A stretch of 35,793 nucleotides of DNA. It comes from a virus. The notes under the pieces were generated by a model. That model searched no databases. It was not told the origin of the DNA and saw only the letters and a program-made list of their open reading frames with translations. Positions within the stretch are counted from its first letter, which is position 1. Each line of letters begins with the position of its first letter. Below are positions 1 through 35,793 of the stretch, in pieces. The stretch is taken from positions 1 to 35,793 of IMG/VR virus record IMGVR_UViG_3300048838_001836; one strand, written 5' to 3'. The position numbers and the translations under genes were made by a program.

Positions 1-198
1 TCAGGTTTTTACCACTCGCACCACAAAGGTAAACAGGCCATCGGTGCTTTGCGCGGTAACTTCCTCGCTCTCGCCGCCCTTGCCGGTTTGCTCGCGCTCC
101 AGGCCGGTTTTTGCGCGCATGGCTTCCGGTGTGGCTGGCGCCCCAAGCTTGATTTCCGGCTTGGGCTTTTCTACCAGTCGGTTCAGGTCTGCCTTCAT
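1..198 (-). CDS. Hypothetical phage protein (65 aa)
   Basis: I do not recognise this small protein. It is hydrophilic, rich in Lys and Glu in its first half, and ends in a short beta-like hydrophobic stretch (FTFVVRVVKT). ATG at 198, TGA at 1-3. It follows the 143-aa gene by 2 bp and is the last complete gene of the tail block in the window, so a tail or tail-accessory role is the most that context allows. Confidence 0.6.
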   Translation of the reverse strand: MKADLNRLVEKPKPEIKLGAPATPEAMRAKTGLEREQTGKGGESEEVTAQSTDGLFTFVVRVVKT

Positions 199-200
199 GG

Positions 201-632
201 TTATACCGGCGTTTCGATAAGCGAGTTTGTTTCGAGCGTGATGTCGGTGTAGGTGCCAGCCACCGTCAACACCGAATCGCGGCGGGTATAGATTGGCACC
301 GCATTGCCGACGCCACTGTTGATCGTGTGGCTCAACGTGAGCGCAGCGCCTGCGGTGGCCGCATCACGCGCGCCGGTAGACAGCCCGAGCTTGAATTCGG
401 TGGCAGGCGCGCCGCTGCCGGCGTTTGCGTCGACCACGCTGATGATGACCGGGTCGGTGCCTGGGTTGGTGATGGTTTGCACCTTGTTGCCGCTGACGGT
501 GGAGCCGAAATAAATTGTTTTATCCACTGCCGCGAGCAGGTTGGCGGTGTCCTGCGCTGCGGTGAGCGGGTTGCCGCTGGTGATTTCCTGCGTCAGCGCG
601 GCGTCGTGGTAGAACTTGAACGTGATGGCCAT
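201..632 (-). CDS. Hypothetical phage structural protein (143 aa)
   Basis: The protein begins MAITFKFYHDAAL and is rich in Thr, Ala, Gly and Asn with no charged clusters, typical of beta-rich virion proteins. No signal peptide, membrane segment or catalytic motif is visible. It lies 9 bp downstream of the large tail hub/fibre gene and just before another small gene in the same tail operon. A tail tip, fibre or decoration role is inferred from position and composition only; I cannot name a family. Confidence 0.6.
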   Translation of the reverse strand: MAITFKFYHDAALTQEITSGNPLTAAQDTANLLAAVDKTIYFGSTVSGNKVQTITNPGTDPVIISVVDANAGSGAPATEFKLGLSTGARDAATAGAALTLSHTINSGVGNAVPIYTRRDSVLTVAGTYTDITLETNSLIETPV

Positions 633-641
633 GATGGTTCC

Positions 642-3506
642 TTATGGAATGGTGAATTGCATGGTGTCGGTCGGGATCAGCACCTGGTAGGAAGTGGTCA
701 CCGGCTTGGTCAGCGGGTTGCGGTCGGCGTCGGCCACGCCCGGCATCTGCACGCGGAAGCCGGTCACCGGATACGCCCCGGCGACGTAATGCGGATTGGG
801 GAAACTGGCCCCGCCGATCACAGGGATGTCGGATACAAATATCGACTCGGGCGGATTGAGCAGCAGGCCCATCAGCGCATCGGTGTATGGCGTGAGCCCG
901 AAGGTATTGACCGACAGCGGCGGGATGCTGCCGCCCCAGTCCTGGGTTTCCGTGGCTTCGTCCGGCGCGGTTGGCGGGTCGAGCGTATCCGGGGTAAGAA
1001 TGCCAGCCCCGCCTGCGCCAAAGCAGCCAATGGAAAACTCGCTGGTGGCGCTGCCGTTCAGCAGGTTCAGCACATGGTTCACGCTCACGACCTTGCCGGA
1101 CACATCCATGTCGGCGGTGGCAATGGTCACGCGCTTGTCCAGATCGAGGTCGGGGTTGCACAGCACCGCATTGGTCAGGCGCGCGCCGCGATGGCTGCCG
1201 AGTATCTTGACGTAGGCCTGGTCGAGCAGGGTCTGGATGGCATAGTCGGAATCGGAGCGGGTGGCGTCAGGCGAATAATCCATTTCGCCGCCGGACGGCA
1301 TCAGCGGCGCCACGTCGAGCGCCGATTCCCAGGCGGTGCCGTCAAAGGCGCTGGCCAGCGCACCGCGCAACTTGTGCGGCAGTTCTCCATTGGCCGCGAC
1401 AGATTCGGGCGCGCTCACGGTGATCGCGTAGGATTCGGTCACGGTCTGGCTGTGGCGCTGCGTCATGTGCAGGATCGCCATGTCTATCGAGCCATCGTCC
1501 GGGTAAATGAAGCCGCCGGAAGAATGCGGAATCGCTGCGGGCGCCGGAGAAAAAATGGATTGCGTCACGATCCAGCCCGAGCCACTGGCCGCACCCATGA
1601 TGTCCTGCTGCTTGGGATAGGACCAGCCGCACGGTGCCATGTCGATATGCGTGCCACTCCAGCCAATTGATGTGTAGCGCTGGCGCAGGCGCGGATAGCG
1701 GTATTCATATTCGACCGTCACCTGGTTGATCAGCGTGGAGCGCTGCGGCAGGCTGCCGATGACCGATTGTTCATACAGCAGATCGCCCGCGCCATAGGTC
1801 GCCCATGAAGCCGACAGTTCCCACGGCGTCACTCGCATACCGCCATGCGCACCGGCATCGAGGCTGCCCGCCACCGTGCTCAGACGCGCCTCGGCATAGT
1901 CCCAGTTGTCCAGAATCTCGCCCTGCACCGCCACGCTGTAGCGCCCGCCGATCAGTCCGTCGATCACGCTGCGGTCGAGCGACGCCACGCGGTTTTGCAA
2001 GTCGTCGACGCAGCTCAGGTTCAGCAGGCGCGCACGCAGGTCGTATTGCGGCGTGTCGACGCGGCCGGTAAACAAGCGCAGCGGAACTTCGGTGCCGCCG
2101 ATCACCGGCACATAATCCAGGGTGATGACCTTGCCGACATAATCCAGCGGTGCAATGGTGCCGACAGGCGGGTTGATCGCCAGAGTGGCGATGCGTGCCG
2201 CGCCTTCGTCGGCGGTGACGCTGATCACGCCCTCGAGGCTGGCCGACACATCCACGCCGTCGATCAGGCAGCGTGCGGTCCAGTTCGGGATGTGGCCGGG
2301 CGCGAGCACGGCCAGCGCGGTGGACGCGCTGGCCGAACCTGCGGCTGTCACGGTAAGCGCAGTCGGCAAACTGGCCGACCCGCTTGGAGAGGTGACCGTC
2401 AGTGTAGTGGCGGCCTTTACTGCAGACGAAACAAGCAGCTCGGTCGGCGCAGCGGCGATGCCGCTGGAAAGCTGCACAATCAGTTCAGTCAAACAAACAA
2501 CGGTGTCGTCCGGAACAACATCGAATGTATATACCGCGCCCTGGTTTGAAAACGTCGCATCGTATCCTGGGGCGCCAACCATCATCTGTGCAGCATCGGA
2601 TGACAGCGATGGCCTGGCAAAAGAAACCACACCATCTGCCGACTCAAGCACGTCGCCGCGCACCACCCAGGCGCTGCCGGTCCAGTCGAACAGGTATACC
2701 CCGCCGCGCGAGTCAGTTACCCCGACCCAGTTCGACGCGGAAACAGCCATCACCGCGCCGCTGCTTGAAAGCGCTACGCCAGACCCAAAATAGCCATTTG
2801 CTGTCGGTGACGGCGGCAACAGCATAGACCCGCGCAACACCCAGGCGCTGCCGCTCCAGTCATAAACGTAGACCCCTCCGTCGTAGGTGTAGGTCGTGGT
2901 TTTTTTTTGGCCGCCAATCGCCATGATGGCGCCATCTACAGACAGCGCCACACCGCCGCCGCCGCCGACCGGATAGGTTGTCGACCGCCATACCCATGCG
3001 CTACCGTTCCACTTGTAAACCGTTGTTCCAAACGCTGTCGGGGAGCAGAACGCCAGCACCGTGCCGTCGCCAGACAGGGCCACACTTGCCCCCCAGTAAT
3101 AGCCGGGGCCAGGCACGGAAACCTGCATCACGCTGCCGCGCTGCACCCAAGCGCCGCCGGTCCAGTCGAACACGAACACGCCACCGGCGTCGGCGTAGCC
3201 GTAATCCATGCCAATGGCACCGACAGCCATCACCAATCCGTCTGCTGAAAGCGCAACAGCCGACCCGAAATAGTTCGATGCCGTAGCCACTCCAGGTTCC
3301 TGCAGCACGCTGCCACGCTGAACCCACGCGCCGCCGGTCCAGTCGAATGTGTAGATTCCGCCCTGATCGGTGTAGGTGGCATCCCAGCCATTGGCCCCGA
3401 CCACCATCACAAGGCCGTCAGATGATACCGATACCGATACCCCGAACTGGTCGGTATTGCCAGGATCATCCGCTACAAGGCCGCCCCCGCGTTGTGTGAT
3501 CGCCAC
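642..3506 (-). CDS. Large tail protein: N-terminal beta-propeller plus tail-hub-like C-terminus (954 aa)
   Basis: Roughly the first 330 residues are six imperfect repeats of about 50-60 aa, each with a GxxVALSxDGxxMAVG strand, a D/G-rich turn and a GGVYxFDWTGxAWVxRG ending. This is the pattern of FG-GAP/integrin-type beta-propeller blades. A Ser/Ala/Thr-rich linker with repeated TALTV units follows (about 345-405). The remainder (about 410-954) begins WTARCLIDGVDVS and resembles phage tail hub or baseplate proteins, though I cannot assign a family firmly. Start is GTG at 3506, one base from the TAA of the upstream gene, with a strong Shine-Dalgarno (GGAGGA) about 8 nt before it. Downstream of the tape measure, this is where a host-recognition protein is expected. 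The propeller may bind a surface ligand. Confidence 0.75.
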   Translation of the reverse strand: MAITQRGGGLVADDPGNTDQFGVSVSVSSDGLVMVVGANGWDATYTDQGGIYTFDWTGGAWVQRGSVLQEPGVATASNYFGSAVALSADGLVMAVGAIGMDYGYADAGGVFVFDWTGGAWVQRGSVMQVSVPGPGYYWGASVALSGDGTVLAFCSPTAFGTTVYKWNGSAWVWRSTTYPVGGGGGVALSVDGAIMAIGGQKKTTTYTYDGGVYVYDWSGSAWVLRGSMLLPPSPTANGYFGSGVALSSSGAVMAVSASNWVGVTDSRGGVYLFDWTGSAWVVRGDVLESADGVVSFARPSLSSDAAQMMVGAPGYDATFSNQGAVYTFDVVPDDTVVCLTELIVQLSSGIAAAPTELLVSSAVKAATTLTVTSPSGSASLPTALTVTAAGSASASTALAVLAPGHIPNWTARCLIDGVDVSASLEGVISVTADEGAARIATLAINPPVGTIAPLDYVGKVITLDYVPVIGGTEVPLRLFTGRVDTPQYDLRARLLNLSCVDDLQNRVASLDRSVIDGLIGGRYSVAVQGEILDNWDYAEARLSTVAGSLDAGAHGGMRVTPWELSASWATYGAGDLLYEQSVIGSLPQRSTLINQVTVEYEYRYPRLRQRYTSIGWSGTHIDMAPCGWSYPKQQDIMGAASGSGWIVTQSIFSPAPAAIPHSSGGFIYPDDGSIDMAILHMTQRHSQTVTESYAITVSAPESVAANGELPHKLRGALASAFDGTAWESALDVAPLMPSGGEMDYSPDATRSDSDYAIQTLLDQAYVKILGSHRGARLTNAVLCNPDLDLDKRVTIATADMDVSGKVVSVNHVLNLLNGSATSEFSIGCFGAGGAGILTPDTLDPPTAPDEATETQDWGGSIPPLSVNTFGLTPYTDALMGLLLNPPESIFVSDIPVIGGASFPNPHYVAGAYPVTGFRVQMPGVADADRNPLTKPVTTSYQVLIPTDTMQFTIP

Positions 3507-4022
3507 TTACACTTCCTCCGCCGTCAGCGACCAGCTATACACGCCCGACTCCACATCCAGTTCCTCGGTCGGGCCGGCGCTGTAGAAATTGGCTTTGGGG
3601 TAATACATGAACTGATACCCGGTGGCGCCGGACACCGCGGTGGCGGTGGCGGTGTTCGTCACCACGTTGACCGGCGTGGCCACCAGCTCGCCGGCCACGA
3701 TCGCGCGCGCCAGCACGGCGTCGGCAAAATCGCTGCGCCGCGCGGCGGGCAGCGTGGCCGATACCGTGGCGGAATGGATGGTGCGCGGCTTGATGCAGCT
3801 GATTTCAACCGGCTGCGACCAGTCCACGCCATCGAGCGCGGCCGGCGCCCAGCCGGTGCCGCCGATGGTGGTGGTGAGCTTGCGCCAGTGCGTCTGCTTC
3901 ACCCCGGCACCGTTCAGCATGCGGTGCAGCGTGGCGCCTTCCAGCGGCGGATAGGACTGCGTGGCGGGCCAGGTTTGCAGGGCGAATTCCACGCCCGCGA
4001 TCTTGAGTGTAGGCACGGCCAT
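3507..4022 (-). CDS. Phage tail-associated protein, unknown function (171 aa)
   Basis: The protein starts MAVPTLKIAGVEFALQTW and contains several beta-strand-like stretches (WRKLTTTIGGTGWAPAALDG, GYQFMYYPKANFYSAGP) without recognisable catalytic motifs. Its ATG at 4022 overlaps the stop codon of the tape measure gene by one base and its TAA is directly adjacent to the GTG of the hub/fibre gene, so the three are probably translated in a coupled way. Position between tape measure and hub fits a distal-tail or tail-tip assembly protein. That is inference from order. Confidence 0.7.
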   Translation of the reverse strand: MAVPTLKIAGVEFALQTWPATQSYPPLEGATLHRMLNGAGVKQTHWRKLTTTIGGTGWAPAALDGVDWSQPVEISCIKPRTIHSATVSATLPAARRSDFADAVLARAIVAGELVATPVNVVTNTATATAVSGATGYQFMYYPKANFYSAGPTEELDVESGVYSWSLTAEEV

Positions 4023-5734
4023 TATTGACGCCTCCCGTATTGCAGCGCGGCTTTGGCAAGATCAGCCGCGCTGGCAGATGCGCCCGGCACGCTGGCGGTC
4101 GTGGCAATCGGCCCGGCCTGCTTGATGAACTCGATCAGGTGCTTGATCTTTTCCAGATCCTCGATGGTCTTGGCGGTGGCCGGGCTGGTCTTGATCTCAA
4201 CCGACTGGCGCGAATCGGCCCCTTCGAGATTGGCCTTGGCAGCGTCGGCGCGTTTCTGGTTTTCGTCGTACTGCTCGCCCAGTTCCATGGCCCGCTGCTT
4301 TTCCTCGGCGGCGGCCTTTTCCAGCGCGGCGGCCTCGGCCAGATTGGCCTGGCGGCGGTATTCGGTCTTGAGCGCCACGTCGTCGAGCTGGTCGGCCAGC
4401 GCGCGCAGCGCCTCTGCCTGGTCCTGCGTGTTCTCCAGGCTGTCGGTGCCGGCGGTGCGGTTGAGCTTCATCGCTGCCGTCACCGCGTTCAGACGCGCGG
4501 CGGCCTGTGCTTCCGGGTCGTCGCCCGCTGCGCCGGTGCCGTTGGCCTCGGCGCGCAGCTTTTTGGCCTGGCGCAGATAATCCTTCTCGGCCTGGAGCGA
4601 TGCGGAAAACGCCGACTGCAGCGCGGACTGCAGCAGCTTGGCGTCGTTGATCTGTTCCTTGGCCGCTTCATTTTGCGCCTTGACGTTTTCCTCGCGCGCG
4701 GCGGCCTGTTTTTCTTCCTCGGCGGCGCGGGTGCGCGCGGCGGTGGCGGTGGCGGCTTCGGCCTCGCGTGCCTTCTTCTCGGCGTCCACCTGTTCCTGCA
4801 GCACACGCACTTCCTCGCGCTTGCGCTCGATGTAGCCGGTGTCATCAATACCGGCCTTGCGCGCGCCTTCTGTGGCCTTGGCCAATTCGGCCTGCGCCTT
4901 TGCGAGTTTCTGAGTATTGGTCAGCAGGTCGTCAGTGAACAGCGCCGCACCAAGCCCGCCAAGCGCAACCCAGCCAGCCATCAGCAGGCCGGAATCCTTG
5001 GCCGCCTGAGCCATCGCATCAGTGATCTGCACCAGCCCCGGAAGCACCTCGCGCGCCAGATTGTTACCCAGGCCCTTGCCGGCGTTGCGCAGCTTGTCCA
5101 GGTTGTCGTTGAACTCCTCGGCGGCCTTGGAGGTTTCGGTATCCAGCACCACGCCCAGCGCGGCGGCTTCGTCCTTTAGCGCCTCGATGCCGGCGCGGCC
5201 CTGGTTCAGAAACGGGATCAGCTGCGGGCCGATTTTCTTGCCGAACAGGTCGGCCGCCAGCGTGGTCTTGTTGATGCCGTCCGGCATCGCGGCAAAGCGC
5301 TCGGCAATCACCAGCAGCGCATCCGACGAATCGGTGAACTGCGCCGGGTCGATGTTCAGTTCCTTGAACGCGGCGACCGCCTCGCCGGTGCCGTTCTTCG
5401 CATCGTCCAGGTTGACCGACAGATTGACCAGGCTTTTCTGCAGCACGTCCACACCCGCGCCGCTCTGGCCTGCTGCGTAGGTCAGCGCGCTGAAATTCTC
5501 GACGCTGGTGCCGGCTGCCTGCGCCGACTTGACCGCGTTATCCATTTCGTCGGCGGCCTGCTTGATCGTGCCGACGAACTTGGCCACAGAGATGCCGACG
5601 AACAGGCCGCCGATCAGGCTGCGCAGCCCGGCCGCCGAATTGCCGATCGACGCCAGCCCGCCCTTGACCGAGCCGAATGCCGCCTTGGTCCTGTCGACCG
5701 CAGTAATAATGATTTGTGTAATCGGATTGGCCAT
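4022..5734 (-). CDS. Phage tail tape measure protein (570 aa)
   Basis: Sets tail length and is threaded through the tail tube. The N-terminus (MANPITQIIITAVDRTKAAF) followed by Gly/Ala-rich hydrophobic helices (about 25-60) is typical of phage tape measure proteins. Residues about 290-520 are almost entirely Ala/Glu/Lys/Arg/Gln heptad-like coiled coil. A hydrophobic patch (GLLMAGWVALGGLGAALF) lies near 240-260. The ATG at 5734 is chosen because it follows the TAA of the DUF1353 gene by 6 nt; the reading frame stays open further upstream but only antisense to other genes. 570 aa is short to average for the family and predicts a fairly short tail. Confidence 0.9.
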   Translation of the reverse strand: MANPITQIIITAVDRTKAAFGSVKGGLASIGNSAAGLRSLIGGLFVGISVAKFVGTIKQAADEMDNAVKSAQAAGTSVENFSALTYAAGQSGAGVDVLQKSLVNLSVNLDDAKNGTGEAVAAFKELNIDPAQFTDSSDALLVIAERFAAMPDGINKTTLAADLFGKKIGPQLIPFLNQGRAGIEALKDEAAALGVVLDTETSKAAEEFNDNLDKLRNAGKGLGNNLAREVLPGLVQITDAMAQAAKDSGLLMAGWVALGGLGAALFTDDLLTNTQKLAKAQAELAKATEGARKAGIDDTGYIERKREEVRVLQEQVDAEKKAREAEAATATAARTRAAEEEKQAAAREENVKAQNEAAKEQINDAKLLQSALQSAFSASLQAEKDYLRQAKKLRAEANGTGAAGDDPEAQAAARLNAVTAAMKLNRTAGTDSLENTQDQAEALRALADQLDDVALKTEYRRQANLAEAAALEKAAAEEKQRAMELGEQYDENQKRADAAKANLEGADSRQSVEIKTSPATAKTIEDLEKIKHLIEFIKQAGPIATTASVPGASASAADLAKAALQYGRRQ

Positions 5735-5739
5735 GGCAG

Positions 5740-6132
5740 TTACTTCGAGTTGAACGCGACCACGGCCGCGTAGTAGTTTTCGATCAGGTCGGCCGGGTAG
5801 TTGGCGTCGGCCAGGGCTTCGCGGAAGATCAGGTGCGCGGTGGCGGCGGGCACGGGCGGGTGATCGCCGCGCCGCAGGTAGTCGTGCAGCACGCCCTGCT
5901 TGAAGCCCTGCCAGATGCCTTTGCCAAAAAAGCGCATGCACAGCGCAGCGCCAACCAGCGGCACCAGAGACAGCGCCATGGGGATGCTGGCGCCGTCGGT
6001 GCGGAAATGGCGCGGCACGGTGTAGGTGCGCCCGTCCAGCTCGCACTCATAGACCAGCGGCTCGGTCGTGATCCACGGGAACACGTCGCGGTCGTTGAGC
6101 AGTTGCACCTTGAGCGGGGTGAGAAACGGCAT
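5740..6132 (-). CDS. DUF1353 family phage protein (130 aa)
   Basis: Carries the signature of DUF1353 phage proteins: an FRTDGASIP motif around residues 43-51, a hydrophobic central part, and a VLHDYLRRG stretch (about 81-89) with the conserved His-Asp. Function is unknown; members usually lie among tail or lysis genes. Start ATG 6132 is 5 bp downstream of the endolysin-holin stop, and the gene ends 6 bp before the tape measure start, so it sits between the lysis block and the tape measure. Confidence 0.8.
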   Translation of the reverse strand: MPFLTPLKVQLLNDRDVFPWITTEPLVYECELDGRTYTVPRHFRTDGASIPMALSLVPLVGAALCMRFFGKGIWQGFKQGVLHDYLRRGDHPPVPAATAHLIFREALADANYPADLIENYYAAVVAFNSK

Positions 6133-6136
6133 GGCG

Positions 6137-7210
6137 TCAGCGCTGGTTGATCAGCTCGGTTTTCTTGTCGCTGCCGCTGCTGCTGCCCATCCAGTAGTCG
6201 CGCACGCCGTTCCAGCCGGCGATGATCATCAGCGTGATGACCGCGCCCTTGAGCTCAGGGGTGAGCCCGGCCCAGTTCAGCGAGACGAACACGCCGGAGA
6301 AGCCGACGAAGGCCAGCGACAGCAGGTGGACGAACTTCATCTTCACCCACGGCGCATCGATGAACAGCGGCTCGCTGCTGTTGTAGTCACGCGCGGCCCT
6401 GATGTTGCCCTGCTCCATGGCGTTGATGCGCTCCATCAGGTCGACGATGTCGGCGCGGTTCATGCGCAGCGCCTCGTTGGCTTCGCTCGCGGTTTGCGGG
6501 TCGGCCTGCACGCGCTCGACCGCTTCCTGCATGTTGGTCGCGCCGGTGGTTTGCATCAGGATCTGCCCGACCTTGGCCACGGCTTCGACGTTGCGCTCGG
6601 CGACATCGGGCTTTTTGAAGATGCTGCCGATCTCGGGCAGCGCGTTGATCAGTCCGGGCAGGGCCTGGACCAGAATGGAACCGGCGAGTGACATGGGTGC
6701 CTCCTTCGGTGTGGGTTGAGTGGCAGCGGAGGCAGTCACGCCAGCGCTGCCTGAAACGAACAGCAAACGCTCGGCCTCGCGGCGGCGCACCAGGCCGGGC
6801 ATCACGTTGCCGGCGGCTTTGGTCCACAACTTGAACTGCCCGGCCGCACCGGCAAAATCCCCGGCGTTGATCTTTTTCAGCAGGGTGCTGGGCTGGCCGT
6901 TTTTCAGGACGCGAAAACCGTCCTTGACGTTGCGGTAGCCCGGCCCGATGTTGAACACAAAGCTGCACAGCGCGTCGCGCTGCGGTGGCGTGAGCGGCAC
7001 GGTCACCGCGCCGTCAACCACCGCGTAGGCGTCGGCCATGTCGGCGTCGAGCCAGATTTCGGCCTGCGCCTCGGTGCAGCGGTCGCCCCGGCGCACGTTG
7101 AAGGTGTGGCCCCAGCCGATGGTCCAGGGGTCGCCCTTGCTGGCCGGGTCTGGATACGCCAGCAGGCGCAGCCCCTCGAATTCCTTGATGATCGATTTGG
7201 CGGATGCCAT
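6137..7210 (-). CDS. Endolysin (GH24 lysozyme) fused in frame to a 3-TM holin-like domain (357 aa)
   Basis: The N-terminal domain (about 1-150) is a phage-type lysozyme: FEGLRLLAYPD and PWTIGWGHT give the T4-like catalytic residues Glu12, Asp21 and Thr30, and PPQRDALCSFVFNIGPG is the usual central motif. It would cleave peptidoglycan between MurNAc and GlcNAc. After a short linker, residues 173-357 match the pattern of the gene-transfer-agent-type three-TM holin family: an amphipathic N-terminal part (LVQALPGLINALPEIGSIF), a helical middle, and hydrophobic segments near VHLLSLAFVGFSGVFVSL and AVITLMIIAGW. No N-terminal signal or SAR segment is seen. An in-frame internal ATG with a near-perfect Shine-Dalgarno suggests the holin is also made separately. 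Family calls are from motif recognition. Confidence 0.85.
   Translation of the reverse strand: MASAKSIIKEFEGLRLLAYPDPASKGDPWTIGWGHTFNVRRGDRCTEAQAEIWLDADMADAYAVVDGAVTVPLTPPQRDALCSFVFNIGPGYRNVKDGFRVLKNGQPSTLLKKINAGDFAGAAGQFKLWTKAAGNVMPGLVRRREAERLLFVSGSAGVTASAATQPTPKEAPMSLAGSILVQALPGLINALPEIGSIFKKPDVAERNVEAVAKVGQILMQTTGATNMQEAVERVQADPQTASEANEALRMNRADIVDLMERINAMEQGNIRAARDYNSSEPLFIDAPWVKMKFVHLLSLAFVGFSGVFVSLNWAGLTPELKGAVITLMIIAGWNGVRDYWMGSSSGSDKKTELINQR
6692..6706 (-). promoter_or_regulatory. Internal ribosome binding site and ATG for a separate holin
   Basis: On the minus strand AAGGAGGC lies 5-6 nt before an ATG at 6694, inside the endolysin-holin frame and exactly at the junction of the two domains (codon 173). 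Initiation here would give a 185-aa holin-like protein with the same stop as the fusion. Confidence 0.7.
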
Positions 7211-7218
7211 GGCTTGTC

Positions 7219-7413
7219 TCAATACGCCAGCATGCTCACGCTCACGTCGCTGGCGCCGGCATCGGCCAGCGCCTGTTCGATCTCGGTGCGACAGGCTTCG
7301 CCGGTGGTGACCAGCACGCCGCGAATGATGTCGAGCGCGTCGTCGGTCGTTTCCATCGCCATGTCCTTGAAACGGACGGTGACGCTCACGGTGACCTTGC
7401 GGCTGGCGTTCAT
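7219..7413 (-). CDS. Hypothetical small phage protein (64 aa)
   Basis: Starts MNASRKVTVSVTVRFKDMAM and reads as a short beta-alpha protein: a beta-rich N-terminus, then an acidic helix (IEQALADAGAS). No family recognised. Its ATG overlaps the TGA of the upstream membrane protein gene (ATGA), and it ends 8 bp before the endolysin start, so it belongs to the lysis block. A lysis-related role is only positional inference. Confidence 0.6.
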   Translation of the reverse strand: MNASRKVTVSVTVRFKDMAMETTDDALDIIRGVLVTTGEACRTEIEQALADAGASDVSVSMLAY

Positions 7414-7697
7414 GGGCGTGGCTGCTGCATCCTCTGGAGGATTGATTCAATCGCCTCGATGCGGCGGGCGTTTTCCTTGTGGCGCGTGTAGATCATTTCC
7501 ATGTCGCGCCGCGCATCGCTTTGCGTGTACTGGCTGGCGCGAAAGGTGTCGACCATCGTGGTCAGGTTGTCCAGCTTCGCGCTTTGCGTGGCGGCCCACC
7601 AGACGCCAACGGCGGTCTGACTGAATATGGCGAAGATCAGTACCAGCGGGATTTCCTTGCCTACATGCCAGCGCTCATCGCGTTGGGGTTGCGACAT
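7410..7697 (-). CDS. Small membrane protein with coiled coil, lysis-block (95 aa)
   Basis: One clear N-terminal membrane segment (about residues 16-36, PLVLIFAIFSQTAVGVWWAA) preceded by a charged RDERWHVGKE stretch, then an alpha-helical, charged C-terminus with heptad character (RHKENARRIEAIESILQRM). This N-in, single-TM, C-out helical layout fits either a small holin accessory or an inner-membrane spanin-like protein. No outer-membrane partner with a lipobox was found next to it, so a spanin call is not secure. It overlaps the 64-aa gene by 4 bp and lies directly before the endolysin. Confidence 0.7.
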   Translation of the reverse strand: MSQPQRDERWHVGKEIPLVLIFAIFSQTAVGVWWAATQSAKLDNLTTMVDTFRASQYTQSDARRDMEMIYTRHKENARRIEAIESILQRMQQPRP

Positions 7698-7709
7698 GAT
7701 TACCCCCCG

Positions 7710-8468
7710 TTACGCCATCTGCACTTTGTAGAACTTGGACAGACCCGCGCCGGTGATCGCCGAATCCGACAGCGCCTCGCCCGGCAGGTCCAGGCTGGCG
7801 TAATCGTCGCCCAGGTAGCTCACGTTTTGCGCGGCGCCCGGCTTGAAGCGGTGCACGCTGATGATGGCCTGCTTGCCGGATTGCGCCTCGTTGAGGCCGG
7901 CAAACACCAGCTTGAATTCCTGCGCGCTGGCGACCAGTGCCTCGACCACGCTGACGGCCTTTTTCGTGTAGTCCACTTTCAGGTTGTCGGCACTGGCGAC
8001 CGAATCGGGGATCGTGCTGCCGGACAGCACATAGATGCCCGCGCCGGTGAGGATGTAGTCGGTGCCGGCGGTGTAGGTGGTGGTGCCGGCCATGTCGGTT
8101 ACCACCGGGGCCACGGTCAGGTCGGGCACAAAATCCAGCGCCACCAGGCCGCCCTTGTAGGCGGCATGCGTTTCGTCGACTACCGCGCCAGCAGTCACGG
8201 CAGAAGTCGTGCCGAACGCACCCAGCGCCAGGTTGGTGGCGTTGATGTCGTGCGCCTTGATGTTCATCGTCACGCCGGTGATGCGCTCGATGCTGTTGGC
8301 CTTGCCGCCGCCCGCGCTGGTGTAGTCGAGCAGTTCCTTTTTCTCGGTGCCGTGGCTGAACGTCAGCTCGGCCACGTTGCCGATCGACACCATCGCCGCG
8401 CCGCCCGCGTAGGGTCCGAGGAAGATTTCGCCCTTGCCGATATATGAAGCATCTGCGATCTGTGACAT
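7710..8468 (-). CDS. Major tail tube protein (252 aa)
   Basis: The protein starts MSQIADASYIGKGEIFLGPY and is Gly/Thr/Ala-rich with alternating beta-strands, including ELTFSHGTEKKELLDYTSAGGGKAN and a C-terminal LSKFYKVQMA. This is the composition and start typical of siphophage tail tube proteins that polymerise around the tape measure. It lies downstream of the head-tail completion genes and upstream of the lysis block and tape measure, the expected order. The family is inferred from pattern and synteny; length fits. Confidence 0.8.
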   Translation of the reverse strand: MSQIADASYIGKGEIFLGPYAGGAAMVSIGNVAELTFSHGTEKKELLDYTSAGGGKANSIERITGVTMNIKAHDINATNLALGAFGTTSAVTAGAVVDETHAAYKGGLVALDFVPDLTVAPVVTDMAGTTTYTAGTDYILTGAGIYVLSGSTIPDSVASADNLKVDYTKKAVSVVEALVASAQEFKLVFAGLNEAQSGKQAIISVHRFKPGAAQNVSYLGDDYASLDLPGEALSDSAITGAGLSKFYKVQMA

Positions 8469-8489
8469 GTCTGCTCTCCTGTGTGCGCC

Positions 8490-8948
8490 TTACAGCGCGG
8501 TAAAGTCGTCGTGAAAACTGAAACTGCCGCGCACCAGCGCGATCACCACATCGCTGCCCGGATCGGGCGGCTGGATGCTGTAGCCCTCAAGCCGCGCGTC
8601 GATGGCGTTGCCGTTGAGGTCGCGCGTGGTGTCGCCGAACAGCGCCTTTTTCATGTCGCCGACCAGCTTGTGGCCGGTGGCCATGAGGTTGGCTGCGGTC
8701 TTTTCCTCGGACGCGGCCTCGGCGGTGAACTGCACCCGCACTTTTGCGCTGGGGCGAAACGGCACCGCGCTCTCGGGCGCGGCGTCGGTTTCGTGCAGGC
8801 GGATGAACGGAAAACTCTCGCCATCCTGGCGCGGCACCGGCCCCAGCAGCACCGACGCGCCGGCGTTGGTGGCGTAGCCGTTGGCGGTGCTGATCGCCTG
8901 CAGGCGCGGCACCAGGCTGGTGAGCAGGGTGTAGGCGCGCGTCGTCAT
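8490..8948 (-). CDS. Tail terminator / head-tail completion protein (152 aa)
   Basis: A compact alpha/beta protein starting MTTRAYTLLTSLVPRLQAI, with FPFIRLHETD, VRVQFTAEAA and a C-terminal VIALVRGSFSFHDDF. The layout resembles tail-terminator proteins that cap the tail tube before joining to the head: an N-terminal helix followed by strands ending in a beta hairpin. It overlaps the 110-aa gene by 4 bp (ATGA) and immediately precedes the tail tube gene, the classical place for a terminator. Function is inferred from order and fold-like pattern. Confidence 0.65.
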   Translation of the reverse strand: MTTRAYTLLTSLVPRLQAISTANGYATNAGASVLLGPVPRQDGESFPFIRLHETDAAPESAVPFRPSAKVRVQFTAEAASEEKTAANLMATGHKLVGDMKKALFGDTTRDLNGNAIDARLEGYSIQPPDPGSDVVIALVRGSFSFHDDFTAL

Positions 8949-9277
8949 TTAAGCCACCATCTCACGATATGGCCGTCGTCCGCGTCCTTGCGGTCGATCA
9001 CCCAACTGGCCGGCACCATCGCCGCCATCTCGCCCGCGCTGTAGTGCGCCGGGTCTGGGCTGACGGTGACGCCGCCGGTCAGCCCGGCAGCGGTGGCGGT
9101 GGATTTCAGCAGGCTGATGCGGTCGCGCCGCTCGCCCGTGAGGTTGTATTCACCGATCTGTTCGACGCCACGATCAAGCGTGACGGCGAACGCATAGGTG
9201 CCTTTGATGAGGTGGAAGTTGGCAAACAGGGCAGCCGCCGCGCTGGCGGACAGGGCCTCGACGGCGGCAAAGTTCAT
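8945..9277 (-). CDS. Head-tail joining-type protein (110 aa)
   Basis: Starts MNFAAVEALSASAAAALFANF; the later part (GEYNLTGERRDRISLLKSTA, GGVTVSPDPAHYSAGEMAAM) is beta-rich with no catalytic motif. It overlaps both neighbours by 4 bp. Its place between the capsid/72-aa gene and the tail terminator is where head-completion or neck proteins sit in HK97-type head operons. I do not recognise a specific family. Confidence 0.6.
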   Translation of the reverse strand: MNFAAVEALSASAAAALFANFHLIKGTYAFAVTLDRGVEQIGEYNLTGERRDRISLLKSTATAAGLTGGVTVSPDPAHYSAGEMAAMVPASWVIDRKDADDGHIVRWWLK

Positions 9278-9492
9278 GCCGCCCCCTTGGCGCTGCGCTT
9301 GCGCGGCTTCGCTTCGGGCTTGTCATCCGCTGCCGCTGGCTTGCTGTCAGGCTCAACACGCTCGACCACGTAGACCGCGCGGTGGATACCCACCACGTAG
9401 GCTGCGGTCGGCGCGTCCAGGCTGACCACCGCGCCCACTTTCGCGGGGCGGCCTTCATGCCAGATCGGGCGGATGATCTCGACTTCGACCAT
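9274..9492 (-). CDS. Small phage protein, probably head-associated (72 aa)
   Basis: Starts MVEVEIIRPIWHEGRPAKVG, then a short beta-barrel-like half with AYVVGIHRAVYVV, and ends in a Lys/Arg/Asp-rich tail (KPEAKPRKRSAKGAA). ATG at 9492 follows the capsid TGA by 2 nt. The layout (small beta domain with basic tail directly after the major capsid) is common for accessory head proteins in such operons, but no family is named. Confidence 0.6.
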   Translation of the reverse strand: MVEVEIIRPIWHEGRPAKVGAVVSLDAPTAAYVVGIHRAVYVVERVEPDSKPAAADDKPEAKPRKRSAKGAA

Positions 9493-9494
9493 GA

Positions 9495-11345
9495 TCAGGT
9501 AATCGTGGTCGCTGCCGAGAAGGCGCCGGGAACGCGCACGCCCACGTCCACCGTGTGGAAGGCGCGGATGCCGGTGATGCCCGCTGCGAAGTTGGCGTAA
9601 GGATTGCTGGCGATTTCCAGCGCACCCCACTCGGCCACGATCACCTGGCTGAAGTCACCGAAGATCATGGTGGCGGCCGGGATGTTGGTGGACGACGCCG
9701 CGCGGAAGCCTTCGACGTTGCCGTCGAGGATGTTGCCCTTCCACAGCGTCACCGAATCGGTGCTGGCGATGCGCGCGCGCTGGGCCAGCAGGCTGGCGAC
9801 AGCGGGCGTGGTGACGTAGGCGCATCCGGCGTTGAGCGCGTTGGCCGTGGCAACATCCACCTGCGCATCCATCAGCGCGGGCAGCGCCAGCGAGGTGCCG
9901 GTGAAGGCGCCGATGCCGGAGGTGCCGAGAATGCCGACCGGAGCACCAGAACCGCCGGTGACGAAGCCCGCCACATCGAGCGACGTGGCCAGCGTGCCGG
10001 CCAGGTCTTCCATGATGAACGCATCGGCATCCGGGGTGGACTGCTGCAGCAGCAGTCGGCTCACCTCGGTGTAGGCACCGAGCACCTTGGGGCGCAGTTG
10101 CAGCAGGCCGAGCGTGGCCTGGCTTTCGGTGATGGCGGTGGCTTCGTTGGCCAGCCAGTAGCCGGTGGCGCCTGCGGTGTGTTTGGTGATGTCGGCATTG
10201 CCCACCAGGCCGGACAGCATGCGCGCGCCAAGGTCCATCAGCAGGCTGCGCGAACGCAGCAGGCCGATGAAGTCCTGCGGGCGCAGCTCGGTGGCGACCA
10301 TGTTGCCGCCGTTGGCGGCGGTGCCCACGGTCATGTCGCGGCGCTGCACTTCGTATGGCACGAAGAAGCTGTTTTCGGCCTGGCGCTGGATGCCGGCGGC
10401 GGATGCGCGGTCGGCGAATGCCTTGGAGGCTTCGCGCTCCAGGCCGGCGCCGGACCAGTCGCCCGACATCATTGCGCGCACGGCGCGGGTGATGCTGAAC
10501 TGACGGGTTTCCGATGCGCTCATGCCGATCTGCGGCTTGAAGGTGCTGCTCTCGCTGATGTGCTTCATCAGGCGGGCGGTGAAATCGGCGGTGGATTCGC
10601 CCTTGGCCATGGCTTCTTTCACCATGGGCTCGGCGCCGAATTCGCGGAACTGGTCGCCCAGTGCCATGAGTTCGGCGATGCGCTTGTTGGCGGCGTCACG
10701 GCCGCGCTGTTCGACGGCGGATTCGTCGATGGTGATGATGGGATCTGACATGTGAATCTCCTGATAAATAAGGGGGGCTGGATTTGAGCGGGCTTGCACT
10801 GGCTCCGTGACGGGATCAGCAACGATTCCATCGGTAACGGTGGCTGGATCTTCGACAAGATCAAACGGCGGGACGGTATCGCCTGCCGACCGAAAAAAAC
10901 CGGCGCCAACATCGGCCGGCTCTGCCACGATGGCTGCATGCGTTGGCATCCAGCGTGTCGTGACCAGAACACCATCCTTGCGGATGTATCCATTGATGCG
11001 CGCATAACCGACGCTTACAGAGCGCAATATCTTGTTGCCCACATCGGCTGCGATCTCGATCGCTTCCTGCCGCGCGCCGAAGCGGGCCATGCCGCGCATC
11101 TTTCCGCCGGCGAACTGGATGTCCTCGACGACGCCGACATTAAGCTGGCCTGAGCGATGGGTTGCGATAATCGGGATCGGTGCACGGGTGAGGTCAACGG
11201 CATCGGGCGAATGGACGAGAATCTCGGGGCCGTCCTGCACCGTGACGATGGCGTCTGTTGAGATCACCACTGGAATGCGACCATCCTCGCGGAAGCCTTC
11301 GCTGCTGAATTCAAACGTTCTGCTCTGTAATGAATCACGGGTCAT
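9495..11345 (-). CDS. Prohead protease fused to HK97-type major capsid protein (616 aa)
   Basis: Residues about 1-150 look like an S78-type prohead protease: PIPIIATHRSG gives the catalytic His63, KILRSVSVGY the nucleophilic Ser (111, or 109), followed by the usual AAIVAEPADVGAG region. After an acidic Pro/Val linker, residues 199-616 are an HK97-type capsid protein: a helical delta/scaffold part (about 200-310), then ENSFFVPYEVQRRDMTVG, KVLGAYTEVSRLLLQQS, FVTGGSGAPVGILGT and a C-terminal IRAFHTVDVGVRVPGAF. The two genes are separate in HK97 itself. ATG 11345 overlaps the stop of a 29-codon mini-ORF. An in-frame internal ATG with its own Shine-Dalgarno at the domain junction would give free capsid protein. 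Confidence 0.9.
   Translation of the reverse strand: MTRDSLQSRTFEFSSEGFREDGRIPVVISTDAIVTVQDGPEILVHSPDAVDLTRAPIPIIATHRSGQLNVGVVEDIQFAGGKMRGMARFGARQEAIEIAADVGNKILRSVSVGYARINGYIRKDGVLVTTRWMPTHAAIVAEPADVGAGFFRSAGDTVPPFDLVEDPATVTDGIVADPVTEPVQARSNPAPLIYQEIHMSDPIITIDESAVEQRGRDAANKRIAELMALGDQFREFGAEPMVKEAMAKGESTADFTARLMKHISESSTFKPQIGMSASETRQFSITRAVRAMMSGDWSGAGLEREASKAFADRASAAGIQRQAENSFFVPYEVQRRDMTVGTAANGGNMVATELRPQDFIGLLRSRSLLMDLGARMLSGLVGNADITKHTAGATGYWLANEATAITESQATLGLLQLRPKVLGAYTEVSRLLLQQSTPDADAFIMEDLAGTLATSLDVAGFVTGGSGAPVGILGTSGIGAFTGTSLALPALMDAQVDVATANALNAGCAYVTTPAVASLLAQRARIASTDSVTLWKGNILDGNVEGFRAASSTNIPAATMIFGDFSQVIVAEWGALEIASNPYANFAAGITGIRAFHTVDVGVRVPGAFSAATTIT
10749..10763 (-). promoter_or_regulatory. 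Internal ribosome binding site and ATG for free major capsid protein
   Basis: CAGGAGA on the minus strand ends about 6 nt before an ATG at 10751, in frame with the protease-capsid fusion at codon 199. It sits just after the linker and opens the scaffold-capsid part (MSDPIITIDESAVEQ). Separate initiation here would give a 418-aa capsid precursor in excess over protease. Confidence 0.7.
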
Positions 11346-11431
11346 GTTCGGTTCTCCATGGTTGCCACTTTGGCTTTTTGCCCGGAAACGGTTAAGGCAA
11401 AACAGTGCAGTTTTTGCGCGGTGGTTTTCAT
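11342..11431 (-). CDS. Mini-ORF (29 aa) coupling portal and protease-capsid genes
   Basis: Encodes MKTTAQKLHCFALTVSG followed by a basic tail ending ENRT. Its ATG overlaps the portal TGA (ATGA) and its TGA overlaps the next ATG (ATGA), so it fills the gap exactly and looks translationally coupled on both sides. It contains repeat copy 1. The KLHCFALTVS stretch is also encoded by the 19-aa ORF at 13469-13528. It may be a real microprotein, or a by-product of an inserted repeat kept open for coupling. The function is unknown. Confidence 0.45.
   Translation of the reverse strand: MKTTAQKLHCFALTVSGQKAKVATMENRT
11385..11415. repeat. Dispersed direct repeat, copy 1 (~30 bp)
   Basis: Plus-strand core GAAACGGTTAAGGCAAA-R-CAGTGCAGTTTTT with R = A here. 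The same core occurs at 13476 and 15227, all in the same orientation and all at gene junctions of the head operon. This copy lies between portal and protease-capsid. Confidence 0.85.
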
Positions 11432-12897
11432 GGCACGAGCAGCGGATCGGTGCCGGTTTTGGGTGTGGCCTTGGCCGGGTCGCCGATCTCGATGTTGGCG
11501 GCGGCGGCAAGATCCTGTTCGGTGGCCAGCTCGCCGATGACGTCCTCGATGTCGCGGCCCTGGCGCGCGGCGTAGGCGGTGCGGCTGTCGACGCCTTCCT
11601 GGAATGCCATGCGCGCGGCGGTGATGTCCTTGAGCGGGTCGTTGCTCTGCCAGCCACGGTGCTGCCAGGCGTGGGCGGCGAACTTGTCGCGCTTTTCAAT
11701 CGGCAGCGGTGAGCCGTTGGGCAGCTTGATGGCACCCTTGGCGAGCGCGAAGGTGAGCCAGCGGTCGAAGATGTGTTCCAGCCAGGCTTCCTCGAACCAG
11801 CGCTGCGCACGGCGCCACTGGTCGCGGTCGTCGGCTTGGGTGGCGCGGATGCTGTTGTAGTTGAGGTCGGCGTGGTCGTTGCACAGCGCCGGGTAGCTGA
11901 CGTTCAGCCCGCTGGCCATGCGGCGGTGCGCGCTGCGCATGAATGGGTCGAACACTTCGTTGGGGTATTTGCTGTCGACGGTGTGGACTTCGGTGCCTTC
12001 GGGCAGGGTGTCCCAGGTGCCGGGCGCGCTGGTGCTGATCTGGCTGCCGTCGGTTTGTTCGTCGCCCAGGTTCGGTGCCTGGCCGTCCGGGGTGGTGAAA
12101 AAGCCGAGGTGGTCGGCGCCCTGTTTGGCGGCCAGCAGCGCGCTCAGGGCGAATTCGCCGGAGTAGTGCATCGACAGCATGGCGGCGTGCATCCACGGGA
12201 TGCCGCGCGTCTGCCCGGCGCGCTTGGTTTTGAAGCGGTGCAGGATCTTGCCGGCGGGCACGCGTTCGGCCTGGCGCGCACCGGCCGGGCCGGAGCCAAA
12301 CCACCACGCCACCGGCACGCCCATGGCGTTGAGCTCGACGCCGAGCTTGATGGCATTCTGGCCGTCGCGCGCGGGGCGGTTGTGCCAGGTGGCCAGGGTG
12401 TCCACGTCGATCACCTGCAGCGCGTAGCCGAAGGCGTTGACGTTGCCGAGGTGTTCGATGATCAGGTATTCGCCGTCGCGGGCGGTGCCGCGCGCAATCT
12501 GCCAGCACAGCTCGACAAAACTCAACTGCCCGCTGACCTCGCACACGCCGCGCTTGCCCCAGGCGCGGTACGCCTGCTCGATGGCGGTGCGCGCGAGCTG
12601 GTCGGGGTCGCCGGGGCGGTTTTCTGCCAGGCTGACCAGACGCGGCCCGGTTTCGCCGACGATGTTGGTTTCGACCATTTCCAGGTAGCGCAGGGCAAAG
12701 TCGTTGTCGTTTTCCAGGTTGCGCGCGCGCTGGCGCAGGCGGTCGAGGTCGCCGCGCAGTTCTTCGCTGATGCTTTGCTGGGTGGCGCGCCACGAATCGG
12801 TGAGGCGCGACAGTTGCGCGGCGGCGAATGCGCGCTTGTGGGCGGATGCAGCGTCGGGTTGCCGCTTGCTGCGGCGCATGAAATCGAACAGGGCCAT
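11428..12897 (-). CDS. Portal protein, lambda family (489 aa)
   Basis: Forms the dodecameric DNA entry ring of the prohead. Matches the lambda gpB-type portal pattern: MALFDFMRRSKRQ start, a conserved LRYLEMVETNIVGETG region (about 70-85), GVELNAMGVPVAWWF, then KILHRFKTKRAGQTRGIPWM (about 215-235) and LNVSYPALCNDHADLNYNS (about 335-353). Length is close to the family norm. ATG 12897 overlaps the TGA of the upstream connector gene. Downstream comes a mini-ORF then protease-capsid, the order seen in lambda-type head operons. Confidence 0.93.
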   Translation of the reverse strand: MALFDFMRRSKRQPDAASAHKRAFAAAQLSRLTDSWRATQQSISEELRGDLDRLRQRARNLENDNDFALRYLEMVETNIVGETGPRLVSLAENRPGDPDQLARTAIEQAYRAWGKRGVCEVSGQLSFVELCWQIARGTARDGEYLIIEHLGNVNAFGYALQVIDVDTLATWHNRPARDGQNAIKLGVELNAMGVPVAWWFGSGPAGARQAERVPAGKILHRFKTKRAGQTRGIPWMHAAMLSMHYSGEFALSALLAAKQGADHLGFFTTPDGQAPNLGDEQTDGSQISTSAPGTWDTLPEGTEVHTVDSKYPNEVFDPFMRSAHRRMASGLNVSYPALCNDHADLNYNSIRATQADDRDQWRRAQRWFEEAWLEHIFDRWLTFALAKGAIKLPNGSPLPIEKRDKFAAHAWQHRGWQSNDPLKDITAARMAFQEGVDSRTAYAARQGRDIEDVIGELATEQDLAAAANIEIGDPAKATPKTGTDPLLVP

Positions 12898-13451
12898 CAG
12901 AACCTCATCAGGATTCGACCGCGTCCGGGTCGGTTGCCGGCGGCGGCCTGCTCACGCGCCACCTCGATCTGGTATTTGCTGCGCAGCGCGATCAGCTTGG
13001 CGGTGTCGCGCTGCATCGAACGATCCAGCCCGGAAGACGCCAGCAGGTCGATCATGTCGGCGGTGGCGCGCGACTCCAGCGACGCCTCGATCGCGTCGAG
13101 CATGCGCACGGCATGGCTGCGGCCGTCATACGTGGACAGCGCGGACAGGTTGGGGAGAATGCTGACCGTGCCGCCGGCAACGGTTTCGCGCGCCGATGTG
13201 CCGGAATGGGTGAAGGTGCGCACCCACTGGTAGTCGCCCGCCGCATAGCCGGCGGTGGTGGCAGCGGCCAGGCTCACCGCGTGATCGTCACCCGACGCGG
13301 TCGAGGTGAGCGAAATCTTGACGGCGGACGAAATCAGCGTGTAGGAAAGCGCCCAGCCGTCACCGGCGCGGTGGTCGCTGTCGCTGATCGTCCAGGCTAC
13401 GGAGTCGCCCGCGCGGAACGACAGCGGCTCGATGGTGGCGGCATTTGTCAT
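12897..13451 (-). CDS. Head-tail connector / joining protein, possible Ig-like plus gpW-like (184 aa)
   Basis: Two parts: residues about 1-105 are beta-rich with Ser/Thr/Asp-rich strands (FRAGDSVAWTISDSDHRAG, GDYQWVRTFTHSG). Residues about 105-184 are helical, with MIDLLASSGLDRSMQRD, a helix RSKYQIEVAREQAAAG, and a basic end PGRGRILMRF. The C-terminal half resembles small head-tail joining proteins of the gpW type that bind the portal. It directly precedes the portal gene with a TGATG overlap, consistent with that role. The assignment is moderate and the beta-rich N-terminus is unassigned. Confidence 0.6.
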   Translation of the reverse strand: MTNAATIEPLSFRAGDSVAWTISDSDHRAGDGWALSYTLISSAVKISLTSTASGDDHAVSLAAATTAGYAAGDYQWVRTFTHSGTSARETVAGGTVSILPNLSALSTYDGRSHAVRMLDAIEASLESRATADMIDLLASSGLDRSMQRDTAKLIALRSKYQIEVAREQAAAGNRPGRGRILMRF

Positions 13452-13468
13452 GCCACCTTTTTAGGGTT

Positions 13469-13528
13469 TTAAGCGGAAACGGTTAAGGCAAAGCAGTGCA
13501 GTTTTGCGGGGGAGAGCGTGGCATCCAT
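13469..13528 (-). CDS. Mini-ORF (19 aa) containing KLHCFALTVS
   Basis: ATG at 13528, TAA at 13469: MDATLSPAKLHCFALTVSA. The ten-residue KLHCFALTVS core is identical to that of the 29-aa mini-ORF at 11342-11431, and the only base that varies inside the repeat core is synonymous in this frame. No good Shine-Dalgarno is visible. It may be only a shadow of the DNA repeat. Confidence 0.3.
   Translation of the reverse strand: MDATLSPAKLHCFALTVSA
13476..13505. repeat. Dispersed direct repeat, copy 2
   Basis: Same core as at 11385 with G at the variable position and one fewer T at the end. It lies between the deacetylase terminators and the connector gene, so together with copy 3 it brackets the deacetylase gene. 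Confidence 0.85.
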
Positions 13529-13568
13529 GCACCGAAGGGTATGAGGCTAGGCACGAACAGCAGGCAAC

Positions 13569-13589
13569 AAAAAGCCGCCCATCGGCGGC
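13569..13589 (-). terminator. Rho-independent terminator after deacetylase gene
   Basis: On the minus strand GCCGCC-GATG-GGCGGC forms a perfect 6-bp GC stem followed by TTTTTG. It stands about 145 bp after the stop of the deacetylase-like gene and would uncouple that gene from the head operon downstream. Confidence 0.7.
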
Positions 13590-13657
13590 AGGTCTGTCAA
13601 TTTATGCGGGTGCCCAAGGTACCGAGGCTATGTTAGTCGGCCTTGGTTATGGGCAAC

Positions 13658-13675
13658 AAAAAGCCCGCGCTGGGC
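13658..13675 (-). terminator. Second, weaker terminator-like hairpin
   Basis: Minus-strand GCCC-AGCGC-GGGC stem followed by TTTTTGTTGCCC. The T-tract and following bases match those of the stronger terminator ~90 bp further on. The 145-bp gap to the deacetylase stop holds nothing else I can assign. Confidence 0.4.
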
Positions 13676-13733
13676 GGCTAGTTGGTTTGGGGCGATCATG
13701 CGGAGCGTTGGTTATTTGTGGCAATTGGGGTAG

Positions 13734-15173
13734 TTAATACAACCCAAGATGCCGCCCCCACTGGCTGATCGTCACCACATCAACCTTGCCAGCGCTAACC
13801 CGCGTAGCCACTCCATCGACGTATAAGCGCCAGTCAGCGACCGATTCGTCAACGGTAATATCTGAAACCGTGACGGGTATTTTGTGACCGAAATGGCGGC
13901 AAGTTGCCCCAGAACTAATGGCCTCATCGAGTGATGAAAGTAACGCCGCTGAATTATTGTTTTTGATTCCGGTGCCGTACAGGCAGAGCGGGTCATCGAC
14001 ACCCCACGGGGCTGTTACTTGGTGGGAATAGTTGGTCATCCTTGCCGTTATCATGCCAGCGGCAGTAAGCGCCGACTTGCTGGCATTGTCGGTGCTCACC
14101 ACTTTACCGGCAGGGTAGACGTAATGATGCATTGCACGCGGCCATCTAGCGGCCACATAGTCGCGGTTGTGTTCGACATCAGCCAAGATGGTGGCGTAAG
14201 TGCCGAGCGCGCCGCTGTCATGCGCGTAGAACCCATGCACGGACATATCCCAACCAGCAGCGTACATTTCATCAAGCTGCGCCTCTGTGCAATATCCCGC
14301 CGTCCCAACTGTGTCGGCAATAATACACACGTTCCCGACGAGGCCGTATTTCGCCATGTAGGGGAAAGCCTGCGTGTATACGGTGCCCAATGCGTCGTCG
14401 AAATCAATGATGAGTTTTGGCCGTGCCATCTGACGCCGGAAGACGCCATGCACTTTGACCTGACCGCCAGTAGTACCGAGGCACTTAACTTGCACTTGCA
14501 TGTAGGTCATGGCGGAAGACCACACCAATCCGCCGGATAATGTCATTGCGGAGGCTGGGACGACAAAATAATGCAGGCCATCGTGCTTTGGGTTCTTCAG
14601 CGCGAATGTGTAAGCTGCGCCATCTGAGGCAGGGTTTGTGCCAAATGTCAGAATAACCTGATCATTCTCCTGCATCCCAGATATGACCTCAACAACTACT
14701 ACGAAAGGCGATCCGTCAATATCCTGATCCGCTAACGAAATCGCAGTTGATCGGATAGTTGTCTTATCGTTGGCAGTTGTGCTGATGTTCAGCGTTGCCG
14801 TGTAGCCACCCCACGCATTACGGGCAGTGTTGTCTATTGTCCCTGAACCTGTACCAGTTAATATGAAGGTCGGAGAAACAGGCCAATCAATTACCTCGGC
14901 ATTCTGGATCAGATAATTTTCGTTCGGAAGCAGACCATTTTGGTGCTGTAAACTCGTAAGGGGAAGCCCACTCACCGGATCAACCAGCGCGGTGTTGGTG
15001 GAGTTCCATTTGGCCGGGACAGGCCCCCCAGTCTGCGGATTACTCCCCACATACGCCGCCACCCCTCTCCGCACCAGGTCGCCTTCGTCGCTGGCGCTGT
15101 AGCTGAGTTGCGTGGGGCCGGCGGCGATGAGCACGCCGGCGCGGTAGAACGGTTGGATGGCGGTGATGGTCAT
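13734..15173 (-). CDS. Polysaccharide deacetylase (NodB)-like virion/moron protein (479 aa)
   Basis: Residues about 250-400 resemble a NodB-type deacetylase: PKLIIDFDDALG supplies the Asp pair of motif 1, SVHGFYAHD the His pair of the metal-binding motif 2, and YVYPAGKV resembles the later PxG motif. Such enzymes remove acetyl groups from surface glycans. Residues about 1-45 (FYRAGVLIAAGPTQLSYSA...LVRRGVAAYVG) look like a phage-type N-terminal module and are GC-rich, while the rest is visibly more AT-rich than its neighbours. ATG 15173 has an AAAGGG Shine-Dalgarno. With its own downstream terminators and flanking direct repeats it looks like a transferred cassette. Role in host-surface modification or receptor processing is inferred. 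Confidence 0.7.
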   Translation of the reverse strand: MTITAIQPFYRAGVLIAAGPTQLSYSASDEGDLVRRGVAAYVGSNPQTGGPVPAKWNSTNTALVDPVSGLPLTSLQHQNGLLPNENYLIQNAEVIDWPVSPTFILTGTGSGTIDNTARNAWGGYTATLNISTTANDKTTIRSTAISLADQDIDGSPFVVVVEVISGMQENDQVILTFGTNPASDGAAYTFALKNPKHDGLHYFVVPASAMTLSGGLVWSSAMTYMQVQVKCLGTTGGQVKVHGVFRRQMARPKLIIDFDDALGTVYTQAFPYMAKYGLVGNVCIIADTVGTAGYCTEAQLDEMYAAGWDMSVHGFYAHDSGALGTYATILADVEHNRDYVAARWPRAMHHYVYPAGKVVSTDNASKSALTAAGMITARMTNYSHQVTAPWGVDDPLCLYGTGIKNNNSAALLSSLDEAISSGATCRHFGHKIPVTVSDITVDESVADWRLYVDGVATRVSAGKVDVVTISQWGRHLGLY

Positions 15174-15226
15174 GGTTTTCCCTTTAGCGAGGCGGTCGGC
15201 ATGCTGTCTTTTTATGCCGATGGACC

Positions 15227-15257
15227 GAAACGGTTAAGGCAAAGCAGTGCAGTTTTT
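15227..15257. repeat. Dispersed direct repeat, copy 3
   Basis: Same core as at 11385 and 13476. The stop codon and last residues (KNCTALP) of the Mor-like gene are encoded by this repeat, so it seems to have replaced or extended that gene's 3' end. The KLHCFALTVS frame is also open here, but no start codon is evident. Confidence 0.85.
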
Positions 15258-15542
15258 GAACTGGCCGCTGTCGATGGCCTGCTGGCGGATGTTGTAGATC
15301 TGGCGTTCGTTGAGGCCGAAGCGCTCGACGGCGGCGGTGGCGCTGCCGCCTTCCATCAGAAAGCGCACGATGACGGCGTTGCGCTCGGCGCGCAGTTTGG
15401 CGGCGGCGCTGGCAAAGTAGTGGCGCTCGCCGCCGAGTTGCTGGCGCATGGCCAGCTCGAACTGCTGGCGGCGGTCGTCGGTGAAAATGTCCGCGCCCAG
15501 CTCGGCGCGAATGGCATCCAGCAGAAAGCTCAGTGCGTCCAT
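15234..15542 (-). CDS. Mor-like transcription activator / HTH protein (102 aa)
   Basis: The centre AMRQQLGGERHYFASAAAKLRAERNAVIVRF and the C-terminal helix pair TAAVERFGLNERQIYNIRQQ follow the layout of the Mor/C activator family of Mu-like phages (LGG-x-R-x-Y strand, then an HTH ending in R-x-I/V-Y-x-I). It would bind DNA as a dimer and could activate a middle or late promoter. It overlaps the 98-aa gene by one base and sits inside the packaging/head operon, an odd position for a regulator. The last seven residues come from repeat copy 3. Confidence 0.6.
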   Translation of the reverse strand: MDALSFLLDAIRAELGADIFTDDRRQQFELAMRQQLGGERHYFASAAAKLRAERNAVIVRFLMEGGSATAAVERFGLNERQIYNIRQQAIDSGQFKNCTALP

Positions 15543-15838
15543 TAATTGCTCGGCAATTTCCAGTCTATCGTGCGGTTTGTCTCAACCCCTGCGGCGTCGA
15601 AATTCCTGGTTACCACTGCGGCCGTGCGCTGAATCATTGCCCCCTCATCGGTCAACCACCCAGCGCCTTCGATCTTGATCTCGATCACGCCGCGCTGATC
15701 AACCGGCACACGCAGATCGGCCACCTCTGCACCTTTCGGCAACTGGAACAACTCGCGCAAAACGTCCGCATGAACAACCAGAATCGCCAGCTTTTTTGGC
15801 GGATTACCGTCTTCTTTTTCCATTTCGATGCTCTCCAT
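15542..15838 (-). CDS. Hypothetical phage protein (98 aa)
   Basis: Begins with an acidic, Met-rich start (MESIEMEKEDG), followed by beta-strands (KKLAILVVHAD, VADLRVPVDQRGVIEIKIEGAGW) and ends IDWKLPSN. No motif recognised. It starts 2 bp after the large terminase stop and overlaps the Mor-like gene, so it is co-translated with packaging genes. It may be a small packaging or head-assembly accessory, by position only. Confidence 0.6.
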   Translation of the reverse strand: MESIEMEKEDGNPPKKLAILVVHADVLRELFQLPKGAEVADLRVPVDQRGVIEIKIEGAGWLTDEGAMIQRTAAVVTRNFDAAGVETNRTIDWKLPSN

Positions 15839-15840
15839 GA

Positions 15841-17798
15841 TTACCAGCCGACCCCCCTGCCCTTGGGTGGAAACGGCGCAGGCTGGCGCGGGGCGGATGG
15901 CGCGGCGGCGGGCGCGGCGGGTTCGACCATTTTGTTGGCGTCGGCAATATGGTCGCCCTGGTCGCCCGCTTCCAGCACCACGCGCAGCCGTTCGAACCAG
16001 CCGGCGTCTGGCTTGCCGTTGCGATAACGGCCGATGTTCACCTCCTTGTGCTGGCCGATGGCCCAGGCGCCGACGATGCCGTCGAGCGGTTCGTTGCGCT
16101 TGAACCGCGCGCCTTTTTTCTGCTCGTAGCGTTTGGTTTCAGGGTTGTAGACTTCGGACAGCAGGCCGTCGAAATAGTCGGTGGGCAGGCCGGCCGGGAA
16201 GCGGTAGCGCCGGTCTTCCACCGCCAGCGCGCCATCGGCGACCAGATGCCCGTACAGGTAATCCTTGCAGAACTCGGTGCCGATGTTCCATACGCTGTAT
16301 CCGCCCTTGATTGCCTTGCCGCGCTTGTCCTTGTCCGGGTAGCTGGCGGCGGTGGCAATGGCGCGGCCCAGGCGCGAGGTGGAGCCCTGGCACGCCAGCA
16401 CCTTGACGCGCAGATCGCGCCGCTGCACGAACTCGCGCACCTGCTGGCCACGGTGGCCGCGACTGTCCACCCCGGCGGCGTGGATACGCACCGGGCGGCC
16501 CCAGGCGTTGAGGCGCGGCTGGTTCAGCCATTCCGCCGCATCGTTCCACGGATCAGGCCGCGCGGTGTCGCCCTGTATCTGGTGCCAGTCGATCAGCCGA
16601 TAGCCGCAGGCATGCCAGCCGAGCAAGTGGCAATCCAGCCAGGTGTCCTGCGTGTCGATAAACGCGGTGAGCGCGACCACGCCGGGCGGGATCTGCATCA
16701 GGTCGAACTCGATCTCCATGCGCTTTTCCAGCTCGTTGGTCTTGAGCGCGGTGGTCTGGTCCTCCCAGGTTTCGCCCAGGTTGGTGTTGACGAAGGTTTT
16801 GAGCGTGCCGGGGTCGCCCTTGGCGTGGATGAACTGCGTGGCCAGGTCGAGCCAGCTCGGGCCCAGGCCGATCGGCGCATACAGCGCGGAAACGTGATAG
16901 CCGCGCCGCTTCACCTCGGGATGCTCGGGCACCCACGCGCCGCCGGCCAGCATCGCCGGCTTGTGGTGCTCGGCGATTTCGTGCCCGCACGCGCCGCATT
17001 CGTACCACGCAGCCTGTGGCGGCTTGTTCACCTGCTCCCACTTCAGGTTTTCCCAGCGCAGCGGCTGCCCCGCCCCGCACGCCGGGCAGTGCACGTGGTA
17101 GCGCCGCTGGTCGCTCAGGCGATACTCGCGCTCGATCAGGCTGGCCTCCTTCACCGTCGGCGTGGAAACCAGCATCAGCTTGTAACGCGGAAACGACTTG
17201 CAGCGCCCGCGCGCCAGCGCCACTGGGTCGCCCTCATCGCCAATCTCGCCGGGAAAGCGGTCGAGGTCGTCCATCATCATGTCCTTGACCGACTTCTGCG
17301 CGTAACTGTTCGGCGAATTGCCGCCGGCCAGAAACAGCATGCCGCCGGGAAAGTCGATCACGTCCTTGCTGTTGGCCGCATCGCGGCTGCGGATGCCGCC
17401 CAGGATGCCGCGCACCGCGTCGGTTTCCTGCAGCAGCGGATTCAGCTTCTGCACCTTCCACGAATCGCGCGCTTCCAGCGTCGGCATCAGCACCATCGTC
17501 GGGCACGGCGCGTGGTCGATGTTGTATCCGATCTTGTTGATCATCGCCTCGGTCACGCCCACCTGCGACGATTTCATCACCACGATCTCGCGCACCGCCG
17601 ACGAACTCGACAGGCAGTCCATGATCTCGCGCAAAATCGGGTTGCGGCTGGTGCGCCAGCGCCCGCGCTCGCCCGATTGCTTGCTGGACAGGATGCGATG
17701 CCGGTCGGCCCATTCCGACACCAGCAGCCGGTCGCGCGGGCGGGTGCCGGCGGCGAGCCGGGCGTAGCAGTAGGCGTGGGCGTCGGCGCGGCCTGGCA

Positions 17799-17799
<1 letters not shown>
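15841..17799 (-). CDS. Terminase large subunit, GpA family (652 aa)
   Basis: Packaging ATPase and nuclease. The ATPase part shows the GpA-type Walker-A-like stretch VVMKSSQVGVTEA (about 73-85), DFPGGMLFLAGGNSPNS, and an acidic Walker-B-like MMMDDLDRFPGE. A four-cysteine zinc-ribbon-like element (CPACGAGQPLRWENL, later CGACGHE) lies near the middle. The nuclease half starts around ALTAFIDTQDTWLDC and ends with FDGLLSEVYNPET. Length matches lambda gpA. ATG 17799 is chosen because it forms a TGATG overlap with the methyltransferase stop; the frame remains open upstream only as antisense of that gene. GpA-type motors usually cut at cos sites. Confidence 0.95.
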
Positions 17800-19045
<1,246 letters not shown>

Positions 19046-19046
<1 letters not shown>

Positions 19047-19630
19047 CAGGCTTCCTTGTGTTGGCGCTCGCGGCGCTTCATGGTTTCGGCCATTTCGACC
19101 AGGATGGTTTCGGCGGCTTCGTCGAGCGCGGCGTGGGTTTCGTCCAGGCTTTGCAGCGGGTAGATCACCGGCGCCAGGCGGTCGGCAAAGGTTTCCAGCA
19201 GGCTGCGCAGGGTGGCGCTGTAGTCGTTGAGCACGAAGTCGACGACTTCCTTGTCGAGCAGGCGCCCGGCGGCGGCGTCGCGCTCCATTTCGCGGATCTC
19301 GGCTTCGGCGTGCTTGATGCGCGCCTCGGCCACGGCGCGCACGCGGCGCGCTTTTTCCATGCTGAGGTCGGCGGTGGGGTGCGGCGCTGCCGGCTCGTTG
19401 CGGCCCGCTGTGGCCTTTTCTGTGGCCTCGTGGGCGTGACGGTCGGCCACGTCCTGCCGCCCGCCCTGCGTGCCGCCCAGTTGCGCCAGGCTGGCCTCGA
19501 CGTCGACCTTGCCACCCACCATCACCACCCGCCCGGCATCGGCCCAGCGCTTGACGGTGGAGCGGTTGACCTCGCGCCCCATGTGCGCGCCCATGCGGCG
19601 GGCAAAATCGGCCTGGCTTTCGGTGGTCAT
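19046..19630 (-). CDS. Terminase small subunit-like protein (194 aa)
   Basis: N-terminal helix-turn-helix (MTTESQADFARRMGAHMG, then NRSTVKRWADAGRVVMVGGKVD) resembling Nu1-type winged-HTH DNA binders, a polar linker (about 55-90), then a long helical C-terminus (MEKARRVRAVAEARIKHAEAE and IYPLQSLDETHAALDEAAETI) suited to oligomerisation and binding of the large subunit. It stands two genes before the large terminase, separated only by the methyltransferase fusion, with 1- to 4-bp overlaps. A small-terminase role is inferred from fold pattern and synteny. Confidence 0.75.
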
Positions 19631-19929
19631 GCGGCCCCCTTTACCTTTCCCGGCGCATAGGCGCGCAGCGCGGCGAGTGTTTTGGCATGCCGTGGGTCTA
19701 TATCTTCGTCCGGCTTGGCCAGCACCATCTGCGCCACGGTGACCACGTGCCCGCCCGGCATGGCCTCGCAGCCGATGGCGTGGCCGTTTTCCTCGGCATA
19801 AAAGTGCGAGCCGCCCGCCGCGCCGTTGCGAATGGCCGGGTTGACGGCATCAGCGCCGAAGGCTTCGCGCAGGCTGTCAATCCAGGCGGCGACGGTGGGC
19901 ATGGTTTGGCGCAGGGGTTTTTTATCCAT
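19627..19929 (-). CDS. Hypothetical phage protein upstream of terminase (100 aa)
   Basis: Starts MDKKPLRQTMPTVAAWIDSLREAFGAD, with a short strand region GGSHFYAEENGHAIGCEA. I do not recognise a family beyond its occurrence as a small conserved gene next to terminase. Overlaps the small terminase by 4 bp (ATGA). It starts about 20 bp from the left arm of the iteron array, so its promoter or leader, if any, lies within that array. Confidence 0.65.
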   Translation of the reverse strand: MDKKPLRQTMPTVAAWIDSLREAFGADAVNPAIRNGAAGGSHFYAEENGHAIGCEAMPGGHVVTVAQMVLAKPDEDIDPRHAKTLAALRAYAPGKVKGAA

Positions 19930-19949
19930 GCCGGTCCTCTTTGGGGTTT

Positions 19950-20183
19950 ACTACGGGCAAACTACGGCAAAAACTACGGCAGAATGGCTGGAATCCCCCG
20001 TTATTACTTAAGCGACGGGAGCGACTGCATGAATACACGTGCGCGAGGGCATGTGTGTGCGGTGTGGTGGTGCGGTGTGTGTCGTGCGCGCCTACGCGCG
20101 GTGTTCCGTCACTCCCGTAGCTTAAGTAGTGGCGCGGCTTGGAGGGCTGTTTGCCCGTAGTTTGCCCGTAGTTTGCCCGTAGT
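19950..20183. other. Inverted iteron arrays: candidate replication origin or cos/terminase-binding region
   Basis: Left arm: three units of ACTACGGGCAA-type sequence at 19950, 19961 and 19973 (the last two lack one G), then TTACTTAAGCGACGGGAG at about 20004. Right arm, inverted: three perfect TTGCCCGTAGT units at 20151, 20162 and 20173, and CTCCCGTAGCTTAAGTAGT at about 20112-20130. The arms are matched unit for unit and separated by a GT-rich centre. No convincing gene fits between the replication gene (stop at 20185) and 19929. Both an origin bound by the adjacent replication protein and a cos region bound by the adjacent small terminase fit. Confidence 0.7.
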
Positions 20184-20184
20184 T

Positions 20185-22575
20185 TCATGGCTGGCCACCC
20201 ATCGCGCGCTCGAACTCGAAAAAACATGCGGTCAGCCATTCGGCCTTGGTGCCGAAACGGTCGCGCGGCAGGTCGTGCTGGACGCTTGCCGGCGGCGCAT
20301 GCTTGACCGCATCGGTCATGGCCTGTACGCCGGGCACCACCATCTTGCGGCTCTTGATGCTCTTGTCCTTGAGCGTTGACCATGTCGACTCCGGCTTGCC
20401 TGAACTCCACCCCGGCTGTTTTCCGATGTAGTTGAGGAAGTGGTTGGCGGGCCGGGGCCGGAATTCGCCCTGGCGCTTGCACCAATCCTCGTAAACCCGA
20501 TAAAGATGCGAGCCGAGGCACGGGCAGAACGGCAGCACCTCGCCGTCGCGGCCTTCCAGTTCGAGCCGGCCCCATTCGCGCAGGAATCGTTCTTCGCTGC
20601 CCATGCCAAGGTCGATCAGATCCTGCTTGGCTTCGGTCATGGGCGGCTTGGTCCAGGGGCGGAAGTCGCCCAGGTCAAGATTCAACAGGTAGTCGTGCAG
20701 CGCGGCGACGCCGCCGGCTTCGATTTCCTCGTTGACCTCGGCGAAAAAGCCGTCGTCCGGCTTCGGTGGCGTGAAGATCACGCAATGCCGGCGGTCGTCG
20801 TTTTCCAGCGCGAGCGGTTGCCGCTCGTTGGACAGGAACACGATGTTCATCTGGTTCTTTTCGGTGTGCGCGGCGACGTTTTTTGGGTTGACGCGGATGG
20901 TGCCGCCGGTGATGAAGCCTTTTAGCCGGTTCTTGACGTGGTACATCTCGACCTTGGCCATGACCTCGTCGCCGACGATGAACAGTTTTTTCTCGGCCCA
21001 GTCGGCGTTGAACTTGTCCTCGAGCGCGTCCTGCCCCAGCACCCGCCCGTATTGGCCGTAGATTTCGGCCACCGCCTCGAAAAACCGGCTTTTCCCGGTG
21101 CCCTGCGGGCCGTGCACGACGATGGCGGACTGCATCTTGGCGCCCCGATGCTGGATCGGGTAGGCCAGCCATTTCAATATCCAGTCGTAAGTTGCGCGCG
21201 AGTTGGATTCTTCCTTGCTGCACAGATAGAACAGCAGTTCGAGCAGTATGGTGCACTTGCCGCGCACCGGCACGGTCGGCCAGCCGCCGAACAGGTTGCA
21301 GCGGATGGCCTTGTCTTTTTCCGTCGGGTCGAAGCCGATCTCGTGGTCGCGCACGACGCGCCAGCCGGGGTGCTTTTTCAGATCATCCCATCCGTGCGAT
21401 GGCAGCAGGTTCATCACGTCATCCTTGTGCACCAGCCGCCGGTCGACTTCATCGAACAGCACCTTGCCGCCCATGCCGTAGGTATTCCAGAACCGCGCCG
21501 CAGCTTCGTCAATAGTCAGACGCGGCAGCATGGCGGCGCTTTCCCCACCCCCCTCAGCGATGGCCCCCGCCGCGCGCACGCTGGGTGGCTGCCATTTCAG
21601 GTCCAGCAGGTGGGCCTCGATCTGGCTGCGCACGGCATGCTGGCCTTCGATGGCCTGCAGGTCGTTGAAGTCGGTGATTTTCTTGCCGGCGCGGTCGGCG
21701 GCGAACACCGGCGCCAGGTGCGATCCGTTGACGGCCAGCGCGGCGTTGCTGGCGGCGGTCACGCCGGGGTTGCCTTCGGTGAGGTAGTCATCATCGGCGC
21801 AGATCAGCAGCCTGGCGCGTTTGTAGTGCTTGTGCAGCGCGCCGGCGACGTGCACCAGGTTGCCGGCGTCGAACGCCACCGCCACCGGAAAACCCGTGGC
21901 CTCGTGCAGCGTGGCGGCCGTTGCGTAGCCCTCGGCCACCAGGCAGATCCATGTCGGCAGCCCGCCGATCAGGTGATAGTGCCCCTGCTTGGACAGGCCC
22001 TTTGGAAAATACTGCTTTTCCAGCTTGGTGCCGCGATTCTTGCCGCGAATGATCTGCAGGCCGTGCACCGTGCCGCGCGCGTCGGTCATCGGCACCACCA
22101 TCGTGCCGTGGCCGTTCGGGTCGAAGCGCACGCCATGTGCCGCCACACCCTTGCGCGCCAGGTAGTCCGATTCGCCCGCCGGCACATACGCCGCCCACAC
22201 CCGCGCCGCCTCACGCGCGGCCCGCTGCGCCTCGTCGTCGCGCATCGCCTTCATGCGCTTAATGTTCTCGGCCTGGCGCGCCTTCATCGCCGCGCGCAAA
22301 TCGGCGTCGACCACCATGGCCTTGCCGTCGCGGTTCAGCTTCACCGACTGCTTGCCCGAGTCGTTGCCGTGATAAATCCCGTAAGCCCCGACGATGTACG
22401 CCGCGCCGTCGATCATCACCTCGTTGAGCCAATACCAGCCGCGCCGCTCGCGCGAATCGTCATCAGTCTTGACCCGCACCGGCTTGGCCGTGCCAACCGC
22501 CAGAATGTCATCCAGCACCAGCCCGTAGCCGGAAAGCTGGTTGTGCACGTCGTCGTAGTTCGCCTGAACGCTCAA
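20185..22575 (-). CDS. Phage replication protein: toprim-like primase plus DUF5906-type helicase (796 aa)
   Basis: Residues about 205-310 form a toprim-like part (LVAEGYATAATLHEATG with Glu215, then LLICADDDY with the Asp triplet 261-263). Residues about 470-640 form an SF3-like helicase of the DUF5906 type, with Walker A HGPQGTGKSRFFEA (Lys495), LFIVGDEV as Walker B, and a VFLSNERQPLALENDDRR sensor-like motif. A protein of this design would prime and unwind the phage origin. Start is TTG at 22575, supported by GGGGAGG 5 nt before it; no ATG in this frame fits as well. Its 3' end abuts the iteron array. Confidence 0.9.
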   Translation of the reverse strand: MSVQANYDDVHNQLSGYGLVLDDILAVGTAKPVRVKTDDDSRERRGWYWLNEVMIDGAAYIVGAYGIYHGNDSGKQSVKLNRDGKAMVVDADLRAAMKARQAENIKRMKAMRDDEAQRAAREAARVWAAYVPAGESDYLARKGVAAHGVRFDPNGHGTMVVPMTDARGTVHGLQIIRGKNRGTKLEKQYFPKGLSKQGHYHLIGGLPTWICLVAEGYATAATLHEATGFPVAVAFDAGNLVHVAGALHKHYKRARLLICADDDYLTEGNPGVTAASNAALAVNGSHLAPVFAADRAGKKITDFNDLQAIEGQHAVRSQIEAHLLDLKWQPPSVRAAGAIAEGGGESAAMLPRLTIDEAAARFWNTYGMGGKVLFDEVDRRLVHKDDVMNLLPSHGWDDLKKHPGWRVVRDHEIGFDPTEKDKAIRCNLFGGWPTVPVRGKCTILLELLFYLCSKEESNSRATYDWILKWLAYPIQHRGAKMQSAIVVHGPQGTGKSRFFEAVAEIYGQYGRVLGQDALEDKFNADWAEKKLFIVGDEVMAKVEMYHVKNRLKGFITGGTIRVNPKNVAAHTEKNQMNIVFLSNERQPLALENDDRRHCVIFTPPKPDDGFFAEVNEEIEAGGVAALHDYLLNLDLGDFRPWTKPPMTEAKQDLIDLGMGSEERFLREWGRLELEGRDGEVLPFCPCLGSHLYRVYEDWCKRQGEFRPRPANHFLNYIGKQPGWSSGKPESTWSTLKDKSIKSRKMVVPGVQAMTDAVKHAPPASVQHDLPRDRFGTKAEWLTACFFEFERAMGGQP

Positions 22576-22617
22576 GCCGCCTCCCCGATTATTTTTTTAT
22601 GAGCCGCGCACGGCGAC

Positions 22618-22626
22618 TTATCCACA
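22618..22626 (+). promoter_or_regulatory. Consensus DnaA box upstream of the replication gene
   Basis: TTATCCACA, the exact DnaA-box consensus, stands alone about 43 bp before the TTG of the primase-helicase. The rest of the 227-bp gap 22576-22802 shows no gene and no clear promoter. A single 9-mer may be chance, but the location is suggestive. Confidence 0.4.
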
Positions 22627-22802
22627 ATCGTCATCTGTTGCCTATGCGCCAAGTCCACACCCTAGAAATAAAACGCGGTGCGAATTACCCGCGAGGATTA
22701 AGGCCAGGGAGGACCCGCGCTTCTGGTTGTTGTTGTGTTGCGCGTGTTGCATGCCGCGCAACGCTCGCGCGTGGTTCAACCCATGGGGGACGGGGTTTTG
22801 CA

Positions 22803-23528
22803 TCATCGAGCGGTGGCCAGAGCGGATGCGAGCGCGGATCTGAACTGGCCTGCGAACTCACGGTCGACCGTGCTTTGCACTACGTCGCGCAGCTTGAGCG
22901 TGGGGCGGTAGGTTGCCGAGCGCACGTAGACGACGATGGGCCTGATCGCGCTCTGGCCTTTGCGCTCGATGCGCTGATAGATGCCTGGCTGCAGGTGCTT
23001 GGTGGCCGGCGTTCCGGGCAAGGCGGCGAAGTATCCGACCGCGCTTTGCCGCTTGCCCCGGCCCTTGATCGTGCGCATGCGGGTGCGCAGCGCCCCCATG
23101 ATCTCGGTGACCTGCTTCTTGTTCATGTTGCCGTAGCTGTCGAGTTTGGCACCCTCTGCAGGCACGGCACGCATGCCGCCAGGCATGGCGCCAATACCCT
23201 GCAGCGCGCGTTCCCATCCAGTCTGCTTACGCGGAATGCCGGCCACCAGCGGCAGCAGGTAGGTGCCTGCCGCGCGGCCGCCGCCTGCGCCCTTGTCCTT
23301 GAGTCCGACCTTGGCCGTTAGGTTGCGCTTGGTGCTGTTCGCCACGAACGTGCCGCCCATGGTGTAGGGCTTGGGGTTACTGATCACCCGGCGCATGTCC
23401 GACTTGATTGCCGCCTCGGCCAACCGCGCCGTCTTGTTGATCGCCACGCTCGTGGCGAACGGCACCTGCTTGCGCTGAACATCGTTGAGAAACTGCGTGG
23501 CGGCTTTGGTGTCCACCTTCACCGTCAT
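22803..23528 (-). CDS. Phage virion-type protein, minor-tail-Z-like (241 aa)
   Basis: Starts MTVKVDTKAATQFLNDVQRK, followed by PFATSVAINKTARLAEAAIK. It contains KRNLTAKVGLKDKG, YLLPLVAGIPRK and a C-terminal YRPTLKLRDVVQSTVDREF. This pattern (NKTA helix, basic body, GNM motif, C-terminal REF helix) is familiar from phage proteins annotated as tail or minor tail Z-like; the family call is tentative. ATG 23528 lies 6 nt after the CII-like stop; a GTG at 23537 overlapping that stop is an alternative. A virion gene between a CII-like regulator and the primase is out of place relative to the tail block 15 kb away. Confidence 0.6.
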   Translation of the reverse strand: MTVKVDTKAATQFLNDVQRKQVPFATSVAINKTARLAEAAIKSDMRRVISNPKPYTMGGTFVANSTKRNLTAKVGLKDKGAGGGRAAGTYLLPLVAGIPRKQTGWERALQGIGAMPGGMRAVPAEGAKLDSYGNMNKKQVTEIMGALRTRMRTIKGRGKRQSAVGYFAALPGTPATKHLQPGIYQRIERKGQSAIRPIVVYVRSATYRPTLKLRDVVQSTVDREFAGQFRSALASALATAR

Positions 23529-23533
23529 ATCGA

Positions 23534-23950
23534 TCACTTGGACACCACCCGCAGCGCGGCGCGTGCTTCCATCTCGGCGATGCGGTCGGCCATTTTGGCC
23601 ATGCGGTCGGCGGATTCGATGAACTGGCGCTTCAGTTCGGCGGCTTCGTCTTCCGGCACGATCGGCACCGCGCTGTAGCCGCACTCGTTCGACAGGTAGT
23701 TGAACACCGTGTGGTCGCCCAGCTCGTGCGCGGCGCGCAGAATCGCCATCAGGTGATTGGGGTGGAACTGCGCAGGGCGGTCGGCGTTGAGGCAATCGCT
23801 GATCCAGCGGGCCGCCGCATCCACCGTCAAGTCCTGCCCGCGCAGCATCGGCCCCACCCGCTTGGGCCCGCCCAGCACCGCCACCGCGTGGCGCAGCGCA
23901 TCGTCGACGTCATCAAAAAACAACGGCACCTGGCTCATCGATTGATTCAT
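23534..23950 (-). CDS. CII/CP76-like phage regulatory protein (138 aa)
   Basis: DDVDDALRHAVAVLGGPKRVGPMLRG, then AARWISDCLNADRPAQFHPNHLMAI and ELGDHTVFNYLSNECGY follow the pattern of the CP76/CII-type regulators of phages (HTH-like middle, then a helix with G-D). The C-terminus is a Met/Ala/Glu helix likely for multimerisation. ATG 23950 is supported by AAGGGG 7 nt upstream. First gene of the leftward replication-packaging operon, directly downstream of tandem terminators, so it may control or be controlled by read-through into that operon. Confidence 0.65.
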   Translation of the reverse strand: MNQSMSQVPLFFDDVDDALRHAVAVLGGPKRVGPMLRGQDLTVDAAARWISDCLNADRPAQFHPNHLMAILRAAHELGDHTVFNYLSNECGYSAVPIVPEDEAAELKRQFIESADRMAKMADRIAEMEARAALRVVSK

Positions 23951-24002
23951 GTGCGACCCCTTGCGAAATTGTCGTAACGCGTCGTAAAGCCTTCACGCGC
24001 GC

Positions 24003-24035
24003 AAAAAAATAGGATGTGAGCCATGGACCACATCC
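24003..24035 (-). terminator. Leftward terminator T2 before the CII-like gene
   Basis: On the minus strand GGATGTG-10 nt-CACATCC is followed by TATTTTTTTG. The same inverted repeat could also serve as an operator. The remaining ~50 bp to the ATG at 23950 show no clear promoter boxes. Confidence 0.55.
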
Positions 24036-24047
24036 GCTTACGAACCG

Positions 24048-24079
24048 AAAAAAAGACCCCGGCCAGGAATGCGCCGGGG
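24048..24079 (-). terminator. Leftward rho-independent terminator T1
   Basis: Minus-strand CCCCGGC-9 nt-GCCGGGG stem followed by TCTTTTTTT: a strong intrinsic terminator for transcripts leaving the Cro-like gene leftwards. Confidence 0.8.
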
Positions 24080-24230
24080 CAGCCGTGCCACGAACGAGCG
24101 GCTTACAGGGATGAAGATGCGGCAGACTTCAGGGAGTCCACGGCCTGCCAGCGTGGAAAGGGCACCCGTTCCAGACCCGGTAGAATTGCGGGATCTCACC
24201 ACCACAATTCCCGACAGGAAAGGAACGGAC

Positions 24231-24458
24231 ATGGAACGCACGGAAATGGAACCCACGCCAGATGCACTCAACGCCATACACGACGCACTAGGCGCGCTAG
24301 TTTTTGCTTTAACGATGCAAATGCCAAAAGAGCAGCGCGCAGCATTCGCACAGCAACTGGCTCGGCTTGCACAAAAAAAGACTTTCGGCGGGGCCATTCT
24401 TGCAGGAACAATTCTTCTGGACTTTGCGACGGCGGCCGACTTTGCGGCAAAGAACTAG
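24231..24458 (+). CDS. Hypothetical small protein (75 aa)
   Basis: ATG 24231 follows AGGAAAGGAAC, a good Shine-Dalgarno. The sequence has an acidic start, then amphipathic helices ALNAIHDALGALVFALTMQM and KEQRAAFAQQLARLAQ, and a hydrophobic GGAILAGTILLDFATAAD segment that may be membrane-associated. No family recognised. It overlaps an opposing 95-codon ORF that is coupled to the Cro-like gene. Both cannot easily be conserved as proteins, and I favour this one slightly on its ribosome binding site and composition. Confidence 0.5.
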   Translation: MERTEMEPTPDALNAIHDALGALVFALTMQMPKEQRAAFAQQLARLAQKKTFGGAILAGTILLDFATAADFAAKN

Positions 24459-24555
24459 CGCACCAGCGCTGGTATGTGCCGTATAGCGCCTGCGGGTCTG
24501 CGGCGGAGCCTGCCGACGCAGCCCACGCGTCAACAAATTCTTTTTCTGTGGTCAT
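24268..24555 (-). CDS. Hypothetical protein downstream of Cro-like gene (95 aa)
   Basis: Starts MTTEKEFVDAWAASAGSA with ALYGTYQRWCASS; the C-terminal half is basic and less protein-like. ATG 24555 overlaps the Cro-like TGA (ATGA), and the strong leftward terminator T1 lies further downstream, which fits a cro-X operon. It is antisense to the 75-aa gene over its full length, so one of them is probably not functional. Confidence 0.4.
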   Translation of the reverse strand: MTTEKEFVDAWAASAGSAADPQALYGTYQRWCASSLPQSRPPSQSPEELFLQEWPRRKSFFVQAEPVAVRMLRAALLAFASLKQKLARLVRRVWR

Positions 24556-24749
24556 GCTGCTTTCTCCTGCTGATCTTCGAATAGGTCAGGCCGGGCGGCC
24601 TTCAGGTGCAGCAGGCGGGCGTTCGGAATGCGGCCCTGCTTGCGGAACTTGGAGACCGCCTGCCGTGTTATCTCAAAAAATTGCGCGGCCGCGACGTCGC
24701 CCCCAAGGGCCTCGACAACTTCGTCAACATTGATAGGTGATGTGCTCAT
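24552..24749 (-). CDS. Cro/YdaS-like repressor (65 aa)
   Basis: VDEVVEALGGDVAAAQFFEITRQAVSKFRKQGRIPNARLLHLKAARPDLF is the typical Cro/YdaS helix-turn-helix pattern, with recognition helix around TRQAVSKFRKQG. ATG 24749 is the first Met in a protein-like context but has no Shine-Dalgarno, so leaderless translation or an alternative start is possible. It diverges from the CI-like gene across 70 bp containing the shared palindrome, and would shift the switch to lytic growth by blocking CI synthesis. Confidence 0.8.
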   Translation of the reverse strand: MSTSPINVDEVVEALGGDVAAAQFFEITRQAVSKFRKQGRIPNARLLHLKAARPDLFEDQQEKAA

Positions 24750-24757
24750 GGATTTAT

Positions 24758-24771
24758 TGAACCATAGTTCA
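24758..24771. promoter_or_regulatory. Operator palindrome O1 in the CI-Cro divergent region
   Basis: TGAACCATAGTTCA: 5-bp perfect arms around CATA. The identical site, on the opposite strand, recurs at 26072. It lies 8 bp before the Cro-like ATG; TTGACT on the minus strand just upstream may be the -35 box of the leftward promoter. Confidence 0.75.
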
Positions 24772-24819
24772 GTCAACAGCGCAACCCAAGTTAAAGTTAT
24801 TTCGCGCACAATCCGATGT

Positions 24820-25152
24820 ATGAGCACGCTGGCCGAACGAATCAAGGAAATAATGGATGCGACCGGGCTGACCATCCAGCAGATGGCAGATATATGCGGA
24901 TGCAGCTATCAGGCCGTGAAAAAGTGGACTACTGGCGCATCCACAAGCATTGGCGGAGAGCACCTGATCTCCCTGGCGGAAAAGACTGGCTACGAGGCAA
25001 AATGGATCATCACGGGCAAAGGCCCGAAGCACCGGACATACGCGAAGAACGAGATCCAGGCAGATACGCTTTGCACCATGGAAAAACTACCCGCAGCTGA
25101 TCAATATAAGATCCGTGCAGTCGCCGAGGTGATCAGCGACACGCAGCATTAA
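24820..25152 (+). CDS. CI-like lysogeny repressor, short form (110 aa)
   Basis: N-terminal XRE-type HTH (LAERIKEIMDATGLTIQQMADICGCSYQAVKKWTTG, recognition helix about 28-36), then ISLAEKTGYEAKWIITGKGP, a frequent helical end of phage repressors. The C-terminal 35 residues are helical. There is no S24 peptidase domain, so RecA-stimulated self-cleavage is not expected and induction must work otherwise. ATG 24820 lacks a Shine-Dalgarno, as in leaderless cI transcripts; the upstream in-frame extension is the antisense of the Cro-like gene. Confidence 0.8.
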   Translation: MSTLAERIKEIMDATGLTIQQMADICGCSYQAVKKWTTGASTSIGGEHLISLAEKTGYEAKWIITGKGPKHRTYAKNEIQADTLCTMEKLPAADQYKIRAVAEVISDTQH

Positions 25153-25170
25153 CCACAAAAGGGATTCGCC

Positions 25171-25662
25171 ATGGCGCTCATCAAGTGCGGGGAATGTGGC
25201 AAGCAGTTTTCGACGGACGCCAAAGCCTGCCCGCATTGCGGCGGCAAGGCGCCATACAAACCCGGCGCGGCATTCATCCTGGTCGTCGGCCTGCTGATCG
25301 TCTTCGGCATCAGTGCATCGATTGAATCGAGCCAGCCGCCGCCCGAGGCCGCGCCAAAGACAGCCGAGCAGATTGCACAGGACCAAGCCCAGGAACGCCG
25401 CCATCTGGTCGTACTCATCACCGCAAAAAAACTGAAGGACTCCATGCGCGAGCCCGATTCGGTCGAATGGCTCTACATGGGCACCGACGAAAAGGCCGAG
25501 GTAGTGTGCCTGCGCTACCGAGCCCGCAACGGGTTCGGCGGCATGGCGGTCGAGACCATGACCATCACCACCAAGGAAGCCGGACAGGAAGCCGAGCTAT
25601 GGAACCGCCACTGCATCCGCGACGGCCTCTATGACATGCTGTATGTCCGCAATGCCATCTAG
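25171..25662 (+). CDS. Zinc-ribbon membrane protein (163 aa)
   Basis: An N-terminal zinc ribbon (CGECGKQFSTDAKACPHCGG: CxxC-11-CxxC) is followed by one membrane segment (about 34-52, AAFILVVGLLIVFGISASI) and a periplasmic or cytoplasmic domain of 110 residues (LKDSMREPDSVEWLYMGTD, VVCLRYRARNGFGGM). The C-terminal domain is seen in phage and bacterial membrane proteins of unknown function. AAAGGGA precedes ATG 25171. Directly downstream of the repressor, so probably expressed in the lysogen. A superinfection-exclusion or lysogenic-conversion role is a guess from position. Confidence 0.75.
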   Translation: MALIKCGECGKQFSTDAKACPHCGGKAPYKPGAAFILVVGLLIVFGISASIESSQPPPEAAPKTAEQIAQDQAQERRHLVVLITAKKLKDSMREPDSVEWLYMGTDEKAEVVCLRYRARNGFGGMAVETMTITTKEAGQEAELWNRHCIRDGLYDMLYVRNAI

Positions 25663-25667
25663 CCGCC

Positions 25668-25871
25668 ATGATCCAGCCCGACGTTGTTTCTGTAATCAAG
25701 GATGACGAAAGAGACATCACCTATCGCATTGTTGCCTACCGCGCCCTAACGTATGCGGAGAAGGTTTCCGCCGTGCGGACCTTCCTCGCCCAAAAGAAAA
25801 AGCCAAAGCTCAAAACCGGCTCCACCATCACCATCCTGACCATCATCGGCCACGACGCGCCTGCCGCCTGA
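25668..25871 (+). CDS. Hypothetical small protein (67 aa)
   Basis: MIQPDVVSVIKDDERDITYRI... with a YRALTYAEKVSAVRTFLAQKK helix and a beta end STITILTIIGHD. No family recognised. It follows the zinc-ribbon gene by 5 bp, so it is likely co-transcribed. The 3' end overlaps, in convergent orientation, a 49-codon ORF on the other strand. Confidence 0.55.
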   Translation: MIQPDVVSVIKDDERDITYRIVAYRALTYAEKVSAVRTFLAQKKKPKLKTGSTITILTIIGHDAPAA

Positions 25872-25992
25872 TCCATCGTAGTTTCCCCGGCGTAAGCATC
25901 TTTCCACCATTGCGGTGGAACTCTTGCTCAACAGCCCGCCACACCCTGGCAGGCAGTGCCCGCCATCCCGCATAAGCGACAACCGTTTCCAT
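25843..25992 (-). CDS. Short basic ORF behind a repressor-controlled promoter (49 aa)
   Basis: ATG 25992 to TGA 25843 encodes METVVAYAGWRALPARVWR, then AVEQEFHRNGGKML, and a strongly basic end WIRRQARRGR. AAGG lies about 9 nt before the ATG. It is the first open frame after a near-consensus leftward promoter (-35 26090-26095, -10 26066-26071) that carries the CI/Cro palindrome in its spacer. The TTCCACC...GGTGGAA inverted repeat in this stretch lies inside the ORF. No family recognised; a small DNA- or RNA-binding protein is possible. Confidence 0.45.
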   Translation of the reverse strand: METVVAYAGWRALPARVWRAVEQEFHRNGGKMLTPGKLRWIRRQARRGR

Positions 25993-26009
25993 CTGTAGCG
26001 CCTTTTTAA

Positions 26010-26024
26010 CCCGCCCAAGGCGGG
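26010..26024. other. GC hairpin in leader between promoter and 49-aa ORF
   Basis: CCCGCC-CAA-GGCGGG, 6-bp perfect stem. On the minus strand it is followed by TTAAAAAGG and on the plus strand by a later T-rich stretch, so it is only a weak terminator either way; it may be an attenuator or mRNA-stability element. Confidence 0.4.
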
Positions 26025-26048
26025 CGTGGATTTATTTTGCCATAAAAT

Positions 26049-26062
26049 TGAACTACAGTTGC
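26049..26062. promoter_or_regulatory. Operator-like site O3 (one mismatch)
   Basis: TGAACTACAGTTG: the same arms as the palindromes at 24758 and 26072 with one base changed, centred about 23 bp from O2, roughly two helical turns. It covers the expected start point of the leftward promoter. Confidence 0.55.
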
Positions 26063-26065
26063 ATT

Positions 26066-26095
26066 ATTATATGAACTATGGTTCAATCATTCCAA
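26066..26095 (-). promoter_or_regulatory. Strong leftward promoter with operator in spacer
   Basis: Minus strand: TTGGAA, 18-bp spacer, TATAAT. The spacer is TGAT plus the 14-bp palindrome, an arrangement that would let a bound repressor block RNA polymerase. Predicted start about 26059. I find no equally good rightward promoter for the 26218 operon in this region. Confidence 0.65.
26072..26085. promoter_or_regulatory. Operator palindrome O2
   Basis: TGAACTATGGTTCA, the exact reverse complement of O1 at 24758, 1.3 kb away. The 132 bp from here to the first gene (26218) are an untranslated leader with no further assigned element. Confidence 0.75.
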
Positions 26096-26217
26096 CGGCC
26101 GCGCTGGCCGACCGAACAGCGCCGCAGCCTGGCAGCGATACAGGCCGTAACGGGATAACGAGAGCCCCGCGACAGGCAGGGAGAGAACCGGCACCAGACA
26201 ACTTTCAGGAGTGTGTG

Positions 26218-26430
26218 ATGGCTGAGATGACTGAACTTGAAAAGCTGATCGCCCGGATCTGGGCGCGCAGCCTGGGCACCACCGATTCGTGGTGGGGCGT
26301 GTACCAGACGCTGACCGATCTGGCGGACGGGCTGCAGGCCGCGTGGCGCGATGCCGACGCCGACGCGGTGCGCACGGCGGCTTATGTGGCGATGGATCAT
26401 TCGATTACACGGATTCGGGAGGCAGCATGA
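26218..26430 (+). CDS. Hypothetical early protein (70 aa)
   Basis: MAEMTELEKLIARIWARSLGTTDSWWGVYQTLTDLADGL... entirely helical, acidic, with Trp pairs. AGGAG 7 nt before ATG 26218. First gene of a tightly packed rightward operon downstream of the operators. Function unknown. Confidence 0.65.
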   Translation: MAEMTELEKLIARIWARSLGTTDSWWGVYQTLTDLADGLQAAWRDADADAVRTAAYVAMDHSITRIREAA

Positions 26431-26681
26431 CTTTCACTGAAAAATGCACACTGGCTGCAGATGCGGTGGAAAAGCTGCAGCGCGAGGGGTATGTGGTCGC
26501 GTCGATAAACATCCGGTATTACGAATACACCCCTGAAGTACAGCTCAGATGTGATTCCAAAGTGCCATCCGACTGGGGCTTCAAATACCCCGACACAGAC
26601 AGCACGCTGGTACAGACCACGATGCACGGCGTGATCGTGTGGTGGAATTCAGCGCGCGAAGAAACGGCGGTGGCAGCATGA
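26427..26681 (+). CDS. Hypothetical early protein (84 aa)
   Basis: MTFTEKCTLAADAVEKLQREGYVVASINIRYYEYTPEVQLRC... alpha then beta, ending TMHGVIVWWNSAREE. ATGA overlaps with both neighbours. No family recognised; alpha-beta layout without catalytic motif. Confidence 0.65.
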   Translation: MTFTEKCTLAADAVEKLQREGYVVASINIRYYEYTPEVQLRCDSKVPSDWGFKYPDTDSTLVQTTMHGVIVWWNSAREETAVAA

Positions 26682-26845
26682 ACGGCCTGCACACCCGCAA
26701 CACCCTCCGCCACGCCTTCCGCACCGCCACGCCGCGCTCACGGCAAACCCAACTCGACAGCTTTGAAACCATGCTGGCGAAATTGTGCTGGGTGGGCGTG
26801 ATCGCCCTGCTGGTGGTGCAGATCGCCGACATGATGGGGGCTTGA
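26678..26845 (+). CDS. Small membrane protein (55 aa)
   Basis: A basic, Arg-rich N-terminus (NTLRHAFRTATPRSRQ) then one membrane helix (LAKLCWVGVIALLVVQIADMM). Overlaps the upstream gene by 4 bp. Function unknown. Confidence 0.6.
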   Translation: MNGLHTRNTLRHAFRTATPRSRQTQLDSFETMLAKLCWVGVIALLVVQIADMMGA

Positions 26846-26847
26846 CC

Positions 26848-26961
26848 ATGAAAACCACAGTCCTGGTGTTGGCCGTTTCAATCCCGTTTCTGGTCGTTGC
26901 CGTGAGCGAACTGCTCGACGTGTTCAAGCCGTTGCTGGCGGCGCTTGGGGGTGCAGCATGA
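26848..26961 (+). CDS. Very small membrane protein (37 aa)
   Basis: MKTTVLVLAVSIPFLVVAVSELLDVFKPLLAALGG: one hydrophobic N-terminal helix and a short amphipathic end. ATG 26848 follows the previous TGA by 2 nt and its own TGA overlaps the next ATG (ATGA), which supports it as a real gene despite its size. Confidence 0.6.
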   Translation: MKTTVLVLAVSIPFLVVAVSELLDVFKPLLAALGGAA

Positions 26962-27158
26962 TCCCGCCCATCGTCACCACCACCCCGGCGCCCTACTGCC
27001 CGCTGCCCGACGCAGACCGCCGTCGCCCCTATGTGAAATCCGACAAAACCGACATCCTCCGCACGATCAGCGAGCACAGCCGTCTGGCCATTCTGGACGA
27101 CTACGACCGCACCGACGCGCTCGGCCATCTTGAACTTCCCGGAGCCTTTGCAAAATGA
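26958..27158 (+). CDS. Hypothetical early protein (66 aa)
   Basis: Pro-rich start (MIPPIVTTTPAPYCPLPDADR), then a charged helical part (DILRTISEHSRLAILDDYD). ATGA overlaps at both ends. No family recognised. Confidence 0.6.
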   Translation: MIPPIVTTTPAPYCPLPDADRRRPYVKSDKTDILRTISEHSRLAILDDYDRTDALGHLELPGAFAK

Positions 27159-27712
27159 GCGCAAAAAACGACGCCTACAAACCCGATGTTTTGCTGCAAA
27201 GCCAGCTTCGCCGGCAGGCCCTGCTCGACATCCTCAACGCCAGCCAGGGCATGGACTACTACGCCCTGTGCGACGCGATGGCAGCGCACCCCGGCAAATA
27301 CCCGTCAACCAGCATGCGCGGCACCATCGCCAACATGATCCACCGTGGCGAGATTGAATCTCGCGGCGAGAAAAAAGCCGGCTTCCGGTTTTTTGCCAAC
27401 GTGAAAACCACCATCAGCGCCGAGCTGCTGCTGGCCAACCACAAGGCCAAGGGCCGCGCCTGCAATCATCGGCACTATGATGCGCGGGTCCAGAACAAGG
27501 GCGTGGCACAACGCGCCGCGCGCCGCAGCCAGCGCGAGATCCGCGAAGCCGCCGAGGCAGCCGAGGCCGCGAAGAAAGCCGAAAAAGCCCGCCGCAACAA
27601 CCTCGGCTGTCCCCGCTATGTGCACGAACCCGGCAAGCATCCCAACGCCGATTCGCGCGGACAGGGCGCACTGCGTCCGCGTGTGCACGTCAACTGTTAT
27701 CAGCTTTACTGA
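27155..27712 (+). CDS. Winged-helix-like DNA-binding protein, putative (185 aa)
   Basis: Residues about 15-80 (QLRRQALLDILNASQGMDYYALCDAMAAH, then MRGTIANMIHRGEIESRGEKKAGFRFFAN) look like a winged helix: three helices then a beta hairpin. A basic/Ala-rich helix follows (RSQREIREAAEAAEAAKKAEKARR), and a C-terminal region with RYVHEPGKHPNADSRG. Largest gene of the early operon; a regulatory or DNA-handling role is inferred from the fold pattern only. Confidence 0.6.
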   Translation: MSAKNDAYKPDVLLQSQLRRQALLDILNASQGMDYYALCDAMAAHPGKYPSTSMRGTIANMIHRGEIESRGEKKAGFRFFANVKTTISAELLLANHKAKGRACNHRHYDARVQNKGVAQRAARRSQREIREAAEAAEAAKKAEKARRNNLGCPRYVHEPGKHPNADSRGQGALRPRVHVNCYQLY

Positions 27713-27722
27713 GAGGCCCGGC

Positions 27723-27941
27723 ATGATCAACATGGACGAACTTTTCCTGCGCTGGCACCAGGCCACCGTGCGCAACAACCTGCAAGCCTGGCGCGCGCTG
27801 TCCTACTGGCTGGCGGCCGAATCGCTGATGGCCGAGGTGGACAGCCAGCCGGAAGAAGCAGCCGACATGGGCCTGCTGTCCGATCTGGCCATGCAGTACG
27901 TGGCCGACCTGAGCGGCAACCACATGGAGGCCGCCGCTTGA
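27723..27941 (+). CDS. Hypothetical early protein (72 aa)
   Basis: MINMDELFLRWHQATVRNNLQAWRALSYWLAAESLMAEV... helical, acidic, Trp-rich, similar in character to the 70-aa gene at 26218. GAGAGG precedes ATG 27723. Function unknown. Confidence 0.6.
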   Translation: MINMDELFLRWHQATVRNNLQAWRALSYWLAAESLMAEVDSQPEEAADMGLLSDLAMQYVADLSGNHMEAAA

Positions 27942-28120
27942 ACACCCGCGAAGACCTGCTGCAAGCCGCAGACGAAGCCTGGCAGCGCCACAGCCAGCCG
28001 ATCAAACTGCCCGCCGGCGCCGACAGCACCATCCAGCCCTGCTGCCTGATGGCGCAGCGCGGATTCAAACTCGCGCTGATCGAAGTGGTCGAGAAACTGT
28101 GCGGAAAGGAGCAGCCATGA
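27938..28120 (+). CDS. Hypothetical early protein, TTG start (60 aa)
   Basis: NTREDLLQAADEAWQRHSQPIKLPAGADST... helical, with two Cys (PCCLM). The TTG at 27938 overlaps the upstream TGA (TTGA); no ATG is available, so coupling-dependent initiation is likely. Confidence 0.5.
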   Translation: MNTREDLLQAADEAWQRHSQPIKLPAGADSTIQPCCLMAQRGFKLALIEVVEKLCGKEQP

Positions 28121-28407
28121 CCCGCCCGCCTGTCACCTACCGCGTCAACCTGGCCGACCTTGAATTGTTTGCCGACGCCGCATGCAAAGACACCGGCATG
28201 AGTGGAGCAGCGATGAATGAAGCGATGCGGGAATTTGTGTTGAAAAGCGGCGAGATTGAACGGCTACGCGAGATTGAAGCGGCGGCACGCAACCTTGTGG
28301 TACAGAAAGGACGGCACCATACCCAGCAAGCCTATGAACGGCTGGCCGGGCTGGTGCTGCCCAACGCTTGCGGTGAGCCGGGCCTTACGGACACCGGCAA
28401 GGATTGA
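28117..28407 (+). CDS. Hypothetical phage protein with attC-encoded C-terminus (96 aa)
   Basis: ATG 28117 overlaps the upstream TGA and has AAGGAG 6 nt before it, so its 5' end belongs to the phage operon. The body (NLADLELFADAACKDTGMSGAAMNEAM) resembles a small RHH- or toxin-antidote-like helical protein, but no family is firm. From about residue 82 the coding sequence runs into attC site A, so the last ~14 residues (NACGEPGLTDTGKD) are encoded by integron DNA. The original 3' end of the phage gene seems to have been replaced when the array joined here. Confidence 0.6.
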   Translation: MTRPPVTYRVNLADLELFADAACKDTGMSGAAMNEAMREFVLKSGEIERLREIEAAARNLVVQKGRHHTQQAYERLAGLVLPNACGEPGLTDTGKD

Positions 28408-28445
28408 AGACGCTGGCGGGCCTCGGCTCGACCGGATTGTTGGGC
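28359..28445 (+). repeat. attC site A
   Basis: GCCCAAC at 28359-28365 and GTTGGGC at 28439-28445, perfectly complementary, with inner GGTGAGCCG/CGGCTCGACC arms. 87 bp. It encodes the end of the phage gene at 28117 and carries a TTG-started frame KTLAGLGSTGLL in its 3' half. Confidence 0.9.
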
Positions 28446-28470
28446 GCGGACATAGAGCGAAGGAGAGAAA

Positions 28471-28905
28471 ATGAAGCAACAGCACACACTAATGAAGATT
28501 TGCCCGGCGTTTGGCACGGAGAAGCCGTGGCCGAGCCATGCGCAGCAATGGCGGGACTACCACGGCCAGATGGCTTGGCTTTTCAACCCTTGGACAGGGA
28601 ACAGACGACACCCTGCCGACATCGGTAGCGACCCACTTGGCTGGCTGATCTTGCCGCCAGATGAGCGCGTGTACGCGGCGCAAAACGCGAATCGAATAAA
28701 TGCCGAAGCATTGAAATTAGCAAACGCGTGGGAAACGCGCGCCCGCAAAAAGTTCGCCGATGCGGCGCACGAAGAATGCCCAACGGGAAAACGATTCATA
28801 GAGCATGGCGCTGTTTGTTATGCGAATGCGGCGCTCGAAATCCGCGATGCTTTTGGCTTGACGCCCAACGCTCAAGGTGAGCCGGGGGCCACGAAAGATG
28901 ACTGA
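28471..28905 (+). CDS. Cassette 1: hypothetical protein (144 aa)
   Basis: ATG 28471 is preceded by GAAGGAGAG, a strong Shine-Dalgarno. N-terminal half has PAFGTEKPWPSHAQQWRDYHG and many Trp/Pro; the second half is helical with two Cys (EECPTGKRF, AVCYANAALEIRD). No family recognised. The last ~12 residues (NAQGEPGATKDD) are encoded by attC B, so the stop lies inside the recombination site, as is common for cassettes. Cassette spans 28440-28942. Confidence 0.75.
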   Translation: MKQQHTLMKICPAFGTEKPWPSHAQQWRDYHGQMAWLFNPWTGNRRHPADIGSDPLGWLILPPDERVYAAQNANRINAEALKLANAWETRARKKFADAAHEECPTGKRFIEHGAVCYANAALEIRDAFGLTPNAQGEPGATKDD

Positions 28906-28948
28906 GACAACGAAGCTCCAAACCCTCGGCTCGACCGCAGAGTTAGAA
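28863..28948 (+). repeat. attC site B
   Basis: R'' GCCCAAC 28863-28869; R' GTTAGAA 28942-28948 (the core of the next cassette). 86 bp, closely similar to sites A and E. Contains an in-frame ATG (28898) for the next cassette gene. Confidence 0.9.
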
Positions 28949-28951
28949 CCA

Positions 28952-29212
28952 ATGCCTCAATGGAGCTGCGAGCGTTGTCGTGGGACAGGATGGGCAAGCG
29001 CTGCGCGGGACAGCGGAACTGATACCTTGCCACCGATGATGCGGGAAATAGGGATATACAAATGCCCGGCTTGTGGCGGTGCTGGGAAGTTAGGGCTTAC
29101 CGAAGAGCAACAAGCCGCAATAAGGGAGGCAGTAAAACGGATGGGTTCTAACGCAAACGGTAAGGGGCCGGCTGAAAGCCGGTCCCGCTTGACCAACGGG
29201 TTGGAGGGCTAG
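28952..29212 (+). CDS. Cassette 2: small zinc-finger-like protein (86 aa)
   Basis: Two CxxC pairs about 33 residues apart (CERCRGTGWAS and YKCPACGGAGKLG) resemble the DnaJ-type zinc finger seen in many small phage and cassette proteins; the C-terminal half is a helix (TEEQQAAIREAVKRM). ATG 28952 lies 9 bp inside the cassette but lacks a Shine-Dalgarno. An in-frame ATG at 28898, inside attC B and overlapping the cassette-1 stop, would add 18 residues (MTETTKLQTLGSTAEL...) and give coupled translation. The stop lies 12 bp into cassette 3. Confidence 0.7.
   Translation: MPQWSCERCRGTGWASAARDSGTDTLPPMMREIGIYKCPACGGAGKLGLTEEQQAAIREAVKRMGSNANGKGPAESRSRLTNGLEG
29146..29206 (+). repeat. attC site C
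   Basis: R'' TTCTAAC 29146-29152; R' GTTGGAG 29200-29206. 61 bp; central hairpin GGGGCCGGCT...AGCCGGTCCC. A different, shorter attC type from A, B and E. Confidence 0.88.
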
Positions 29213-29424
29213 GTGATGGTTTTGAGGCGGAACAACTCCCAGAACGCCGGGTGCATGCGCCGGTCTCCGGCCTCCCACTGCTGCCATGTGCGGCATGTGG
29301 TGTGCACTAGATCGGCGGCGGCGGTTTGCGAAAGCCCCGCCGCCTCTCGGGCTGCGCGAACTTCCTCCTGGGATGGATTCCGCGCCGGGCTACCGGCCCG
29401 GCTTCGGTTGGGGTGGTTACCCAC
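29209..29424 (-). CDS. Cassette 3: XRE-type HTH regulator (71 aa)
   Basis: NPSQEEVRAAREAAGLSQTAAADLVHTTCRTWQQWEAGDRRM is a clear HTH of the XRE family (recognition helix about HTTCRTWQQWEAG), ending HPAFWELFRLKTIT. GTG 29424 overlaps the stop of the 82-aa gene by 8 nt, so the two are coupled. In an antisense-oriented cassette with its own promoter, a DNA-binding second gene suggests an autoregulated pair such as an antitoxin-type regulator. The toxin assignment of the partner is unproven. Confidence 0.7.
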   Translation of the reverse strand: MGNHPNRSRAGSPARNPSQEEVRAAREAAGLSQTAAADLVHTTCRTWQQWEAGDRRMHPAFWELFRLKTIT

Positions 29425-29665
29425 GAAGCGCGACCTGCCAGCGCTCCAGGTAGAACAGTCGGTTTTCTTCGATAGAAGGGATGTCGGGGTGGTCGGAAAC
29501 TTCGATGTCGGTAATGTGAAGTTCGGTGACATGGGCAGCGATCCAGTCTTCGCCACGGGCACGAATTTGAGCGGCCAGCTTTTCAACAAAAGCGCGGGCC
29601 TTGTCGCTGGGCGCTTCGTTGTAGAGGGCTTCGACTGCGACTTCAAAGTTTTTGATGGCGTTCAT
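29417..29665 (-). CDS. Cassette 3: hypothetical protein upstream of HTH gene (82 aa)
   Basis: MNAIKNFEVAVEALYNEAP..., helical, then a mixed region with several acidic residues (ITDIEVSDHPDIPSIEEN) and an end LERWQVALRG. ATG 29665 has GGAG about 8 nt before it. First gene of a two-gene operon read against the array direction; the partner is an XRE regulator. No family recognised; a toxin role would fit the gene-pair layout of integron TA cassettes but its sequence does not look like RelE, HigB or other common toxins. Confidence 0.6.
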   Translation of the reverse strand: MNAIKNFEVAVEALYNEAPSDKARAFVEKLAAQIRARGEDWIAAHVTELHITDIEVSDHPDIPSIEENRLFYLERWQVALRG

Positions 29666-29720
29666 TTTTGGCTCCAGCCCCTGAGTCCCGAGGCGCGGTT
29701 GTGGCGTATCCACAACCCGA

Positions 29721-29748
29721 ATAATACGCGCATTGCGCGTAATGTCAA
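29721..29748 (-). promoter_or_regulatory. Cassette-internal promoter with palindromic operator
   Basis: Minus strand TTGACA (29743-29748), 16-bp spacer, TATTAT (29721-29726): near consensus. The spacer is covered by the perfect palindrome TACGCGCA-T-TGCGCGTA (29725-29741). A second 8-bp inverted repeat, GGTTGTGG-5 nt-CCACAACC (29697-29717), spans the expected start point. Both fit autoregulation by the HTH protein of this cassette. Confidence 0.8.
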
Positions 29749-29787
29749 TGGGTTTCAGAAAATAAATTCACGAGGGCGGATCAAGCC

Positions 29788-29855
29788 CTCCAACGCCTAG
29801 CTAACCGGCGCAGGCGGCTTTATCGCCTGCGTCCGAGTTGAGCGACGTGTTAGCA
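29788..29855 (+). repeat. attC site D
   Basis: R'' CTCCAAC 29788-29794; R' GTTAGCA 29849-29855. 68 bp, central hairpin CGCAGGCGGCTTTATCGCCTGCG. Closely related to site H in its centre (GGCGGCTTTATCGCC). Confidence 0.88.
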
Positions 29856-29904
29856 GTTTTTTTGAAAAGTCGGCGCTTGTGAGACGGCGCAGGAAAGGAA
29901 GAAA

Positions 29905-30591
29905 GTGAATGAGTTGGCTTTATTCGCGGGCGCTGGTGGAGGACTGCTTGGAACAGAAGCACTTGGACTGCGAACAATCTGCGCTGTTGAATTGGATTGG
30001 CACCGCAGATGCGTTCTCACACAGCGACAAAATGAGCGACACCTACGAAGTGTTTTCCCGATATGGGATGACATTCGTTCCTTTGACGGCGGACCGTGGC
30101 GCGGCAGAGTTGATGTTGTTACTGGAGGGTTTCCTTGTCAGGCATTTAGCACGGCGGCTAGAGGGCGCAACAATGCGCCTAACCTCTGGCCAGAGATGCG
30201 TAGGGTGATTTTTGAAGTGAGGCCGGACTATGTATTTGCAGAAAACGTGTCACCAGTCGCCATCGAGCAAGCAGCAAACGATTGCACCGCGATGGGTTAC
30301 AAAACCGAAATGCTTTCCCTTTCAGCGAAAGACTTGGGTGCTGACCACGAAAGGGAAAGATTTTGGCTTCTTGCATACACCAACGACAAAAGCGAACTAC
30401 GCAGCCACATCGATGCAGAAATGGCCGGTTTGCCGGAATTTTGTGGAAGTGTTTGGGAGGCCGGACCCGATCAATCACGAATGGCTGATGGGTTGGCCGG
30501 AAGGATGGAGCGATACGAGGCGACTGGAAACGGACAGGTTCCGATTGTGGCAGCAGCGGCACTATGGAGTCTTGCACATGCTGACTGCTAA
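29905..30591 (+). CDS. Cassette 4: small C5-cytosine DNA methyltransferase (228 aa)
   Basis: Transfers methyl from SAM to C5 of cytosine. Motif I LFAGAGGGLLG (6-16), motif IV GGFPCQAFS with nucleophile Cys78, motif VI AENV (112-115), motif VIII DHERERFWLLA (147-157) and a C-terminal motif X GNGQVPIVAAAALW are all present. At 228 aa it is shorter than usual, mainly because the target-recognition region between VIII and X is only about 50 residues. GTG 29905 is preceded by AGGAAAGGAAG. The TAA is formed by the attC R'' core. No restriction enzyme is adjacent, so it is an orphan methylase, perhaps anti-restriction. Confidence 0.9.
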   Translation: MNELALFAGAGGGLLGTEALGLRTICAVELDWHRRCVLTQRQNERHLRSVFPIWDDIRSFDGGPWRGRVDVVTGGFPCQAFSTAARGRNNAPNLWPEMRRVIFEVRPDYVFAENVSPVAIEQAANDCTAMGYKTEMLSLSAKDLGADHERERFWLLAYTNDKSELRSHIDAEMAGLPEFCGSVWEAGPDQSRMADGLAGRMERYEATGNGQVPIVAAAALWSLAHADC

Positions 30592-30672
30592 CGCTTAGGT
30601 GAGCCGGGGCTTACGAAAATGAACCCAAGCACGAAGACGCTCGCAGCCCTCGGCTCGACCGACGTGTTATGC
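30586..30672 (+). repeat. attC site E
   Basis: R'' TGCTAAC 30586-30592; R' GTTATGC 30666-30672. 87 bp, same family as A and B. Contains the start of a 24-codon leader ORF. Confidence 0.9.
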
Positions 30673-30693
30673 GCGGCAACCACTAGGAGATAA
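30619..30693 (+). CDS. attC-borne leader ORF (24 aa) before cassette 5 gene
   Basis: ATG 30619 inside attC E; MNPSTKTLAALGSTDVLCAA..., stop TAA 30691-30693 just 2 nt before the next ATG and overlapping its Shine-Dalgarno region. Its KTLAxLGST core matches frames opened by attC A and B. Probably works as a translation-coupling leader rather than as a functional peptide. Confidence 0.4.
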   Translation: MNPSTKTLAALGSTDVLCAATTRR

Positions 30694-30695
30694 CG

Positions 30696-30944
30696 ATGGG
30701 TTTTGGAAACAGGAATGGGGCGCTGATCGTGGCCTCGCTGGCTGGCCTGACTGGCGGATTTGGTTTGGAGTCTCAATTCACAGCAACGCGAGCACACAAG
30801 GAGCCGGACAACAGAGGCCGCAGGGCTGAGAAGGACGCGACCAAACTGGAGAAGGCAGAGGAAAAGCGGAAGCGCAGAGCAGCAAAGCGACTGGCGCATA
30901 ACGCCAGCGGTAAGCCGACCACGGAAGCGGCAAAGCCGCTGTAG
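30696..30944 (+). CDS. Cassette 5: small basic protein (82 aa)
   Basis: MGFGNRNGALIVASLAGLTGGFG is Gly-rich and moderately hydrophobic; the rest is a highly charged Lys/Arg/Glu/Ala helix (KDATKLEKAEEKRKRRAAKR). AGGAG precedes ATG 30696. The C-terminal ~15 residues are attC F-encoded. No family recognised. Confidence 0.6.
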   Translation: MGFGNRNGALIVASLAGLTGGFGLESQFTATRAHKEPDNRGRRAEKDATKLEKAEEKRKRRAAKRLAHNASGKPTTEAAKPL

Positions 30945-30971
30945 TGGGTCGGCTTGACCAAAGAGTTGGAC
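30896..30971 (+). repeat. attC site F
   Basis: R'' GCATAAC 30896-30902; R' GTTGGAC 30965-30971 (fits GTTRRRY). 76 bp; inner arms GGTAAGCCGACC/GGTCGGCTTGACC and a GCGGCAAAGCCGC hairpin. Confidence 0.9.
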
Positions 30972-31020
30972 ACGGCTGGTTGACAAAGCCGCGATTTTGC
31001 AAGAAAGCGAGGTTGACAAA

Positions 31021-31368
31021 ATGGGCGAAATGCAAGGACTGCCAGGCGAGCAATACACGCCGAGCAACTCGGACGAAGGGTATGCGTTTTTGGGGCAATG
31101 GTGTGCTAATTGCCAGCGCGACAAATCCATGCGCGAAGGCTGCGATTTTGATGAATGCGACGACAACGAGAAGTGCGACATTATCGCCGCATCGTTTCGC
31201 GGCGAGGCGGTCGAGTGGCGCGATACTGGCACCGGGCTTATTTGCACCGAGTTTGTGCCAGCAGGGGAGAAGGTGCCAGAGCGCTGTCTACTGACCGTGG
31301 ACATGTTTGAGGCGGCGTCCAACGCCCAAGTGAGGGGCTGCCCGCCCCACGAACCTGAAAAGGAGTGA
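31021..31368 (+). CDS. Cassette 6: Cys-rich hypothetical protein (115 aa)
   Basis: Contains a cysteine cluster WCANCQRDKSMREGCDFDECD followed by NEKCDIIAASF, and later TGTGLICTEFVPAGE and PERCLLTVDMF. The spacing suggests metal binding. ATG 31021 has GAGG 8 nt before it; a TTG at 30997 in frame is an alternative start. The C-terminus (NAQVRGCPPHEPEKE) is encoded by attC G. Cysteine-rich content links it to cassettes 7 and 8. No family recognised. Confidence 0.65.
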   Translation: MGEMQGLPGEQYTPSNSDEGYAFLGQWCANCQRDKSMREGCDFDECDDNEKCDIIAASFRGEAVEWRDTGTGLICTEFVPAGEKVPERCLLTVDMFEAASNAQVRGCPPHEPEKE

Positions 31369-31439
31369 CGACGATGGAGCAGCTACAAGCCGACACAAGC
31401 GCCGATGGCGGGCAGTCCCGCTCGACTGACGTGTTAGAG
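31317..31439 (+). repeat. attC site G (long)
   Basis: R'' GTCCAAC 31317-31323; R' GTTAGAG 31433-31439. 123 bp, the longest in the array; inner arms GGGGCTGCCCGCC/GGCGGGCAGTCCC. Includes AAGGAG and the ATG (31374) of the next cassette gene. Confidence 0.88.
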
Positions 31440-31748
31440 GCTGGCTTTGATGAGCGCGAGTGCCTGAAATACTGGCCGTTTGATGGCGACTTCGGGCACC
31501 CGAGCGACAAGATTTTGAAGGACAAGATCGGGATTGCCCGCAAGGCTGGGCCGTGCTGCGAATGCCTGACAGAGATACAGCCGGGCGAGCGCATACGGAT
31601 GATAGGCGCGATCTTTGACGACCAGATGATGAGCTATCGGTATTGCTCGGCGTGCTGCTCGGCGATGGCCGAAATGTGGACAGGCAACTGGAACGCGATG
31701 GATGCGCGATGGGAAGTCAGGGCACGGAACGAAGCTTCTAACGCCTGA
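31374..31748 (+). CDS. Cassette 7: zinc-binding-like protein, initiated inside attC G (124 aa)
   Basis: The start at 31374 lies inside the preceding attC with AAGGAG about 8 nt upstream, so the N-terminus (MEQLQADTSADGGQSRSTDVL) is attC-encoded. The body carries ARKAGPCCECLTEIQPGERI and YRYCSACCSAMAEMW, the same CCEC...PGE...C-x2-C layout as cassette 8, which points to a shared zinc-binding fold. A GTG at 31365 in frame is an alternative start. The stop lies in attC H. Function unknown. Confidence 0.7.
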   Translation: MEQLQADTSADGGQSRSTDVLEAGFDERECLKYWPFDGDFGHPSDKILKDKIGIARKAGPCCECLTEIQPGERIRMIGAIFDDQMMSYRYCSACCSAMAEMWTGNWNAMDARWEVRARNEASNA

Positions 31749-31799
31749 ATTCACAGGCGGGCGGCTTTATCGCCCGTCCGGTGGAATGACGGGTTATGC
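31736..31799 (+). repeat. attC site H
   Basis: R'' TTCTAAC 31736-31742; R' GTTATGC 31793-31799. 64 bp, centre GGGCGGCTTTATCGCCCG. R'' has one mismatch to cassette 7's own 5' core (GTTAGAG), the only imperfect match in the array. Confidence 0.86.
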
Positions 31800-31823
31800 C
31801 ACTGCTTCAACTTGGAGAAAACA

Positions 31824-32183
31824 ATGAGTTGTTACTGTTATTACGATGGCCCGGAGTTCCTCAGCACCGACACCAGGACGGCAAGAAAGCAGCACGTGTG
31901 CTGTGAGTGTGGGCACGTGATCGAGCCGGGCGAAAAATACGAGCACGTGGCCGGGAAGTGGGACGGCAGGCTCGACACTTTTGACACCTGCGGAATGTGC
32001 GTGGAACTGCGCGAAGCGGTAGCCGACTACAACGGCGGGTGCTTCCAATACGGCGGGCTTGACGAAGCCTATTGGGCCTACCTTGAGGAATTGCCACCAC
32101 GCGACGGGATGGACACTCACGCGCTGCACGCTGGCGTGTTTGCAAAGCACCGGATGGGGCATAACTTAAATTCGACGACATAA
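31824..32183 (+). CDS. Cassette 8: zinc-binding-like protein (119 aa)
   Basis: MSCYCYYDGPEF..., then RKQHVCCECGHVIEPGEKYEH, WDGRLDTFDTCGMCVELRE, and a helical, acidic C-terminal part (YGGLDEAYWAYLEELPP). The CCEC/TCGMC arrangement resembles small phage zinc-binding proteins and is paralogous to cassette 7. ATG 31824 has TTGGAG 7 nt before it. The reading frame passes through the terminal R'' core and stops at 32183, beyond the cassette, so its last residues (NLNSTT) come from the intI-side flank. Confidence 0.7.
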   Translation: MSCYCYYDGPEFLSTDTRTARKQHVCCECGHVIEPGEKYEHVAGKWDGRLDTFDTCGMCVELREAVADYNGGCFQYGGLDEAYWAYLEELPPRDGMDTHALHAGVFAKHRMGHNLNSTT

Positions 32184-32230
32184 GATTGTCCACCAATCCC
32201 GCCAACTGTCCGCCAATCTGGCACGACCAC
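32159..32230 (-). other. Array-intI junction, candidate attI (reverse orientation)
   Basis: GCATAAC at 32159-32165 is cassette 8's R'' core, but the usual attC continuation (AACGC, L'' arm, R' core) is missing. Read on the minus strand it is G|TTATGC, the core expected of an attI next to the 5' end of intI. Two direct repeats TGTCC-R-CCAATC at 32187 and 32207 (20-bp period) lie between it and intI, similar in arrangement to IntI accessory repeats. The attI identity is inference. Confidence 0.5.
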
Positions 32231-32246
32231 CACGGAGAACCGCATC

Positions 32247-33269
32247 ATGACTGAAACAATCGAACACAACGCGACAGCACAACCGGACACGCCAGCCGTG
32301 TCCGCCAAACCGCGCCTGCTCGATCAGATGCGCGAAATCATCCGGGTCAAGCACTACAGCATCCGCACCGAGAAAACCTACATCGGATGGGTGCGGCAGT
32401 TCATCCGCTGGAGCGGCATGCGCCATCCGGCCGACATGGGCGCGGCCGAGGTCGAGGCGTTTTTATCCATGCTGGCCAATCAGCGCGACGTATCTGGCAG
32501 CACGCAGAACCAGGCGCTGGCCGCGCTGCTGTTTTTATACAAGCAGGTGCTCGGTATCGACCTGCCGTGGCTCGAAGGCATCACCCGCGCCAAGAAGCCG
32601 GCGCGGCTTCCGGTTGTGCTCACCCAGGCCGAAGTCGCCGCCATCATCGGCCACAACAGCGGCACCAATGGACTCATCATCCGCCTGCTGTACGGCACCG
32701 GCATGCGCCTCATGGAAGCCCTGCGCCTGCGCATCAAGGACATCGAACTCGCCAGCAACATCATCCTGGTGCGCGGCGGCAAGGGCGACAAGGACCGCGT
32801 CGTGCCATTGCCATCCAGCCTGCTGCAGTCGCTGCGCGACCAGATCGCGGCCCGGCGCAAAATGCACGACATCGACCTAGCACGCGGCATGGTCGACGTT
32901 GAACTGCCGCACGCGCTCTGGAAAAAATACCCCAACGCGCCCAAGGAATGGGCGTGGCAGTATGTGTTCGCAGCCGCCGACTACAGCGCCGACCCGCGCA
33001 CCGGCGTCATAAGGCGGCACCACATCCACGAAAAAACCATCCAGCGCGCCATGCGCGCCGCCGTCATCGCGTCCGGCATCCACAAGCCGGCCTCATGTCA
33101 CACTTTGAGACACAGTTTTGCGACGCACCTGCTCGAACACGGCACCGACATCCGCACCATCCAGCAGCTGCTTGGCCACAGCGACGTGAGCACCACCATG
33201 ATCTACACCCACGTCATCAACAAAGGCGCGGCCGGTGCGCTGAGTCCGCTCGACAGGATCAGCGCATGA
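32247..33269 (+). CDS. intI: Integron integrase (IntI-type tyrosine recombinase, 340 aa)
   Basis: Full length compared with IntI1 (337 aa). N-terminal SAM-like core-binding region (about 22-115: YSIRTEKTYIGWVRQFIRW). Catalytic residues: Arg154 (YGTGMRLMEALRLR), Lys near GGKGDKDR (179/182), His285/Arg288 (CHTLRHSFATHL), His311 (LLGHSDVSTTMIYTH) and Tyr320. Residues about 223-243 (ALWKKYPNAPKEWAWQYVF) are the extra helix specific to integron integrases, absent from XerC/D, which makes the call secure. GGAGA lies 9 nt before ATG 32247. Its TGA overlaps the next ATG (ATGA), joining it to the excisionase-integrase pair. It would recombine attC sites as folded bottom strands. Confidence 0.95.
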   Translation: MTETIEHNATAQPDTPAVSAKPRLLDQMREIIRVKHYSIRTEKTYIGWVRQFIRWSGMRHPADMGAAEVEAFLSMLANQRDVSGSTQNQALAALLFLYKQVLGIDLPWLEGITRAKKPARLPVVLTQAEVAAIIGHNSGTNGLIIRLLYGTGMRLMEALRLRIKDIELASNIILVRGGKGDKDRVVPLPSSLLQSLRDQIAARRKMHDIDLARGMVDVELPHALWKKYPNAPKEWAWQYVFAAADYSADPRTGVIRRHHIHEKTIQRAMRAAVIASGIHKPASCHTLRHSFATHLLEHGTDIRTIQQLLGHSDVSTTMIYTHVINKGAAGALSPLDRISA

Positions 33270-33544
33270 CCGCATCCGCACTCACCCGCCAGCAGCTATG
33301 CGCGGCCCTCACCATCAGCGAGTCCACCGTGCGCCGGCTCGAACTCGACGGCATGCCCTATACTCCAGTCGGGATCAGGGCAAAACGCTATGATCTGGAA
33401 GAATGCAAGCAATGGCTGCGGGATAATCAATGTCAATCTGGACAGACAAACAAGGGCGGCGCCACGTCGGCATTATGGCCGGAGGCCGCCGAGTTCATCG
33501 CATCCTACCGCAAGGCTCAACTGCGGGTGATGCCAAGCAGCTAG
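33266..33544 (+). CDS. Excisionase-like / MerR-type HTH protein (92 aa)
   Basis: LTRQQLCAALTISESTVRRLELDGMPYTPVGIRAKRYDLEECKQWL is an HTH of the excisionase/AlpA type with a wing. The C-terminal tail (SALWPEAAEFIASYRKAQLRVMPSS) overlaps the integrase start by 115 nt in another frame; phage excisionase genes of this kind often end with such an LRVMPS tail over the integrase start. ATG 33266 overlaps the intI stop. Likely directs excision together with the integrase. Confidence 0.75.
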   Translation: MTASALTRQQLCAALTISESTVRRLELDGMPYTPVGIRAKRYDLEECKQWLRDNQCQSGQTNKGGATSALWPEAAEFIASYRKAQLRVMPSS

Positions 33545-34374
33545 AATCCGAACTGCGCGGCGCGCTCGCGCTCGAAAAGAAACCGCGCATTCCAGGCGAC
33601 CCGCGCCTCACCGAAGTCATCAGCCTATACATCGCCCACGCCGACACCCTGCGCAGCGCATCCACCGCCAAACACCACGCCAACCGCATCGGACCATGGC
33701 TCGAAAAATACCGCGCCAGCCAATCCCGCCAGGCCGCCGCCCACATCATCAAGGACATGACCGGACACTACGCCGCCGGCACCATCAACAAAAGCCTGGG
33801 CACCCTCAAAAAAGCCCTGAACATTGCCTGGACCAGCGAACTCACCGCCACCGACTACAGCGCGCACGTCAAACGCATCCCCGAAAACAACGCCCGCAGC
33901 ATCTACCTAACCATCGAACAAGTGCAGGCCATCGCCGCCCGCTGCAGCCCGCCCATGCAAGCCGCCATCTGGATCGCCCTGATGACCGGAGCCCGGCGCG
34001 GCGAAATCTGCAAACTCAAGGCCAAAGACATCAGCCGCGACAGCATCCTGCTGCATTCCGGCAACACCAAAACCCTGCGCACCCGCACCGTGCCCATCGT
34101 CGCCCCCGTGCGGCCATGGCTCAAACTGATCCCGCTGGCCATCAAGCCCGAAGGCATCAAAACCGCATGGCGGCGCGCACGCGAAGCCGAAGGCATGCCC
34201 GACATCAACTTCCACGACCTGCGCCACAGCTGCGCCAGCATCCTCATCGCCAGCGGAGCCGACCTCTACACCGTATCCAAGATACTAGGCCACGCCAGCG
34301 TCAAAACCACCGAGCGCTATGCGCACATGAAAATCGAACAGCAGCGCGCCGCGCTCGATCACGCTTTCAAATAA
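33430..34374 (+). CDS. Phage site-specific tyrosine integrase (314 aa)
   Basis: Inserts and excises the prophage at the adjacent tRNA. N-terminal arm-binding-like part (MSIWTDKQGRRHVGIMAGGR), core-binding region (about 60-145), catalytic domain with Arg189 or Arg190 (MTGARRGEICKL), His262/Arg265 (FHDLRHSCASI), His288 (ILGHAS) and Tyr297 (TTERYAHM). ATG 33430 is chosen because the matching phage integrase N-terminus begins here, inside the excisionase gene. The stop is 8 bp from the tRNA 3' end, the usual place for a phage integrase. Confidence 0.95.
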   Translation: MSIWTDKQGRRHVGIMAGGRRVHRILPQGSTAGDAKQLESELRGALALEKKPRIPGDPRLTEVISLYIAHADTLRSASTAKHHANRIGPWLEKYRASQSRQAAAHIIKDMTGHYAAGTINKSLGTLKKALNIAWTSELTATDYSAHVKRIPENNARSIYLTIEQVQAIAARCSPPMQAAIWIALMTGARRGEICKLKAKDISRDSILLHSGNTKTLRTRTVPIVAPVRPWLKLIPLAIKPEGIKTAWRRAREAEGMPDINFHDLRHSCASILIASGADLYTVSKILGHASVKTTERYAHMKIEQQRAALDHAFK

Positions 34375-34381
34375 CATGGAA

Positions 34382-34456
34382 TGGTGGGCGATACTGGGAT
34401 CGAACCAGTGACTTCCACCGTGTGAAGGTGGCACTCTACCGCTGAGTTAATCGCCC
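34382..34456 (-). tRNA. tRNA-Val (CAC)
   Basis: Complete cloverleaf: GGGCGAT acceptor, ACTC/GAGT D-stem, CCACC-TTCACAC-GGTGG anticodon arm giving anticodon CAC, T-arm ACTGG-TTCGATC-CCAGT, ATCGCCC then A and encoded CCA. Its 3' end faces the integrase, so it is the likely attB/attR location. Confidence 0.95.
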
Positions 34457-34524
34457 GCTTTTTTGAGCGGATTACACCGAAAATTACACAGACCGCCGTG
34501 GAAGCCGCGCCAATGCTAGCGTGA

Positions 34525-34568
34525 CCCTGCCGTGTGAAGGCAGTGCTCTACCACTGAGCTAACTGCCC
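34525..34568 (-). pseudogene. 5' half of a second tRNA-Val(CAC), 3' half missing
   Basis: GGGCAGT acceptor strand, GCTC/GAGC D-stem and CTGCC-TTCACAC-GGCAG anticodon arm are intact, but after GGTCAC the sequence no longer forms a T-arm (no TTCGA) and the 3' acceptor strand is absent. It looks like a tRNA cut by integration or deletion. The ~65 bp between the two tRNA regions hold no gene. Confidence 0.75.
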
Positions 34569-34662
34569 GAAGCGGCGCGAATTAAACCATAACCCGATGC
34601 CCACGGTCAATTTTGCGGCGCGCTATCCAGTAAAATAGCGGGTTTCGTCGCTCGGCCCTGTC

Positions 34663-35793
34663 ATGATCCGCACCCGTTTCGCTCCCTCCCCTACCGGTTA
34701 CCTGCATATTGGCGGTGCACGCACTGCACTGTTTTCGTGGGCATTTGCACGCCACCATGGCGGCCAGTTCATTTTGCGCATCGAAGACACGGATGTGGCA
34801 CGTTCAACCCCCGAGGCGGTACAGGCAATCCTCGACGGCATGGCCTGGCTGGAACTGGAGCACGATGAAGGTCCGTTCTATCAGATGCAAAGCATGGATC
34901 GCTACAAGGAAGTGATTGCGCAGATGCTGTCCAGCGGCCAGGCCTATCACTGCTATTGCAGCCCCTCGGAACTCGATGCGATGCGCGAGGCACAGCGTGT
35001 GCGTGGTGAAAAACCGCGCTACGACGGCCGCTGGCGCCCCGAGGACGGCAGAACGCTACCCACGCCCCCTGCGGGCATTGACCCCGTGGTGCGTTTCAAG
35101 AACCCGACCACGGGCAGCGTGGCGTGGAAGGACCTGGTCAAGGGCACGATCGAGTTTGCCAACGCCGAGCTTGACGACCTCATCATCGCGCGCGGCGACG
35201 GTACCCCGACCTACAATTTCTGCGTCGTGGTGGACGACTGGGACATGCGGATCACCCACGTGATCCGTGGCGATGACCACATCAATAACACCCCGCGCCA
35301 GATCAACATCCTCAAGGCACTGGGCGCCACGGTTCCGCAGTACGCGCACCTGTCGATGATCCTCGGCGACGATGGCACCAAGCTTTCCAAACGCCATGGC
35401 GCGGTGTCGGTGATGCAATATTTTGAGGAAGGCTACCTGCCGGAAGCGGTCATCAACTATCTCGCGCGACTCGGCTGGTCGCATGGCGATGCCGAAATTT
35501 TCAGCCGCGAACAGTTTGTGCAGTGGTTCGACCTCGACCACATCACGCCGTCTGCCGCCCAGTTCAATACCGAAAAGCTGCGCTGGCTCAACCAGCAATA
35601 CATCAAGGCTGCCGACGATGCGCGGCTGGCGGAACTCATGCGCCCCTTCCTGATTCGCAACGAAGCCAATCCGGACGATGGCCCCGATCTCGCCGCCGTG
35701 TGCGCGCTGGTCAAGGAACGCGCCGCCACCATCGAAGAACTGGCCGATGCCGCCACGCTTTTTTACCGCACACTGCACCCCACGCCCGAATTG
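34663..35793 (+). CDS. gltX: Glutamyl-tRNA synthetase, partial (377 codons, runs off the end)
   Basis: Charges tRNA-Glu. Class I signatures are present: [22 protein letters not shown] (HIGH region), the Cys motif HCYCSPSEL of the zinc-binding class, [14 protein letters not shown], and the KLSKRHG version of KMSKS (near 242). Host housekeeping gene, outside the prophage. ATG 34663; usual length is about 465-470 aa, so about 90 codons lie beyond the window. Similarity in tone to betaproteobacterial GltX supports the host assignment. The 90-bp leader contains CGCTAT...ATAGCG, a weak hairpin. Confidence 0.97.

Follow-up and report, generated by a model that had tools for sequence, protein, structure and literature searches.

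A phage record in the IMG/VR database carries, 1.3 kb from the operator between its divergent CI-like and Cro-like genes, a second and identical operator placed within what looks like a strong promoter, and the locus raises the question of what this distant copy controls. The original prediction was that the promoter points left, at a short basic ORF of 49 codons, and that the operator controls a microprotein or an antisense RNA, possibly with looping between the two sites.

The phage record and its gene map

The window analysed is the entire IMG/VR virus record of 35,793 bases, or 71.6 kb of strand. As read from its sequence, it is a temperate phage, and its operator region is an immunity region built like that of lambda. 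Leftward genes encode a tape measure protein, a major head protein, TerL, a ParB/methyltransferase-like protein and TerS, together with a replication protein (20185-22575) that matches phage primases, and the rightward genes run from 26218 on to two tyrosine integrases (32247-33269 and 33430-34374). These two tyrosine-recombinase genes are adjacent and different; in the collinear record G8, introduced below, the first has a clear match (66%) and the second a partial one only. The features of the operator region, in order, are as follows.

24552-24749, minus strand: Cro-like gene of 65 aa with a YdaS/P22-Cro-like HTH, which opens the leftward lytic/replication operon
24756-24784, minus strand: predicted outward cro promoter, TTGCGC-17-TTCAAT with a TGn extension, placed by the geometry of the relatives' outward promoters
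24758-24771, plus strand: predicted proximal (OR-like) strong operator, TGAACCATAGTTCA, from the site search
24781-24794, plus strand: predicted proximal weak operator, GCAACCCAAGTTAA, its centre 23 bp from that of the strong site
24820-25152, plus strand: CI-like repressor, 110 aa, HTH_3 / Phage_CI_repr (Pfam)
25171-25662, plus strand: ORF2 of the cI operon, a zinc-ribbon protein whose C-terminal part is phrog_2320-like, placed as the rex genes are in lambda
25668-25871, plus strand: ORF3 of the cI operon, 67 aa, no assigned function, gene-like codon usage
25843-25992, minus strand: 49-codon open frame, coding status doubtful
26010-26024, plus strand: hairpin CCCGCC-CAA-GGCGGG with a T-rich tail to its right, predicted terminator of the cI operon
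26032-26048, plus strand: A/T-rich near-palindrome, TTATTTTGCCATAAAAT, 17 nt identical in G8
26049-26062, minus strand: predicted distal weak operator, GCAACTGTAGTTCA, its centre 23 bp from that of the strong site
26059-26087, plus strand: predicted outward early promoter, TTGCAT-17-TTCAAT with a TGn extension, placed by the same geometry
26066-26095, minus strand: predicted inward promoter, TTGGAA-18-TATAAT, score 12.0, with the strong operator inside its spacer
26072-26085, minus strand: predicted distal (OL-like) strong operator, TGAACCATAGTTCA, from the site search
26218-26430, plus strand: first gene of the rightward early operon that leads to the integrases, 70 aa, gene-like codon usage

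The repressor and cro genes are divergent, with operators in between. The CI-like gene matches PF01381 (E = 1.8e-7) and PF07022 (E = 5.5e-5), both over the cut-off; the Cro-like gene matches PF15943 (E = 1.2e-4) and PF14549 (E = 4.2e-4), both under the curated cut-off, and has PHROG regulator matches and homologues in L027, L029 and L039. Pfam and PHROGs recognized HTH families only in the 110-residue repressor, and no peptidase or self-cleaving C-terminal domain. ORF2 is possibly an exclusion gene expressed in the lysogen; its phrog_2320 family is also seen in L038, there in a protein encoded on the opposite strand and adjoining the distal array. On the side of the leftward operon lies a small rightward gene (24232-24458, plus strand) that resembles a gene of the G8 cI operon (reverse complement 7549-7830), so that its place differs between the two phages.

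Two inverted operator arrays flank the repressor operon

The two 14-bp copies of TGAACCATAGTTCA, at 24758-24771 (plus strand) and 26072-26085 (minus strand), are identical as had been predicted, with no mismatch, and are inverted with respect to one another. The repetition exceeds chance, and no third site at up to two mismatches was found in the whole 35.8 kb. The distal copy lies, again as predicted, wholly within the 18-bp spacer of TTGGAA/TATAAT (26095-26066, minus strand). A one-mismatch copy 23 bp further on had also been described, and a related site, GCAACTGTAGTTCA, does stand at exactly that distance, but it differs from TGAACCATAGTTCA at four of 14 positions, two of them among the ten palindrome positions, and was not recovered in a search at up to three mismatches. 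The earlier reading overlooked the proximal weak partner, GCAACCCAAGTTAA, and a 50-nt inverted repeat (24749-24798 and 26045-26094, 74% complementary) that holds both arrays. Each array is a pair of one strong and one weak site, the weaker (GCAACnnnnGTTnA) lying exactly 23 bp inward of the stronger in both, and the two inverted arrays flank cI-ORF2-ORF3 about 1.3 kb apart, the second on the far side of the cI operon.

The near-palindrome TTATTTTGCCATAAAAT precedes the distal array in the window and in G8 alike, though the neighbouring operators differ, and its position suggests an UP-element-like role for the rightward promoter. Read leftward, it contains ATGGCAAAATAA, a three-codon frame. The pattern TTTTGCCATAAAA..TTATTATA, common to the window and G8, was searched across IMG/VR, where G8 alone among the matches is related; the rest lie in A/T-rich phages and look like the opposite-strand starts of genes beginning Met-Ala-Lys.

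Relatives keep the layout with other operator sequences

Searches with cI, ORF2 and the early-gene protein, and by blastn against phage records, gave no close relative of the window's immunity region, and the TerL relatives in IMG/VR were fragments without an immunity region, except G8 (IMGVR_UViG_3300034191_000023). This record is collinear with the window (TerL 63%, replication protein 54% and integrase 66% identical) and has the same order of cro, cI, small genes, hairpin and distal array, with a similar hairpin at the same place. Its operator, ACACGCCATGTTTA, is unrelated to TGAACCATAGTTCA and has an inverted copy 1.6 kb away. Among the other relatives, which were found via the replication protein, inverted operator copies of other sequences occur in the prophages L034 (1.4 kb apart) and L036 (2.0 kb), while the prophages L116 and L120 each have two near-perfect sites at both places, 25 bp apart in arrays separated by 4.5 kb in the former and 23 bp apart in arrays separated by 0.9 kb in the latter; L033 and L038 have probable inverted copies, with a looser match. 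Two further candidates, the prophages L032 and L039, were set aside as a different arrangement: their probable second operator cluster lies about 4.5 kb away, next to leftward genes. The relatives differ in the accessory genes that separate cI from the far array, and in the adjoining leftward ORFs. In L120 this interval contains a second HTH gene, encoded leftward (at about 3690-3971 in window orientation).

Because independent relatives show the same architecture with different operator sequences, we read the sites as repressor operators, and there is good support for one such operator between cI and cro and another at a distant promoter. What the sequences show directly is the operators with their spacing, pairing and inversion, the order of the genes and the skeleton common to the relatives; protein binding is inferred. 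Since the relatives keep the skeleton with different operator sequences, the region is a lambda-like OR/OL immunity region with an operator sequence of its own, an ordinary kind of system, though an instructive one.

Predicted outward promoters at both arrays

When the relatives' arrays are aligned on the strong operator, each reads as a weak site, a -35 hexamer at its end, a spacer and a strong site over the -10 hexamer. This outward geometry is found at both arrays in G8, L036, L116 and L038, and mostly in L034 and L120; in these relatives the outer half of the operator holds the -10, the -35 falls where the weak site ends, and the promoters are strong. The arrays of the window have the same outward layout with weaker hexamers. 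On the outward strand both read TTGC..-17-TTCAAT, the left one facing the cro/replication operon and the right one the early operon on the integrase side, where the strong operator overlaps the spacer and -10 of the rightward promoter (26059-26087). The two promoters score 6.5, which is weak and not significant alone against an E. coli consensus that may not be that of the host; the relatives are mostly from Burkholderiales. The G8 counterpart of the rightward promoter, TTGACT-17-TGTAAT, scores 11.4.

Because this geometry recurs in G8, L036, L116, L038 and others, we conclude that the distal operator mainly serves the rightward promoter. The placing of the operator at a distant promoter stands, but the promoter that it chiefly governs points right, to the operon at 26218. 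We consider it very probable that the whole is a paired-operator switch over two outward operons in the lambda-like OR/OL layout. In such a switch CI, and probably also Cro, bound to both arrays would shut the two outward promoters, of which the left would lead through cro to the replication and structural genes and the right from 26218 via the early operon to the integrases. The activity of these promoters is predicted from sequence.

The putative inward promoter and the 49-codon ORF

The inward match, TTGGAA-18-TATAAT, scores 12.0 by the E. coli model, second best in the 71.6 kb of strand, and when the operator region was put through dinucleotide shuffles, only 0.7% of these scored as high (p = 0.007). 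Counts of promoter-like sites with nine of 12 matches were not above chance in the 3-kb region, with one found and 1.2 expected. Its placement with respect to the operator matches that of the outward promoters, on the opposite strand. In the window as a whole, the best sigma-70-like match, TTGACA-16-TATTAT (29748-29721, minus strand), points leftward inside the rightward early operon. Of the strong leftward promoter originally proposed, the hexamers and spacer are present and locally beyond chance, and activity is plausible as that of an additional promoter; we judge it slightly the likelier outcome that it works. Weaker inward matches occur in G8 (10.0, p = 0.08), L116 (9.6, p = 0.10) and L033 (10.4, p = 0.05). 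In each of the three, a leftward ORF with a good ribosome site adjoins the array on its left; these ORFs have 65, 68 and 71 aa, respectively, and that of L033 matches PHROG 21839 at 2.3e-20. In L036, L120 and L038, and at this position in L034, the inward promoter is either missing or weak; at its distal array L038 has a leftward 162-aa gene (phrog_2320) with no good inward promoter, and none is obvious in L034 or L036. Because such matches and leftward ORFs are found in some relatives and not in others, a repressor-controlled convergent transcript seems plausible, though not general.

The frame at 25843-25992 (minus strand) is indeed open, but the microprotein proposed for it is unsupported. 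No homologue was found in phage records, IMG/VR, the relatives' records, Pfam or PHROGs, and a match in L102 was discarded, as it lies inside a portal-like protein and had been picked by an eight-residue match. The codon score is an atypical -0.39. Spurious ORFs have a median of -0.44, and 41% of them do as well as this frame; for windows of real genes the median is 0.44, and only 4% are as low. The score does not disprove coding, since two neighbouring ORFs, of which 24232-24458 has a match in G8, also score low. The length is at chance level, an ATG ORF of 49 codons lying within 100 nt of 47% of positions, and of 9% when a 4-nt SD is included. In the leader, the 5' end is predicted to pair with the bases just before the ATG (z = -2.67).

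These results bear directly on the proposal that the main job of the distal operator is to control a leftward promoter driving a repressor-regulated 49-aa protein. The leftward promoter is the strongest match at either array, AAGG stands 8 nt ahead of the ATG, and leftward ORFs occur at the same place in G8, L116, L033 and L038; those ORFs, however, are not similar to this one, and with a frame that lacks homologues, scores like a spurious ORF, is of a length common by chance and has a leader predicted to fold onto the bases preceding its ATG, we regard the proposal as improbable. If the inward promoter works, an effect at the RNA level on the convergent cI operon is a better guess than a microprotein. 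The product could be a short antisense RNA, non-coding and directed at the 3' part of the cI operon, which would lower the output of the repressor operon after the switch tips. The promoter match, its convergent position, the leader fold and the course of the RNA, which would cross the terminator hairpin of the cI operon and ORF3, are all consistent with this, but a clear terminator for the leftward transcript was not found (a candidate near 25785 folds no better than its shuffles) and the inward promoter is not kept in all relatives, leaving the antisense reading possible but doubtful.

It is also quite possible, if somewhat short of probable, that no leftward transcription takes place and that TTGGAA-TATAAT is a by-product of the rightward promoter, whose A/T-rich spacer simply reads TATAAT in reverse. 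G8 also has TTATTATA, together with a poor inward -35, an inward promoter is missing from several relatives, and the regional counts are at chance level; the rarity of the score among local shuffles, its second rank in the window and the coincidence of inward matches with leftward ORFs in three relatives argue the other way. Under the paired-operator switch, which we prefer, the putative inward promoter (26095-26066), being overlapped by the distal array, would be kept silent in the lysogen by CI. After induction it would be transcribed towards the cI operon, and this convergent RNA would work by an antisense effect or by collision, and not chiefly through the 49-aa ORF. An extension of this, which we consider rather unlikely, is that the distal operator is a two-way switch throughout this phage group, one CI-bound site silencing both the rightward operon and the inward promoter; loss of CI would then also start convergent interference with cI expression, and some relatives would make small proteins from the same inward RNA.

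Comparison with known switches

The immunity region of lambda contains OR, OL, cI, rexA/rexB and cro, and its accessory genes follow cI before the far array. As in lambda, two operator arrays in the window flank the repressor operon, replication lies on the cro side, the far array would drive an early operon towards integrase genes, and the accessory genes after cI end at a predicted terminator before the far array. G8, L034, L036, L116 and L120 share the inverted operators around the cI operon and the outward-promoter geometry, each with its own operator sequence. The differences are that lambda has three sites per array and the window two, the second weak; that the arrays are 1.3 kb apart rather than 2.3 kb; that the accessory genes are unrelated to those of lambda; that a strong-looking promoter faces inward from the far array; and that the window CI, at 110 aa, has no recognized cleavage or cooperativity domain, unlike lambda CI. 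As a cleavage domain is not recognized, we class the region as lambda-like in layout and not as a lambdoid CI system.

In lambda, CI octamers join OR and OL, 2.3 kb apart, in a loop in which PRM is subject to an UP element located near OL (PMC3708714). In the present group the repressor of L033 has 241 aa, with a C-terminal part that appears LexA-like by eye, and since the window CI is short and the L033 repressor long, the paired arrays do not seem to depend on a lambda-type CI. To account for these arrays, co-repression of two operons is enough.

The conjugation switch of pLS20 has overlapping divergent promoters, Pc and Pr, and looping by RcoLS20 (PMC4207663). It resembles the window in having an operator over two divergent overlapping promoters and a second operator apart (PMC4207663), but it belongs to a Gram-positive plasmid, uses a tetrameric Rco and is not a phage immunity region, and in the window the divergent pair is at the distal array and putative. 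The closest named phage, Stenotrophomonas phage S1 (replication protein 45% over 90%, TerL 39%), showed no matching inverted operator pair around its repressor.

The lambda OR/OL layout recurs, then, in phages mostly of Burkholderiales, in which operator sequences are freely exchanged on a fixed promoter skeleton. The window phage has this layout with a short CI, and the group, which includes both short and long repressors, makes it possible to ask what keeps distant paired operators in place, looping or simply the joint repression of two operons. A working inward promoter would add to this type of switch a convergent transcript directed against the repressor operon.

Follow-up and report, generated by a model that had tools for sequence, protein, structure and literature searches.

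The window analysed here, a stretch of viral DNA of 35,793 nucleotides, carries genes for a tail tape measure, endolysin, capsid, portal and terminase. With these hallmark genes and an integrase at a tRNA it meets the criteria of a temperate tailed-phage provirus, the left end of which lies outside the record. A Cro/YdaS-like regulator of the phage switch (24552..24749, minus strand) resembles the Pfam families P22_Cro and YdaS_toxin only weakly, with scores below the cut-off. The CI-like repressor (24820..25152, plus strand), which matches Phage_CI_repr and HTH_3 above cut-off as well as transcriptional repressor PHROGs, is the first gene of a plus-strand operon of small, mostly overlapping genes (24820..28407 by gene calls) leading to a cassette array. 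On the other side of the array are intI (32247..33269), an excisionase-like xis (33266..33544; phrog_66, E 2.3e-6, among other weak HTH families), the start of which overlaps the intI stop by 4 bp, and the phage tyrosine integrase int (33430..34374; phrog_1, 164.5 bits), all on the plus strand. They are followed by a tRNA-Val(CAC) on the minus strand (34382..34456; ARAGORN and Rfam), which is probably the attachment site. An integron between a phage operon and phage xis/int, as claimed in an earlier note on this DNA, is therefore borne out by phage flanks on both sides and by the tRNA-Val at the end. The integron integrase itself (340 aa) scores 472.6 bits against TIGR02249 (cut-off 265) and its IntI-specific region is complete, in agreement with the full-length IntI with the integron-specific helix described in that note.

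A covariance model (R1) trained on 40 attC sites of chromosomal integrons, with no phage attC in the training set, accepted all eight of the full attC sites previously proposed and placed them at exactly the same coordinates (31.4-53.6 bits, E 1.8e-5 to 1e-10); the best non-attC match in the whole 35.8 kb reaches 12.6 bits (E 0.48). Starting from the distal array end, the sites are attC 1 (28359..28445; 41.5 bits, E 7.2e-8), attC 2 (28863..28948; 38.7 bits, E 3.3e-7), attC 3 (29146..29206; 31.4 bits, E 1.8e-5), attC 4 (29788..29855; 42.9 bits, E 3.4e-8), attC 5 (30586..30672; 41.6 bits, E 7e-8), attC 6 (30896..30971; 31.6 bits, E 1.6e-5), attC 7 (31317..31439; 36.0 bits, E 1.5e-6) and, closest to intI, attC 8 (31736..31799; 53.6 bits, E 1e-10). 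The model strand is minus for all eight, and the plus-strand scores of these sites are about 10 bits or less, so the R''/R' polarity given in the earlier note was inverted. The extrahelical bases are located in the right arm of attC, the same as in chromosomal integrons. A first regular-expression scan, which overlooked sites because its box patterns were strict, was superseded by the covariance model. Folding of single attC sites as DNA gave z-scores of -0.3 to -4.1, too variable to be used alone, and Rfam at gathering thresholds returned no attC-like family in the window, tRNA-Val being the sole match.

Box pairing at the cassette ends confirms the self-complementary cassettes that had been read from the sequence: seven of the eight pairs in the window are complementary at 7/7 positions and the remaining pair at 6/7. 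Across six phage loci, 50 of 51 pairs match at 6/7 or better, against a mean of 23 and a maximum of 33 when the boxes were re-paired at random (2000 shuffles). The half site at 32159-32165 (GCATAAC, G^TTATGC on the minus strand), formerly counted as a ninth site, is instead the R box of attI (32159..32240, minus strand), which is conserved across clade members of this IntI (described below). This attI sits 5' of intI with its R box facing the array, the canonical position that is expected of a member of the integron family. The predicted recombination geometry is thus normal, and only the cassette genes are reversed.

Each cassette unit consists of a hairpin and the sequence to its right, and all but unit 3 are assigned to the plus strand. 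Unit 1 (28365..28868) carries a gene for an unknown protein of 144 aa (28471-28905), with a partial homologue (65% identical) in another phage locus (L089), and unit 2 (28869..29151) a gene for an 85-aa CxxC zinc-ribbon-like protein (28955-29212). Unit 3 (29152..29793), the sole window cassette with minus-strand genes, encodes an HTH protein (29209-29430) and an 82-aa protein (29417-29665). It has its own promoter-like site (29748-29721), the only strong one that a sigma-70 scan found in the array. The C5 DNA methyltransferase of unit 4 (29794..30591; gene 29905-30591, phrog_363) is possibly frameshifted at its C-terminus. Unit 5 (30592..30901) encodes an unknown protein of 82 aa (30696-30944), unit 6 (30902..31322) a phrog_6074 protein (31021-31368) with a homologue in the same orientation in L085, and unit 7 (31323..31741) a phrog_19515 protein (within 31365-31748). 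The gene of unit 8 (31742..32164; gene 31824-32183, phrog_7314/19515) takes its final residues from attI sequence. The cargo therefore includes phage protein families, as judged from PHROG matches; in comparisons of the array DNA with annotated phages, mainly methyltransferase genes were among the matches listed. Judging from these assignments, the DNA methyltransferase and the small zinc-ribbon and HTH proteins probably serve host-defence evasion or lysogeny.

Cassette exchange is recorded in two sister phages (L087 and L088), which are 99.9% identical from attI rightward and differ in their cassettes. The breakpoints fall exactly at RYYYAA|C and every hairpin travels with the gene to its right, which, together with the R-box closure in the window, identifies the cassettes as discrete exchangeable units and documents, from comparison of the genomes, a recent exchange. 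It could still be argued that the module is a fossil inherited with the operon, in which IntI is inactive or serves only phage integration and excision, and that cassette differences arise from homologous recombination among phages. There are no activity data for IntI, recombination among phages is frequent, and intI is coupled to xis/int. However, the IntI frame is open and its catalytic residues are invariant in an alignment of the clade, most clade members possess a separate phage integrase, and breakpoints placed exactly at core sites in 99%-identical phages do not favour this explanation, which we regard as very unlikely. Activity of IntI in attI x attC recombination is nevertheless inferred, and only indirectly, from this natural exchange.

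The IntI of the window is not a one-off. Phylogenetic analysis establishes a phage-specific lineage of 52 sequences, 48 from viral contigs and 4 genome-derived, with a support of 99 (100/99 in another tree), and separates it from IntI1, the IntI of M16-3 and p16, and the other host IntI sampled. Viral contigs were searched for IntI beside xis/int, and the outcome supports an integron within a tailed prophage. In the clade, intI is usually directly upstream of xis/int and most members have the next ORF either overlapping it or no more than 20 bp away; the 4-bp overlap with xis is common to the window, L003 (Thiobacillus denitrificans RG) and L084. The phage backbones are unrelated and include myo- and siphophages, with TerL of phrog_15, phrog_9 (with and without tail sheath) and phrog_2/3746. 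Two related phages (L210 and L211) have an int of the same type but no intI, and no attC was found in them with the covariance model. Exact LexA boxes were found upstream of intI in none of 28 clade members and in 1 of 68 chromosomal integrons, so SOS control is unsupported by this crude test. Clade members are mostly metagenomic contigs, many of them incomplete, and the host integrons were sampled by similarity search, by which non-phage members of the clade could be missed.

Cassette genes that are collinear with the attI-to-attC direction and expressed from a Pc promoter at attI are a usual trait of integrons, not a strict requirement. The window does not show this trait. In the clade, attC and intI are on opposite strands for 121 of 121 R1 matches at 23 loci and for 44 of 44 matches at 29 further loci. 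Since the polarity of attC in the window is minus, the genes of its cassettes run in reverse with respect to attC and attI. In the window, seven of the eight cassettes run with the phage operon, i.e. toward attI (unit 3 being the exception), and four have PHROG-family matches in that direction. Among 107 closed cassettes at the 23 clade loci, 66 are directed toward attI and 9 away from it, with 32 unclear, so that 66 of the 75 resolved cassettes oppose the usual order. These figures come from a coding classifier (79.6% cross-validated accuracy), added because the longest ORF is ambiguous in GC-rich arrays; direction stays unclear in about one third of clade cassettes owing to long ORFs on both strands of GC-rich DNA. 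The longest ORF alone gives 54 toward, 18 away and 35 unclear for the same cassettes. Chromosomal integrons give 87 cassettes away from attI and 11 toward it by the longest-ORF measure, which was used for that set since the classifier is weaker on it (33 away, 14 toward, 29 unclear).

These observations bear on the idea that the prophage acquired an ordinary chromosomal integron from a host, as in Vibrio anguillarum p16 and Shewanella M16-3, and that the gene reversal is accidental. Capture of host integrons by phages has been documented (PMC9892861), and IntI of 58-64% identity is common among the chromosomal integrons of Beta- and Gammaproteobacteria. However, the clade (48 sequences from viruses, 4 from genomes) stands apart from the other host IntI sampled, gene reversal is common to the clade, attI is conserved within it and phage protein families are found among the cargo, so that host capture is largely refuted and we give it scarcely any credence. 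Capture from a host superintegron was considered as a candidate and ruled out by phylogeny and gene direction. The least credible reading, that attC polarity follows the plus-strand genes, with GTTRRRY cut on the plus strand and inverted joining to attI via R'' by top-strand recombination, can draw on ORF direction, on boxes readable on the plus strand and on low-frequency top-strand recombination in assays (PMC9892861), but runs against the model scores of the two strands (31-54 bits on minus, no more than about 10 on plus), the right-arm location of the extrahelical bases in attC and the sister phages, which exchange cassettes at RYYYAA|C and keep each hairpin with its right-hand gene.

We consider it highly likely that the locus is a complete integron of a phage lineage, with canonical attC/attI geometry, reversed cassette genes and expression by the phage operon. 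The identity of attC, attI and IntI, the polarity, the reversed genes, the lineage and the recent exchange are established at the level of sequence. IntI would recombine folded attC (the folded, recombining strand being plus) with the attI directly upstream of intI; the cassette unit, a hairpin with the gene to its right, would be cut at RYYYAA|C, and new cassettes would be inserted at attI, adjoining intI. Being reversed relative to attC and attI, the genes are collinear with the phage operon and extend it, from the CI-like repressor through the array to intI-xis-int. They would be expressed from the far end by phage transcription and not by a Pc promoter at attI, and the phage would thereby keep an exchangeable set of accessory genes. 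Transcription of the cassettes by the phage operon is probable, but it is inferred without transcription data. No promoter that would drive the operon turned up at the CI-like gene in the sigma-70 scan, and transcripts may end at attC hairpins; both points count against expression by the phage operon.

Integrons are the textbook case of gene capture in bacteria. To our knowledge, the only carriage by phages described so far is the rare capture of integrons of host or class 1 type. What appears to be new is a phage-specialised IntI lineage with reversed cassettes and an intI-xis-int operon, read by the phage operon. With somewhat less assurance, we think it likely that tailed phages have a dedicated integron class of their own, long established among them. 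Its mobile intI-attI module would move among unrelated phages beside xis/int, pick up phage accessory genes as reversed cassettes and rely on the phage operon for their expression, making it a viral counterpart of bacterial integrons with a separate gene pool. An IntI lineage almost confined to phages, which has kept its own attI and has its cassette genes turned to suit viral transcription, would provide phages with site-specific trading of anti-restriction and other accessory genes and would partly account for the mosaic structure found upstream of phage integrases. It would also be a natural test of whether promoter position, and not recombination chemistry, determines cassette gene orientation, and would open a route of cassette transfer between phage and bacterial integrons.

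Sedentary chromosomal integrons of Beta- and Gammaproteobacteria (Nitrosomonas, Thiobacillus, Methylobacter and Pseudomonas types) share with the window the IntI family (58-64% identity), the structure and polarity of attC, the attI between intI and array, and the closure rule. Their cassette genes point away from attI (87:11), in contrast to those of the window; they are not coupled to phage xis/int and belong to different IntI clades. In the Treponema layout, intI is followed by attI and then by the cassettes, and the flipped part is intI. Treponema integrons are like the window in that intI and cassette genes are transcribed in the same direction (PMC3607928). However, the window has its attI 5' of intI, so it does not meet the Treponema-type criterion of an attI on the 3' side, and its flipped part is the cassette genes. 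Integrons in phages and prophages have already been reported for Vibrio anguillarum p16, Shewanella M16-3 and E. coli P1 (Qi et al. 2023, PMC9892861), so the mere presence of an integron in a phage is no novelty. These resemble the window as complete integrons or In0 within a phage or prophage genome, but their IntI are of host or class 1 type, 43-57% identical to that of the window and outside its clade, whereas the window IntI does not group with host or class 1 integrases as host capture would require. The annotated cassette genes of p16 and M16-3 are mainly directed away from intI, which is canonical, while those of the window are reversed. The p16 integron adjoins host-type genes (L20, L35, initiation factor and threonine-tRNA ligase). 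CALINs in lytic phages, including Tetrasphaera phage TJE1 (Qi et al. 2023), likewise place attC arrays in phage genomes and in some cases include methyltransferase cassettes, as in the window, but are without IntI; the genes of TJE1 share the strand of its attC, the canonical arrangement. Finally, the orientation of the array and its cost have been studied in an artificially inverted V. cholerae superintegron (PMC11023631), where the whole array including attC is inverted relative to replication, whereas in the window attC is canonical with respect to attI and the reversal is confined to the genes.

The direction of the cassette genes relative to the recombining polarity of the attC sites sets this array apart from chromosomal integrons. 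A covariance model (R1) was built from 40 attC sites taken from chromosomal integrons whose canonical strand is fixed by gene direction and attI. Applied to the window with filters off, it recovers all eight full attC sites claimed in the earlier note at their exact coordinates (31.4–53.6 bits), each on the minus strand, which establishes their identity. Besides these eight, the whole window has no R1 match better than E 0.48. Across some 139 kb of sequence from clade phages, outside most of the arrays, R1 matches only five sites, all in the array of the comparison locus L097. The cassette boundaries, said to be supported by box complementarity, also stand: seven cassettes close at 7/7 and one at 6/7. 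Across six phage loci, at least 6/7 is reached by 50 of 51 pairs, whereas random re-pairing gives a mean of 23 and a maximum of 33.

The recombining polarity of the attC sites is minus strand on three lines of evidence. First, R1 places them on that strand. Second, the unpaired extra bases sit in the right arm, which is also where chromosomal integrons of like orientation have them. Third, natural rearrangements are seen between two related contigs, L087 and L088. The stretch running from the attI R box across intI and 3 kb beyond it is 99.9% identical in the two, but their cassettes differ, which demonstrates recent exchange. At base level, AAC marks both ends of the exchanged blocks: L087 reads CTCC|AAC-hairpin, and L088, which has an extra unit, reads GCAT|AAC with the identical hairpin. 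The hairpin remains linked to the gene on its right; therefore, the unit is a hairpin and the plus-strand gene after it, and the cassette gene is thus reversed relative to attC.

The region directly upstream of intI is conserved among relatives as RYYYAAC-TTAAATTC-nn-CGACAcc, often with TGTCG repeats. On the minus strand this attI (32159–32240) ends in G^TTRRRY facing the array, which is its canonical place. What had been taken for a ninth attC-like site is the R box of attI, conserved upstream of intI in relatives. Several cassette genes extend over the cut into the adjoining hairpin, and attI, as read from the sequence, encodes the final residues of the 31824–32183 protein. Exchange can therefore alter C-terminal tails.

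Seven of the eight window cassettes are on the plus strand. Four of their genes have PHROG family matches (phrog_363 methyltransferase, 6074, 19515 and 7314); the rest are assigned a direction from their ORF and start-codon anatomy. In 107 closed clade cassettes from 23 loci, a coding classifier points 66 genes toward attI and 9 away, leaving 32 unclear; the longest ORF gives 54, 18 and 35. Chromosomal integrons, by longest ORF, have 87 away and 11 toward. The difference is significant (Fisher P 6e-26), with the caveat that the test sets phage classifier counts against chromosomal ORF-length counts. The exception in the window is a minus-strand HTH pair. It carries the array's sole strong sigma-70-like promoter, as a cassette that drives its own expression would be expected to. 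In the phage L095 the window's HTH cassette is present twice (8809–9012 and 9475–9678), also on the minus strand. The C5 methyltransferase cassette gene may be frameshifted within 30400–30600, judging from C-terminal homology to Thiobacillus denitrificans RG (L003) that carries on in another frame.

The surroundings of the array are those of a phage. The window is an IMG/VR virus record, and positions 1–24749 hold genes for a tape measure, endolysin, major head protein, portal and terminase, mostly on the minus strand, and a primase-like protein with Toprim and VapE-like domains. A Cro/YdaS-like regulator (24552–24749) is divergent from a plus-strand CI-like repressor (24820–25152), the first gene of a plus-strand run of small, mostly overlapping gene calls up to 28407. 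The last phage gene ahead of the array (28117–28407) stops within attC1, so that the distal attC hairpin supplies the code for its C-terminus. The run is followed by the array, intI (32247–33269) and an excisionase-like gene, the stop of the former overlapping the start of the latter as ATGA. Next come a phage tyrosine integrase, tRNA-Val (34382–34456) and the host gene gltX, recognised from sequence. The proposal that array and IntI lie between a phage operon and phage excisionase/integrase genes is thus borne out by the CI-led run on the left and the excisionase-like and integrase genes on the right. The left end of the provirus falls outside the record. A truncated second tRNA-Val-like half (34500–34580) precedes gltX and is possibly a remnant of an earlier integration.

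The best reading is normal IntI chemistry combined with reversed cassette genes read by the phage operon. The genes would have been turned round so that phage transcription entering from the repressor side can read them, and the same transcription would run on into intI-xis-int. IntI activity, transcription through the array and cargo benefit are inferred. A sigma-70-like promoter scan identified no promoter at the operon head, and no exact match to a LexA box was found at intI.

Among 50,697 annotated phage records the window IntI has no relative of at least 60% identity, the best being class 1 IntI (57%); relatives in viral contigs reach 84%. A tree of 100 IntI sequences demonstrates a lineage of the window, 17 other viral and three genome-derived sequences (support 100/99). 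The clade has 51 members (48 viral) in a tree of 155 and, after addition of 24 genome loci, 52 (48 viral and four from bacterial assemblies). L003 sits in a region that resembles a prophage and shares with the window its integrase type (77%) and gltX flank. A strong IntI match is present in 87 of 369 same-class genomes; 25 were examined as loci, of which only two, L003's own and L214, are clade members. Outside the clade fall IntI1, the Shewanella and Vibrio phage integrons and Virus Rctr41k. Other viral IntI sequences (L173, L192, L195, L196) form separate groups outside it, which suggests that integron integrases have entered viruses independently on further occasions. Virus Rctr41k (KX853513), from a DAMO enrichment, encodes an IntI-like protein annotated xerD (4680–5678), with every annotated gene in the stretch on one strand; a loose scan gave possible attC sites only downstream, which the covariance model did not confirm.

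Clade members span phages with different packaging and tail systems, their TerL types being phrog_15, phrog_9 with tail sheath, phrog_9 with a lambda J-like fibre, and phrog_2/3746. A search of viral contigs for IntI beside xis/int, suggested earlier, reveals that in most members an excisionase-like gene or phage integrase starts within a few bases downstream of intI. Two phages with the same kind of integrase (L210, L211) have no intI, and no attC by the covariance model. The module thus looks as if it comes and goes whole, always at the end of the operon leading into xis/int. In the clade phage L083, four more attC sites (11610–13038) are found downstream of intI and share the strand of the upstream one; therefore, an array goes on past intI there.

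Neither a phage IntI clade nor wholesale cassette reversal was found reported in the open literature, subscription papers and preprints being outside our scope. A screen of 10,705 phage genomes by Qi et al. 2023 (PMC9892861) found three complete integrons, one In0 and 17 CALINs (attC arrays without IntI). The same study noted methyltransferase cassettes and demonstrated recombination of phage attC sites by IntI1. Unlike the clade cassettes, annotated cassette genes of their Shewanella and Vibrio phage integrons mainly point away from intI. In TJE1, attC and genes share one common strand. In Treponema integrons attI comes after intI. There, intI is transcribed in the direction of the cassettes (PMC3607928).
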